DNA of 48,655 nucleotides from Colwellia sp. (lineage in GTDB: Bacteria; Pseudomonadota; Gammaproteobacteria; Enterobacterales; Alteromonadaceae), in contig JAPHTO010000084.1 in assembly GCA_026196955.1 (NCBI GenBank), positions 1-48,655 on the forward strand. The letters are read 5' to 3'. Position 1 is the first letter of the stretch. Every line of letters starts with the position of its first letter. The position numbers and the translations under genes were made by a program. The notes under the pieces are model-generated. The model made no database searches and was not told the DNA's origin. It worked only from the letters and a program-made list of their open reading frames with translations. Below, one piece after another: positions 1-48,655 of this stretch.

Positions 1-1937
1 AAGCACTGAATCACCAAGGTTCAATGTTAGTGTTCTTACCGGGCGTGAGTGATATTCGTTTCATTGCGAACGCGCTTAACCAGCATTGTCCAAGTGATTT
101 ACTATTATGTCCATTATTTGGCGAACTCAGCTTAAAGCAGCAACAACAAGCGATTAAACCTTGTGAGTCAGGTAAACGAAAACTGGTACTTGCCACGAAT
201 ATAGCTGAGACTTCATTGACTATTGAAGGCGTCAATATGGTGATAGATTGTGGTTTTGAAAAAGTTGCCATATACGATAATGCTAGTTTGATGAATAAAT
301 TGACTCAACAGCAAATTGCTAAGGCTTCCGCAGTGCAGCGTGCAGGAAGAGCCGGTCGATTAATGGCAGGTAAATGCATTCGTTTATTTGCTAAAGATGA
401 TTTTGATCGTCGGCCTGAGCAAAGTATTAATGACATTCAACAAGCCGATTTGCTCCCGACACTCATCGAGGTGGCTCGTTGGGGGGTAACAAGTTTAGCT
501 GAATTGCCTTTATTAGAGTTGCCGACGAAGATAAAAGAAGCTCAAGCCTGGCAAGAGCTGCAAAGTTTGAAGATCATTGATAGCCAAAATAAACTGACTA
601 AGCATGGTGAACAAGTTGCTAAGCTGCCGTGCCATCCTCGTTTTGCACATATGTTATTGCAAGCGAAAGCAATGAATGAAGGTATCAGTTTGCTAGCGTG
701 TATTTTAACCGCACTTCTAGAAGAGCGTGATATTCTTGCTAAAGATAGGGCTTTATATGATGTTAACCTAACGCATCGAGTTGAGCAGTTAATCGCACAT
801 TGGCACAAGCCTTATGGAGCTATTGCAAATATCATTAAGCAAGTAACAGCGTTAGCAAAGCATTTGCACATAAATCATTCTAATATTCTCTCTTCGTTAA
901 AGAGTTTACCTACCAATATGACAGGCTTATTGCTTGCTTATGCTTATCCAGAGCGGGTAGCTAAAACAAGAAAAACCTCAGGAGACTATATTTGTGCTAA
1001 TGGCAAGGGCGTATGTTTATCTGAGCAAGATGCATTGGTAAGTGAAGACTTTTTAGTGGTTGCCGACTTGATGCAAACGAACAATACATTAAGGGTTCGT
1101 TTAGCGGCAAGTATCGAGTTGTCACAAATAGAGCAAGTATTTGCTCAAGAATTTGTTGAAAAAGAACATGCACAGTTTGATGAAACAAGCGGTAAAATTA
1201 TTGCCAGAAAACAAACCAAACTAGCCGCTATTACGTTAGTTGAAAAAGTATCGCAAACGCCTCTTAGTTCAGAAAAAATTAGCAAAATGTGGTGTGACTA
1301 CCTTATTAAAAAAGGCTTGCATATCTTGAATTGGCAAGCAAAAGATAATGCCTTAAAAGCAAGGTGGCAATGGTTAAGGTGTTATTTTCCTGAATATGAA
1401 TTTCCGGATATTTCAGAGCAGGCATTGCTAGATAATTTAGCGCTTTGGTTCGCTCCCTATGTGGGTGAAATAAAATCAAGAACAAAATTAGCCAAACTTG
1501 ATTTATCAAGCATGTTATTGTCGCAATTAGATTACCAGCATCAGCAAGTGTTAAAACAAGCCGCTCCTACCCATTATATTGGCCCAACGGGGCGACATTG
1601 CCTGATCACTTACGGAAAAGAGCAATCTCCTAAAGTATCGCTACCTATGCAAGAGGTTTATGGTTTACAGCAAACACCTAGGGTGGGAAGTATTGATAAG
1701 AGCCAAGCCAATAAGCATAATGGAGTACCGCTTATTTTAGAGTTATTATCACCAGCGCAAAGGCCGATACAAGTAACACAAAACTTGGCACAGTTTTGGA
1801 GTGGCAGCTATAAAGCTGTCCAAAAAGAGATGAAATCTCAGTATCCCAAGCATTACTGGCCCGATGATCCTGCAACCGCGAAAGCAACGAGTAAAACCAA
1901 GCGCTTTATGGAAAATAATGATAAGAGTAAGAGTTAG
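1..1937 (+). CDS. hrpB: ATP-dependent helicase HrpB, 5'-truncated by the window edge
   Basis: DEAH-box superfamily 2 RNA helicase-like protein; the precise substrate of HrpB is not well established. The frame is already open at base 3, so the gene begins upstream and the N-terminal ATP-binding half (Walker A, DEAH) is missing here. Visible are the second RecA-like domain with the motif V region TNIAETSLTIEGV and motif VI QRAGRAGR, then the helicase-associated region and the long HrpB-specific C-terminal domain ending in a basic tail. mrcB follows 14 bases after the stop, the same hrpB-mrcB order as in Escherichia coli. No frameshift is seen. Identification is secure from the motifs, the C-terminal region and the neighbour. 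Confidence 0.93.
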   Translation, partial: ALNHQGSMLVFLPGVSDIRFIANALNQHCPSDLLLCPLFGELSLKQQQQAIKPCESGKRKLVLATNIAETSLTIEGVNMVIDCGFEKVAIYDNASLMNKLTQQQIAKASAVQRAGRAGRLMAGKCIRLFAKDDFDRRPEQSINDIQQADLLPTLIEVARWGVTSLAELPLLELPTKIKEAQAWQELQSLKIIDSQNKLTKHGEQVAKLPCHPRFAHMLLQAKAMNEGISLLACILTALLEERDILAKDRALYDVNLTHRVEQLIAHWHKPYGAIANIIKQVTALAKHLHINHSNILSSLKSLPTNMTGLLLAYAYPERVAKTRKTSGDYICANGKGVCLSEQDALVSEDFLVVADLMQTNNTLRVRLAASIELSQIEQVFAQEFVEKEHAQFDETSGKIIARKQTKLAAITLVEKVSQTPLSSEKISKMWCDYLIKKGLHILNWQAKDNALKARWQWLRCYFPEYEFPDISEQALLDNLALWFAPYVGEIKSRTKLAKLDLSSMLLSQLDYQHQQVLKQAAPTHYIGPTGRHCLITYGKEQSPKVSLPMQEVYGLQQTPRVGSIDKSQANKHNGVPLILELLSPAQRPIQVTQNLAQFWSGSYKAVQKEMKSQYPKHYWPDDPATAKATSKTKRFMENNDKSKS

Positions 1938-1951
1938 GAAAAAGACAATCA

Positions 1952-4273
1952 ATGGTAGCAAATAAAAACGTGCAGAAATCACCGAAGCAAGTAGTGAAAA
2001 TATCTTGGCTACGCTGGTTTTTTATCAGCTGTGCCAAGTTGGCTTTTGCGCTGAGTTTTGCGTTAGCGCTCTTTATTATTTACCTCGATGCGAAAGTACA
2101 AAAAACCTTTGAAGGGCAGCGCTGGCAGGTACCCGCACAAATTTATGGTCAAATTGAACACCTACGACTTGGTGAGCAGAAAAATATTGCTCAGCTAGCT
2201 AGTGCGTTACAGCTTAACGGCTACAAAAAAGTCGCTAGGGTAAACGCGCCAAGCCAGTTTTCACAATCAGCAACACGGCTTATTGTTTATCGTAGAGCAT
2301 TTGATTTTCCCAATGCAGAAGTCGGTGAGAGTCATGATGCGGTTAAACTTATTATTGACTTCGAACAAGATAAAATTAGCCAGCTTTTTATTGAAAACCA
2401 GCCCGTAGCAGCTCTTAAACTAGAGCCTGTATTGCTAGCGCGCCTTGTACCTGACAATAAAGAAGATCGAATATTAATGGCGCTTGAAGGAATGCCCACA
2501 TTACTGCTTGATACATTATTGTTGATTGAAGATCGTGACTTCTATCATCATCAAGGCATTTCTCCGTTGGGGATCTTACGTGCCTTATACAGTAATCTGC
2601 TTGCTGGACGCACAGTACAAGGGGGCAGTACGCTTACCCAACAACTGGTCAAGAATATGTTTTTAACGCGTGAGAAGACCCTGACGCGAAAGTTTAAAGA
2701 AGCGCTAATGGCACTGATTATTGAAGTGCGTTATAGCAAAGATCAGCTGCTTGAAGCCTATATTAATGAGGTTTATTTAGGGCAACATTATGCTAACGGT
2801 ATCTATGGCTTTGGCTTAGCGGCAAAATTTTATTTTGGTAAATCTGTTGAACAACTGAGTCATGAGCAAATTGCCCTGCTAGTAGCGCAAGTAAAAGGGC
2901 CAAGTTACTATGATCCTTGGCGACACCCTGAGCGAGCTAAAACCCGACGTGATTTGATTCTACGGCTAATGTTTGAGCAAAACTTTTTGTCAGTACGTGA
3001 GTTTGAACAGGCTGTAACCGAGCCATTAACTGTGCGCTCTCAACGCCGTTTCAAAAACCAAAACTACCCCGCTTATTTACAATTAGTCAAAAGTGAACTG
3101 AGTCAGCAACTGAGTACTCGTCAGCAAAAATCGGGCATTCGAGTTTTTACCGGTTTTTCTCAAGTGAGTCAGCAGCTACTTGAACAAAGTGTTGCCAGAC
3201 AACTTGTGACATTAGAGCAGCAGAATCAACAAAGTGATTTGCAAGCTGCGATGATAGTGACTGATATAGCGAGTGCTGAAGTACGCGCTTTAGTGGGAGG
3301 AAAGCAAAGTGGTTATGCAGGATTTAATCGTGCTTTACATGTTAACCGTCCTATTGGCTCGCTAATTAAGCCAGTGATCTATTCTGCGGCGCTTGAACGC
3401 TATGAGCAATATAATTTAGCGACAGTATTAGACGATAAACCTATAACGTTAAAGAGTGGCCAAGGGAAAAGTTGGCAGCCTAAAAATTATGATGGTAAAT
3501 ACCGGGGACAAGTACCGCTTATTGACGGCTTAGTGAAATCACTCAATATCCCTACGGTTAATTTAGGTATGAGTTTAGGTTTAGATAATGTCGCTAATGC
3601 CATGTATTCTCTTGGTCACCAAAAAGAGATTGTTACTCGTCCCTCAATGCTATTAGGTGCTATCAATATGTCACCTTGGCAAGTTAATCAAATGTATTTG
3701 CCTATAGCTAACCGGGGCTATTCGCTAAAAGCTCATGCTGTGAATTTGGTTGTTTCAAAAAATGGTTCAACACTATGGCAGTTTGAAGAAAAACCAGAGC
3801 AAATATTGTCAACCAATGCCGCTTATTTAGTTGATTATGCGCTGAGTGAAGTAACAAAATCAGGGACAGCAAGATCACTATCATGGCGAAATAGTGGTGC
3901 TGAGCTTGCGGGTAAAACGGGTACGAGTAACGATCTTCGCGATAGTTGGTTTATCGGTTATGACGATAAATACATAGTGACCACTTGGCTAGGTAAAGAT
4001 GATAATGCCCCAACAGGGCTGACAGGCAGCAGTGGCGCCCTAGTGCTGTTTTCTGACTATATGAAAAAGCAAGGGGTGACAAATAAAATTCCAATTAAAC
4101 CTGATGCCATTGCGTTAACCTTGTTTGAACAGCAAACAGGTAATGCAGTGACAAGTGAATGTGATGATACCATCACTTATCCGGCAATATCTCTAGGTAT
4201 TCGTCTACAAACCAAGTGCCTGAAAGAAAAACAAGATAGTCGCTCATGGCTTGAAAAGCTTTTTGGTGATTAA
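1952..4273 (+). CDS. mrcB: Penicillin-binding protein 1B, bifunctional peptidoglycan synthase
   Basis: Class A PBP that polymerises lipid II (glycosyltransferase) and crosslinks stem peptides (transpeptidase) at the inner membrane. 773 residues. There is a short basic cytoplasmic tail, one membrane segment at about 25-47, then a UB2H-like region. The GT51 domain has its catalytic Glu at about residue 193 in EDRDFYHHQGI, followed by GGSTLTQQLVKNMF. The transpeptidase domain shows SLIK (Ser470, Lys473), an SLN triad and KTGTS (Lys655). The start ATG has AGGAAAAAG upstream. It sits 14 bases after hrpB and is followed by a hairpin terminator. All catalytic motifs are intact, so it should be functional. 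Confidence 0.96.
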   Translation: MVANKNVQKSPKQVVKISWLRWFFISCAKLAFALSFALALFIIYLDAKVQKTFEGQRWQVPAQIYGQIEHLRLGEQKNIAQLASALQLNGYKKVARVNAPSQFSQSATRLIVYRRAFDFPNAEVGESHDAVKLIIDFEQDKISQLFIENQPVAALKLEPVLLARLVPDNKEDRILMALEGMPTLLLDTLLLIEDRDFYHHQGISPLGILRALYSNLLAGRTVQGGSTLTQQLVKNMFLTREKTLTRKFKEALMALIIEVRYSKDQLLEAYINEVYLGQHYANGIYGFGLAAKFYFGKSVEQLSHEQIALLVAQVKGPSYYDPWRHPERAKTRRDLILRLMFEQNFLSVREFEQAVTEPLTVRSQRRFKNQNYPAYLQLVKSELSQQLSTRQQKSGIRVFTGFSQVSQQLLEQSVARQLVTLEQQNQQSDLQAAMIVTDIASAEVRALVGGKQSGYAGFNRALHVNRPIGSLIKPVIYSAALERYEQYNLATVLDDKPITLKSGQGKSWQPKNYDGKYRGQVPLIDGLVKSLNIPTVNLGMSLGLDNVANAMYSLGHQKEIVTRPSMLLGAINMSPWQVNQMYLPIANRGYSLKAHAVNLVVSKNGSTLWQFEEKPEQILSTNAAYLVDYALSEVTKSGTARSLSWRNSGAELAGKTGTSNDLRDSWFIGYDDKYIVTTWLGKDDNAPTGLTGSSGALVLFSDYMKKQGVTNKIPIKPDAIALTLFEQQTGNAVTSECDDTITYPAISLGIRLQTKCLKEKQDSRSWLEKLFGD

Positions 4274-4314
4274 CTATGGAAGACAAAAATTAATGCTAGA
4301 TATCATATTAAACG

Positions 4315-4352
4315 GAGCACTAACGGTTACCGATGAAAGTGCTCTTGTTTAA
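4315..4352 (+). terminator. Putative terminator after mrcB
   Basis: Seven-base inverted repeat GAGCACT (4315-4321) and AGTGCTC (4338-4344) with a 16-base loop, followed by TTGTTT. It lies between convergent mrcB and the DUF3718 gene. The loop is longish, so strength is uncertain. Confidence 0.5.
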
Positions 4353-4367
4353 TGAATCATGCGTATA

Positions 4368-4718
4368 CTACTCAGTGAAAGTTACGTTTAATTTTGCTGT
4401 AGAGGCGGTATCAATAATACTCACATTACCGATACTTTTTTGTAATTTTGCTGCGGTTTTGTCAGCACCATGACGTTCTGCAAAGCTGATAATATCATCG
4501 CCGTTGCACACCACCTTCAAGGCTATTGTTTTATCTTTTAAGTTATAGGATTTAGTCGTGCTACTTAAACGATAAACCTTATTACTCATTGCCGCTTTAC
4601 ACACGTCAACTAATGCCGTTTTCATATATGGGCTCATAGCGGCTTGGCTAGGTAAGCTAAAAGCTAAAGCAGGAACAGCGGTAGCAAGTGCGATAAGAGT
4701 AGTTTTAAAAGTTTTCAT
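4368..4718 (-). CDS. Small exported DUF3718 family protein
   Basis: 116-residue protein with a clear Sec signal peptide (MKTFKTTLIALATAVPALAFSLPSQA), so probably periplasmic. The mature part has two Cys (DVCKAA and KVVCNG) that could form a disulfide. It resembles DUF3718 proteins, small exported proteins common in Shewanella, Colwellia and relatives, whose function is unknown. I chose the second ATG (4718) over the one at 4730. The upstream one would put GGAG inside the coding region, and that GGAG lies at the right spacing to serve the second. It is convergent with mrcB and divergent from yebG. The family call is from memory of sequence style, so moderately sure. Confidence 0.75.
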   Translation of the reverse strand: MKTFKTTLIALATAVPALAFSLPSQAAMSPYMKTALVDVCKAAMSNKVYRLSSTTKSYNLKDKTIALKVVCNGDDIISFAERHGADKTAAKLQKSIGNVSIIDTASTAKLNVTFTE

Positions 4719-5037
4719 GATATTCTCCATAATGTTTAATAAATGTGCAGCTAAAATGCAACACGCAATACCAAGTTGGTATAGAATAATAGTGGATCAT
4801 TTTTAATAAAAAGTTGTTAACGTTTTGCTCGTGGATGTAAATAAAATTGCTGCTGTTTTGAAATAAAGTTGGCTAAGTATTTGATTGTTTATTTAATTTT
4901 AAAAAGCACTTAATCTAGATGTTTCAATATTCTTACATTTGTTCATAGGTAGACATACGAAAGAGAGCGTAGATGTTATTCAACTTGGGATGAAATGTGG
5001 GATGAAAAGCATTTTTTTGATTTAAATTAAAAAATTA
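4719..5037. other. AT-rich intergenic stretch between the DUF3718 gene and yebG
   Basis: About 320 bases before the LexA boxes, AT-rich. It must hold the promoter for the leftward DUF3718 gene. I see no convincing ORF, hairpin terminator or RNA gene in it. Confidence 0.4.
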
Positions 5038-5057
5038 CACTGTTGTTTTGTACAGTT
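5038..5057 (+). promoter_or_regulatory. LexA (SOS) box upstream of yebG
   Basis: CTG at 5040-5042 and CAG at 5053-5055 are separated by exactly ten bases (CACTGTTGTTTTGTACAGTT), matching the gammaproteobacterial LexA pattern CTG-N10-CAG. It lies about 80 bases before the yebG ATG. yebG is a known SOS gene in E. coli, which supports the call. Confidence 0.82.
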
Positions 5058-5073
5058 TTGCGCTTTAGTGTGA

Positions 5074-5093
5074 TATTGTTTGCTTGTACAGTG
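5074..5093 (+). promoter_or_regulatory. Second, degenerate LexA box overlapping the yebG core promoter
   Basis: TTG-N10-CAG (5076-5078 and 5089-5091), with the right half TTGTACAGT identical to that of the box 36 bases upstream. A TAAAAT candidate -10 follows at 5097-5102, so LexA bound here would cover the promoter core. One deviation in the left half-site lowers certainty. Confidence 0.5.
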
Positions 5094-5136
5094 AATTAAA
5101 ATTTTAGTTTTCTTTTAACATGACTAAGGAATAACA

Positions 5137-5469
5137 ATGGCAGTTGAAAGTAGATTTGTCGTCATTAGACACGGGGTGGAGGCAAAAACATTTATGGATA
5201 AGAAATCAGCAGATGAATATGACAAAATGTTGGATATGGCTGATAATTTGGCTGAAGTTTTTGCAAATTCTCCCGTCGAGCTGAGTGATGCAGCAAATGA
5301 AGAGCTTAGTATTTATTTGGCGCAACACCGAGAAGAAGTGTTGATTGCTTTACTTGCAAAAAAAGCAGCAAAAAAACCGGAAAAAAAGCCTGAAAATGAA
5401 ATTGCAAAAAAGGCAGCAAAAAAAGTAACAACTAAACCTAAAGAGCCAAAGTTGAGTGAAGCTAGCTAG
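5137..5469 (+). CDS. yebG: YebG family SOS-inducible protein with Lys/Ala-rich tail
   Basis: 110 residues. The first 75 or so match the YebG pattern (start MAVESRFVVIRHG, then KKSADEYDKMLD and NSPVELSD), a small DNA-damage-inducible protein of unclear biochemical role. Beyond about residue 76 there is a low-complexity tail of AKKAAKK-type repeats with Pro and Glu, resembling linker-histone tails; it would be strongly basic. E. coli YebG is of similar length but ends in an acidic tail as I recall it. AAGGAAT precedes the ATG. The ygjP-like gene starts six bases after the stop, so the two are probably co-transcribed and SOS-controlled. Confidence 0.88.
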   Translation: MAVESRFVVIRHGVEAKTFMDKKSADEYDKMLDMADNLAEVFANSPVELSDAANEELSIYLAQHREEVLIALLAKKAAKKPEKKPENEIAKKAAKKVTTKPKEPKLSEAS

Positions 5470-5475
5470 TTAGGC

Positions 5476-6198
5476 ATGATTGATTACCAAGTGGTTCGAA
5501 GTGCTCGCCGAAAAACACTTTCTTTACAAGTAAAGCAAGGGAAAGTGCTTGTTCGGGCGCCGTACTATGTTGAGACAAAAATCATCTATGATTTGGTACA
5601 AAAAAAATCGGCTTGGCTCAGGGCGAAACTTAAAGAGCAGCTACAAGTCAGCTCGCAATGTTGCTGTTTTAATCAAGATGATAAATTGTTTTATTTGGGG
5701 CGGTTAACTAACCTGCATATTTCTTTTGCCCGTAAAGCGGATACCTTTCTGATTGAGAATGCCTCTGGAGCACCGGAGTTTAATATTGTTTTAGCTAAAC
5801 GTTATCAAGATAAGCTTAACGATGAAAAGCTGCGTCGTAGCGCAGTAAAAAAACAATTAGAGCGTTATTTTAAGCAGCAAGTAGAAGCCATTCTTTCAGT
5901 AAAAGTAAAGCAATACAGCAAGCTAACTCAGTTAAAACCTAAGAGTATTAAAATTCGACAATACAGTGCTCGCTGGGGAAGTTGTAATAGTAATGGTGAG
6001 TTGAGCTTTAACTACTTGATGATGATGCTACCAGACTATGTCATTAACTATATTGTTGTTCACGAACTTTGTCATTTACGCTACTTGAATCACTCCGATA
6101 ATTTTTGGCAACTTGTCGCTGAATATTTTCCACAATACCTACAAGCTAAGCAATGGCTTAAGGACAGACAATCGCAGCTGCTATGGCGACTGCCCTAA
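5476..6198 (+). CDS. YgjP-like zinc metallopeptidase (DUF45/M48-related)
   Basis: 240 residues, probably cytoplasmic, with no signal peptide or membrane segment. The signature HELCH lies at 196-200, followed by His206 in YLNHSDNFW, giving the expected zinc ligands. WGSC at 167-170 is also typical of this COG1451 family. The N-terminal part (VVRSARRKTLSLQV) is the usual family opening. The physiological substrate is unknown. A run of three Cys sits at 62-64. The ATG follows the yebG stop by six bases with TTAGG as a weak ribosome site, so translation may be coupled to yebG. That linkage suggests damage-inducible expression, which is an inference. Confidence 0.85.
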   Translation: MIDYQVVRSARRKTLSLQVKQGKVLVRAPYYVETKIIYDLVQKKSAWLRAKLKEQLQVSSQCCCFNQDDKLFYLGRLTNLHISFARKADTFLIENASGAPEFNIVLAKRYQDKLNDEKLRRSAVKKQLERYFKQQVEAILSVKVKQYSKLTQLKPKSIKIRQYSARWGSCNSNGELSFNYLMMMLPDYVINYIVVHELCHLRYLNHSDNFWQLVAEYFPQYLQAKQWLKDRQSQLLWRLP

Positions 6199-6379
6199 CT
6201 TATACATCATACAAATCATTACACAGCATTAACTATTCGTTGCACAAAAGCAATGCTGTTTGTTTTATCATCACCTTCTCAAAATTCATAGTGGCATGAA
6301 ATTAGCTTAATTCTTAGTTTTTCAATGCGTTGAAGAAAAAGCACAATTATTTGACACGTAAGTATAAAGAGAAATCGTG

Positions 6380-6475
6380 ATGAAATTTAATACTCATAGT
6401 ATAGGTATGACCTTCATTTATATAGCATCGGCCTCGCTTTCTGTGGCTAGCCTATATTATTTGCTAGGTAATTAA
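6380..6475 (+). CDS. Possible 31-residue membrane peptide
   Basis: A short ORF (MKFNTHSIGMTF, ending YYLLGN) with AAGAGA before the ATG. About 20 central residues are hydrophobic and would form one membrane helix. It lies in the 560-base gap before thrA, upstream of the attenuator leader. I do not recognise it. Short AT-rich ORFs arise by chance, so this is only a candidate. Confidence 0.3.
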   Translation: MKFNTHSIGMTFIYIASASLSVASLYYLLGN

Positions 6476-6573
6476 TTGCCGTTTAGTGTAATTGAAAGCG
6501 AACTCAACTATCTTTATGGATAGTTATGCATAGCCTATAACTTTTTATTCTGGTTTTAGTGTGCCAATAAAGG

Positions 6574-6602
6574 TTGACACTATCACCTAATTCAGGCATT
6601 TT
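6574..6602 (+). promoter_or_regulatory. Possible -35/-10 promoter of the thr operon
   Basis: A perfect TTGACA lies at 6574-6579 and CATTTT at 6597-6602, 17 bases apart. The -10 is poor and would start transcription almost at the leader ATG, so the true promoter may lie further upstream. Confidence 0.25.
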
Positions 6603-6609
6603 ACCTGCT

Positions 6610-6681
6610 ATGAATATGACTACTAGCCACATTATCATTATTACCACCACCACCCGAATTGGGATGGCGGTCGCTGGCTAA
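6610..6681 (+). CDS. thrL: thr operon leader peptide
   Basis: 23-residue ORF: MNMTTSHIIIITTTTRIGMA, then VAG. Six Thr and five Ile codons, including four consecutive Ile and four consecutive Thr, are the regulatory codons expected for attenuation of a threonine operon. A strong rho-independent hairpin follows 25 bases after the stop, immediately before thrA. Low charged Thr-tRNA or Ile-tRNA should stall the ribosome here and let transcription continue into thrABC. The peptide itself should have no other role. Confidence 0.9.
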   Translation: MNMTTSHIIIITTTTRIGMAVAG

Positions 6682-6706
6682 CGTGTAAAAAATAATAATT
6701 TTATCG

Positions 6707-6745
6707 AAGCCCGTGACCTGAAAAGGTTACGGGCTTTTTGTTTTT
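6707..6745 (+). terminator. Attenuator terminator before thrA
   Basis: Twelve-base stem AAGCCCGTGACC (6707-6718) with GGTTACGGGCTT (6725-6736), one G-T pair, six-base loop, followed by TTTTTGTTTTT. It sits between thrL and thrA and is the terminator arm of the attenuation system. Confidence 0.93.
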
Positions 6746-6761
6746 AAGAAAGGAAAAGATC

Positions 6762-9248
6762 ATGCGTGTACTTAAATTTGGTGGCTCATCATTGGCATCA
6801 GCTGAGCGTTTTCGTCAAGTTGCTGATATCATTAAAGATAAAAGTCAATCATCTGATGTTGCAGTAGTGGTTTCTGCCCCACAAGGTGTGACTAATCACT
6901 TAGTTGCTATGGCTGAAAATATTACCGATGAAGCAAAACTATCAACCGATTTAGGTCACTTTAAGCGCGCCATTACCACTATTATTGATGATCTATCAGC
7001 AAGTTTACCTGAGTTTAACTCTCAACATTGTGAGCAAGCACTTACAAATTACGAGCACCAGTTACAGCGCTTTATGCAAGGTGCTACTATGTTGACCTAC
7101 TGTCCAGAACATATTCGTGCCCGTGTTATAAGTACAGGTGAGCGTTTAAGTGTCGCTATTTTAGATTCCGTTCTGCAATCATCAGGATTACAAGTATCAC
7201 TACTGTCTCCTGAAAAATTTTTATTCACTAATGAGTCTTCATTAAATGCCGTTGCTGACTTAGTGTTATCTAAAGAAAAATTTGCTTTGCATTATGAAAA
7301 ATTAAACCCTATTTCTCTTATGCCGGGCTTTATTGGTATGAGTGTTGATAAAGATGGTCAAGAAGGACAGGTTACGACTTTAGGTCGCAATGGCTCTGAC
7401 TATTCAGCAGCGGTGTTGGCTGTGTGTATGCAAGCTGAATGTTGTGAAATTTGGACTGATGTTGACGGCGTATATAATGCTGATCCTCGAATGATCAAAG
7501 AAGCAAAATTACTCGATTACTTGTCTTACCAAGAAGCAATGGAATTATCGTATTTTGGGGCGAGTGTCTTGCATCCAAAAACTATCGGCCCAATCGCGCA
7601 ATATCATATCCCTTGTTTGATCAAAAATACCAGTAATCCAGCGGCTCCAGGTACATTGATTTCCAATGAAAATGATCAGCAAAAACGTGTGAAAGCGATA
7701 TCAAATCTTGATGATTTAACCATGGTAAATGTTTCTGGGCCAGGTATGAAAGGTATGGTAGGCATGGCAAGCCGTGTGTTTGCTACTATGAGCCGCGAAA
7801 ACATCTCATTGGTTCTTATTAGCCAGTCTTCCAGCGAATACTGTATTAGTTTTTGTATCTATTCAAGCGATGCGTTACGTGCTGAGCAAAGTTTAAAAGA
7901 TGAGTTTGAGCTTGAATTGCTCAATGGTTTACTCGAGCCGATAGAATTAAAAGGTGAATTATCCATTGTTTCGCTGGTTGGTGATGGTATGCATCATCAA
8001 CGTGGCGTTGCGGCGAAGTTTTTTAGCTCACTAGCTCAAGCTCGTGTCAATGTAGTCGCCATCGCTCAAGACTCATCCGAGCGTAGTATCTCTGTTGTTA
8101 TTGAGCAACGAAAGTGTACCGATGCCATGAAGGTTAGTCATCAAAACTTCTTCTCACATAAGCCAACAATTGATGTGTTTTTAGTGGGTTGTGGTGTTGT
8201 AGGCAGTGAATTAATCGCACAAATCTCTCGTCAACAAACAAGCCTGAAAGAGCAGAATATTGCCTTGAAAGTATACGGGATTGCTAACTCGAAAGGGATG
8301 GTATTTGATAAAGAAGGTATTGACTTAGATAATTGGCAAGCTGCAATGCAGCAAGGCGCTGAAAGTGGTCAAGCTTTGGCTGTTAACGTTGAAAATATCA
8401 AAGCGTTTGTGCGTGATAACCACTTAATCAATCCTGTGTTGGTTGACTCAACGTCTAACGAAACGTTAGCTATGAGCTATGTTGATTATTTAGCTGAAGG
8501 TTTTCATGTTGTCACGCCGAACAAAAAAGCGAATACAGATTCATGGGAATATTACCAAGCGCTTCGTGCTACGGCGCAAAAGACCAATCGTCGTTTTCTG
8601 TATGAAACAACGGTTGGTGCTGGCTTGCCGGTCATTGATACCTTGCAAAGTTTGATTAAAGCTGGCGATCAGCTGCAACGCTTTGAAGGAGTGCTTTCTG
8701 GCTCGCTATCGTATATTTTTGGTAAATTAGATGAAGGCATGTCTTTATCTGAAGCGACAAGTATCGCCAAAGAGAATGGCTTTACAGAGCCGGATCCTCG
8801 TGATGATTTAAGCGGTATGGATGTTGCGCGTAAGTTATTAATTATGGCGCGTGAATCAGGTATGCAGCTAGAATTATCTGACATCACTATCGAATCGGTC
8901 TTACCGAGTGATTTTGATGATAGCGGCGATGTTAGTGAATTTATGAGTAATTTATCAAAACTTGATAGCGAAGTAAGTGCACGCTGTGCGGCTGCAAAAG
9001 CAGAAGGCAAGGTATTACGTTATATTGGTACTATTGTTGACGGCAAATGCCAAGTGTCAATTGAAGCCGTAGATAGTAGTCACCCGCTTTATAGCATTAA
9101 AGATGGCGAGAATGCTTTAGCCATACACAGTCGTTATTATCAACCGCTACCGTTTGTATTACGTGGTTATGGTGCTGGCGCAGCTGTTACGGCTGCAGGT
9201 GTTTTTGGTGATTTATTAAGAACACTTGCATGGGAGCAACAACACTAA
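6762..9248 (+). CDS. thrA: Bifunctional aspartokinase I / homoserine dehydrogenase I
   Basis: 828 residues (E. coli ThrA is 820). It catalyses the first and third steps from aspartate to threonine. The aspartokinase domain opens with [10 protein letters not shown] and continues with [12 protein letters not shown]. Two ACT-like regulatory segments follow at about 315-460 ([14 protein letters not shown] and [10 protein letters not shown]). The homoserine dehydrogenase domain starts near 470 with [13 protein letters not shown] (NADP-binding GxGxxG) and ends with [25 protein letters not shown] chose ATG 6762, preceded by AAGGA, because in-frame starts upstream fall in the terminator T-tract. Its stop overlaps the thrB start (TAATG), so the two are translationally coupled. 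Control is by the upstream attenuator and probably by threonine feedback. Confidence 0.97.
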
Positions 9249-10243
9249 TGTCAGCTAATAAAGAAGCTTTACATAAGCAAAGTGTTTCAGTTTTTGCGCC
9301 TGCATCCATTGGCAATGTTAGTGTTGGGTTTGATGTTTTAGGTCTTGCGGTTAAGCCAATTGATGGCACCTTGCTAGGTGATGTTGTCACTGTCGAAAAT
9401 GTCCTAGAGCAGCCAGCTGAAGACAGCTTAGCTGTTGTTGGCGCTTTTGCTGACAAGTTACCCCAAGCTAAAGAAGACAACATTGTTTGGTCATGTTTAC
9501 AGCTGTTTAATCAGGCGTTAATTGCCCAAGGGAAGACGCCGGTTAAAGTGCAGATGATCCTTGATAAAAAAATGCCTGTCGGTAGTGGTTTAGGGTCGAG
9601 TGCCTGCTCAGTTGTCGCCGCTCTAGCGGGGTTAAATGCCTTTTATGGTAAATACCATGATTATAGCTTTGATGAAAAAACCTTGCTAAAAATGACTGGT
9701 CAAATGGAAGCGCAAATAAGTGGTAGTCTACATTATGATAATGTTGCGCCATGCTACTTAGGCGGTTTGCAATTGATGGTGCCTGATAGCGAAGTGATCA
9801 GCCGAACATTACCGGGTTTTAATGAATGCTTTTATGTGATGGCTTATCCGGGGATTGAAGTGTCAACGAAAGCGGCACGTGATGTGTTGCCAACAAGTTA
9901 TAGTCGTGCAGATGTGATAAGCTATGGTCAAAATTTAGCAACCTTTGTTGATGCATGTCACAGACAAGATAAAGTACAAGCTTTTTCGGTGGTAACAGAT
10001 GTCGTCGCTGAGCCTTATCGGACCAATTTATTACCAAAATATCAACAAGCTCATGATTATTTGAAAGCACAAGGTGCGCATGCTGTTGGTATTTCAGGGT
10101 CAGGGCCAACATTGTTTTGTATTTGTGAAAGTGAGCAACAAGCACAAAACTTTAGCCAATGGTTAAAAGATAATTATCTGCAAACAAATCTTGGCTTTGT
10201 TCATGTTTGCCAAGTCGATGAATCGGGTGCAATAGAGATATAA
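9248..10243 (+). CDS. thrB: Homoserine kinase
   Basis: 331-residue GHMP-family kinase that phosphorylates homoserine with ATP. It shows the opening VFAPASIGNVSVGFDVLGLA, the glycine-rich ATP loop MPVGSGLGSSACS at about 110-122 and the C-terminal GISGSGPTLFCI motif. The start is the ATG at 9248 overlapping the thrA stop. The GGGAG in the end of thrA serves as ribosome site. A 76-base spacer separates it from thrC. Confidence 0.96.
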   Translation: MSANKEALHKQSVSVFAPASIGNVSVGFDVLGLAVKPIDGTLLGDVVTVENVLEQPAEDSLAVVGAFADKLPQAKEDNIVWSCLQLFNQALIAQGKTPVKVQMILDKKMPVGSGLGSSACSVVAALAGLNAFYGKYHDYSFDEKTLLKMTGQMEAQISGSLHYDNVAPCYLGGLQLMVPDSEVISRTLPGFNECFYVMAYPGIEVSTKAARDVLPTSYSRADVISYGQNLATFVDACHRQDKVQAFSVVTDVVAEPYRTNLLPKYQQAHDYLKAQGAHAVGISGSGPTLFCICESEQQAQNFSQWLKDNYLQTNLGFVHVCQVDESGAIEI

Positions 10244-10319
10244 ATGTGGGTGTGCTCTAGCTTGAAGATATCAAACTAAAGTGCACTCTACAGGTAAACA
10301 AAAATATTAGGAACAGAAA

Positions 10320-11624
10320 GTGAAATTTTATAATTTAAAAGAAAACGATCAGCAAGTGAGTTTTGCTGAAGCAGTAAAACAAGGTTTGGGTAAAAATCAG
10401 GGCTTATTTTTCCCAAAGACTATGCCTAAGTTTGACAATGTTGAAGAGTTGCTAGCATTACCGCTAGTTGAGCGTAGTGTAAAAATATTGTCACCTTTTG
10501 TTGAAGAAGACCTAAACGAGCAAGAGTTAACTGAAATTGTTACTGATGCGTTTAACTTCCCCGCTGTTTTGCAACCGATTAGTAATGACCGCGCTATTTT
10601 AGAATTGTTTCATGGCCCCACGTTAGCTTTTAAAGATTTTGGTGCTCGTTTTATGGCTAAATGTTTGCAAACGTTTGTCGCTAAAGAAGCAAAAGCCACA
10701 GGTCAAAAAAAGCCATTAACTATTCTCACTGCGACTTCAGGCGATACAGGTGCTGCAGTAGCTCATGCATTTCATGGTATCGACAATATTCGTGTTGTTA
10801 TCATGTACCCGAAAGGCAAAATTTCTTTATTACAAGAAAAAATGTTTACCACCTTAGGCGACAACATTGAAACCTTGATGGTTGATGGTGACTTTGATGA
10901 TTGCCAAGCATTAGTAAAGCAGTCTTTTGATGATAATGAATTGGCAACAACGATTGGTTTAAACTCAGCTAATTCTATTAACATTAGTCGTTTATTAGCA
11001 CAAATTTGTTACTACTTCGAAGCAGTTGCGCAATTATCACGTGCTAAAACAGATTTGGGTGACATTGTTTTTTCTATTCCGTCAGGAAACTTTGGTAATT
11101 TAACGGCTGGTTTATTTGCTAAAGCCATGGGACTACCTATTAAACGTTTTATCGCTGCGACTAATTTAAATGACACTGTGCCGCGTTATTTGGAAACGGG
11201 CGAGTGGAGTCCAAATGACACGGTTGCCACCATTTCAAATGCAATGGATGTGAGTAATCCAAATAACTGGCCACGTGTTGAGCATATGCTTAAGTCAGGC
11301 ATTGTTGAAGACGGTTGTGTTAGTTCGGTGTCAATTGATGAAGAGCAAACTCAGTCTACGGTTATTGGATTAAGTAAGCTGGGTTATATTAGCGAGCCTC
11401 ATGCTGCTGTTGCATATAAAGCCTTACAATATAGTGCCCAAGAAGGTGAGTTTGGTGTTTTCTTAGGGACAGCACACCCAGCTAAATTTAAAGATGTCGT
11501 TGAAAGCATTTTAGGTCAGCCAATTGGGTTACCGAAAGAGTTAGCAGTCTGCGCAGGCGAGCCTATCTTATCTGAAGAGATGAGTAGCGATTTTGCAGAT
11601 TTACGTGCTTACTTATTAAAGTAA
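10320..11624 (+). CDS. thrC: Threonine synthase
   Basis: 434-residue PLP enzyme converting O-phosphohomoserine to threonine, last gene of the thr operon. The PLP lysine lies in [14 protein letters not shown] at about residue 107. The phosphate-binding loop [10 protein letters not shown] and the family-typical IPSGNFGN are present. The start is GTG at 10320 with AGGAAC seven bases upstream; the next residues MKFYNLKEN match the usual N-terminus. ung begins 13 bases after the stop and probably shares the transcript. Confidence 0.96.
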
Positions 11625-11637
11625 AACGAATATCACT

Positions 11638-12327
11638 ATGATCAAGCCTCACTGGCAACAGCTAATCAAGCAAGAACAATCGCAAGATTACTATTGCCAG
11701 TTACAAGCAAAAATCGCTGAGCAAAGAGCACAAGGCATTGACGTTTTTCCGAAACAAGACGATGTTTTTTGCGCTTTTGAATATTGTGATTTAGCTGATG
11801 TTAACGTGGTGATTTTAGGGCAAGATCCTTACCACGGCATTGTTGCAGATACGCCACAGGCACATGGCCTCGCTTTCTCTGTTCAACAAGGTATAAAAGT
11901 ACCGCCCTCTTTGGTGAATATCTATAAAGAGTTAAGCACAGATATAGACGCTTTTGTCACGCCAAATCATGGTAATTTAACCACGTGGGCACAGCAGGGG
12001 GTTTTACTCTTAAATACAGTACTCACTGTGCAGCAAGGTCAAGCACATTCTCATGCTAAGTGGGGATGGGAAACTTTTACGGATAAAGTTATTGAGCAAA
12101 TCAACCTACACAATAAGGGCTGTGTTTTTATTCTTTGGGGCGCTCATGCGCAAAAGAAAGGCCGCAATATCGATGGCAATAAGCATTTAATATTAACTGG
12201 ACCACACCCTTCACCACTTTCAGCCTACCGTGGTTTTTTTGGCTGTAAACATTTCTCTAAAGCTAATTTATGGCTAGAAAATCATGGTAAATCAACTATA
12301 GATTGGCGCTTAAATAACAGTGAGTGA
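11638..12327 (+). CDS. ung: Uracil-DNA glycosylase
   Basis: 229-residue family 1 UDG that removes uracil from DNA in base excision repair. It contains the water-activating motif GQDPYHG (Asp63), the uracil-binding region LLLNTVLTV and the leucine-loop motif [17 protein letters not shown]. Length is typical. It sits directly behind thrC with a 13-base gap and no terminator visible between them, so read-through from the thr operon is likely. Its stop overlaps the start of the next gene by eight bases. Confidence 0.97.
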
Positions 12328-12871
12328 TCAAGATATTGGCTTTGGCACAGATGATTATCACATTGCTGTGTATATTGCGAATAGACCGCCAATTTATGAA
12401 TACCAGCAATTAGAGCAATTAACCCCATTAACGTCAGGTGAAATTGATTTTATCGGTCAGCAATGTGGTAATGGATGGCGTAAAGTTTTTAATGTCTATG
12501 CCAAGTTATTGTATGCGCTAGATAAACAACAATTTAACTTTGTTAACATAGCGCCAACATGGCAACAATACCGTGATGATTTTTTATTACAGGCTCATTC
12601 AAAAACGTCACTATTATTTAGTTCACCATCATTAAAGCCCATTAAAAATACTGTTAATCAGAAGGTTGTGCATATTATTATGGGGAGAACCTATGCTAAG
12701 TCTTTACTCGCTACAGGCGCGCTTGATATTAAGCTTACTTGGTTGAATAATGAGTTTGCCATTAACAGAAATCAACGAGTCATTGTTTGCCCTTACTTTG
12801 ATTATCGTCAGTTATCTAATGTAAAAATTGAACGATTGGCCGAATTGATTAAAGAAGTAAACTCAGCATAA
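12320..12871 (+). CDS. Conserved-looking hypothetical protein downstream of ung
   Basis: 183 residues with no signal peptide, membrane helix or familiar catalytic motif, so presumably cytoplasmic. Visible patches are [20 protein letters not shown] near the N-terminus, [18 protein letters not shown], and [14 protein letters not shown] near residue 115. It starts with GTG overlapping the end of ung by eight bases, implying translational coupling and perhaps a related role. I do not recognise the family with certainty. The coupling and normal codon use argue for a real gene. Confidence 0.7.
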
Positions 12872-12916
12872 TTGTTTATGTTTTATCTGAGTAGCTGTTG
12901 TTTTACCAAAGAGTCA

Positions 12917-13501
12917 CTATTTAAATCGGATGATCATTTCCGCCGCTTCACAATGACAATCATGGCCACATAAAATGCAGTTATATCCTTGCTTACTTTC
13001 TTCATTCCATTTATCAGGGTGAGATTTTACTAACTCACCACCACAGTGGGTAAAGTAGGCTACAGCGCTATTATTCGGGCTCTGTTTCCACAAGTGGGCA
13101 ATGCCTGCTTGCGCCCCTTGTTTTTTTGCCGCTTGGCTAGAAAGTTGTAATAACTTTTTACCAATACCAAAACCACGGTAACTTTCATCAACGGTATTAC
13201 ATTTAAAGTAACAACACTTATCTTCTGCTATTTTCCATAGTTTAGGGCTACACCACTCATCAACTTGCCAATGCTCTGCTGCAAAGGTGATGCGAAAACC
13301 AACTAGCTCTTCTTTTGCACCAAATTTTGCGATTGCCACAAAGCCACAGTTAATCTTTTTGCTAATGCCACGTGCTGTCCAGTCGGTAAGTTTCTCTTGA
13401 GTTAAGTAACCGTCGCCATGTACTTTATTGCCAAGCTTGATCACTTGCTTAAAGTATTGTGGAGTAAGCTCAGTGTAAATAATATTAGCCGATGTTGTCA
13501 T
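12917..13501 (-). CDS. GNAT family N-acetyltransferase
   Basis: 194 residues. The acetyl-CoA loop is seen as ESYRGFGIGKKLLQLSSQAAKKQGA at about 105-130 (pattern R-G-x-G-I-G-K), followed by LWKQSPNNSAVAYFTHCGGE, the usual end of the GNAT fold. The C-terminal stretch NCILCGHDCHCEAAEM carries four clustered Cys (five within 15 residues counting neighbours) and a His, which could bind a metal and is not part of a standard GNAT domain. The substrate is unknown. It is convergent with the ung operon and divergent from the FAD oxidase gene. Confidence 0.8.
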   Translation of the reverse strand: MTTSANIIYTELTPQYFKQVIKLGNKVHGDGYLTQEKLTDWTARGISKKINCGFVAIAKFGAKEELVGFRITFAAEHWQVDEWCSPKLWKIAEDKCCYFKCNTVDESYRGFGIGKKLLQLSSQAAKKQGAQAGIAHLWKQSPNNSAVAYFTHCGGELVKSHPDKWNEESKQGYNCILCGHDCHCEAAEMIIRFK

Positions 13502-13587
13502 AGAGACTTTTGCCTGCTGTTTGTTGATTGCCTTGCTTGTCAGTATGATAACTTAAAATGTCGAGTGGAAATAGAGTTGAAACTAGT

Positions 13588-14940
13588 ATGTATGATCCAT
13601 TAAAGGATAACTCACCTGGCTATGGGGAGGCTTATCCTAGTAGTTATTGGGCAGATATTTCAGTCCAAAATGGCGATAGCAAGGTAGAAGATGATGGCCA
13701 GCTTGAGCAGGATATTGATGTGGATGTCGCTATCATTGGCGCGGGTTATACAGGACTTTCGTGCGCATTACACTTGGCTCGCGAGCAAGGCATAAAAGCG
13801 CATGTGTTTGAGGCCAACCAAACGGCTTGGGGTTGTAGCGGTCGAAATGCTGGCTTTATCTTAAAATCATCAGGGCGAAAGCCTTATGCCACTATGCAAA
13901 AGCAGTGGGGTGAGGAGGTCATGCGTGGCATTTATCATGAAATGTGCTCAGGTGTTGATACGGTAAATAGCCTAATAAGCGAGGGGATTGATTGTGACCA
14001 GCAAGAAGCCGGCTATATCAAGGTTGCCCATAAACCTAGCATGTTTCATTCGCTGCAAGCGCAAGCTATTTTGCAGCAGAAAATGTTTGGTTATGATGTG
14101 CAAGTACTATCCAAGCATGAATTACATGAAAACTATATGGCAGATGAAAATGCCCATGGCGCAATTCGTTATCAAGACGGCTTTGGCTTAAATCCTTTGA
14201 AGCTGGCTTGGGGGTATCAAAAGTTAGCTCGTCAAGCTGGGGTAAAAGTACACACGGCAACGCCAGTGAGTTTTGTTAATGATAAGCATGACAAAGACGT
14301 TTTATTGTTAACGCCCAAAGGCACTATAACAGCCAAAAAAGTGGTTATTGCCACTAATGGTTACACACCCAAGGGCTTCCACCCCTTAGTGACAAATAGA
14401 ACCTTACCAGTACTTTCACAAATTATTGTCACTGAGCCGTTATCTGAAGCGCAATTAGCGGCCTGTAATTTTTTAACCACGAATGTGGTGATGGATACTC
14501 GAGCGCTTAAATATTATTATCGAAAATTACCTGATAATCGTATTCTGTTTGGTGGTCGAGGGGCAATAACGGGAGAGAAAGCGGATGATCCTTATTATGC
14601 GCAGCGATTGTTATCAGTGTTGAAAACAAGCTTTCCTGCTTTACACAACTTGAACTATAGCTATGCATGGTCAGGCTGGATTTGCATGGCACTGGATGAT
14701 TTGCCTCATCTTTATCAAAGTGATGATAATAAGATTTTTTACAGCATGGGCTATTGCGGCTCAGGCGTTTCTTTTTCGGTGCAAGCAGGTAAACGTTTAG
14801 CGGAAAAAGTGGCTGGAAAGCAGGTGCCCAATCTTCCGCTTTATCAAAAAGCACTGCCTAAGTTTCCTTTTGCACCACTGCGTAGGGTAGGGCAGTGGGG
14901 CTATTTTCATTATGGTAAAATTAAAGATAGTTATTTTTAA
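13588..14940 (+). CDS. FAD-dependent amine/amino-acid oxidase (PuuB/OrdL-like)
   Basis: 450 residues of the DadA/PuuB/OrdL oxidoreductase family, which oxidises secondary or primary amines with FAD. The dinucleotide-binding motif VAIIGAGYTGLSCALHLA lies at about 47-64, followed by GCSGRNAGFI, typical of this family. Near the C-terminus GYCGSGVSFSVQAGKRLAEKV contacts FAD. The substrate cannot be told from sequence; gamma-glutamylputrescine or an amino acid are possibilities. I prefer ATG 13588 (MYDPLKDNSPGYGE) because relatives usually open with MYDPL; an in-frame ATG at 13558 is the alternative. The gene stands alone, followed by a palindromic repeat. Confidence 0.85.
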   Translation: MYDPLKDNSPGYGEAYPSSYWADISVQNGDSKVEDDGQLEQDIDVDVAIIGAGYTGLSCALHLAREQGIKAHVFEANQTAWGCSGRNAGFILKSSGRKPYATMQKQWGEEVMRGIYHEMCSGVDTVNSLISEGIDCDQQEAGYIKVAHKPSMFHSLQAQAILQQKMFGYDVQVLSKHELHENYMADENAHGAIRYQDGFGLNPLKLAWGYQKLARQAGVKVHTATPVSFVNDKHDKDVLLLTPKGTITAKKVVIATNGYTPKGFHPLVTNRTLPVLSQIIVTEPLSEAQLAACNFLTTNVVMDTRALKYYYRKLPDNRILFGGRGAITGEKADDPYYAQRLLSVLKTSFPALHNLNYSYAWSGWICMALDDLPHLYQSDDNKIFYSMGYCGSGVSFSVQAGKRLAEKVAGKQVPNLPLYQKALPKFPFAPLRRVGQWGYFHYGKIKDSYF

Positions 14941-14956
14941 TCCTGCGGACTTTCGA

Positions 14957-15020
14957 CCCTTCGACGAGCTCAGGGCAAGCTATTACTACCGTTCGCCCTG
15001 AGCGCGAAGCAGTCGAAGGG
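14957..15020. repeat. REP-like palindromic extragenic element
   Basis: Left arm CCCTTCGACGAGCTCAGGGC (14957-14976) pairs with the right arm running 14995-15020. Read in reverse, the right arm is the same sequence with an eight-base insertion, giving a bulged hairpin. Sequences of this CTTCGAC/GCTCAGGG type recur as dispersed palindromes in many proteobacterial genomes. It lies between convergent genes and may also end transcription. Only one copy is in this window. Confidence 0.65.
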
Positions 15021-15068
15021 AGGGAGTATCCTTGGTCAGACTTAGAATAGAGGTGAAAAATGAAATTG

Positions 15069-16043
15069 TCAGGTTTTAGAGTCGAGCCTATTTAGGCGTT
15101 CACCTAGATTAAACGCGGCTATATTTTCAGCGAGTAAATTAATCAATCTTTGCTGGGCTTCACTACTTGCCCAAGCAATATGCGCGGTTATTTTTAGATT
15201 ATCCAAAGCGCCTTCTTGTAGTGCGAGCAATAAAGGGTGATCAGCCTTTGGTGGCTCTTGCTCTAATACATCAAGCACAGCATAGGCTATTTGCTTATTG
15301 TGCAATGCCGTTAATAAATCAGTACTGTTTATTAAGGCTCCACGGGCTGTGTTAATTAACATGGCTGTCGGTTTCATTTTTGTCAGTACATCGGCATTAA
15401 TTAAATTTTCAGTACTAGCAGTTTGCGGACAATGCAGGCTGAGGATATCAGCTTGAGCTACCACGTGTTCAAAGCTCACTCTTCCTTGACGAACATTATC
15501 ACTACTTGGTCTTTCACTAATTAAAATAGTCATACCGAAAGCTTGTGCAAGTTTAGCAACCGCTTGACCTAAACTGCCATAACCAACAATACCTAGCGTT
15601 TTGCCGGCCAGTTCAGTGATAGCATTACCATGGTAGCAAAACGTTTCACTTTTCTGCCAATGGCCATGCTGGGTATTGGTGTTGTGGTGGCAAGTTTGTT
15701 GATAATACTCAAGCATTTGTGCCAGTACATATTGGGCAACAGAATTACCTGCATAACCACTGACATTGGTAACCGCAATATTATGTTTGCTTGCCGCTTC
15801 AATATCGACATTATTAAAACCAGTGGCGGCAATACAAATAAGCTTTAATTGCGGAAGTTTAGCTAGCATTGCAGCTGTCAATATCACTTTATTAGTGATA
15901 ACAATATCAACCCCTTGGCAACGCTCAAAGAGTTGCTCTACCGTGGTCGTTGGATAACAAGAAAGCTGTGTGACTTGCTGCTCAATTGCTGTAAAGACAA
16001 TGTTCGAGCTAAAGGTTTGGCTATCTAAAAAAACTGCTTTCAT
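15069..16043 (-). CDS. D-2-hydroxyacid dehydrogenase (NAD(P)-dependent)
   Basis: 324 residues of the D-isomer-specific 2-hydroxyacid dehydrogenase family (glycerate/glyoxylate reductase type), which reduces 2-oxoacids. The Rossmann loop GIVGYGSLG lies at 151-159. The catalytic triad is Arg234 (NTARGALIN), Glu263 (DVLEQEPP) and His288 (ITAHIAWAS). The closest functional group seems to be HprA-like glycerate dehydrogenase, but substrate assignment from sequence is unsafe. It lies 54 bases downstream of nnrS on the same strand, so the two may share a transcript. The REP-like element lies just beyond its 3' end. Confidence 0.88.
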   Translation of the reverse strand: MKAVFLDSQTFSSNIVFTAIEQQVTQLSCYPTTTVEQLFERCQGVDIVITNKVILTAAMLAKLPQLKLICIAATGFNNVDIEAASKHNIAVTNVSGYAGNSVAQYVLAQMLEYYQQTCHHNTNTQHGHWQKSETFCYHGNAITELAGKTLGIVGYGSLGQAVAKLAQAFGMTILISERPSSDNVRQGRVSFEHVVAQADILSLHCPQTASTENLINADVLTKMKPTAMLINTARGALINSTDLLTALHNKQIAYAVLDVLEQEPPKADHPLLLALQEGALDNLKITAHIAWASSEAQQRLINLLAENIAAFNLGERLNRLDSKT

Positions 16044-16097
16044 TGTGCCTATTCCAATACAAACTTTACGACTTAAAACTCGTTGCTTAAAACAGTT

Positions 16098-17303
16098 CTA
16101 CCCTGGTCTACCATCTTTTCTAGCACTCATTAGCATAGGCGCGTAAGTGACCACAAAAATGCCAAAAGCTAACAGCCAAAAAGTGCCACTAATATCAATA
16201 AAGATTAAGGTTTTTTCTGGTAATGCCCATGGGCCAAGTGCCCGCACTAATGCCGATAAGGTTATTAGAATATAAGCAAAAGTCATGGCTTTTGGTGGTG
16301 ATAATGGTCGGCCGGTATGACCTAATGATACGCGTGAAATCATCGCCAATATTAAGCCACCCATGCCACCAACAGTGAGTAAGTGCCATATATGATTACT
16401 GGGGATTTCAGTGGTCAGGTAGCTAAGCCCTAAAACAATCAGGCCATAGGCAATAAATTTAATAGACACGTGAATAGACCATAAAAGAGGCACACCTAGG
16501 GTGATCCAAGGTCGCCATCTTAACCAGCGCATGGTTTGGAATATACCAGCAATAATTAATAACACCCCGAAAAACATCTCAGAAAAGCCAGTGATAGGCT
16601 GCAATAGCAAATAAAACATCGCAATGGCTAAACTGCCATTGGTGGCCTTGTCTAACCAAGGTAATGGCGTTGCTTTTGGTGTTTTTGTGCCGTTAGCAGT
16701 AAACATGGGAGTTACGCGCCCAGCCATCACCGACATTAAAAAAGTGACTAATATGACGCCTGCATATGCAGCAAAAGTAATACTAAAGGTTTGTGGGTAG
16801 TAAATAGCCAAATGCATTTCTAGGTTAGCAATGGTGAATAGTAATAACAAAGGGACAAAGAATAAATTGCGATATTGCTTAATGGCAACAATTGGCTTAG
16901 CTAAAACAAACGCGACGGCGGGTAAAAAGCTTAAATCGATAATAGTCGTTAACATTTCACCGAGCAGGTTAGGTGCTAGCACAACAACACGGCCAGCTAA
17001 CCAAAGAAAAAATAGCACTAACAAAGTATTCCCTTGAGCACCACGAACACCTGTCCAATTTTGTACTGCGGTCAGTAAAAAACCTGCAACAACAGCACAG
17101 CCAAAACCAAAAATCATTTCATGGATATGCCACCAATAACCACCACCTAAGGGGGATAAAGTAACCGTGCCTTTATACATTAATAACCAGAGTATAATGG
17201 CGACGATACTGAAAATAGCGCCACTTAAAAAGAAAGGGCGAAAACCCAAACGTAGCAGCGGTGTGATTTTTTGCTCTTTTTGCAAGTCAGTAATTTGCAT
17301 CAT
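16098..17303 (-). CDS. nnrS: NnrS family membrane protein
   Basis: 401 residues with about twelve hydrophobic segments, an inner-membrane protein. Family hallmarks include LRLGFRPFFLSGAIFS at the N-terminus, WWHIHEMIFGFG with His ligands, MAGRVTPMFTANG, and SRVSLGHTGRPLS towards the C-terminus. NnrS is a haem- and copper-containing protein expressed under nitric oxide exposure and protects against NO stress. No denitrification genes are adjacent. A half-conserved FNR/NnrR-like site lies about 70 bases upstream. The hydroxyacid dehydrogenase gene follows. Confidence 0.92.
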   Translation of the reverse strand: MMQITDLQKEQKITPLLRLGFRPFFLSGAIFSIVAIILWLLMYKGTVTLSPLGGGYWWHIHEMIFGFGCAVVAGFLLTAVQNWTGVRGAQGNTLLVLFFLWLAGRVVVLAPNLLGEMLTTIIDLSFLPAVAFVLAKPIVAIKQYRNLFFVPLLLLFTIANLEMHLAIYYPQTFSITFAAYAGVILVTFLMSVMAGRVTPMFTANGTKTPKATPLPWLDKATNGSLAIAMFYLLLQPITGFSEMFFGVLLIIAGIFQTMRWLRWRPWITLGVPLLWSIHVSIKFIAYGLIVLGLSYLTTEIPSNHIWHLLTVGGMGGLILAMISRVSLGHTGRPLSPPKAMTFAYILITLSALVRALGPWALPEKTLIFIDISGTFWLLAFGIFVVTYAPMLMSARKDGRPG

Positions 17304-17370
17304 GATTGTGCCTTGTAAAATGCCTAAATAATTTAACGGGGCTATTGTAATGAATCACTGATGATTATGC

Positions 17371-17384
17371 TCTATTTAGATCAA
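17371..17384 (-). promoter_or_regulatory. Possible FNR/Dnr-type site upstream of nnrS
   Basis: On the minus strand the sequence is TTGATCTAAATAGA. The left half TTGAT is perfect against TTGAT-N4-ATCAA, while the right half matches at three of five bases. It lies about 70 bases before the nnrS ATG, suitable for activation. nnrS genes are commonly controlled by FNR-family or NsrR regulators, which motivates the call. Confidence 0.3.
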
Positions 17385-17460
17385 TAAATAATACATATTT
17401 AACTGGGTGACAGACATGGAAAATTTATTTGAACAGAGCTATTGTGTGAAGCAAAGTACG

Positions 17461-17868
17461 TTAAGGCTGGTAAGTGCCTATGGCAATTTTGATATTTTTA
17501 AAAGACTTTATTTGATCCAAAATTGAAACAACGACCTGATATCTCGTTTCTTTGTGTACTCTCACTAAAATAGTCTCTGTTGGATGATTGGCAATAAAGA
17601 ACTCAATGCGTGCCGGTAAGCGTTCAATATCAACGATTTTATTATTAAAATAGATCAGATCACTTTCATCAATATGAATGGTAATGGTGATGGCTGAATT
17701 ATCGGATGACTTTTTCGCTGTTGACTTATCGACTAAGAAGCCCTGATCCTTTACAAAGGAAGTGGTAACAATGAAAAAAATCAGCAAAATAAAGATAATA
17801 TCCAACATAGGGGTCATATCAGCTTTGGCGTCACTATTTGCTGGTAAAGGCTTTTTTTTACGTCGCAT
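17461..17868 (-). CDS. ExbD/TolR family biopolymer transport protein
   Basis: 135 residues. A short basic N-terminus is followed by one membrane helix (MTPMLDIIFILLIFFIVTTS) with the conserved Asp used for proton conduction, then a periplasmic domain. This is the ExbD partner that energises TonB systems with ExbB. No exbB, tonB or tolQ is adjacent, so it is an orphan here. Two TonB-dependent receptors lie 3-5 kb away, but nothing in the sequence ties it to them. It begins divergent from the M3 peptidase gene. Confidence 0.9.
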   Translation of the reverse strand: MRRKKKPLPANSDAKADMTPMLDIIFILLIFFIVTTSFVKDQGFLVDKSTAKKSSDNSAITITIHIDESDLIYFNNKIVDIERLPARIEFFIANHPTETILVRVHKETRYQVVVSILDQIKSFKNIKIAIGTYQP

Positions 17869-18199
17869 AATTTACTCTAATGGGAAAATATACCCGCCTC
17901 ATCGAGCTTTATATTAAGTATAAAATAATTGTACAAAAATGAAACAAATTAAGTTTCTTTGGCTATTTTTATTGTTGAATATCAAGTTATTTCATTAAAT
18001 AAGCTCAATGGTAAGTTATTAACGGTGGATAACGGCTACTCGCATTTCAGCGATAAAGCATTTTTGTTAAAATAATGTTACTTTACGTGCTTTATTTCGT
18101 TTTATGCACACTGTGGCGTTTTTCAACGGTGTGCTTATTTACTAATAAAAAATAAGCACATAAAACAATTTTAAGTAAAAATCATTCAGAGAATACAAA
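17869..18199. promoter_or_regulatory. Divergent intergenic region with switch-like hairpins before dcp
   Basis: 331 bases between exbD and the peptidase gene. The first 200 bases are AT-rich and presumably hold the promoters. At 18100-18165 three segments can pair alternatively: 18106-18111 (GCACAC) with 18129-18134 (GTGTGC), or 18131-18139 (GTGCTTATT) with 18151-18159 (AATAAGCAC). In addition TTTTATG (18100-18106) is complementary to CATAAAA (18159-18165). The peptidase ATG is at 18200. Confidence 0.4.
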
Positions 18200-20398
18200 A
18201 TGAAAAAAAAACTCCTATCTGCCTTTCTACTATCAAGCACGTTAATTGCTTGTGGTGAGAGCACTACTCATGTTGAAAAAACAGAGACAAAAAGCAAGGA
18301 AATACACGCTGAAACAGCAGTAAATCAACAAGATGTTGAACAAGCTAAAGCACTCTTACTGGCTAAATGGCAAGGGCCTTACCAAGGCGTTCCTGCTTTT
18401 GATAAGGTTTCTTTAATCGGCTTAATTCCTGCGATAGAAGAAGGCATGAAACTTAACCTTGCGGAAATTGAAGCGATTGCTAATAGCACCGAAGCGCCAA
18501 CCTTTGAAAATACCATTGTTGCTATGGAAAAAACAGGCTATGACCTAGCGCGAGTATTTACCTATTGGGGCATTTGGCGTTCAAACGAGTCATCACCAGA
18601 GTTTCGTAAAATTCAGGCTGAAATGGCACCTAAACTTTCGGCTTTTTTCTCTAAGATCAATCAAAATGAAAAATTATTCGCGCGTGTTCAAGCGGTTTAT
18701 AACAGTGACGAAGTAAAAGGGCTATCACCAGAGCAACAACGCCTAGTGTATCTAACCTACAATGGCTTTGCTCGTAATGGTGCAACTTTAGCCGGTGATG
18801 CTAAAAAACGTTATGCCGACATTAACCAACGTTTAGCAGAGTTACACACCAAATTTGGTAATAACGTTTTAGCCGATGAAGAAAGCTATGTATTGTATTT
18901 AACTAAAGATCAATTAGGCGGCTTAACCGAATCTATTATTGCGGCAGCGGCATCTGCCGCAGAAGAGCGCGACCATAAAGGTGAATATGCCATTACCAAT
19001 ACGCGCTCATCAATGGACCCATTTTTAACCTATTCGACTGAGCGCGCATTACGTGAAAAAGTTTGGAATAGCTATTACAACCGTGGCAATAACGGTGATG
19101 AATTTGATAACAACGCCATTATCGCCGAAATCCTACAACTGCGTCATGAACGTATTGGTTTATTAGGTTATAAAAACTATGCCTCTTGGCGTTTAGAAGA
19201 CAGAATGGCTAAGTCACCTGAAAACGCTATTAAGTTAATGGAAAGTGTCTGGCCGGCGGCTATTGCGCGTGTTGATGAAGAAGTGGCTGACATGCTTGCT
19301 ATTGGTAAAGCACAAGATGGCATTGAAAAAATTGAGCCGTGGGATTATCGTTTTTATGCTGAGAAAGTACGTAAAGACAAGTACAACCTAGACTCAGACG
19401 AAGTTAAGCAGTACTTACAATTAAATAAATTACGTGAAGCCATGTTTTATGTTGCTGGTCGTTTATTTAATTTTGAATTTAAAGAAATTAAAGATGGCTC
19501 AGTACCGGTATTTAATGCTGATGTTCGCGTTTGGGAAGTAACTGATAAAACCACACATGAACATATCGGTTTATGGTATTTAGACCCATTTGCCCGTAAA
19601 GGCAAACGCTCTGGCGCATGGGCAACTACTTATCGTAGCTACACGACGTTTGATGGAAAGAAAAACGTTTTATCATCTAACAACTCTAACTTCTCTAAAG
19701 GTGTTGATGGTCAACCAACTTTGATTTCATGGTCAGATGCAGAAACCTATTTCCATGAATTTGGTCATGCACTGCATTTCTTAGCATCAAAAGTGGCTTA
19801 CCCAACCCTTAATAGTGGCGTGCGCGATTATACTGAGTTTCAATCGCAATTATTAGAGCACTGGTTATCAACTGACGATGTTATCAATAATTATTTAGTG
19901 CACTATAAAACTGGCAAGCCTATGCCAGCAGAGCTAATTGCTAAAATTAAGCAAGCTGCTACCTTTAATCAAGGCTTTAAAACCACTGAATATTTAGCTT
20001 CAGCGTTAGTGGATATGAAGTTCCACACCGTCGATCCTGCGGGCATTGATGCGCAAAAATTTGAACGTGATACTTTAGCTGCTTTGAATATGCCTGAGTC
20101 AATAGTAATGCGTCATCGCTCTACACATTTTGGTCATATTTTCAGTGGTGAAGGTTATTCTTCAAGCTACTACGGTTATATGTGGGCAGAAGTTTTAACG
20201 GCTGATGCTGCAGAGGCATTTGCAAATTCTCCGGGTGGTTTTTATGACAAAGACGTTGCGGCTAAGTTGGTCGAGCATTTATTTAGTGTTCGCAATGCGG
20301 TAGATCCCGCTGATGCATACCGCGCTTTTAGAGGTCGTGATGCCGATGTGAAAGCATTAATGCGTGATCGAGGCTTTCCTGTTACCAATGGTGAATAA
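18200..20398 (+). CDS. dcp: M3 family peptidyl-dipeptidase, lipoprotein
   Basis: 732 residues of the Dcp/oligopeptidase A (M3) zinc metallopeptidase family, releasing dipeptides from peptide C-termini. The zinc motif HEFGH lies at 519-523 with the downstream Glu in the following helix. The N-terminus is a lipoprotein signal (KKKLLSAFLLSSTLIAC, Cys at about 19), so the enzyme should be anchored at the envelope, unlike cytoplasmic E. coli Dcp. Length and the C-terminal pattern SGEGYSSSYYGYMWAEVL are family-typical. A possible structured leader precedes it, and a strong terminator follows. Confidence 0.93.
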   Translation: MKKKLLSAFLLSSTLIACGESTTHVEKTETKSKEIHAETAVNQQDVEQAKALLLAKWQGPYQGVPAFDKVSLIGLIPAIEEGMKLNLAEIEAIANSTEAPTFENTIVAMEKTGYDLARVFTYWGIWRSNESSPEFRKIQAEMAPKLSAFFSKINQNEKLFARVQAVYNSDEVKGLSPEQQRLVYLTYNGFARNGATLAGDAKKRYADINQRLAELHTKFGNNVLADEESYVLYLTKDQLGGLTESIIAAAASAAEERDHKGEYAITNTRSSMDPFLTYSTERALREKVWNSYYNRGNNGDEFDNNAIIAEILQLRHERIGLLGYKNYASWRLEDRMAKSPENAIKLMESVWPAAIARVDEEVADMLAIGKAQDGIEKIEPWDYRFYAEKVRKDKYNLDSDEVKQYLQLNKLREAMFYVAGRLFNFEFKEIKDGSVPVFNADVRVWEVTDKTTHEHIGLWYLDPFARKGKRSGAWATTYRSYTTFDGKKNVLSSNNSNFSKGVDGQPTLISWSDAETYFHEFGHALHFLASKVAYPTLNSGVRDYTEFQSQLLEHWLSTDDVINNYLVHYKTGKPMPAELIAKIKQAATFNQGFKTTEYLASALVDMKFHTVDPAGIDAQKFERDTLAALNMPESIVMRHRSTHFGHIFSGEGYSSSYYGYMWAEVLTADAAEAFANSPGGFYDKDVAAKLVEHLFSVRNAVDPADAYRAFRGRDADVKALMRDRGFPVTNGE

Positions 20399-20411
20399 AA
20401 GTCGGTAATTT

Positions 20412-20452
20412 ACAGGCTAAGCATATTGTTTATGTTTAGCCTGTTTTGTTTT
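20412..20452 (+). terminator. Rho-independent terminator after dcp
   Basis: Thirteen-base stem CAGGCTAAGCATA (20413-20425) with TATGTTTAGCCTG (20431-20443), one G-T pair, five-base loop, followed by TTTTGTTTT. Confidence 0.92.
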
Positions 20453-20511
20453 CCACTAAGAGCAATAACTCATATTTCTTGATAACCCTTATCTTATTGG
20501 GTGCAAAGCCA

Positions 20512-20566
20512 AAAGGGCAATGCTCAACCCCACTCTCTAATTATCATCGTTATAGCATTGCCCTTT
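20512..20566. repeat. Perfect 13-base inverted repeat with 29-base loop
   Basis: AAAGGGCAATGCT (20512-20524) and AGCATTGCCCTTT (20554-20566) flank an AT-rich loop. It lies beyond the dcp terminator and has no T-tract, so it is not an obvious terminator. The rest of the 385-base gap up to the receptor gene is AT-rich with no ORF or RNA I recognise. Confidence 0.6.
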
Positions 20567-20783
20567 ATCAATTCATCTAATAAGAAAATTCATATAATTA
20601 ATGTCAGCATTGGGTAGTAAATTAATCCTACTTTAGCATGATGAATGTTAAGTGGTATTTTTATATGTTGTTGTTATTAAATGATTAATATTGTCTCCTG
20701 AAAATTAAACCCGAGTTTGTAGAGGTTACTTTTTAGCAAATATCGTTAAACTATCGGCTATAAGTTTATTGCTGGAACTGCAT

Positions 20784-23105
20784 ATGAAACGCTGCTTAGT
20801 TTGTATTTTTGCTGTCATTCACTTGCCTGTATTAGGAGTGGGTTTTGATGAGATAGAGAAAATCAGTATTTACGGTCAAACGCCACTCTCTTCATCACTT
20901 GTTGATGAGCAAAATATTATCGGCAGTGCCCAAACCATTAGTAGCCAAGCGCTTACTCAGTCGCAAGCCATTTCATTGGCGGAACACATGAAAAACCAAT
21001 TAATGAGTGTTCATATTAATGATGTGCAAAATAATCCATTTCAGCCTGATGTTCAGTACAGAGGTTTTACCGCTTCTCCGTTATTGGGCTTACCTCAGGG
21101 AATTTCTGTTTATCTTAATGGCGTTCGATTTAATGAGCCTTTCGGTGATACGGTTAATTGGGATCTTATCCCAACAGCTGCGATTGATTCTGTCTCTTTG
21201 TATTCGGGGTCAAACCCAACGTTTGGTCAAAATACCTTAGGTGGGGCGTTAGCGCTTCAGACAAAAAATGGATTCAATTATAGCCAAAATGAAGTAGAGC
21301 TACGTTTAGGCAGTTTTGGGCAGCAGCAATACATCCTACAGTCAGGCGGAAATAATGGCGAGTGGGGCTATTATTTTGTTGCCAATAAATACCATGAAGA
21401 TGGCTGGCGTGATCATTCTGAAAGTGATTTGAAGCAGCTACTTGCGACAATAAGTTATGCCAGTGAGCTAAGGACTATTGATCTTGTTTTTGCGACAAAT
21501 AGCAACGACATGCTTGGTAATGGCGCAGTACCTGAACAATTAGCTGACATCGCAGGTAGATCTGCTATTTATACCCAACCAGACAAAACTCAAAATCGCT
21601 ATAAGCAGTTAAGTTTAAGTAGTGATAGCATTATAAACAAACAATTGTCGTGGCAGGCAAATGCTTATTATCGCGACAATGAAATTAGCAGCATCAATGG
21701 TGATGACAGTGATTATGAAGAATGTGGCACTAGCCTACAATATAGTTTATGTGAGGAAGAAGAAGATGATGAGCTGGAGCGAGTGCATTTTGTGGGTTAC
21801 GATGAAAATGTCTGGCTAAGTGATCTTTCTGACATAGATGCCGATGAGGTTGATGGTACTTTCAATACAGGATTCACTGACAATAAAAGTTACGGCGGTG
21901 CGCTACAATTTGTCCGATTAAGTCATTTTGACTCTTTTGATAATGAATTTGTCTTCGGTTTCGGTTTAGATAAAGCTGATATTAGTTTTAATAGTGATAC
22001 CCAGTTCGCCGTACTCCATAATGACTCTGTTGGTGATGATCGTTCGGTAACTGGCATTGGCTTATTTGATTCAGAATCACGTGTTTACTTAAAAGTAGAT
22101 ACTGAACAACACTACGCTTACTTTTTAAATGTTGTATCGTTAAGCGAGGATTTAACGGTAAATATTGCTGGCCGTTACAATCATGCTCGTGTAAATATGC
22201 GTGATCAGATAGAAAGTGGCGAAGGCTCTCTTGATGGCGATCACAGCTATAATCGTTTTAATCCCGCTGTAGCAGTAAATTATCAGTTTGATCCAGAATA
22301 TTCGGTTAAGCTAAGTTACAGTGAATCTTCACGAACACCTAGCCCAGCAGAGTTAAGCTGTGCTGATGAAGAAGATCCCTGTAAATTACCGAATGCTTTT
22401 GTATCGGATCCCCCGCTTGAGCAAGTTGTGGCAAAAACAATGGAAGCGTCTTTACACTATAACTCAGCACTAATTTCTGCCACGGGTACTTTATTTTCGA
22501 CTGTCAGTCATCAAGATATAATCTTTCAACAAGCAGGTAACAAATCTAATCAAGGCTACTTTATCAATGTTGATAAAACGCAGCGGCAGGGACTTGAACT
22601 GGTGCTATCCATGCAGTTAAGTACAGTTAATGTGGACGCGAGTTATAATTTGTTAGAGGCAACATTTGAGTCTCCCTTTGTTTCTTTTAGCCCGGTTAAC
22701 CCAAAAGGAGCAAACCGACAAGTTAGTGCAGGAGATCAAATTCCCGGTCAACCAAAGCATCAATTCAAGCTCCATGCTAACTGGCAGTTTAATGAAGAAA
22801 TCAACCTGGGTGCCGAATTTTTATATGCTTCTTCATCTTATTATCGCGGTGATGAAGCGAATGAAAATAAAAAGATTTCTGCTTATTCAATCACCAATAT
22901 GTACCTTAATTATCAACTCAACCCACAGTTGAGGCTTTCTGCAAAGCTTGATAACGTTTTCGATCGTCATTATCAAACTTTTGGCGCCTATGGTGAAGCC
23001 GATGAAGTGCTAGGGGAAATCTATCCTGCAACAGATTTTGATGAATACTTTGTCGGGCCAGCGAGGCCACGCTCAGTCAGTCTTAATGTTAACTATCAAT
23101 TCTAA
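20784..23105 (+). CDS. TonB-dependent outer membrane receptor (first of tandem pair)
   Basis: 773 residues. A signal peptide (KRCLVCIFAVIHLPVLGVG) is followed by a plug domain at about 30-150, with VQYRGFTASPLLGLPQG and GISVYLNGVRFNEPFGDTVN, then a beta-barrel ending in Phe (SVSLNVNYQF). Such receptors import chelated metals or large cofactors using TonB energy. An unusual acidic loop at about 305-360 has a Cys pair (314, 323), CEEEEDDELE, and DIDADEVDG beginning near residue 350. I chose ATG 20784 over 20769 because it gives a cleaner signal peptide. The second receptor and an ABC importer follow on the same strand. The substrate is unknown; a lanthanide-carrying molecule or PQQ are hypotheses from the downstream island. 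Confidence 0.88.
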   Translation: MKRCLVCIFAVIHLPVLGVGFDEIEKISIYGQTPLSSSLVDEQNIIGSAQTISSQALTQSQAISLAEHMKNQLMSVHINDVQNNPFQPDVQYRGFTASPLLGLPQGISVYLNGVRFNEPFGDTVNWDLIPTAAIDSVSLYSGSNPTFGQNTLGGALALQTKNGFNYSQNEVELRLGSFGQQQYILQSGGNNGEWGYYFVANKYHEDGWRDHSESDLKQLLATISYASELRTIDLVFATNSNDMLGNGAVPEQLADIAGRSAIYTQPDKTQNRYKQLSLSSDSIINKQLSWQANAYYRDNEISSINGDDSDYEECGTSLQYSLCEEEEDDELERVHFVGYDENVWLSDLSDIDADEVDGTFNTGFTDNKSYGGALQFVRLSHFDSFDNEFVFGFGLDKADISFNSDTQFAVLHNDSVGDDRSVTGIGLFDSESRVYLKVDTEQHYAYFLNVVSLSEDLTVNIAGRYNHARVNMRDQIESGEGSLDGDHSYNRFNPAVAVNYQFDPEYSVKLSYSESSRTPSPAELSCADEEDPCKLPNAFVSDPPLEQVVAKTMEASLHYNSALISATGTLFSTVSHQDIIFQQAGNKSNQGYFINVDKTQRQGLELVLSMQLSTVNVDASYNLLEATFESPFVSFSPVNPKGANRQVSAGDQIPGQPKHQFKLHANWQFNEEINLGAEFLYASSSYYRGDEANENKKISAYSITNMYLNYQLNPQLRLSAKLDNVFDRHYQTFGAYGEADEVLGEIYPATDFDEYFVGPARPRSVSLNVNYQF

Positions 23106-23243
23106 CGCTTTTATTTATTGCTAAGTGAACAATAAATGAGTCCGATTGCGATAAGGTAATGCTGTCGTACACTCACTAAAAGACGAGCTTAGTCATACTA
23201 AAGGAGGAAAGCATTGTTGCTTTACTAATAATAGGATTAAGGT

Positions 23244-25421
23244 ATGCCTTTTAGTTCATTTGAGAATAATTCGATGTCCCAACCATCTTACCGTAGATTT
23301 CTTCCCTACTTTGCTTTGTCATTAACAAGTTTTACAGGAGTTGTGCTTGCTGATGACAATAAATTAACAGCTCAAAGTAATACTGCTAACACTGAAGTTA
23401 TTGTTGTGACAGGTAGTCGACAAGAGTCTAAATTATTAAATTTTGCTGGTAATGTTGATCGTATCTCAGCTGAGGATATTGAAACGGTCAGTGCTGTTCA
23501 TCCTAGTGATATTCTCAACCGAGCAACCGGTGTTCATATTCAAACTAATAATGGCATGGAATCACTTCCCTCTTTGCGCTCACCGGTATTAACAGGGCCT
23601 GGTGCTGCTGGGGCTTATTTGTTTCTTGAAGATGGTGTGGCTACCAGAGCCGCAGGTTTTGCTAATAATAATGGCTTGTCTGAGCTAAACCTAGCGCAAG
23701 CCGCTGAAATAGAAGTGATCAGAGGGCCAGCAAGTGCGGTGTACGGCTCAAATGCCGTGCACGGTGTCATCAATGTGTTAACGAAAGCGCCAAGTGACGG
23801 TGGCAACGTTGCCTTTCATATTGGTCCAAATCAGAGATACCAACTTCAAGGCACTTTAGGTGCTGAAATGGAGCAGCAGAGTGTTAGCGGTAATTTTCAA
23901 GCGATTGATGACGATGGTTACCGAGACGATAGTGGCTTTACCTCATTTAAAGTTAACGGCAGACATGATTATCGAGAGGGTGCTGATACATTCAGTACGC
24001 TAATTTCAGGCTTTATACTCGATCAAGACACTGCGGGTTTTATCTCTTCAAACGATAATGGCAGTGATTGCTATAGCTCTGAACATGATGATGAATACCT
24101 ATATCAAGATCGCGATGCGATGGAAAAAAATTGTGATGATGATGCTTATCGTAAGTGGTCATCATTACGCATTGCCACTCGCTGGCAACGGACATTAACT
24201 GAAGATACATACCTTGCGATTACCCCGTACTTTAGAGTGAATCAAATGGAGTTTCGTCAGCATTACTTACCTTCAAAAGCGATAGAAGAAAACAGCCATT
24301 ACAGTGTTGGTTTAGCGAGTAATTATTTTTGGCAAGTAGCTCCCAGTTTAGCGTTAATCATGGGCATAGACGCTGAGTGGACTGAGGGTGAATTAACCCA
24401 AACACAACAAAAACCAGATACTTATAGCTGGGGCAAAGCACGCCAACAAGGAATACATTATGACTATGAGGTTGACGCATCAACCATAGCGCCTTATATC
24501 CAAGGCGATTGGCAGGTGAGTGAGGCATTAAAATTCACTGGTAGTATTCGCTTTGATGCTACTGAATATCGTTACAATAATTTAGTTGCCGACGGCACAA
24601 CCAAAGCTGACGGTAGTGCTTGTGTTAATAATGCTGATGAAGCTATTCCGTGTTTATTTCAACGTCCTAGCGATAGTGACGATAGCTTTAATAATACCAG
24701 TGCTAAACTTGGTTTTAATTACCAAGTAGGCGCAAAAACAGCATTTTTTGGCACATGGTCACAAGGGTTTAGAGCACCTCAAACAACCGATCTCTATCGA
24801 TTACAAAAACAACAAGTAGCAGGGGAAATTGATTCTGAAGAAATCAACAGTACTGAATTTGGTATACGCGGTGTTAGCGATAAGCTTCATTATGAAGCGG
24901 TCATTTTCTACATGAAGAAGAATAATTTTTTCTTTCGTGATGCCAGTGGTTTAAATGTGACAGACGGAGAAACGTCACATAAAGGGCTAGAATTAGGCGT
25001 AAATTATGATCTTGGTGAAACGATAAATTTAGCAATAAATTACAGTTATGGTCAGCATGAATATGAGTTTGACCGTGCAAGTAGCGGTGTCGTTCAAGGA
25101 AATGAAATCGACACTGCGCCAAAGCAGCTTGCTAATACCCGTTTAAGTTGGCTACCCACAGCTGCGACTAAGCTTGAATTAGAGTGGCTTCATATGGGGG
25201 ATTACTTCTTAGACCCTGCGAATGAACATAAATATAAAGGGCATAATTTGTGGCAACTTCGCAGTGCTATGAAAATAAATAACAACATTGATCTGTTTGC
25301 GCGCATTGAAAACCTAACGGACGAAAAATATGCCAGCCGTGCTGATTACGCCTTTGGCTCATATCGTTTCTTTGGTGGTCAACCACGTGCTTTTCATCTG
25401 GGTGTGAATGTTAATTTTTAA
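23244..25421 (+). CDS. TonB-dependent outer membrane receptor (second of tandem pair)
   Basis: 725 residues. The plug domain opens with NTEVIVVTGSRQESKLLNFAGNVDRI, a typical TonB-box region, and continues with IEVIRGPASAVYGSNAVHGVINVLTK. The barrel includes QGFRAPQTTDLYRLQ and ends in Phe (FHLGVNVNF). It is a different subfamily from the preceding receptor, so not a recent duplication. Two Cys-bracketed acidic loops are visible (DCYSSEHDDEYLYQDRD then a second Cys before DDD; and ACVNNADEAIPC). ATG 23244 has AGGATTAAGG just upstream; ATG 23274 is a possible alternative. An ABC importer gene begins 48 bases after the stop. Confidence 0.87.
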   Translation: MPFSSFENNSMSQPSYRRFLPYFALSLTSFTGVVLADDNKLTAQSNTANTEVIVVTGSRQESKLLNFAGNVDRISAEDIETVSAVHPSDILNRATGVHIQTNNGMESLPSLRSPVLTGPGAAGAYLFLEDGVATRAAGFANNNGLSELNLAQAAEIEVIRGPASAVYGSNAVHGVINVLTKAPSDGGNVAFHIGPNQRYQLQGTLGAEMEQQSVSGNFQAIDDDGYRDDSGFTSFKVNGRHDYREGADTFSTLISGFILDQDTAGFISSNDNGSDCYSSEHDDEYLYQDRDAMEKNCDDDAYRKWSSLRIATRWQRTLTEDTYLAITPYFRVNQMEFRQHYLPSKAIEENSHYSVGLASNYFWQVAPSLALIMGIDAEWTEGELTQTQQKPDTYSWGKARQQGIHYDYEVDASTIAPYIQGDWQVSEALKFTGSIRFDATEYRYNNLVADGTTKADGSACVNNADEAIPCLFQRPSDSDDSFNNTSAKLGFNYQVGAKTAFFGTWSQGFRAPQTTDLYRLQKQQVAGEIDSEEINSTEFGIRGVSDKLHYEAVIFYMKKNNFFFRDASGLNVTDGETSHKGLELGVNYDLGETINLAINYSYGQHEYEFDRASSGVVQGNEIDTAPKQLANTRLSWLPTAATKLELEWLHMGDYFLDPANEHKYKGHNLWQLRSAMKINNNIDLFARIENLTDEKYASRADYAFGSYRFFGGQPRAFHLGVNVNF

Positions 25422-25469
25422 TCAAGGTGACAACGACGTGTTTGTTAAAAGATAAAAGAAGGGGGGAGT

Positions 25470-26474
25470 ATGCGTAAATGGTTTGTCAAAATGACTTTAT
25501 TTTTGTGTATGTCTATGCCTTGTTATGTGCTTGCTCAGCCTGAAGTCCGTGTTGGCGTTTTAAAATATGGCACAGTCAATTGGGAAATTGATGTTATCAA
25601 ACACCATCAGTTAGACAAGAAGTTTCAGTTCGAGCTGAAAGTCACCTCACTGGCAAGTAAAAACGCTTCTGCGGTTGCCTTACAAAGTCATGCCGTTGAT
25701 ATTATTCTCAGTGATTGGCTCTGGGTTAACCGTCAACGTTTTGAGCAAAAAGACTACACCATAGTTCCTACCTCAATGGCAACAGGGGGGCTTTATGTTG
25801 CAGCCAACTCAGGCATTGAGTCTTTAGTTGATTTAAAAGGAAAAAAAATCGGTATCGCAGGTGGCGCTGTCGATAAAAGCTGGCTACTACTGCAAGCCTA
25901 CAGTCAAAAGAAATATGGTCTTGACTTAAAAAGCAAGGCAGAGCCGACCTTTGCTGTTCCTCCGTTATTAAATAGACTCATGTTGCGTGGTGATTTAGCT
26001 GGAGCCATTAATTTTTGGCATTATGGTGCTAGACTCAAAGCGGCAGGTTATAAACAAATAGTGACAGTACCCCAAATGCTGGCTGAGTTTGGCATTGAAG
26101 CCCCAATTCCTCTTTTAGGTTGGGTATTCAATCAAGCATGGGCTGATGAGCAACCGGAAGCTGTAACAAGGTTTTTGCAGGCATCACTTGAAGCTAAGCA
26201 AATATTATTTTCATCAGAGCTTGAGTGGCAACGTATTCGACCCCTGATAAAAGCTGAGAATGCTGAGGTGTTTTCTGCCTTGAAGCAGGATTATCGCGCT
26301 GGTTTATTGCGTCAATTTGGCGGCAAAGAAATTGAGGCCAGCAAGCGAGTGTTCGCCATATTAGCAGAGCAGGGTGGAAGTGCTTTAGTGGGTAAAGCGA
26401 CGGCGCTAAGTGCCGGGACTTTCTGGGAAAATGATGTATTGGAAAACACGGTGAACGCTAAGGTTTTTCAATGA
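25470..26474 (+). CDS. ABC transporter periplasmic binding protein (SsuA/TauA/NMT1-like)
   Basis: 334 residues. A signal peptide ends at about residue 22 (MPCYVLAQ), and the mature protein begins PEVRVGVLKYGTVNWEID. The fold pattern is that of the NitT/TauT family (domain turn SDWLWVNRQ; DLKGKKIGIAGGAVDKSW), whose members bind sulfonates, nitrate, pyrimidines and other small ligands. The ligand here is not evident. GGGGGGAG before the ATG is a strong ribosome site. The permease overlaps its stop (ATGA), and ATPase and DUF3422 genes follow, so this is one operon, possibly led by the receptors. Confidence 0.88.
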   Translation: MRKWFVKMTLFLCMSMPCYVLAQPEVRVGVLKYGTVNWEIDVIKHHQLDKKFQFELKVTSLASKNASAVALQSHAVDIILSDWLWVNRQRFEQKDYTIVPTSMATGGLYVAANSGIESLVDLKGKKIGIAGGAVDKSWLLLQAYSQKKYGLDLKSKAEPTFAVPPLLNRLMLRGDLAGAINFWHYGARLKAAGYKQIVTVPQMLAEFGIEAPIPLLGWVFNQAWADEQPEAVTRFLQASLEAKQILFSSELEWQRIRPLIKAENAEVFSALKQDYRAGLLRQFGGKEIEASKRVFAILAEQGGSALVGKATALSAGTFWENDVLENTVNAKVFQ

Positions 26475-27319
26475 AACTGTTTTTTTCTAAAAACGACGTT
26501 ACAACCAAAAGCGTTATCGCAAAACAAGGCTTCAGAAAAGGTGCTTTACCTATGAGGTTTTCAAAGGAGTTATTTAGCTTTATATGCCTAAGGCTCGTTA
26601 TTCTTAGTGCGCTAGCATTGACGTGGCAGGGTATGGCATGGTTAATCGCAAGCCCAGATTTTCCGTCATTTCTTGCGGTTATTAAAAGTATGCATTATCA
26701 CCTCAATGAAGGAGAGATGGTTGCTAATATTTTGATTACGTTGAGGCGAGCATTACTGAGCTTTATCATTGCCATGTTACTTGGTGGTTTACTGGGTATA
26801 TTGATGGGAATACATGCATGGGTTAATAAGCTTACCGACTCATTACTTATAATATTGCTAAACATTCCGGCACTGGTGACCATTTTACTGTCTTATATTT
26901 GGTTTGGTTTGGTTGAGGCCGCAGCAATTGCTGCCGTTGTTATTAATAAAATTCCTACGGTAGTGGTTATGCTTCGAGAAGGAGCAAGAGCGGTGGATAA
27001 GGACTTATTAGCAGTGGCCAAAGTTTATCAATTATCACCGAGTAAAACTTTTTTTAGTGTATTTCTACCCCAACTTTACCCATTCATTATTGCTTCTGCT
27101 CGTTCGGGATTATCTTTGATTTGGAAAATCGTTCTCGTTGTGGAGCTTCTAGGACGAAGTGATGGGGTAGGGTTTGCGCTTAATACCTTGTTTCAGTTTT
27201 TTGATATCGCTGGAATTTTAGCTTATACCATTGCCTTTGTAATGATTATTTTATTGATTGAAGCCTTGTTTTTTAAACCCTTTGATAAACTGGTTGCAAG
27301 GGGGACTCGCTTTGATTGA
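26471..27319 (+). CDS. ABC transporter permease (SsuC/TauC-like)
   Basis: 282 residues with about six membrane helices of the BPD_transp_1 fold. The coupling EAA-type loop is seen around VDKDLLAVAKVYQLSPSKTF near residue 175-195. Start ATG 26471 overlaps the TGA of the binding protein gene. The N-terminal 30 residues are poorly conserved-looking, and ATG 26552 (MRFSKELF) is an alternative start that would shorten the cytoplasmic tail. It partners the neighbouring ATPase and binding protein in an importer for an unknown ligand. Confidence 0.9.
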   Translation: MKLFFSKNDVTTKSVIAKQGFRKGALPMRFSKELFSFICLRLVILSALALTWQGMAWLIASPDFPSFLAVIKSMHYHLNEGEMVANILITLRRALLSFIIAMLLGGLLGILMGIHAWVNKLTDSLLIILLNIPALVTILLSYIWFGLVEAAAIAAVVINKIPTVVVMLREGARAVDKDLLAVAKVYQLSPSKTFFSVFLPQLYPFIIASARSGLSLIWKIVLVVELLGRSDGVGFALNTLFQFFDIAGILAYTIAFVMIILLIEALFFKPFDKLVARGTRFD

Positions 27320-28055
27320 GCTTAATGTTGCGATTAAAAATAAACACTATGGCGATGGTGAAAATACAGTCTTAGCAAAAATGGGTTTTAGCGTGAAAAA
27401 GGGCGAATTTGTCGCCATTGTTGGTCCGTCTGGCTGTGGAAAAACCACTTTGCTAAATATGATTAGTGGTCTTGAGTCATGCTCAGGGCAGCATATTTCT
27501 TACTGTAATAATCCTTCGAACAATATAGATAAATGTCAACTTGGTTATATTTTTCAACAGCCTAGATTAATGCCTTGGCTCACTGTCCGTGAAAATATTG
27601 AGTTAGTATTACAACCAGAAGAATATCATCAAGTTGATGATTTATTAACGCAAGTTGGTTTGGCAAATAAGGGCGAGTATTTTCCTCGACAGCTTTCTGG
27701 TGGCATGCAACGTCGGGTAAGTATTGCTCGTGCTTTTGCAATAAATCCTAAGTTGTTACTTTTAGATGAGCCTTTCAACTCTCTTGATGCGCCAACGGCG
27801 ACTCGCTTGAGACAGTTGTTGATTGAGTTATGCCGGCAAAAAGGCACGACCGTAGTTTTTGTTACCCATGATTTACAAGAAGCTATTTATTTAGCCGATC
27901 GAATACTTTTTATGAGTGACTCACCTAGCACCATTATTCATCAAAGTATTGTTGACTTACCTAAGCCTCGCAGAGAATCTGGTGTCGCTGAACTCGCATG
28001 GCAAGCACAGCTTATGGCAACGTACCCTCATCTACTTGCTGGACGCATTGATTAG
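27312..28055 (+). CDS. ABC transporter ATP-binding protein (SsuB/TauB-like)
   Basis: 247 residues. Walker A GPSGCGKTT, Q-loop FQQPRLMPWLTV, signature LSGGMQRR, Walker B LLLLDEPFNSLD and switch His in FVTHDLQEA are all intact. I place the start at TTG 27312, with GGGGGA six bases upstream. The longer in-frame ATG at 27258 lies deep inside the permease gene and adds no recognisable ABC sequence. The gene therefore overlaps the end of the permease by eight bases. Third component of the importer. Confidence 0.9.
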   Translation: MIELNVAIKNKHYGDGENTVLAKMGFSVKKGEFVAIVGPSGCGKTTLLNMISGLESCSGQHISYCNNPSNNIDKCQLGYIFQQPRLMPWLTVRENIELVLQPEEYHQVDDLLTQVGLANKGEYFPRQLSGGMQRRVSIARAFAINPKLLLLDEPFNSLDAPTATRLRQLLIELCRQKGTTVVFVTHDLQEAIYLADRILFMSDSPSTIIHQSIVDLPKPRRESGVAELAWQAQLMATYPHLLAGRID

Positions 28056-28071
28056 TTGTTGGAGTATGTTA

Positions 28072-29418
28072 ATGCCATTTATTTATTCTTCAGGATCAAA
28101 AAGCCCAGCTGGAACAACCGTACAGGGGGAGCGACCAAGAGTCAGTGTGTCAGCTTTACGGCAGCAAATATCTCAAGAGTTACATAACAGACCCTCTCCA
28201 CAGGTACATGTACCAACTTCTATCACACATATTGCTGTTCGTTTGAGTGAAAAAGAGCGCCATGATGAGTTCCAGCAAATTGTGTCTTTGTGTCAGCGTC
28301 ATAATGTTAATCCCCCCAGTGCTGAGGCAAGTTGCTATTATCAGGATTTTGGTGGTTTCGAGCTACGATGGGAGCGCCACCTTGAGTTTTCAAGTTATAG
28401 CTTCATTCGCAAAGGCATAGGAAGAACGCTTTTTGATGGTTATGCAATCGCATATGTTCCCCAAGAATGGTTTGATAATATTGTTGGAGAATTAGTCAGT
28501 GCGGTTAATTTAGTTATTGGCGAAGAAGCCTTAGCTGAACAAGCGCTATATCATGCCTTTGAAGGGCATCAGGTGCTTGGTAGTACGGTTGCTGATAATA
28601 GAGCTACTGTTTATGCTTCTTTCAGGATTCACAGTGATGGATTTGGGCGGATTATTATTCAAAGCCATAAGCTTAATAACTATCAAGCTGGCCGCTTGAT
28701 GCAGCGAATGTTGGAAATACAAACCTATCAAATGATGGCACTTTTAAGTTTGCCAATCGCTCGTTCTTTGGCACCTAAAGTGGCAAAAATGGAATATGAT
28801 TTAGTTGAAATTAACCAGCAGATGGCAGGAATAGGCGAGAAAAATGATAGTGAAATGCTTGATAAGTTGTCTGATCTGGCAGGAAAAACTGAGCAATTGA
28901 TATCAGATATTAGTTATCGCTTTAGTGCGACTAATGCGTATTATGAGCTCGTTTGTGCAAGGCTTGAACAGCTAAAAGAAGTTGATATTGAAGGTATTGA
29001 ACGGATAAATGAATTTGTTACGCGACGATTAAGTCCAGGTATTCGTACTTGTCAGGCATTGTCTGTTCGTCTAGAAGAGCTAACCCGACGTATTGCTCGT
29101 GCAAGCAGTTTATTAAGAACGCGTGTTGATCTAACCATAGAGCAGCAAAATCAGCAGTTACTGTCTGCCATAAACCAACGAGGTGAGGTGCAATTGCGCT
29201 TACAACAAATGGTTGAAGGTGTCTCCATCGCGGCAATGGCATATTACTTAATGGGCTTACTCGACTATATACTGGATGCGGCTAATATTTCTGGCTTCCA
29301 CGTGAATAAAATTTTAGTAAAAGGCTTCGCCGTTCCTATTATTTTATGCCTCACCTGGTTATTGTTGCGACTGGCGATAAGCTATATAAAAAAATCCCCT
29401 ATAACGCCATTGAAGTAA
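28072..29418 (+). CDS. DUF3422 family membrane-anchored protein
   Basis: 448 residues. The body is soluble with the family opening HNRPSP near residue 40 and FQQIVSLCQRHNVNPP, a long helical region at about 240-390, and two hydrophobic helices at the C-terminus (MAYYLMGLLDYIL and VPIILCLTWLLLRLAIS), so it is probably tail-anchored in the inner membrane. The function of DUF3422 is unknown. I chose ATG 28072, seven bases after GGAG. The gene lies 16 bases after the ATPase stop and so belongs to the importer operon. Confidence 0.87.
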   Translation: MPFIYSSGSKSPAGTTVQGERPRVSVSALRQQISQELHNRPSPQVHVPTSITHIAVRLSEKERHDEFQQIVSLCQRHNVNPPSAEASCYYQDFGGFELRWERHLEFSSYSFIRKGIGRTLFDGYAIAYVPQEWFDNIVGELVSAVNLVIGEEALAEQALYHAFEGHQVLGSTVADNRATVYASFRIHSDGFGRIIIQSHKLNNYQAGRLMQRMLEIQTYQMMALLSLPIARSLAPKVAKMEYDLVEINQQMAGIGEKNDSEMLDKLSDLAGKTEQLISDISYRFSATNAYYELVCARLEQLKEVDIEGIERINEFVTRRLSPGIRTCQALSVRLEELTRRIARASSLLRTRVDLTIEQQNQQLLSAINQRGEVQLRLQQMVEGVSIAAMAYYLMGLLDYILDAANISGFHVNKILVKGFAVPIILCLTWLLLRLAISYIKKSPITPLK

Positions 29419-29523
29419 TGATGTTCGATCTTTACTTTCTTTTTCAGGTTGCTAGCTTGCGCTTTTTTATCGCGTAAATCTCAGCTAGTTTACTGTTTTC
29501 TCATCCTTGATCCTACTAAAGCA

Positions 29524-29540
29524 GTAAGCCTAAAGCTTAC
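29524..29540. repeat. Small inverted repeat in the porin upstream region
   Basis: GTAAGC (29524-29529) and GCTTAC (29535-29540) around CTAAA, about 95 bases before the porin ATG. It could be an operator or chance. The rest of the 216-base gap shows nothing I can name. Confidence 0.25.
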
Positions 29541-29634
29541 GACTAAGTAACAGCAAATATGGGTAAGTTGAGTCATTCTCTTTATTTTAGCGAGTTCTTA
29601 TCATGGTTGTACTAATAATGAAAAAATAGGAAGC

Positions 29635-30801
29635 ATGAACATGACTCAACGATTTAAAGTAAGCTTGATCACCTCAACATTGGTTATGGCAGCATTTAAC
29701 GCCAATGCCGCTGTTGAGCTCTACAAAAATGACGGTATGTCATTTAGCACCGACGGTTTAGTAAACATATTTTATGTGAACAGTTCAATTGAAACTACAG
29801 ATGACACGGGGACGGTCAGTGATCGTGATCAATCACGGGTTCGCATGGGATTTCTCCCTAATAACATAGGTTTTAATTTCGCTAATCAATTGAGTGATAT
29901 GAAAATTGAAATGCGCTCATCATTTTGGGTGTCAGTGAACGATTCAGATAATCATCGTGATGCATCGCCAGCTGATTTAGGCACCGGCTCTTTGATTGAT
30001 GTTAGGCAGTTTTATGGCAAGGTGAGTGGCGACTGGGGCGAAGTATTACTGGGTAAGGATTTTGGGCTCTTCAACCGCGCAAACATACTTGGTGATGAGT
30101 TATTACTTGGTTATGGCCAAACCTCAGATTTTTTTGGTTTAGTTGATGGCGGTAATGTTTCTTTTGGTAATATTAGTACCGGTTATACTTACCCATTTCC
30201 AAAAGCACAAATAACCTATAGAGCGCCTGAATTTAACGGCTTTAAGCTAGCTGTTGGTATTATGGATCCGAACAAAACCGATAGTAGCTCTTCAGAAGAA
30301 GCGCCACGCATTGAAGCCGAGCTAATGTATACAGCCACCTTTGATGAAACTTCGATTAAAGCATGGGTAAGTGGTGTTTCTCAATCAAGTGAATCAGCTG
30401 GTGTTGAGCAAGATCAATCAGGTATTGGTTATGGTGCCAATATTAAATTTGGTGGTTTATCGCTTTCAGCTTCAGGATTTAGCTCAGAAGGGCTTGGTCA
30501 TGTTGCCGGATTAGATCATATTGTTGGAGATGATGCGATTGAATCAGATGGCTACCTAGTTCAAGCTTCTTATAGCATGGAAGGTAATCGCTTTGTACTG
30601 ACCTATGGTGAGTCGGAAGTGAAAAATACGGGCAGTATTTTAGATGCTACTCACACAAACACCGGTGTCGCATACTTTAGAACCATACGTCCAGGGTTAA
30701 CGCTTGTTGTAGAATATAATAATACTGAAGCTGACGTAACCAACTCATTAGTAGGTGAAGATACTAATACTTTCGCTATTGGCTCGGTTATTACTTTTTA
30801 A
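29635..30801 (+). CDS. Gram-negative porin
   Basis: 388 residues. The signal peptide ends at NANA (about residue 26), then AVELYKNDGMSFSTDGLVNI, a typical start of Porin_4/OmpC-like trimeric porins. The body has alternating amphipathic strands and LPNNIGFNFANQLSDMKIEMRSSFW. RQFYGKVSGDWGEVLLGKDFGLFNR is the usual second-hairpin signature, and the C-terminal residue is Phe (FAIGSVITF). It should let small hydrophilic solutes across the outer membrane. AGGAAG precedes the start; ATG 29641 is also possible. It stands between the DUF3422 gene and the response regulator with its own flanking gaps. Confidence 0.88.
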   Translation: MNMTQRFKVSLITSTLVMAAFNANAAVELYKNDGMSFSTDGLVNIFYVNSSIETTDDTGTVSDRDQSRVRMGFLPNNIGFNFANQLSDMKIEMRSSFWVSVNDSDNHRDASPADLGTGSLIDVRQFYGKVSGDWGEVLLGKDFGLFNRANILGDELLLGYGQTSDFFGLVDGGNVSFGNISTGYTYPFPKAQITYRAPEFNGFKLAVGIMDPNKTDSSSSEEAPRIEAELMYTATFDETSIKAWVSGVSQSSESAGVEQDQSGIGYGANIKFGGLSLSASGFSSEGLGHVAGLDHIVGDDAIESDGYLVQASYSMEGNRFVLTYGESEVKNTGSILDATHTNTGVAYFRTIRPGLTLVVEYNNTEADVTNSLVGEDTNTFAIGSVITF

Positions 30802-30833
30802 CCACTAAATAGCAACAGATCTTATATTTTGTT

Positions 30834-30864
30834 CATCTCCAAACTCTTTATGGGCTTGGAGATG
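30834..30864. repeat. Stem-loop after the porin gene
   Basis: Perfect nine-base inverted repeat CATCTCCAA (30834-30842) and TTGGAGATG (30856-30864) with a 13-base loop. No T-tract follows, so it may be an mRNA 3'-end stabilising hairpin rather than an intrinsic terminator. Confidence 0.5.
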
Positions 30865-30965
30865 CAGCACTAAAATACCACTCATCTACAACTAAGGGAG
30901 GGTTAACTAGTTGCTTGTAACCTGCTAAGGTTAAATAGTTCATCCATAGCAGGGCATTAAACTTT

Positions 30966-31622
30966 ATGTATAAAATTTTAGTTGCAGACGATCATCCCTT
31001 GTTTAGAGATGCCATCGTTAATATTATCGGCATAAAATTTCCAGGCTCGACCACCTATGAAACTGAGGATATTGATTCTACGCTTAGCTTTGTTAAAGAT
31101 CATGATGAAATAGATTTAATACTGTTGGATCTTAATATGCCAGGCATGTCGGGCTTAAATGGCTTATTAGATTTACGCAATGAGTGCCCAACAACGCCCG
31201 TTGTTATTGTGTCAGCCGAACAAGAAAAGCAGAAAATTTTGCAAACGCTTTCTTACGGCGCAGTGGGCTTTATTGCCAAATCGTCTTCAAAAGATATTAT
31301 TGGTGAAGCGATAGAAAGTGTTTTTGAAGGTAATGTATATCTGCCTGCAGATATTATGCGCTCACAAGCAAATCCTACGGCTAAAAAAGACTTTGAAGCA
31401 CTCCCCGAGAATATTTCCTTACTCACCCGTCGAGAGTTAATCGTCCTAAAACACTTAACTAAAGGTGAAGCGAACAAGCAAATTGCCTTTAATTTACATA
31501 TTTCAGAAACTACCGTTAAATCCCATGTCTCTTCTATTCTTAAGAAGCTAGGCGCCTCTAATCGGGTAAAAGTTGTGCTGGGGTGCAGTGATATTGATTT
31601 CAACCAGTATCTAAAGCGTTAG
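30966..31622 (+). CDS. LuxR-type response regulator, AgmR/ErbR/PedR1-like
   Basis: 218 residues. The receiver domain opens [17 protein letters not shown], has the phosphoacceptor Asp55 in [13 protein letters not shown] and the switch Lys in GFIAKSS. The C-terminal LuxR helix-turn-helix runs from about 150 ([22 protein letters not shown], then [23 protein letters not shown]). The N-terminal half closely resembles AgmR/ErbR of pseudomonads, the regulator of PQQ ethanol oxidation, from memory of that sequence. It is convergent with the hybrid kinase gene, its plausible partner, and likely controls the dehydrogenase genes. Confidence 0.88.
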
Positions 31623-31684
31623 CACAATAGCCCTTAACATCCCTTTACATCCGTTGAAGGCATTAATAGCCATGAGTATCGTTA

Positions 31685-34249
31685 CTACTTTAATAAATAC
31701 AGCATTGAAGTTTTAAGTTTCATTGGCTTCACTGGCTTATTCAACAGTAAAATATCACTATCTTTTACTTCATTTTTGAGTTGTTTACTGTAATTAGCTG
31801 TGATCATCATCACAGGTAATGGCTTTTTACGTAACTCATTGATTTCTTTTGCTACATCAAGTCCATTTATCCCGTCATCAAGGTGATAATCAACAAGTAA
31901 AATATCTGCTTTATCATTACTAATATCCACCTGACGTTGTAAATCTTTTAGGCTTGTTGCGGTTGTTACTATACAGTCCCAACCTTTGAGTAACTGCGAC
32001 ATGCCTGCACAAACATTAGCATCGTTATCAATAAGCCAGATTTTACTTTGTGCTAACACTGGCGTTTCTAAAACTAGATTTAAAGGGTCACTCGACTTGG
32101 GTAAATCACTTATTTTACCAAGCGGTACTTTTACAGAAAACACCGAGCCTTTGCCTAGCGTTGAGTTAACCGTTACTGAGTGCTCTAGCACTTTTGAAAT
32201 TTTATCAACAATGGCTAATCCTAAACCAAGACCATTTCGAAATGCGGTTTGAGAAGATTTAAGACGCTTAAATTCTTTAAAAATTTCTTTGATTTGATCT
32301 TGTGCTATCCCGGTACCATTATCCCAAACTTCAATTGATACATGGTCGCCTTGACGGCGGCAACCTAGTAGTACTTTACCATTGCCAGTATACCTAAAGG
32401 CATTGGAGAGGAAATTACGCAGTATTCTTGCCAGTAACACGCTGTCGCTGTGTACGACAACATCGCTGCTAACATAGTGTAATTTTACTTGAAATTGTTT
32501 ACTACTTTGTTGATATTCACTGACTAAATTATTGAGTAACTCTGATAGTTTAAACGAGCTTTTATCCGCCTTAACAACACCGGCGTCGAGCTTGGAAATA
32601 TCAACTAATGTACAAATTAAATTTTCTAAATCTTCCAGTGAGTTGGCGACCGAGCTAAGTAATGCTTTAGTTTTATTCTCAAAAGGGTTTTCCATTAATG
32701 AGCTAGTAAAAAGTTGGGCAGCATTTAACGGTTGTAGTAAGTCATGGCTAACGGCGGCTAGAAATTTGGTTTTTGAGCTGTTGGCAAACTCAGCTTCACT
32801 TTTTGCTTTTAGTAAGTTTGCTTGCGCCTGACGACGCTCTTCTACTTCAACTTGCAGCTTGTCATTTAAACTTTGTAATTGAAAAGTACGCTCCTGTACT
32901 CTAATTTCAAGTTGATCATGTGCCTTTTGTAAGGCTAAAGCATTTTTTCTTCGATCCGTGATATCACGTATGAGTACAAAAAAACCAAGAACTTCGCCGC
33001 TAACATCCCGGTTTGGCACATAAGATTTAAGTAAATAGCTTGGCTCACCAAATTTATTTTTTTCTTCAATTTCAAAACTGACACTTTCACCTTTTAGGGC
33101 GCGTTCAACATAAGGTCTTAATTGGGTAAAGTTTGAATGAACCCGGCTTTGCTCTAACTCTATTCCATTGAGCCCGCCTTGAGGCCAACCGTACCAGTCA
33201 ACATATACTTGATTAGTAAATTGATATTTTAAGTCTTTGCCTACATAGGCAATCATGGCAGGCACGTTATCGGTGATCAATCGTAACCAGCTTTCACTTT
33301 TTCTCAATGATTCTGCGTAGCGGTGCCGTTCGGTAATATCGCTATAGGTTTTTATGATTTTACCGTTACTTAATCGATGATCCCTTATTTCTAGTACCGT
33401 GCCGTTTGATAGTGCCTGGGTGTATGAACAGCTGTCTATTTGTGATTTAGGGGCTAGATCGAGCTCGGTCAACTGTTGTAGATTCTTAGTACTAGAATTT
33501 GAACGCAGCAGGTTTTTAGGTAATTGACTTATTTGTGCAAAACGTAAGTTCCATACTTCAACTTTATTGTGTTTACTGATCAGCACTACGCCTTGGGAGA
33601 GGTTATCAATTAAGTTTTGCAGCAATAATGATTTTTGTGCCATGCCGCGTTCATAGCGGGCACTTTCTGCCGCTTTTACCGCGGTAATATCTGTGTAGAG
33701 CATGACCCAGCCACCTTCGCTTGTACTATGCTCATTTAGTTGGAACCATCTATCATCAGAGAGTTGATATACAGGGCTGGCAAATTCGTCTCCAGGAGTG
33801 GCGCGTCGAATAATGCCCCGAGTTTTGGCCAACTCTTTTAAATCTTTAAGGTTGGCGCCCTCTACTATCGGCAGGCCTGACTCTTTCCAAAAGTTAGCAA
33901 AATTACTATTTTGCAGGATAATTCGACCCTCGCTGTCGAGTAACACAAAGGCCTCTGAAATGCTTTCTATGGCATCTATAAAACGTTGTTTAAAAAGATT
34001 TGCTTTCGCATTGGCTTGTTTTAATGCGTGATTACTACGTTCTAATTTTGCTAATGTTTCGTTTAGCGTTTGTGTTTTTTCTCTCACTTGCTCGGCTAGG
34101 TGAACTGAATGCTCAAAAGCAGTGTAAGGTGCGTATTGATTTTCTCCACTATCTTCGACTCGCTTCATCAAGGCGTCGTTAATTTTTTTTAGCTTAGTAT
34201 TTTGGTGTTTTAATTGTGCTAGCTCTTCTTTTAATGCTTGCTCATTCAT
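31685..34249 (-). CDS. PAS-containing hybrid histidine kinase, NahK/ErcS'-like
   Basis: 854 residues without membrane segments, so cytoplasmic. Order: N-terminal coiled coil (about 1-95), three PAS-like domains (about 70-190, 205-310, 320-445), a second coiled coil, HisKA with phosphoacceptor His502 in VSHDLLQPLNAA, HATPase_c with LRNFLSNAFRYT and GLGLGLAI, and a C-terminal receiver with Asp787 (LLVDYHL). Size and layout match Pseudomonas NahK (also ErcS'), implicated in NO signalling and ethanol-oxidation control. ATG 34249 has AGGAGG at 34255-34260, inside the end of the FIST gene, which it overlaps by eight bases; this is tight coupling. The PAS ligands are unknown. Confidence 0.87.
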   Translation of the reverse strand: MNEQALKEELAQLKHQNTKLKKINDALMKRVEDSGENQYAPYTAFEHSVHLAEQVREKTQTLNETLAKLERSNHALKQANAKANLFKQRFIDAIESISEAFVLLDSEGRIILQNSNFANFWKESGLPIVEGANLKDLKELAKTRGIIRRATPGDEFASPVYQLSDDRWFQLNEHSTSEGGWVMLYTDITAVKAAESARYERGMAQKSLLLQNLIDNLSQGVVLISKHNKVEVWNLRFAQISQLPKNLLRSNSSTKNLQQLTELDLAPKSQIDSCSYTQALSNGTVLEIRDHRLSNGKIIKTYSDITERHRYAESLRKSESWLRLITDNVPAMIAYVGKDLKYQFTNQVYVDWYGWPQGGLNGIELEQSRVHSNFTQLRPYVERALKGESVSFEIEEKNKFGEPSYLLKSYVPNRDVSGEVLGFFVLIRDITDRRKNALALQKAHDQLEIRVQERTFQLQSLNDKLQVEVEERRQAQANLLKAKSEAEFANSSKTKFLAAVSHDLLQPLNAAQLFTSSLMENPFENKTKALLSSVANSLEDLENLICTLVDISKLDAGVVKADKSSFKLSELLNNLVSEYQQSSKQFQVKLHYVSSDVVVHSDSVLLARILRNFLSNAFRYTGNGKVLLGCRRQGDHVSIEVWDNGTGIAQDQIKEIFKEFKRLKSSQTAFRNGLGLGLAIVDKISKVLEHSVTVNSTLGKGSVFSVKVPLGKISDLPKSSDPLNLVLETPVLAQSKIWLIDNDANVCAGMSQLLKGWDCIVTTATSLKDLQRQVDISNDKADILLVDYHLDDGINGLDVAKEINELRKKPLPVMMITANYSKQLKNEVKDSDILLLNKPVKPMKLKTSMLYLLK

Positions 34250-35390
34250 CAATGCCTCCTGCGATAAAAACGCCGGTAAAGGTTTGATTTAAGTGAATGC
34301 CGTTTATGTGCTCTCCATAGGTATTGAATCCCGCTATGTTGTAGTTGCGACTTAACGTTTGCGCTTCTTTTTCTAAGCCTTTTTGTTCTATTTCTAATCG
34401 CCTTAAAAAACAGTCACAGGTCAATACCAGCTCAGGTTTTCCGTAGCGCTGTGATATTTCACTAAGCTTCTGATTAACAGAATAAAAAATATCACCCATC
34501 TCTACCGCGGTTAATACAATACCCACGTCTACCGCACAATAAAATGTCAGGCTTAAGTCGGTTTCATTTACCTTTTGAATGGAGCGAATATAATAATGAC
34601 CCCCCACTTTTACAGCTAAAGGGTTGAGTGAAAATACTTCAGGACTCAGGTCTTTTATATCCATGTTAAGTAATTTGGCATACTCTAGTGCTGCAGGCTC
34701 AGCATTTAGCTCATATACAGTTCTACTGTCGGCATTGGCTGCGGTCACCACTAATTTTTCTGTCGGTAATTTAATGTGGTGGCAGTTAAAGACCTCGAAC
34801 GGTAAAGTCGTGTTTACCATGATGACAATCGCGGCGTTTTGAAAGAAGCGCCCTTGAAAATATACATGGGTTTTCGCCAAGTTAATATCGTCTCCCGCAG
34901 AGCCACCAAAATGTGGAAATCCTCTTGCAGCCGAATTAAGTGTCACTAAAAATTGCTCTTCATCTGAAGAAAGTCCATCGAGTAAGGTCAGTACAAAGCT
35001 ATTATTTTTGATCTCGGTTAGCTGTTTAGATTGGCATTGCTCAACCAATTCATTAATGGTTGATTGTGCGTTCATGGTATCGAATTTTTCCATCGACTCG
35101 ATAAGGGTCGCGCTAATGGCAAAATACTGAGATGAAAAGCCGATGGCTACAATAGAGTGCTGTTCATAGCCATCATGGGTAACTTCTCCCGCGGTGGTGC
35201 AACCCACAATATTAATATTGTTAAAGGTCTCTTCCATAGTAGGGGCAAGCGTGTCTAGTGCATAAGTTGATGAGCAGTAGAAAAGCACAAAATCGATGTT
35301 TTCTTGGTGAAGTTGTTGAAAAAGCTCTTGGCTAGCAATGATAGGATCGGTTGCCTTACTGACCGCTGTTATTGTTTTTATTGTCTTCAT
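34242..35390 (-). CDS. FIST domain protein, NosP-like sensory protein
   Basis: 382 residues with FIST at about 30-220 (FYCSSTYALDTLAP, IVGCTTAGEV, LLDGLSSDEE, FPHFGGSAGDD) and FIST_C at about 225-365, ending in the family signature AGFNTYGEHINGIHLNQTFTG. NosP of Pseudomonas aeruginosa is a haem-binding FIST protein that senses nitric oxide and is encoded with NahK. The same pairing here, overlapping the kinase gene, makes a NosP-like role likely. Several His residues could ligate haem, but I cannot identify the ligand. It lies 32 bases downstream of the NosR-like gene, probably one operon. Confidence 0.85.
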   Translation of the reverse strand: MKTIKTITAVSKATDPIIASQELFQQLHQENIDFVLFYCSSTYALDTLAPTMEETFNNINIVGCTTAGEVTHDGYEQHSIVAIGFSSQYFAISATLIESMEKFDTMNAQSTINELVEQCQSKQLTEIKNNSFVLTLLDGLSSDEEQFLVTLNSAARGFPHFGGSAGDDINLAKTHVYFQGRFFQNAAIVIMVNTTLPFEVFNCHHIKLPTEKLVVTAANADSRTVYELNAEPAALEYAKLLNMDIKDLSPEVFSLNPLAVKVGGHYYIRSIQKVNETDLSLTFYCAVDVGIVLTAVEMGDIFYSVNQKLSEISQRYGKPELVLTCDCFLRRLEIEQKGLEKEAQTLSRNYNIAGFNTYGEHINGIHLNQTFTGVFIAGGIDE

Positions 35391-35422
35391 ATCATTGCCT
35401 TTTATTCATCATCATAAGTCCA

Positions 35423-37582
35423 TCATATCGATTGTTCATGACAGTTCAATCTCTTTATTTGCTCAGGAGATATGGTCCTAATTGCTTTACTTGCATATTT
35501 GTTAACAACACATTGTTTTGGGCTTTCAATGGTAACTAAACATTCCAAGCATTGGATGCATTCTCCATAGTCAATGGAGCCATCTTGATTGATAGCATCG
35601 ATATCACATTTTTTGTTACGACAAAGCTGACATGGAGAGCCGCATTCGTCGCGTCGTCTTAACCATTTAAATAAAGGGAAGTGGCCAACAATGGCCAGTC
35701 CTGCACCTAAAGGGCATAAGTAGCGGCAATAAAATTTATGAATTTTTAAGCTCAATGCTAGAAGTATGACGACATATAAAACAAACGGCCAATAGCGAAC
35801 AAAATTGAGAGTTATGCTGGTTTTAAAAGGCTCTACTTCTGCAAGTTTTTCTGCCAGTGTTAGCGAATAAAAAGCGCTACCAACCAGTAAAATAAGCAGT
35901 ACATACTTTATTTTTTGCGCAGTTTTATGATGATGAGGCTTAATTTTTAGTTGCTTTATTTTCAGTTTATTCGCCACTAAGCCCATTAATTCTTGCATTG
36001 CGCCAAAGGGGCATAGCCAACCGCAGAACATGCCTCTCCCCCAGAGGAATAGTGTGATAAAGACAAACAGCCACAAGATAAAAATTATCGGATCTAATAA
36101 AAATACTTCAATGTTAAAGCCGTGCCAAAGGGATAACAGTAGCGTGTAAATGTTCACTACAGATAATTGCCCTTGTGTATAAAAGCCAATAAAAGCAATA
36201 ACAAAGATCAAAGATAAAAAACGTAGTCGATGAGTAATTCGAGCATGCTTGGCAATAGCTTCTTGCTTAATAAATAAGAAGATCAAAAAAGTAAGGTAAC
36301 TACCTAGTATCAATATTTCAGCGCTACGTGTTATCCAAATGTTAACCCATAGTGGCTGTGTTTCGTCGAGACTAGCGGTGTTTTCTTGTTGAATAAATAA
36401 AGCATCGGGCAAGGTGCTATCGACACTAAACTTATATTGTTGCTTACTTAAAAAAGATTGGTTGTAATTCACCGCGAGGGATAAAGATAAGGTTTTATTC
36501 AATTCAAAACCCGATTGAGATTTTATGCGAAAGACCTTAATTTCATCAAAGTCAGGCACGGTAAGAGCAAATGAAGGATCATAATAGCTATAGAAATCAA
36601 TATCACGAATATCAACGGGTAATGTATCTTGCACTGCACTTAAACGGTTTGGCACGGTTTGCGGAATAAAGTCTTCACTAACAAATGCATAGCTGCCACG
36701 ATTAAACGCCATTAAGGCATGTTCTCCCGGCTTTAAATTGTCAAGTAAACGTTGATACTCTTGCTCGCCTAACAAATTTTTGCCAATGATTGGAATGTTG
36801 ACAAAGGCAAAATATATATCAACAAAATGATTATCTTCTTGGCTGAGGGAGCTGATTTCATTTGCCAGTGTTGCTGAGGAGGTCTCTGCAATGGCTAACG
36901 CATGTTCACGAGTTAATTGCCAGTGGTTAATGTAGTTATTGGCGAGTAGTTGCTCAAAGCTTTGAGGTTGGAAGTGTTCAGGATCAACAATGATTTGTGA
37001 AGGGGCAACAAAGCCCTCAAGTTTTTCTCTTGCTACCTTGAGCGCTGAAGCAATAACCGTGTCGTTAATGACTAATACCGAGATAGTTGCCCGTGTTATA
37101 CCATCGAAATAGGTAGTATCGAGAGATGTTTTGGCGCGCGCATTGATTATAAAGCGCTCTTTAATTGAATGCCCTTGATATTGTTTAATAAAGCGGAACA
37201 TAGGCTGCTCGCCTAAGCCATGTAAAAATATCGGCTCATTATGATTTAATATTTTTAAGCCGGTGAATACCCCTTGGGTATCAATGCCGATTAACAGGTT
37301 AATGGTTTGCCCAGAAAACCCCATAAAATGAGTGAAATCATCTGACTCAAAGGCATAACCTAGTAGCTCATTCAATTGATAAACAGGGATAACGGGGAGC
37401 TTGTTATCAACAGGGCCTACTCTTGTTGCGCTGGGAAATAATTGAGCAATGTCTTTGGAAATGGCTGTGGCGTCTTGATTTGCATAAACATCAAAAACGG
37501 TTGAAAAAAAAGAGAGTGTTAACATAAAGAAAAGGGCAATGGGAACCCAAATTCTCTCATGGTTTATTCTTTTAAAAGGCAT
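35423..37582 (-). CDS. NosR/NirI-like FMN-binding and 4Fe-4S membrane protein
   Basis: About 719 residues. The N-terminal periplasmic region includes an FMN-binding domain with FDGITRATISVLV, whose Thr is a candidate covalent flavin site. A central periplasmic region of about 200 residues precedes five or six membrane helices. Polyferredoxin-type motifs WLCPFGAMQE and CRYLCPLGAG come next, and a cytoplasmic Cys-rich tail (CGSPCQLCRNKKCDID, then CIQCLECL) can hold further clusters. NosR and NirI pass electrons across the membrane for nitrous oxide or nitrite reduction, but no nos or nir gene is present here. Start is uncertain: ATG 37582 (MPFKR) or ATG 37606. It is probably co-transcribed with the FIST and kinase genes. 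Confidence 0.82.
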   Translation of the reverse strand: MPFKRINHERIWVPIALFFMLTLSFFSTVFDVYANQDATAISKDIAQLFPSATRVGPVDNKLPVIPVYQLNELLGYAFESDDFTHFMGFSGQTINLLIGIDTQGVFTGLKILNHNEPIFLHGLGEQPMFRFIKQYQGHSIKERFIINARAKTSLDTTYFDGITRATISVLVINDTVIASALKVAREKLEGFVAPSQIIVDPEHFQPQSFEQLLANNYINHWQLTREHALAIAETSSATLANEISSLSQEDNHFVDIYFAFVNIPIIGKNLLGEQEYQRLLDNLKPGEHALMAFNRGSYAFVSEDFIPQTVPNRLSAVQDTLPVDIRDIDFYSYYDPSFALTVPDFDEIKVFRIKSQSGFELNKTLSLSLAVNYNQSFLSKQQYKFSVDSTLPDALFIQQENTASLDETQPLWVNIWITRSAEILILGSYLTFLIFLFIKQEAIAKHARITHRLRFLSLIFVIAFIGFYTQGQLSVVNIYTLLLSLWHGFNIEVFLLDPIIFILWLFVFITLFLWGRGMFCGWLCPFGAMQELMGLVANKLKIKQLKIKPHHHKTAQKIKYVLLILLVGSAFYSLTLAEKLAEVEPFKTSITLNFVRYWPFVLYVVILLALSLKIHKFYCRYLCPLGAGLAIVGHFPLFKWLRRRDECGSPCQLCRNKKCDIDAINQDGSIDYGECIQCLECLVTIESPKQCVVNKYASKAIRTISPEQIKRLNCHEQSI

Positions 37583-37662
37583 GCTAACACTCAAATAAAT
37601 CGTCATAAGCTTTAGCAATATTGCGCAAAGGCTTAGTTAAATTGTTTGAATTTGAAAGGGAA

Positions 37663-37700
37663 ATGAATGCGCTCAGCCTAGAACTGAGAGCACTCATTCA
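37663..37700 (-). terminator. Imperfect hairpin after the aldehyde dehydrogenase gene
   Basis: Bulged inverted repeat, TGAATG and GCTCAG on one side with CTGAG, GC and CATTCA on the other, 17 bases beyond the stop on the minus strand, followed by a pyrimidine-rich TTTCCCTTTC. A likely but weak terminator separating it from the NosR-like gene. Confidence 0.4.
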
Positions 37701-37716
37701 CCTTACATCGATAGGC

Positions 37717-39237
37717 TTAAAAGAAGCCTAAAGGACTAGTGCTGTAACTCACAAGCAAGTTTTTAGTTTGCTGATAATGGTCAAGCATCATTTTGTGGGT
37801 TTCACGACCAATTCCCGATTTTTTATAACCACCAAAAGCAGCATGGGCAGGGTATAAATGATAACAGTTAGTCCACACACGTCCTGCTTGAATGCCTCGA
37901 CCCATTCGATAGGCTAAGTTAGTATCGCGAGTCCATACACCAGCGCCTAAGCCATATGCCGTATCGTTAGCGATGGCAAGTGCTTCTGCTTCATCTTTAA
38001 AGGTTGTTACTGCGATTACTGGTCCAAAAATTTCTTCTTGGAAAACGCGCATTGAGTTATCACCTTTCATGATGGTTGGTTGAACGTAGTAACCACTTTG
38101 TAGTGAATCACCTAAATTCTCTTTATCACCGCCCGTTAAGACTTGAGCACCCTCTTGAACACCAATGTTTAAATAGCTCATGATTTTATCAAACTGCTCT
38201 TGAGAGGCTTGTGCACCAACCATGGTGGTGGTGTCTAAGGGGTTACCTCGAATAATTTTCTTCGTTTTCTCTATGACTTTCTCCATAAAGGTTTCAAAAA
38301 TATCTTCCTGAACAAGTGCGCGAGAAGGGCAAGTACATACTTCACCTTGGTTGAAAAAGCCAAGAACAAAACCTTCAGCACATTTTTCAAGGTAATCATC
38401 TTCAAACTGAGTAACATCGCCAAAATAAATATTAGGAGATTTACCGCCTAGCTCTACGGTAGAAGGGATTAAGTTTTCAGCAGCACATTTTAGAATGTGA
38501 CCACCAACAGCCGTTGAACCCGTAAAAGCAATTTTGGCAATTCGTGTGCTGGTTGCTAAGGCTTCACCAGCTTCTTTACCATAACCATTGACTATGTTGA
38601 GTACGCCGTTTGGTAATAAATCAGCAATAATCTCCATCAATACTAGAATACTGGCCGGCGTTTGTTCTGCAGGTTTTAGTATAATGCAGTTGCCTGCTGC
38701 AAGTGCTGGAGCAAGTTTCCAAGCGGCCATCAATAGTGGAAAATTCCATGGAATGATTTGCCCAACAACACCGATTGGCTCGTGAAAGTGGTAGGCAACG
38801 GTGTCGTTGTCAATTTCGGATAAACTGCCTTCTTGAGCGCGAATACAGCCGGCATAATAGCGAAAGTGATCAGAGCTTAACGGCACATCAGCTGCGAGCG
38901 TTTCACGGACTGCTTTACCATTATCCCATGTTTCAGCGACAGCAAGGGCTTCTAAGTTTTCATCAATACGATCTGCTATCTTGAGTAAAATATTCGAGCG
39001 CTCTTGTACCGAAGTGCGGCCCCAAGCATCTTTAGCGGCATGAGCAGCATCCAGTGCTAATTCAATATCTTCCGCACTGGAACGTGGAATTTGACAGAAC
39101 TCTTCACCGGTTACAGGTGTGGTGTTGGTAAAATAATTTCCTTTTACAGGAGGCACCCATTGACCATTGATAAAGTTTTCATATTTAGGTTTAAAAGAAA
39201 CGACAGAACCTTCACTGCCTGGGTATGCGTAGATCAT
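37717..39237 (-). CDS. NAD-dependent aldehyde dehydrogenase, ExaC/AldB type
   Basis: 506 residues. Catalytic Cys301 lies in [12 protein letters not shown], the general base Glu262 in VELGGKSP, the oxyanion Asn165 in PWNFPL and the NAD-binding Lys188 in [22 protein letters not shown] near the C-terminus is typical of acetaldehyde dehydrogenases of the AldB/ExaC group. It should oxidise the aldehyde formed by the neighbouring PQQ alcohol dehydrogenase to the acid in the cytoplasm. GAGGTGAT directly before the ATG is a strong ribosome site. The dehydrogenase gene upstream ends in a strong terminator, so this gene probably has its own promoter in the 245-base gap. Confidence 0.93.
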
Positions 39238-39427
39238 ATATCACCTCGTATCTAGGCCAACCAGAGTGGTACTCTTTTCCGTGGCCCTGTTTTAGTTTAC
39301 TTTGATTACACCAAAGCGTTTTTTCATGTATCTATATTAGTATTGATAAGGCGAGTTAAACTATTATCCCTTTGCATTGAAAACATCATACTTTAGAACG
39401 AGTTGATTGTATTAGCGCTTTTGTGGA

Positions 39428-39466
39428 TTTAAAAAAAAGGCTTTTGAATACATTCAAAAGCCTTTG
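39428..39466 (-). terminator. Strong rho-independent terminator after the PQQ alcohol dehydrogenase gene
   Basis: Perfect 14-base inverted repeat AAAGGCTTTTGAAT (39436-39449) with ATTCAAAAGCCTTT (39452-39465) and a two-base core. Read on the minus strand it is followed by a run of eight T. It starts about 17 bases beyond the stop codon. Confidence 0.93.
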
Positions 39467-39482
39467 ATATCAATAGCTGTGG

Positions 39483-41246
39483 CTATTTAGGAAGTTTAAA
39501 GGTCCAGACACTACCACCTTGATTTAAGTGTTTGACGCGTTTAGCAACATCACCACCCCACAGTGGTACGGCGCCACCCCAGCCAGATAATACACTCAGG
39601 TATTGCTCGCCATTCATTTCCCATGTTATAGGTGAACCAACAATGCCTGAGCCAGTATTAAATTTATATTTCACTTCACCCGTTTTAGCATCAAGGCCTA
39701 GCAGGTAACCTTCAGGGTTACCCATAAAGACTAAGTTGCCTGCCGTAGTAAGCACACCGCCCCAAAGTGGCGAGTAGTTTTTATAACGCCAAACTTCTTT
39801 GCCTGTTTTAGGATCGATGGCTTTTAACACCCCAATATAGTCATCATTAATGGCCTTAATGGTAAAACCAGCACCAAGGTAAGCAGCGCCTTTTTTGTAG
39901 GCTGTTGGTTCATTCCATATATCCATTTGCCATTCATTTGAGGGGACATAAAATAGCTCAGTGTCTTTGCTGTAAGCCATTGGCATCCAGTTTTTACCCC
40001 CTAAGAATGAAGGCGCGGCAACGACAGTACTGCCTTTTTTACCGTCTTTTGCTTTACTTGGATCACTGGGTCTGTTGCTGTCGATAAAAAGAGGGCGGCC
40101 TTTCTTATCAAGCCCTGAAGCCCAAGATATTTTATCAACAAAAGGGAAACCTCGAATGAAATCACCATTTTCACGATTAAGTACGTAGAAAAAGCCGTTT
40201 CTGTCAGCCGTAGCTGCTGCTTTGATAGTTTTCCCTTTTTCTTTATAGTCGAAAGGAATAAGCTCGTTAACACCATCGTAATCCCAACCATCGTGTGGTG
40301 TGGTTTGGAAGTGCCAAACAATTTTGCCGTTATCAGGGTTAATTGCTAAACGCGATGCTGAAAAGTAGTTATCGCCTGGGCGTAAGTGAGAGTTCCATGG
40401 TGCAGGGTTACCAGTACCAAAAAATAGTAAATCAACATCGGCATCATAGGTTCCACCTAACCAAGGTGCCGCCCCACCAGATTTCCATAAATCTCCCGGC
40501 CATGTTTGCCCAGGTTTACCGCCAGAAATACCGTTTTCAAGCTTTTTACCCTTCTTCCATATATAGCCCATATGGCCTTCAACAGTAGGTCGCTCCCAAA
40601 CTAACTTACCGTTTTTTGCATCATAAGCTCTTACTTTACCAACAATACCGAATTCGCCACCAGATACACCAGTGATGATTTTTCCTTTCACAACAATAGG
40701 CGCTGCGGTGATGGAATAACCTGCTTTATAATCTTCAACTTTCTTTTTCCATACCACTTTACCGGTATCTTTATTCAGTGCCACGAGTTTTGCATCGAGA
40801 GTACCAAAAATAACGAGGTTGTCGTACAGTGCGACACCACGGTTGATGACATCACAACAAGGCATAATGCCGTCGGGTAGTCGGGCATCATATTGCCACA
40901 GTTCATCACCTGTATTGGCATCTATTGCGTAAACACGCGAATAAGAGCCAGAAATATACATGACACCATCTTTGACTAGTGGTTGTGACTCTTGTCCACG
41001 CTGTTTTTCACCACCTAATGAAAATGCCCATACTGGACGCATTTCTTTAACGGTATCTATATTTATTTTATCAAGAGGGCTGTAGCGTTGTCCTCTTAGA
41101 CCAAGTCCATAGGATACTACGTCTTCAGTTGTCATTTGATCATTGGCAATATCTTTATTGGTTACGCCTGCATTTGCTAGGCCAGTAAAGGCTAAAGAGA
41201 TGGCCATAGATAATGACAATACCTTGGTTTTACCTGCTGTTATCAT
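39483..41246 (-). CDS. PQQ-dependent alcohol dehydrogenase with lanthanide signature
   Basis: 587 residues of the methanol/ethanol dehydrogenase family, a periplasmic eight-bladed propeller with signal peptide ending ANA (residue 26). Family features: vicinal Cys130-Cys131 (MPCCD) for the disulfide over PQQ, Glu198 (SGGEFG) and Asn280 (GTGNPAPWN) as metal ligands, catalytic Asp322 in [11 protein letters not shown], and tryptophan-docking repeats. Asp324, two residues after the catalytic Asp, is the extra ligand found in lanthanide-dependent XoxF and PedH. Calcium enzymes carry Ala or Ser there. Substrate is probably a short-chain or other primary alcohol. AAGAGGAAATAACA precedes the ATG. Electrons should go to the PedF-type cytochrome encoded upstream. 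Confidence 0.93.
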
Positions 41247-41319
41247 TGTTATTTCCTCTTGGGTTATAAATCGTTTTAGCGATAATTTTTCTATTTACCT
41301 TCCTGCATAACGTCAATGA

Positions 41320-41344
41320 ACTCATCACTCTTTGCTTGATGAGT
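41320..41344. repeat. Palindrome upstream of the PQQ alcohol dehydrogenase gene
   Basis: ACTCATCA (41320-41327) and TGATGAGT (41337-41344), perfect, with a nine-base spacer, about 75 bases before the dehydrogenase ATG in the 205-base gap after the MoxJ-like gene. No T-tract on either strand. It could be an activator site, for example for the AgmR-like regulator, or a leader hairpin. Confidence 0.4.
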
Positions 41345-41451
41345 AAAACCATTTAAGCAGGCTACATTCATATTAAAATGTGCACCTTTTGCTGACTATT
41401 ACTCACCAGTAGAATTTTTTTCATCACTTAGTATGATGTCAGGTATGACTA

Positions 41452-42351
41452 TTAGCGTGACTCTTCGAGGAAAGAGTACAACTCTGGACGCTGATAGACG
41501 GCGCTATACTGGTCAAATATTTTCTTTAGATGTCCTTGCTTTATCATGCTTTCGACAATGTCGGCTATGGCGTAGCCTAGTTGACGATAATCACTTTTCA
41601 CTGCCATTCCTATATCCCACTGCTGCCGACCTATCATTGGAAAAGCATTGCTTGCTAACGGGTAGGCAGAAGCGTTTAATTGCTGTTGGTAATGACTTAC
41701 TTGGCTACGTAAGCCCATCACGGCATCAACCTTGTTTTCACGCATGGCCGAGATGGCGAGTGGCAATGAAGGGTAGTGTTTGGTTTTATTACGCATACGG
41801 CCATTAAAAGCAGACATTAGATAAAACTGGGGGATAGAATCTACTTCAACACCAATGTTGTGGTATTGAAAAATAGCCATGGTAGAAACTGAATCAATTT
41901 TTTGATTATTAAAGATTATTTTCCATGATTCAGTATGGTAAGGAGCGAACATGTGCACTTGCTCATGGACAAGCTCACCAATATCGTCACGTAGTTGTGT
42001 GTATTTTTTATCGTAGGGAACTCTCAACATTAAATCAGCAACACTACGTTGCAGATAATGTCCTTTCCAAAGGTTATTGCGTAGATCGTCTTCAACATTT
42101 TCATCGGCAGTCATCCATCTTAAACGCAGTGTGACACCCAATTCTTTGGCGATATGCTTGGCTACTTCAACATCTATACCTTTTGCTGCGCCATTTTCTT
42201 GATATGAAAATGGAACGAAATCTCGATAAACGGCAACGGTAATTTCGTTGCTGGCAATGATGTCGTCAAACGAACGTGCAAAAGTTGTTGTGGCAAAAAG
42301 ACCCCAACAACTTAACCACAAGAGTAGTAGGTAGCTATTACTCTTTTTCAC
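41452..42351 (-). CDS. MoxJ-like periplasmic binding protein of the quinoprotein dehydrogenase system
   Basis: 299 residues. After a signal peptide ending near residue 25 (FARSFDD), the fold is that of bacterial extracellular solute-binding protein family 3: EITVAVYRDFVPFSYQENGAAKGIDVEVAKHIAKELG, later AISAMRENKVDAVMGLRSQ. Proteins of this kind adjoin PQQ dehydrogenases (TIGR03871 type), and MxaJ/XoxJ are thought to help activate or bind the dehydrogenase rather than import a nutrient. The start is GTG 42351, overlapping the cytochrome gene by 14 bases, so the two are coupled. The dehydrogenase gene lies 205 bases downstream. Confidence 0.87.
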   Translation of the reverse strand: MKKSNSYLLLLWLSCWGLFATTTFARSFDDIIASNEITVAVYRDFVPFSYQENGAAKGIDVEVAKHIAKELGVTLRLRWMTADENVEDDLRNNLWKGHYLQRSVADLMLRVPYDKKYTQLRDDIGELVHEQVHMFAPYHTESWKIIFNNQKIDSVSTMAIFQYHNIGVEVDSIPQFYLMSAFNGRMRNKTKHYPSLPLAISAMRENKVDAVMGLRSQVSHYQQQLNASAYPLASNAFPMIGRQQWDIGMAVKSDYRQLGYAIADIVESMIKQGHLKKIFDQYSAVYQRPELYSFLEESR

Positions 42352-42775
42352 TGACAGACTCTAACCAAGTTCTAATTGACCAAAGTGCTTCTTGATTTAA
42401 ATGCTCTGTCATTTTTGGCATATACACAGCACCGTTACGTACAGCACCATTTTGCACACGATAGATGTACCATTCATCACCGTCATAATCTGTTGCTAAC
42501 TGGCGTAAATCAGGGGCAATACCACCTGATATACCTTCTAACCCATGACAGCGAGCACAGTTTTGATTATAGGCTGATGCGCCAATGCGTAAAATTTCTT
42601 TACGTGTATCACCTTGTTCGTCTCTATAGGGGTTGGTTTCTTCCCACTCTTCGCTTAACTTAGGTAATGTTGAGGTATCAACAGATTGTGGAGTTACAGG
42701 GCCGTGAGCTGCTATGCCAAATGAACAAATTGCTATTATTGCAGCAAGATAGCCACGGCCTAAATTAAATTTCAT
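42338..42775 (-). CDS. Periplasmic cytochrome c, PedF / c-550 type
   Basis: 145 residues. A signal peptide runs to about residue 22 (CSFGIAAHG). One haem c site CARCH lies near residue 78 and a candidate axial Met in YMPKMTEHL near 120. It should accept electrons from the PQQ dehydrogenase. The TLPKLSEEWEETNPYR stretch before the haem is typical of the c-550 PedF group. I chose ATG 42775 with AAGG just upstream; the open frame reaches 42889 but that N-terminus is basic and not signal-like. It heads the minus-strand genes and is divergent from the ABC system. Confidence 0.88.
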   Translation of the reverse strand: MKFNLGRGYLAAIIAICSFGIAAHGPVTPQSVDTSTLPKLSEEWEETNPYRDEQGDTRKEILRIGASAYNQNCARCHGLEGISGGIAPDLRQLATDYDGDEWYIYRVQNGAVRNGAVYMPKMTEHLNQEALWSIRTWLESVSEKE

Positions 42776-43073
42776 CATCGCCTTATACCTTTTTCTACGT
42801 AAATTAATTGTTGTGCTTAATGTTGATGTAGCCATCTTATCGAGGTTGGTGATGAACAAGAATTGTACTTTAGCGCCGTTAACTATCATCCTTTAGTATG
42901 ATTTTATCTTAATAAAAACAAAGATTAAGGGAATATCTTTTTGTTTATCAAATGATTAGCTTGGTTGTCTTCTGTGGTGGAGCTTTTTACTTTATAAAGT
43001 TTTTCTATATGCTTATACCGAGTGCATCAATATAAGAGATAGTTATTGGTGTTGTTTTTTATTTGGGAGCGCT

Positions 43074-44270
43074 ATGTTTGTTCAGCCAAGAGCCATGATT
43101 AAAAAGTACGGACTAAAAAGTGCCACTATGTGCCTGTGGCTTTTTTGTTGTCATGCCTTTTCAAGTCCGATTATGCTCAATATCAGTTATGTAAAGCTTG
43201 TTCAGCAACAGCCTCATACCTTATCGAAAATACTTAAAAAACCAGATGATAGTGGTTACTCTGGGGCAAAACTTGCCATAAATGACTCTAATACCACGGG
43301 GAAATTTTTACAGCAACACTTTCAGCTAAGCTATTATGCTGAAGAAGAAATATCGAAATTTTTACCCTTGTTAGAGAGTGAATATCAGCAAGGAAAGCGT
43401 ATTTTTATTATTGATGCGCCAATAGCACAATTAGTGCAAATAAATCGTTGGGCAAAGGCTAAAGCTGTGCTGTTGTTTAATGTGAGTGAGTCAGCAGATA
43501 CCTTGCGTAATAGCCAATGTCTTGAGGCTATATTTCATACTATTCCAAGTAATGCTATGAGATCAGATGCCCTCGCGCAGTGGTTACTTTATCGTCGCAT
43601 GAATAAGGTGCTCTTGGTACATGGTAATCATGTTGAAGATAAGCAACTAGCGACTTCATTTAAACGCTCAGCTAAACGTTTTGGCATAAAAATAATCGCT
43701 GAAAAACAGTGGGATTTTAATACCGATCTCAGACGTAGTGCGCAGCAAGAAATTCCATTATTTACCCAAACCATGCAGGATTATGAAGCCGTTTATGTTG
43801 CCGACAAATCTAAACAATTTGCTGAGTTTTTACCCTTTAATACCTACTTGCCTCGACCGGTTATCGGCTCAGCAGGCTTGGAAGCATTGGCATGGCATAG
43901 TGTGATTGAACAGTGGGGAGCGACTCAGTTGCAGCATCGTTTTACCCAGTTGACGGATAGAGTCATGAATGAAATCGATTTTTCGGCTTATCTTGCCGTA
44001 CGTAGTGTTGCCCAGACAGTACATAAGATTCACTCAAATGAGAGTGAAAAGATCATTGACTATATTCGCTCTGATGCCTTTGAATTGGCTGCTTATAAAG
44101 GACGGAAACTCAGCTTTAGATCTTGGAATCAACAATTAAGAATGCCGCTGGCTTTAGTGCATCCTCACGCATTAGTCTCACAATCACCCCAGCCGGGTAT
44201 GCTTCATCCTGTGACCGAACTTGATACCTTAGGGTTCGACATTCAAGAGTCTCAATGTAAAAGTGAATGA
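43074..44270 (+). CDS. ABC-system periplasmic binding protein, PQQ-alcohol-dehydrogenase associated (PedA1-like)
   Basis: 398 residues. A signal peptide ends near residue 31 (CCHAFSS), then LNISYVKLVQQQPHTLSKIL. It looks like the type I periplasmic binding protein family restricted to PQQ alcohol dehydrogenase loci (TIGR03863 type). The first gene of a four-gene plus-strand operon whose counterparts in Pseudomonas putida (PedA1A2BC) are needed for growth with rare earths. The mature protein holds GYSGAKLAINDSNTTGKFL and a type-I fold core QEIPLFTQTMQDYEAVYVADKS. The ligand cannot be read from sequence. GGGAGC before ATG 43074 supports the start. Confidence 0.83.
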   Translation: MFVQPRAMIKKYGLKSATMCLWLFCCHAFSSPIMLNISYVKLVQQQPHTLSKILKKPDDSGYSGAKLAINDSNTTGKFLQQHFQLSYYAEEEISKFLPLLESEYQQGKRIFIIDAPIAQLVQINRWAKAKAVLLFNVSESADTLRNSQCLEAIFHTIPSNAMRSDALAQWLLYRRMNKVLLVHGNHVEDKQLATSFKRSAKRFGIKIIAEKQWDFNTDLRRSAQQEIPLFTQTMQDYEAVYVADKSKQFAEFLPFNTYLPRPVIGSAGLEALAWHSVIEQWGATQLQHRFTQLTDRVMNEIDFSAYLAVRSVAQTVHKIHSNESEKIIDYIRSDAFELAAYKGRKLSFRSWNQQLRMPLALVHPHALVSQSPQPGMLHPVTELDTLGFDIQESQCKSE

Positions 44271-44279
44271 GAGTAATTT

Positions 44280-45260
44280 ATGAAAAAAATATTAGTGCTT
44301 AGTTTATTGGTTTTGGCTACTTACTTTAACAGTGCTTTGGCTCTTAGTAATGAATTTGCTTATGTGACCAATGAAAAAGATGACAATATTTCAGTGATTG
44401 ATTTATCGCAATTTAGTGTAGTCAAAGAAATTGCCGTCGGTCAGCGGCCAAGAGGGATCATTTTCAATAAAGAGCAGACGCTTGCTTATCTTTGTGCAAG
44501 TGAGTCAGATAGTATTCAAATACTTGATGTCAAATCAGAGCAAATTATTGGTGAATTACCCTCGGGTGAAGATCCTGAAACTATTGCATTACACCCAAAT
44601 GGTAAAACAATTTATACTTCAAACGAAGATGATGCCTTGCTGACGGTGATTGATATTGCCTCTGCCACTGTTATTACTCAGGTTGATGTTGGTGTTGAGC
44701 CTGAAGGATTAGCGGTAAGCCCAGATGGAAAAATTGTTGTTGTCACTTCTGAAACCACCAATATGGTGCATTGGATAGATACGCAAACGCATAAGAATTT
44801 TGCCAATACCTTAGTTGGCGCAAGACCAAGATCAGCTAAATTTACTGATGATGGTAAGTTTCTATGGGTAAGTGCTGAAATTGGCGGCACTGTCGTCATA
44901 TTAGATGTTGCTAACCAGCAGATAATTAAAGAGTTCACCTTTGATGTTCGTGGCATACATAGAGATCGCGTGCAGCCTGTTGGCATTGAATTAACAGCAG
45001 ATGGTAAGTATGCATTTGTCGCATTGGGGCCAGCAAATCACGTGGCTGTGATTGACCGAGCAACAATGGCTGTAGAGAAGTATTTATTGGTTGGCCGCAG
45101 AGTATGGCAACTCGCTTTTAACCATGATCAATCGCAACTGTTAACAACCAATGGTATCAGTGGTGATGTATCTGTCATTGATGTTCAGCGTTTGAAAGTC
45201 AAAAAATCTATTAAAGTCGGGCGATACCCTTGGGGTGTTGCAATACGGTACGTGCCATGA
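44280..45260 (+). CDS. YVTN-repeat beta-propeller protein, PQQ-catabolism associated (PedA2-like)
   Basis: 326 residues with a signal peptide ending ALA (about residue 21). About seven YVTN-type repeats are visible, for example FAYVTNEKDDNISVIDL, TIYTSNEDDALLTVIDI, FVALGPANHVAVIDR and LLTTNGISGDVSVIDV, giving a periplasmic seven-bladed propeller (TIGR03866 type). Members sit beside this ABC transporter in PQQ alcohol oxidation loci. A role as periplasmic metal or cofactor carrier is inferred. It follows the binding protein gene by nine bases, and its stop overlaps the ATPase start (ATGA). Confidence 0.88.
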   Translation: MKKILVLSLLVLATYFNSALALSNEFAYVTNEKDDNISVIDLSQFSVVKEIAVGQRPRGIIFNKEQTLAYLCASESDSIQILDVKSEQIIGELPSGEDPETIALHPNGKTIYTSNEDDALLTVIDIASATVITQVDVGVEPEGLAVSPDGKIVVVTSETTNMVHWIDTQTHKNFANTLVGARPRSAKFTDDGKFLWVSAEIGGTVVILDVANQQIIKEFTFDVRGIHRDRVQPVGIELTADGKYAFVALGPANHVAVIDRATMAVEKYLLVGRRVWQLAFNHDQSQLLTTNGISGDVSVIDVQRLKVKKSIKVGRYPWGVAIRYVP

Positions 45261-45985
45261 GTATTGTGACCAATCAGCTTACATATTATTATGGTAAAAA
45301 GGCTGCCATCAATGAATTGAGCATTAACCTTACTCAAGGCTTTAATGTCTTGCTTGGCCCTAATGGCGCAGGAAAAAGTACCTTATTTTCAATGTTAACA
45401 GGTCTGTATCAGGCTGCATCTGGTGATATTAAGATCAATGGTTATGACTTTCGTGATAACAAAGCCGACATCATGCGATCTATGGGGGTTGTTTTTCAAC
45501 AAAGCACCCTAGATTTAGATTTATCGGTAAAGCAAAATTTACTTTATTTTGCAGGCTTACATGGTATTTCATCATCACAAGCGCTAGAAAATATTCACTC
45601 AATTTTGACACAACTAGCCTTGATGCCACGTCTTAATGATAAAGTGAGAGCTTTAAATGGTGGGCACCGTCGTCGCGTTGAAATAGCACGTTCATTAATT
45701 CATCAACCGAAAGTTTTGCTACTTGATGAGGCAACAGTCGGCCTTGATATCGACAGTCGAAAGATGATCACCCAATACGTTAAAACACTTTGTCAACAGA
45801 GGGGGATTTGTGTGTTATGGGCGACACACCTAATGGACGAGGTATCAGATGATGATCATTTACTTATTATCAACGAAGGTAATATTCAAGCTCAAGGCGT
45901 AAGCAGTACTTTATGTAAAAAGCATCAGGCTGATGATGTATATCAGCTTTACCGACGCTTAACCGCGAATGCAGAGCTTGTCTGA
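45257..45985 (+). CDS. ABC ATPase of the PQQ-associated transporter (PedB-like)
   Basis: 242 residues. Walker A GPNGAGKSTLF, Q-loop VFQQSTLDLDLSV, Walker B VLLLDEATVGLD and switch His in LWATHLMDE are present. The signature is LNGGHRRR instead of the usual LSGGQ(M)xR; the Gly pair is kept. The fold is of the ABC-2 associated (NatA/CcmA-like) class, TIGR03864 type. I chose ATG 45257 overlapping the propeller stop; the in-frame ATG at 45230 lies inside the previous gene. The permease start overlaps its own stop. Confidence 0.9.
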   Translation: MSIVTNQLTYYYGKKAAINELSINLTQGFNVLLGPNGAGKSTLFSMLTGLYQAASGDIKINGYDFRDNKADIMRSMGVVFQQSTLDLDLSVKQNLLYFAGLHGISSSQALENIHSILTQLALMPRLNDKVRALNGGHRRRVEIARSLIHQPKVLLLDEATVGLDIDSRKMITQYVKTLCQQRGICVLWATHLMDEVSDDDHLLIINEGNIQAQGVSSTLCKKHQADDVYQLYRRLTANAELV

Positions 45986-46776
45986 TGAATAACCGTTACC
46001 TTTATTGTTTTAATGGCATTGTGAAACGTGAAGTTTTACGTTTCTTCCAGCAACGTGCGCGTTTACTGAGTGCTCTCGTAAGACCCTTACTTTGGTTGGT
46101 TGTTTTTGCGGCAGGCTTTAGAGCTGCTTTAGGGGTTTCGATTATGGAGCCTTATGGCACCTATATCACTTATCAGCAGTATATTACCCCAGGCCTTTGC
46201 TGCATGATTATTTTGTTTAATGGTATGCAAAGCTCGCTTTCTATGGTTTACGACCGTGAAATGGGCAGTATGAAAGTCTTGTTAATGAGCCCTTTGCCAC
46301 GCCCTTTTTTGCTGTGTTGTAAGCTAATTGCCAGCGCGTTGTTATCACTTTTACAGGTAGTCATTTTCCTGTTTTTTGCTCAGTGGCTGGAGGTTGATAT
46401 TCCTCTTGTTGGTTATGTCAGTGCGGTGCCCGCTATATTCTTAATTGCTTTTTTTCTCGGCGCATTGGGATTAATGCTGTCAAACCTCATCAAACAATTG
46501 GAAAATTTTGCCGGCGTGATGAATTTTGTTATTTTTCCGATGTTCTTTTTATCAAGTGCCTTATATCCGCTATGGAAAATGCAAGAAGCCAGCCTCTGGT
46601 TATATTGGTTATGTCAATTTAACCCTTTTACCGCCTGCGTTGAGTTATTGCGTTTTGCGCTGTACGAACAAATTAACTTGTCTGCCTTAGCGACTGTGTT
46701 AATAGCAACAACGATTGCATCATGTTTTGCTTTAGTGAGTTTTAGGCCTCAACAAGGTAAAAAACACCAAGGCTAA
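45985..46776 (+). CDS. ABC-2 type permease of the PQQ-associated transporter (PedC-like)
   Basis: 263 residues with six hydrophobic helices. The ABC-2 pattern is visible as the N-terminal KREVLRFFQQRARLLSALVRPLLWL, then YITPGLCCMIILFNGMQSSLSMVYDREMGSMKVLLMSPLPR, the typical coupling region, and FFLSSALYPLW. It starts on the ATGA overlap with the ATPase gene, so all four genes form one operon. ABC-2 permeases are usually exporters, yet the Ped/Lut counterparts are genetically tied to lanthanide uptake, so direction is unresolved. Confidence 0.9.
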   Translation: MNNRYLYCFNGIVKREVLRFFQQRARLLSALVRPLLWLVVFAAGFRAALGVSIMEPYGTYITYQQYITPGLCCMIILFNGMQSSLSMVYDREMGSMKVLLMSPLPRPFLLCCKLIASALLSLLQVVIFLFFAQWLEVDIPLVGYVSAVPAIFLIAFFLGALGLMLSNLIKQLENFAGVMNFVIFPMFFLSSALYPLWKMQEASLWLYWLCQFNPFTACVELLRFALYEQINLSALATVLIATTIASCFALVSFRPQQGKKHQG

Positions 46777-46986
46777 TAGCTAAAAACCATTCCCTTTTTG
46801 CTCGGTATATTAATCCTTTCTCAAGTTTTTTCGCTATTTAAGCAATTATTTTTAATTAATTTTACTGTTTTGTGAGAAATGATATTTCTCAACCTCTTAG
46901 TTTTTTAAGATAACTTTTCTATCTGCTTGCTTTTTGAGTGGCTTTTGAGTAATTTATTTTAAAGTACACCTAAAAATGAGAACAAA

Positions 46987-47466
46987 ATGCACTTAAATGA
47001 TATCGATATGCGGCTTATTGCTATTTTGCAACGTGATGTTAGTATTGCGATCGACGAATTAGCCAAGCGTGTTGGATTAACCAAAACACCGTGTTGGCGT
47101 CGTCTACAAAAACTAGAGAAAAGTGGCATTATCAAACGCAAAGTTGCCTTGCTTGATGCAAAGTTATTAGATTTAAGTGTGTCGGTGTTTGTGCAAGTGA
47201 AAACCAGCAAACATGATAGTGACTGGTTAGCGCAGTTTTCGACAACTGTGTCTGCCTTTCCAGAAGTGGTTGATTTTTATCGAATGAGTGGTGAATACGA
47301 TTATTTATTGCGAGTTGTGGTAAAAGATATTGCGAGTTACGATGCTTTTTATCAACGCTTTATTCAAGCGACTAGCTTGACTGATGTTACCTCTAGTTTT
47401 GCCATGGAAGAGATAAAGCGCTCTACTGAATTACCCTTATGTGTCCCTGAAAACAGTGTAGAGTAG
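46987..47466 (+). CDS. Lrp/AsnC family transcriptional regulator
   Basis: 159 residues. The N-terminal winged helix spans about 4-60 (HLNDIDMRLIAILQRDVSIAIDELAKRVGLTKTPCWRRLQKLEKSGIIKR), followed by an effector-binding RAM domain at about 70-145 (SVSVFVQVKTSKHDS, YRMSGEYDYLLRVVVKDI). Members sense amino acids and often regulate the adjacent gene. The class V aminotransferase gene begins 89 bases downstream on the same strand and is the obvious candidate target. The 210-base AT-rich gap upstream has no recognisable feature beyond presumed promoter sequence. Confidence 0.92.
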   Translation: MHLNDIDMRLIAILQRDVSIAIDELAKRVGLTKTPCWRRLQKLEKSGIIKRKVALLDAKLLDLSVSVFVQVKTSKHDSDWLAQFSTTVSAFPEVVDFYRMSGEYDYLLRVVVKDIASYDAFYQRFIQATSLTDVTSSFAMEEIKRSTELPLCVPENSVE

Positions 47467-47555
47467 GTACTTCAAGCGTTCTCTTTCAGATTTATAACCA
47501 GCTATACGCGTACAGGTGTTGTATGTGGAGACTTGGTCGCAAAGAGGATAACGCT

Positions 47556-48655
47556 ATGTCATTAGAGCAACACTTTTCAACATTTCGCCAGCATATTATT
47601 GGTCATGATCTGGAGCATGAAATTAATGGTAAAAAACAAGCCATAGTTTATGCTGATTGGACAGCCAGTGGTCGTTTATACCAGCCAATTGAAGATTATA
47701 TTAGCCATACGCTTGGTCCTTATGTTGCCAATACGCATACTGAAACTAACCTAACGGGTAGCACGATGACCCATGCGTATCATGATGCGCAAAAAGTCAT
47801 TAAGCGTCATGTGAATGCCTGTGAGAATGATATTTTAATTACTTCAGGCGCAGGCATGACCGATGTGGTGAATAAATTTCAACGCATTTTAGGTTTGCGT
47901 ATTCCTGAACGTATGGCCGAGCAAGTTAGCTTTAGCGAAGATGATAAGCCGGTGGTTTTCATTACTCACATGGAGCATCATTCTAATCAAACCACTTGGT
48001 ATGAATGTGATGTAACCTTAGAAATAGTCGCCAGTGATGAAAAAGGCTTACCTTCGTTAGATAATTTGGCACAGTTATTAACGCAATACAAAGATCGCAA
48101 AGTTAAAATTGGCGCTTTCACCGCTTGCTCAAATGTTACGGGAATTAAAACCCCTTACCACCAATTAGCAGAAGTGATGCATCAACACGGTGGTTTGTGT
48201 TTTGTCGATTTTGCCTGCTCTGCACCTTATGTAGGTATTGATATGCACCCGGTAAATAAAGCACAGGCGTTAGATGCTATTTTCTTTTCTCCGCATAAAT
48301 TTTTGGGAGGGCCGGGCAGCTCAGGTGTACTTATTTTTAATAAAACCTTATATAAAAATAAAGTACCTGATCACCCTGGCGGCGGCACTGTTACTTGGAC
48401 AAATCCTTGGGGTGAACACAGCTTTTTTAATAATATTGAAGTGCGTGAAGACGGTGGCACGCCCGGTTTTTTACAATGTATTCGCACCGCTTTAGCTATT
48501 AAAGTTAAAGAGGCTATGGGCACAGAAAACATTGCTCAGCGAGAGCAAGAGCTCACTGATTATGTGATGGCCGAATTAAGCAAAAATGAGCAAGTTAGAA
48601 TGCTTGAGCCATCTATTACCGCTCGCCTAGCTATCGTGTCATTTTATATCACTAA
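47556..48655 (+). CDS. Class V aminotransferase / cysteine desulfurase-like PLP enzyme, 3'-truncated by the window edge
   Basis: The frame is open from ATG 47556 to the end of the window, 366 residues so far, so the C-terminus is missing. It resembles the class V aminotransferase fold (SufS/NifS-like): YADWTASGRLYQPIEDYI near the start, THMEHHSNQTTW, cofactor Asp in LCFVDFACSAPYVG, and the PLP lysine in FFSPHKFLGGPGSSGVL near residue 248. GGGTVTWTNPW and EDGGTPGFLQ follow. Substrate unknown. AGAGGA lies seven bases before the chosen ATG; an in-frame ATG at 47523 is less well placed. Probably controlled by the preceding Lrp-type regulator. Confidence 0.85.
   Translation, partial: MSLEQHFSTFRQHIIGHDLEHEINGKKQAIVYADWTASGRLYQPIEDYISHTLGPYVANTHTETNLTGSTMTHAYHDAQKVIKRHVNACENDILITSGAGMTDVVNKFQRILGLRIPERMAEQVSFSEDDKPVVFITHMEHHSNQTTWYECDVTLEIVASDEKGLPSLDNLAQLLTQYKDRKVKIGAFTACSNVTGIKTPYHQLAEVMHQHGGLCFVDFACSAPYVGIDMHPVNKAQALDAIFFSPHKFLGGPGSSGVLIFNKTLYKNKVPDHPGGGTVTWTNPWGEHSFFNNIEVREDGGTPGFLQCIRTALAIKVKEAMGTENIAQREQELTDYVMAELSKNEQVRMLEPSITARLAIVSFYIT

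Follow-up and report, generated by a model that had tools for sequence, protein, structure and literature searches.

The closest described relative of the enzyme considered here is PedH of Pseudomonas putida KT2440 (PDB entries 6zcv and 6zcw), whose lanthanide is liganded by Glu199, Asn281, Asp323 and Asp325; enzymes of the ExaA/PedE type usually have serine or threonine where ExaF and PedH carry the additional aspartate (PMC11845868). A review of the ped system describes the PedA1A2BC ABC transporter as essential for PedH-dependent growth of P. putida, reports no LutH homologue in this organism and calls its outer-membrane route for lanthanides unresolved (PMC12997753). In M. extorquens, lutH and lanmodulin both belong to the lut cluster (PMC7391723), and a cultured Methyloprofundus with XoxF only has been reported to be without LanA (PMC8788690). 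Genes resembling lanA and lutH occur on plasmids of unrelated taxa (PMC12482762). In a survey, 41 receptors from 11 orders cluster with the rare-earth receptors of Methylobacteriaceae, and the finding of receptors unlike these is said to be limited by the small number of known examples (PMC11996626). Scavenging of PQQ is likewise known, biosynthesis genes being present in only 23% of bacteria that have the importer PqqU (PMC12124388).

A PedH-type alcohol dehydrogenase and its metal site

The window, by which we mean the whole 48,655-nucleotide stretch of Colwellia DNA that was analysed, encodes a PQQ alcohol dehydrogenase (window ADH; Table 1) that scores 790.5 bits against TIGR03075, for which the cut-off is 480. 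Ranking against all PDB sequences gives about 1000 bits for PedH (6zcv and 6zcw), 657 for ExaA (1flg) and 369 for XoxF (6dam), and the quinohemoprotein score is 356 bits. In a HMMER alignment with P. putida PedH (6zcv), 412 of 575 aligned residues, or about 72%, are identical. An identity as a XoxF methanol dehydrogenase was set aside because PedH and ExaA both outscore XoxF; XoxF shares the DxD motif and the metal ligands with the window ADH but differs in its much lower score, and the neighbouring genes in the window are ped-type and not xox-type.

The original prediction had placed a lanthanide-type DxD signature at positions 40275..40283. The reading frame there, within 40300-40260 of the minus strand, is GGT TGG GAT TAC GAT GGT GTT AAC GAG, and the motif is borne out: codons 322 and 324 are both GAT, in register with Asp323 and Asp325 of PedH. 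In the alignment that had been suggested as a check, D324 falls on the lanthanide-coordinating aspartate of PedH and of XoxF (6dam, 6oc5), whereas ExaA has serine in this column (1flg; WDFS). Glu198, Asn280 and the vicinal cysteine pair, which had been described as intact, all lie on their PedH counterparts. ExaA and PedE belong to the same family, have the Cys pair and have PedF- and ExaC-type neighbours; they differ in having Ser in place of Asp324, and ExaA also in the score given above. A calcium-dependent ExaA/PedE identity was rejected since the window ADH has Asp at this position rather than Ser or Thr. By its sequence the window ADH belongs with the PedH-type enzymes and adds a member to a kind already known; we infer that it is lanthanide-dependent.

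The enzyme might instead be metal-flexible and work mainly with calcium, D324 being tolerated and not used. Calcium is about 10^9-fold more abundant in sea water (PMC11996626), PedH itself is apparently able to coordinate Ca2+ in the absence of rare earths (PMC11845868), and glucose dehydrogenases bear the same DxD aspartate, so that the motif is not absolutely diagnostic (PMC11996626). Set against these points are the 72% identity to PedH, whose dependence on lanthanides has been reported, the conservation of all of the ligands and the presence of a lanthanide-type ABC set in the same gene block, and we regard the calcium reading as very improbable. We therefore keep to a lanthanide as the predicted metal.

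The frequency of the additional aspartate was surveyed in two samples. A PQQ-ADH was matched at E ≤ 1e-60 in 22 of 196 sampled family genomes. These supply 29 PQQ-ADHs other than that of the window, and Asp is present in all 17 of the full-length ones at 60% identity or above; the remaining 12 comprise one fragment off the site, one enzyme with an ExaA-like Ser, six with Thr and four with Ala. In a draw of 370 genomes from the class (enzyme at E ≤ 1e-100, receptor at E ≤ 1e-80), the best three enzyme and best two receptor candidates per genome were scored, so that extra copies may escape. The class-draw matches listed come from 65 genomes and include the window's own; whatever their type, 79 of these 113 PQQ dehydrogenases have Asp in the D324 column. 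D324 is a reliable mark of PedH-type enzymes, yet it is common among PQQ dehydrogenases overall. The lanthanide motif has been reported in 61% of 6,328 marine PQQ dehydrogenases (PMC11996626), a figure in line with the commonness of Asp in the class draw.

Gene content of the conserved block

Comparison with stretches from 18 other family genomes that carry PedH defines a block of conserved gene content of about 26 kb, at 20787-46776 of the window. Gene order varies among the relatives and some genes have been lost. The edges are sharp, none of the window genes outside the block being found in the 18 stretches compared. TBDT1 is present in all blocks, whereas TBDT2, the SsuA-like ABC transporter (kept in many relatives) and a DUF3422 gene are each missing from several. 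The substrate-binding gene in the PedG/XoxJ place is conserved beside the ADH in the relatives' blocks, and the NosR-like gene is present in 18 of the 18 family PedH blocks readable at that point, the window's included. The PedA1A2BC/LutABEF set is complete, its binding protein, beta-propeller protein, ATPase and permease all exceeding their cut-offs.

Table 1. Features of the window, with coordinates, strand and the evidence for each assignment
Feature	Position	Strand	Evidence
TBDT1, TonB-dependent receptor, candidate lanthanide receptor	20787..23105	+	Co-occurrence, tree, TBDT fold; two of three PqqU signature residues absent
TBDT2, second TonB-dependent receptor	23244..25421	+	Imperfect tracking of PQQ-synthesis absence
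SsuA-like ABC transporter	25470..28055	+	Family matches below cut-offs
SsuA-like ABC, binding protein	25470-26474	+	
SsuA-like ABC, permease	26471-27319	+	
SsuA-like ABC, ATPase	within 27258-28055	+	
Putative porin	29635..30801	+	Named by sequence inspection; 0 NCBIfam families; in most readable blocks
LuxR-type response regulator; closest named model is ErdR	30966..31622	+	NF041830, 153.8 bits, below cut-off 390
NahK/ErcS-type hybrid histidine kinase	31685..34252	-	NF041832, 529.6 bits, above cut-off 400
NosP nitric-oxide sensing protein	34242..35390	-	NF041558, 562 bits, above cut-off 450
NosR-like protein	35423..37618	-	NF046105, 623 bits, below cut-off 1000
ExaC/PedI-type aldehyde dehydrogenase	37717..39237	-	NF050026, 966.9 bits, above cut-off 900
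PedH-type PQQ alcohol dehydrogenase of 587 aa without a heme motif (no CxxCH)	39483..41246	-	ORF, TIGR03075, PedH identity
Lanthanide-position Asp324 codon, GAT	40275..40277	-	Pairs with PedH Asp325; ExaA has Ser
Catalytic Asp322 codon, GAT	40281..40283	-	Pairs with PedH Asp323
Asn280 codon, metal ligand position	40407..40409	-	Pairs with PedH N281
Glu198 codon, metal ligand position	40653..40655	-	Pairs with PedH E199
Vicinal Cys130-Cys131 codons	40854..40859	-	Pair with PedH C131-C132
Periplasmic substrate-binding protein, PedG/XoxJ place; weak family assignment	41452..42351	-	TIGR01096, 3e-14, and TIGR03871 MoxJ_2, 1e-4, neither reaching its cut-off
Cytochrome c-550 PedF, presumed electron acceptor, one CxxCH	42338..42889	-	TIGR04494, 190 bits, above cut-off 122
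PedA1/LutA-type ABC substrate-binding protein	43074..44270	+	TIGR03863, 491 bits, above cut-off
PedA2/LutB-type beta-propeller protein	44280..45260	+	TIGR03866, 511 bits, above cut-off
PedB/LutE-type ABC ATPase	45260..45985	+	TIGR03864, 349 bits, above cut-off
PedC/LutF-type ABC permease	45985..46776	+	TIGR03861, 479 bits, above cut-off

The likeness to P. putida PedH, evident in the four metal ligands, the Cys pair and the overall identity, extends to neighbours of the same kinds: PedF, an aldehyde dehydrogenase, PedA1A2BC-type genes and NosP-NahK. Unlike P. putida, the window's genome yielded neither a PedE-type partner nor PqqC and PqqE, and its block has TBDT1 and the NosR-like gene, neither of which is among the entries consulted in Table 1 of the ped review (PMC12997753). 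The placement of D324, the identity to PedH and the ped-type cluster lend support to the predicted rare-earth alcohol dehydrogenase. The marine Alteromonadales host that had been proposed also fits, the nearest named relatives of TBDT1 being from Colwellia, then from Paraglaciecola and other marine Alteromonadales. We consider it very probable that the window ADH is a PedH orthologue, a lanthanide-holding, alcohol-oxidising enzyme in a conserved block with PedF, an ExaC-type aldehyde dehydrogenase, PedA1A2BC/LutABEF and TBDT1.

What the sequences show directly is the set of residues, the relatedness to PedH, the gene block and the co-occurrence described below; the pathway that we propose would run as follows. 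The window ADH would be a periplasmic, PQQ-dependent enzyme in which a light lanthanide is held by E198, N280, D322 and D324. It would oxidise short alcohols, with electrons passing to the neighbouring PedF cytochrome and the aldehyde product to the neighbouring ExaC-type aldehyde dehydrogenase, and the lanthanide, or a chelate of it, would be brought in by TBDT1.

The receptor TBDT1: occurrence and likely ligand

From the 196 family genomes, 42 were searched for TBDT1 at E ≤ 1e-60: the 22 with a PQQ-ADH, seven of the same genus without one and 13 others without one. It is present in all 19 genomes that encode a PedH-type enzyme (DxD in 18; in one, a fragment off the site) and was found in none of the other 23, of which three have only other PQQ-ADHs and 20 have none. 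Carriers and non-carriers are mixed in five genera (g1, g3, g5, g8 and g10), and all agree with the presence of PedH. The gap between receptor and enzyme is usually about 6-25 kb; it is 42 kb in genome G100, and in two drafts the genes lie on different contigs. Fisher values, here and below, overstate the evidence because the genomes share ancestry.

The class draw was searched with a receptor profile built from the 19-sequence TBDT1 alignment. The receptor was found in 34 of the 370 genomes and the enzyme in 65, all 34 carriers being among the 65. Every carrier holds at least one DxD enzyme, mostly with the context EWDYDG as in XoxF; in two of them (G337 and G486) DxD occurs only in atypical contexts, not WD[YF]DG. 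The receptor was detected in none of the 13 genomes with only non-DxD enzymes and in none of the 305 without an enzyme match, and 18 of the 52 DxD genomes are without TBDT1 at the threshold used. In three carriers (G253, G460 and G491) no more than about 0.6 kb separates the receptor from an enzyme with EWDYDG.

Such a pattern could arise by mere co-transfer of a 26-kb island with no functional tie between TBDT1 and PedH, as the sharp bounds of the block against the compared relatives would suggest, together with the absence of both enzyme and receptor from the seven sampled genomes of the same genus. Co-transfer accounts less readily for the loss of TBDT2, the SsuA-like transporter and DUF3422 from several blocks and of TBDT1 from none, for the wide separation in G100, or for the 27 of 34 class carriers, many of them drafts, in which the receptor and every listed enzyme are on different contigs. 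We judge it unlikely, and prefer a functional link between TBDT1 and PedH.

Two genomes without the receptor (G322 and G339) have a PedH-like plus a DxS enzyme, as does P. putida, itself reported to have no LutH homologue. In a phylum draw the receptor was found in 44 of 397 genomes at E ≤ 1e-50. Among 80 named loci with a TBDT1 relative, read with up to 10 kb of flank, 13 show a PQQ-ADH and 67 none; the 13 comprise nine PedH-type DxD enzymes (that of L120 in two reading frames), two DxD enzymes of another type (AWDWDEVS) and two ExaA-like DxS enzymes. In L157 and L176, from named Alteromonadaceae and read at the locus only, the TBDT1 relative lies beside an ExaA-like DxS enzyme. Nine plasmid regions were examined out of 24 records with a TBDT1-relative match. 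A DxD dehydrogenase lies within 7 kb of the relative in four (Sphingobium indicum, Novosphingobium, Burkholderia multivorans and B. cenocepacia), the region from Methylobacterium nodulans has an MxaF-type WDYA enzyme plus lanmodulin, and no PQQ dehydrogenase was found in the flank of the other four (Methylocalor, M. fujisawaense, Ideonella and Caballeronia). The last five regions, the two DxS loci and the 18 DxD genomes without TBDT1 count against our reading. More distant relatives occur in methanotroph MAGs, for example of Methyloprofundus and Methylococcaceae.

The AlphaFold model of TBDT1 (mean pLDDT 71) has the fold of a TonB-dependent receptor, with a fair barrel; because most of the loops bearing acidic motifs have pLDDT values below 50, nothing on a metal site was taken from it. 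The acidic residues invariant in the 19-sequence alignment are D306, D307 and D309; D527, E528 and D530, between C525 and C532; D689, E690 and E693; and E737, D739 and E740. Across 161 relatives, C525 and C532 are kept in at least 97% and D309, D527, D689 and E690 are acidic in at least 90%, the other acidic positions not. This conservation suits metal handling but proves nothing. In a FastTree analysis of 67 receptors, TBDT1 is one of 54 that form a clade with support 0.92, which takes in the receptor of M. nodulans pMNOD02 and leaves out TBDT2, PqqU and other receptors. The pMNOD02 receptor, which is 28.7% identical to TBDT1 over 76% of the length, is encoded two genes from a protein matching lanmodulin 6mi5 (5e-38), a setting comparable to that of lutH in M. 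extorquens, and TBDT1 may be related to LutH/LanA of methylotrophs.

TBDT1 was first suspected to be a PQQ importer because the window's genome is without PqqC and PqqE and its best match to the PqqU model is TBDT1. By sequence, PqqU (YncD) is the nearest solved relative of TBDT1 (phmmer, 4e-17), and it is the second-ranked fold match. The PqqU signature consists of an aromatic residue at Y99 together with R304 and R365 (PMC12124388). Two of the three are absent from TBDT1, which has L100 at Y99 and T361 at R304; R419 keeps R365. Among the 161 relatives, Leu occupies the Y99 column in 134, Arg is retained at R365 in 149 and at R304 in 34, this last count resting on a region of uncertain alignment in which a second PqqU is gapped. 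Thus R419, the 34 relatives with Arg at R304, the closeness to PqqU and the lack of PqqC and PqqE in the window's genome and eight other PedH genomes speak for TBDT1 as an importer of PQQ, or of a PQQ-metal (PQQ-lanthanide) complex, and not a lanthanide receptor. The residues at the Y99 and R304 columns speak against it, as does the occurrence pattern: TBDT1 is equally common in PedH genomes with PqqE (ten) and without it (nine), and is absent from the 13 class and three family genomes that have only non-DxD PQQ enzymes. Its grouping with the lanmodulin-linked receptor is a further point on this side. Import of PQQ now appears rather unlikely, and we favour TBDT1 as a candidate lanthanide receptor that probably imports a lanthanide or its chelate.

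PQQ supply and a proposed two-cofactor scheme

The window ADH is the sole PQQ-ADH over the family cut-off in its own genome (95.5% complete, 167 contigs), two others scoring 40 and 19 bits. In the same genome no match to PqqC was found, and the best PqqE match scores 88 bits against a cut-off of 381. Of the 22 PQQ-ADH-bearing genomes in the family sample, 11 have PqqE over the cut-off and 11 do not. Its absence among the relatives is not only an assembly gap, since three genomes without it (G117, G141 and G164) are in one or two contigs with 100% completeness; for the window's own genome, such a gap is a possible cause of the absent pqq genes. In the nine PedH genomes that lack PqqE, no candidate matched the PqqU model at E ≤ 1e-70 among the best 21 of up to 84 in each and all 29 in the window's genome. 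It seems highly likely that this cell does not synthesise PQQ and depends on its uptake. Given this apparent lack of synthesis, the enzyme could remain inactive unless PQQ is scavenged, and a test of growth on alcohol would probably need added PQQ.

TBDT2 tracks the absence of PQQ synthesis, imperfectly. Within the compared stretches, beyond which further copies would be missed, it is in the block of nine of nine family PedH genomes without PqqE and one of ten with it (Fisher 1.2e-4); three of these nine copies reach only 39% identity, and discounting them leaves six of nine against one of ten (Fisher 0.02). A second set, of 47 genomes whose completeness is not stated, overlaps the family set in genera; there TBDT2 is in the flank of three of five without PqqE and five of 42 with it (Fisher 0.029). 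It misses the PqqU signature: Y115 stands at Y99, but N323 replaces R304 and R365 falls in a gap, in an alignment that is uncertain in these distant loops. A role for TBDT2 as a PQQ importer is hypothetical, and we offer it as a lead only.

We put forward, tentatively, a scheme in which the sole PQQ-ADH of this bacterium runs on two scavenged cofactors. Lanthanide would enter via TBDT1, whose family would be common to bacteria with PedH and with XoxF in several classes. PQQ would take a second route, possibly TBDT2, that replaced lost synthesis genes; TBDT1 would then be the missing outer-membrane step for the PedH bacteria of this group. No paper tying the TBDT1 receptor family to PedH was found in the searches made of open-licence full texts, and some members of the family may have been recorded before, given the survey of 41 receptors and the report of lanA- and lutH-like genes on plasmids. 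As DxD enzymes of the PedH type are already known, the interest of the locus lies in the neighbouring receptor and in the apparent lack of PQQ synthesis genes. TBDT1 provides, in culturable marine bacteria, a gene with which an outer-membrane lanthanide route can be tested, and the lack of PQQ synthesis, if true, would make the enzyme dependent on two cofactors from the environment.

TonB receptors and the PQQ dehydrogenases around them

Relatives of TBDT1, the candidate lanthanide receptor of the window, were found in several neighbourhoods other than the ped block. At two loci, L157 and L176, an ExaA-like enzyme with the DxS motif (AWDFSGNN) adjoins them; as far as neighbouring genes go, these loci depart from the DxD pattern. 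Two Colwellia MAGs contain a second TBDT1 homologue (loci L127 and L128, the first homologues being L121 and L124), and close to this second copy lie an aldehyde dehydrogenase and a PQQ dehydrogenase of another type, with 36% identity and the sequence AWDWDEVS. On an Ideonella dechloratans plasmid (region L367), the TBDT1 relative is adjoined by a two-component system, and 3-6 kb away are the copper-binding protein MbnP and a MATE exporter whose annotation names methanobactin; a PQQ dehydrogenase is absent from the receptor's flank.

At loci L045 and L029 (G100:C14), some 5 kb separate a WDWA-type PQQ dehydrogenase from a receptor resembling PqqU, the known PQQ importer. The family-sample genome G100, which has this receptor and enzyme, also carries PedH and TBDT1.

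PQQ synthesis and a divided PedH match in related genomes

The genome with the closest PedH (G163, 89%) has a PqqC match in two pieces, under the cut-off, near a PqqE above its own cut-off. The split perhaps reflects decay of PQQ synthesis, or else a sequencing error. The Colwellia maritima genome has its PedH match divided between two overlapping reading frames, and a search of this genome for PqqE found none.

Genes in and around the ped block

Locations of the features discussed (window positions unless a contig or locus is named)
Feature	Location
NnrS-like gene (presumed)	16098-17303
SsuA-like ABC transporter	25470-28055
NosP-NahK pair	31685-35390
NosR-like protein	35423-37618
PqqC match, two pieces	G163:C1:288029-288726
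PedH match, Colwellia maritima	L120:1823-3623

The SsuA-like ABC transporter adjoins both TonB receptors and is present in many, not all, PedH blocks. The nitric-oxide sensing pair NosP-NahK lies within the ped block, as it does in Pseudomonas; beyond the conserved block is a gene that, from our reading of its sequence, we take to be NnrS-like.

Wherever a PedH block could be read at this position (18 blocks, the window counted), the gene for the NosR-like protein is present. The protein scores under the NosR cut-off and contains DGITRAT, a flavinylation-like motif; it may act as a partner in electron transfer or in maturation.
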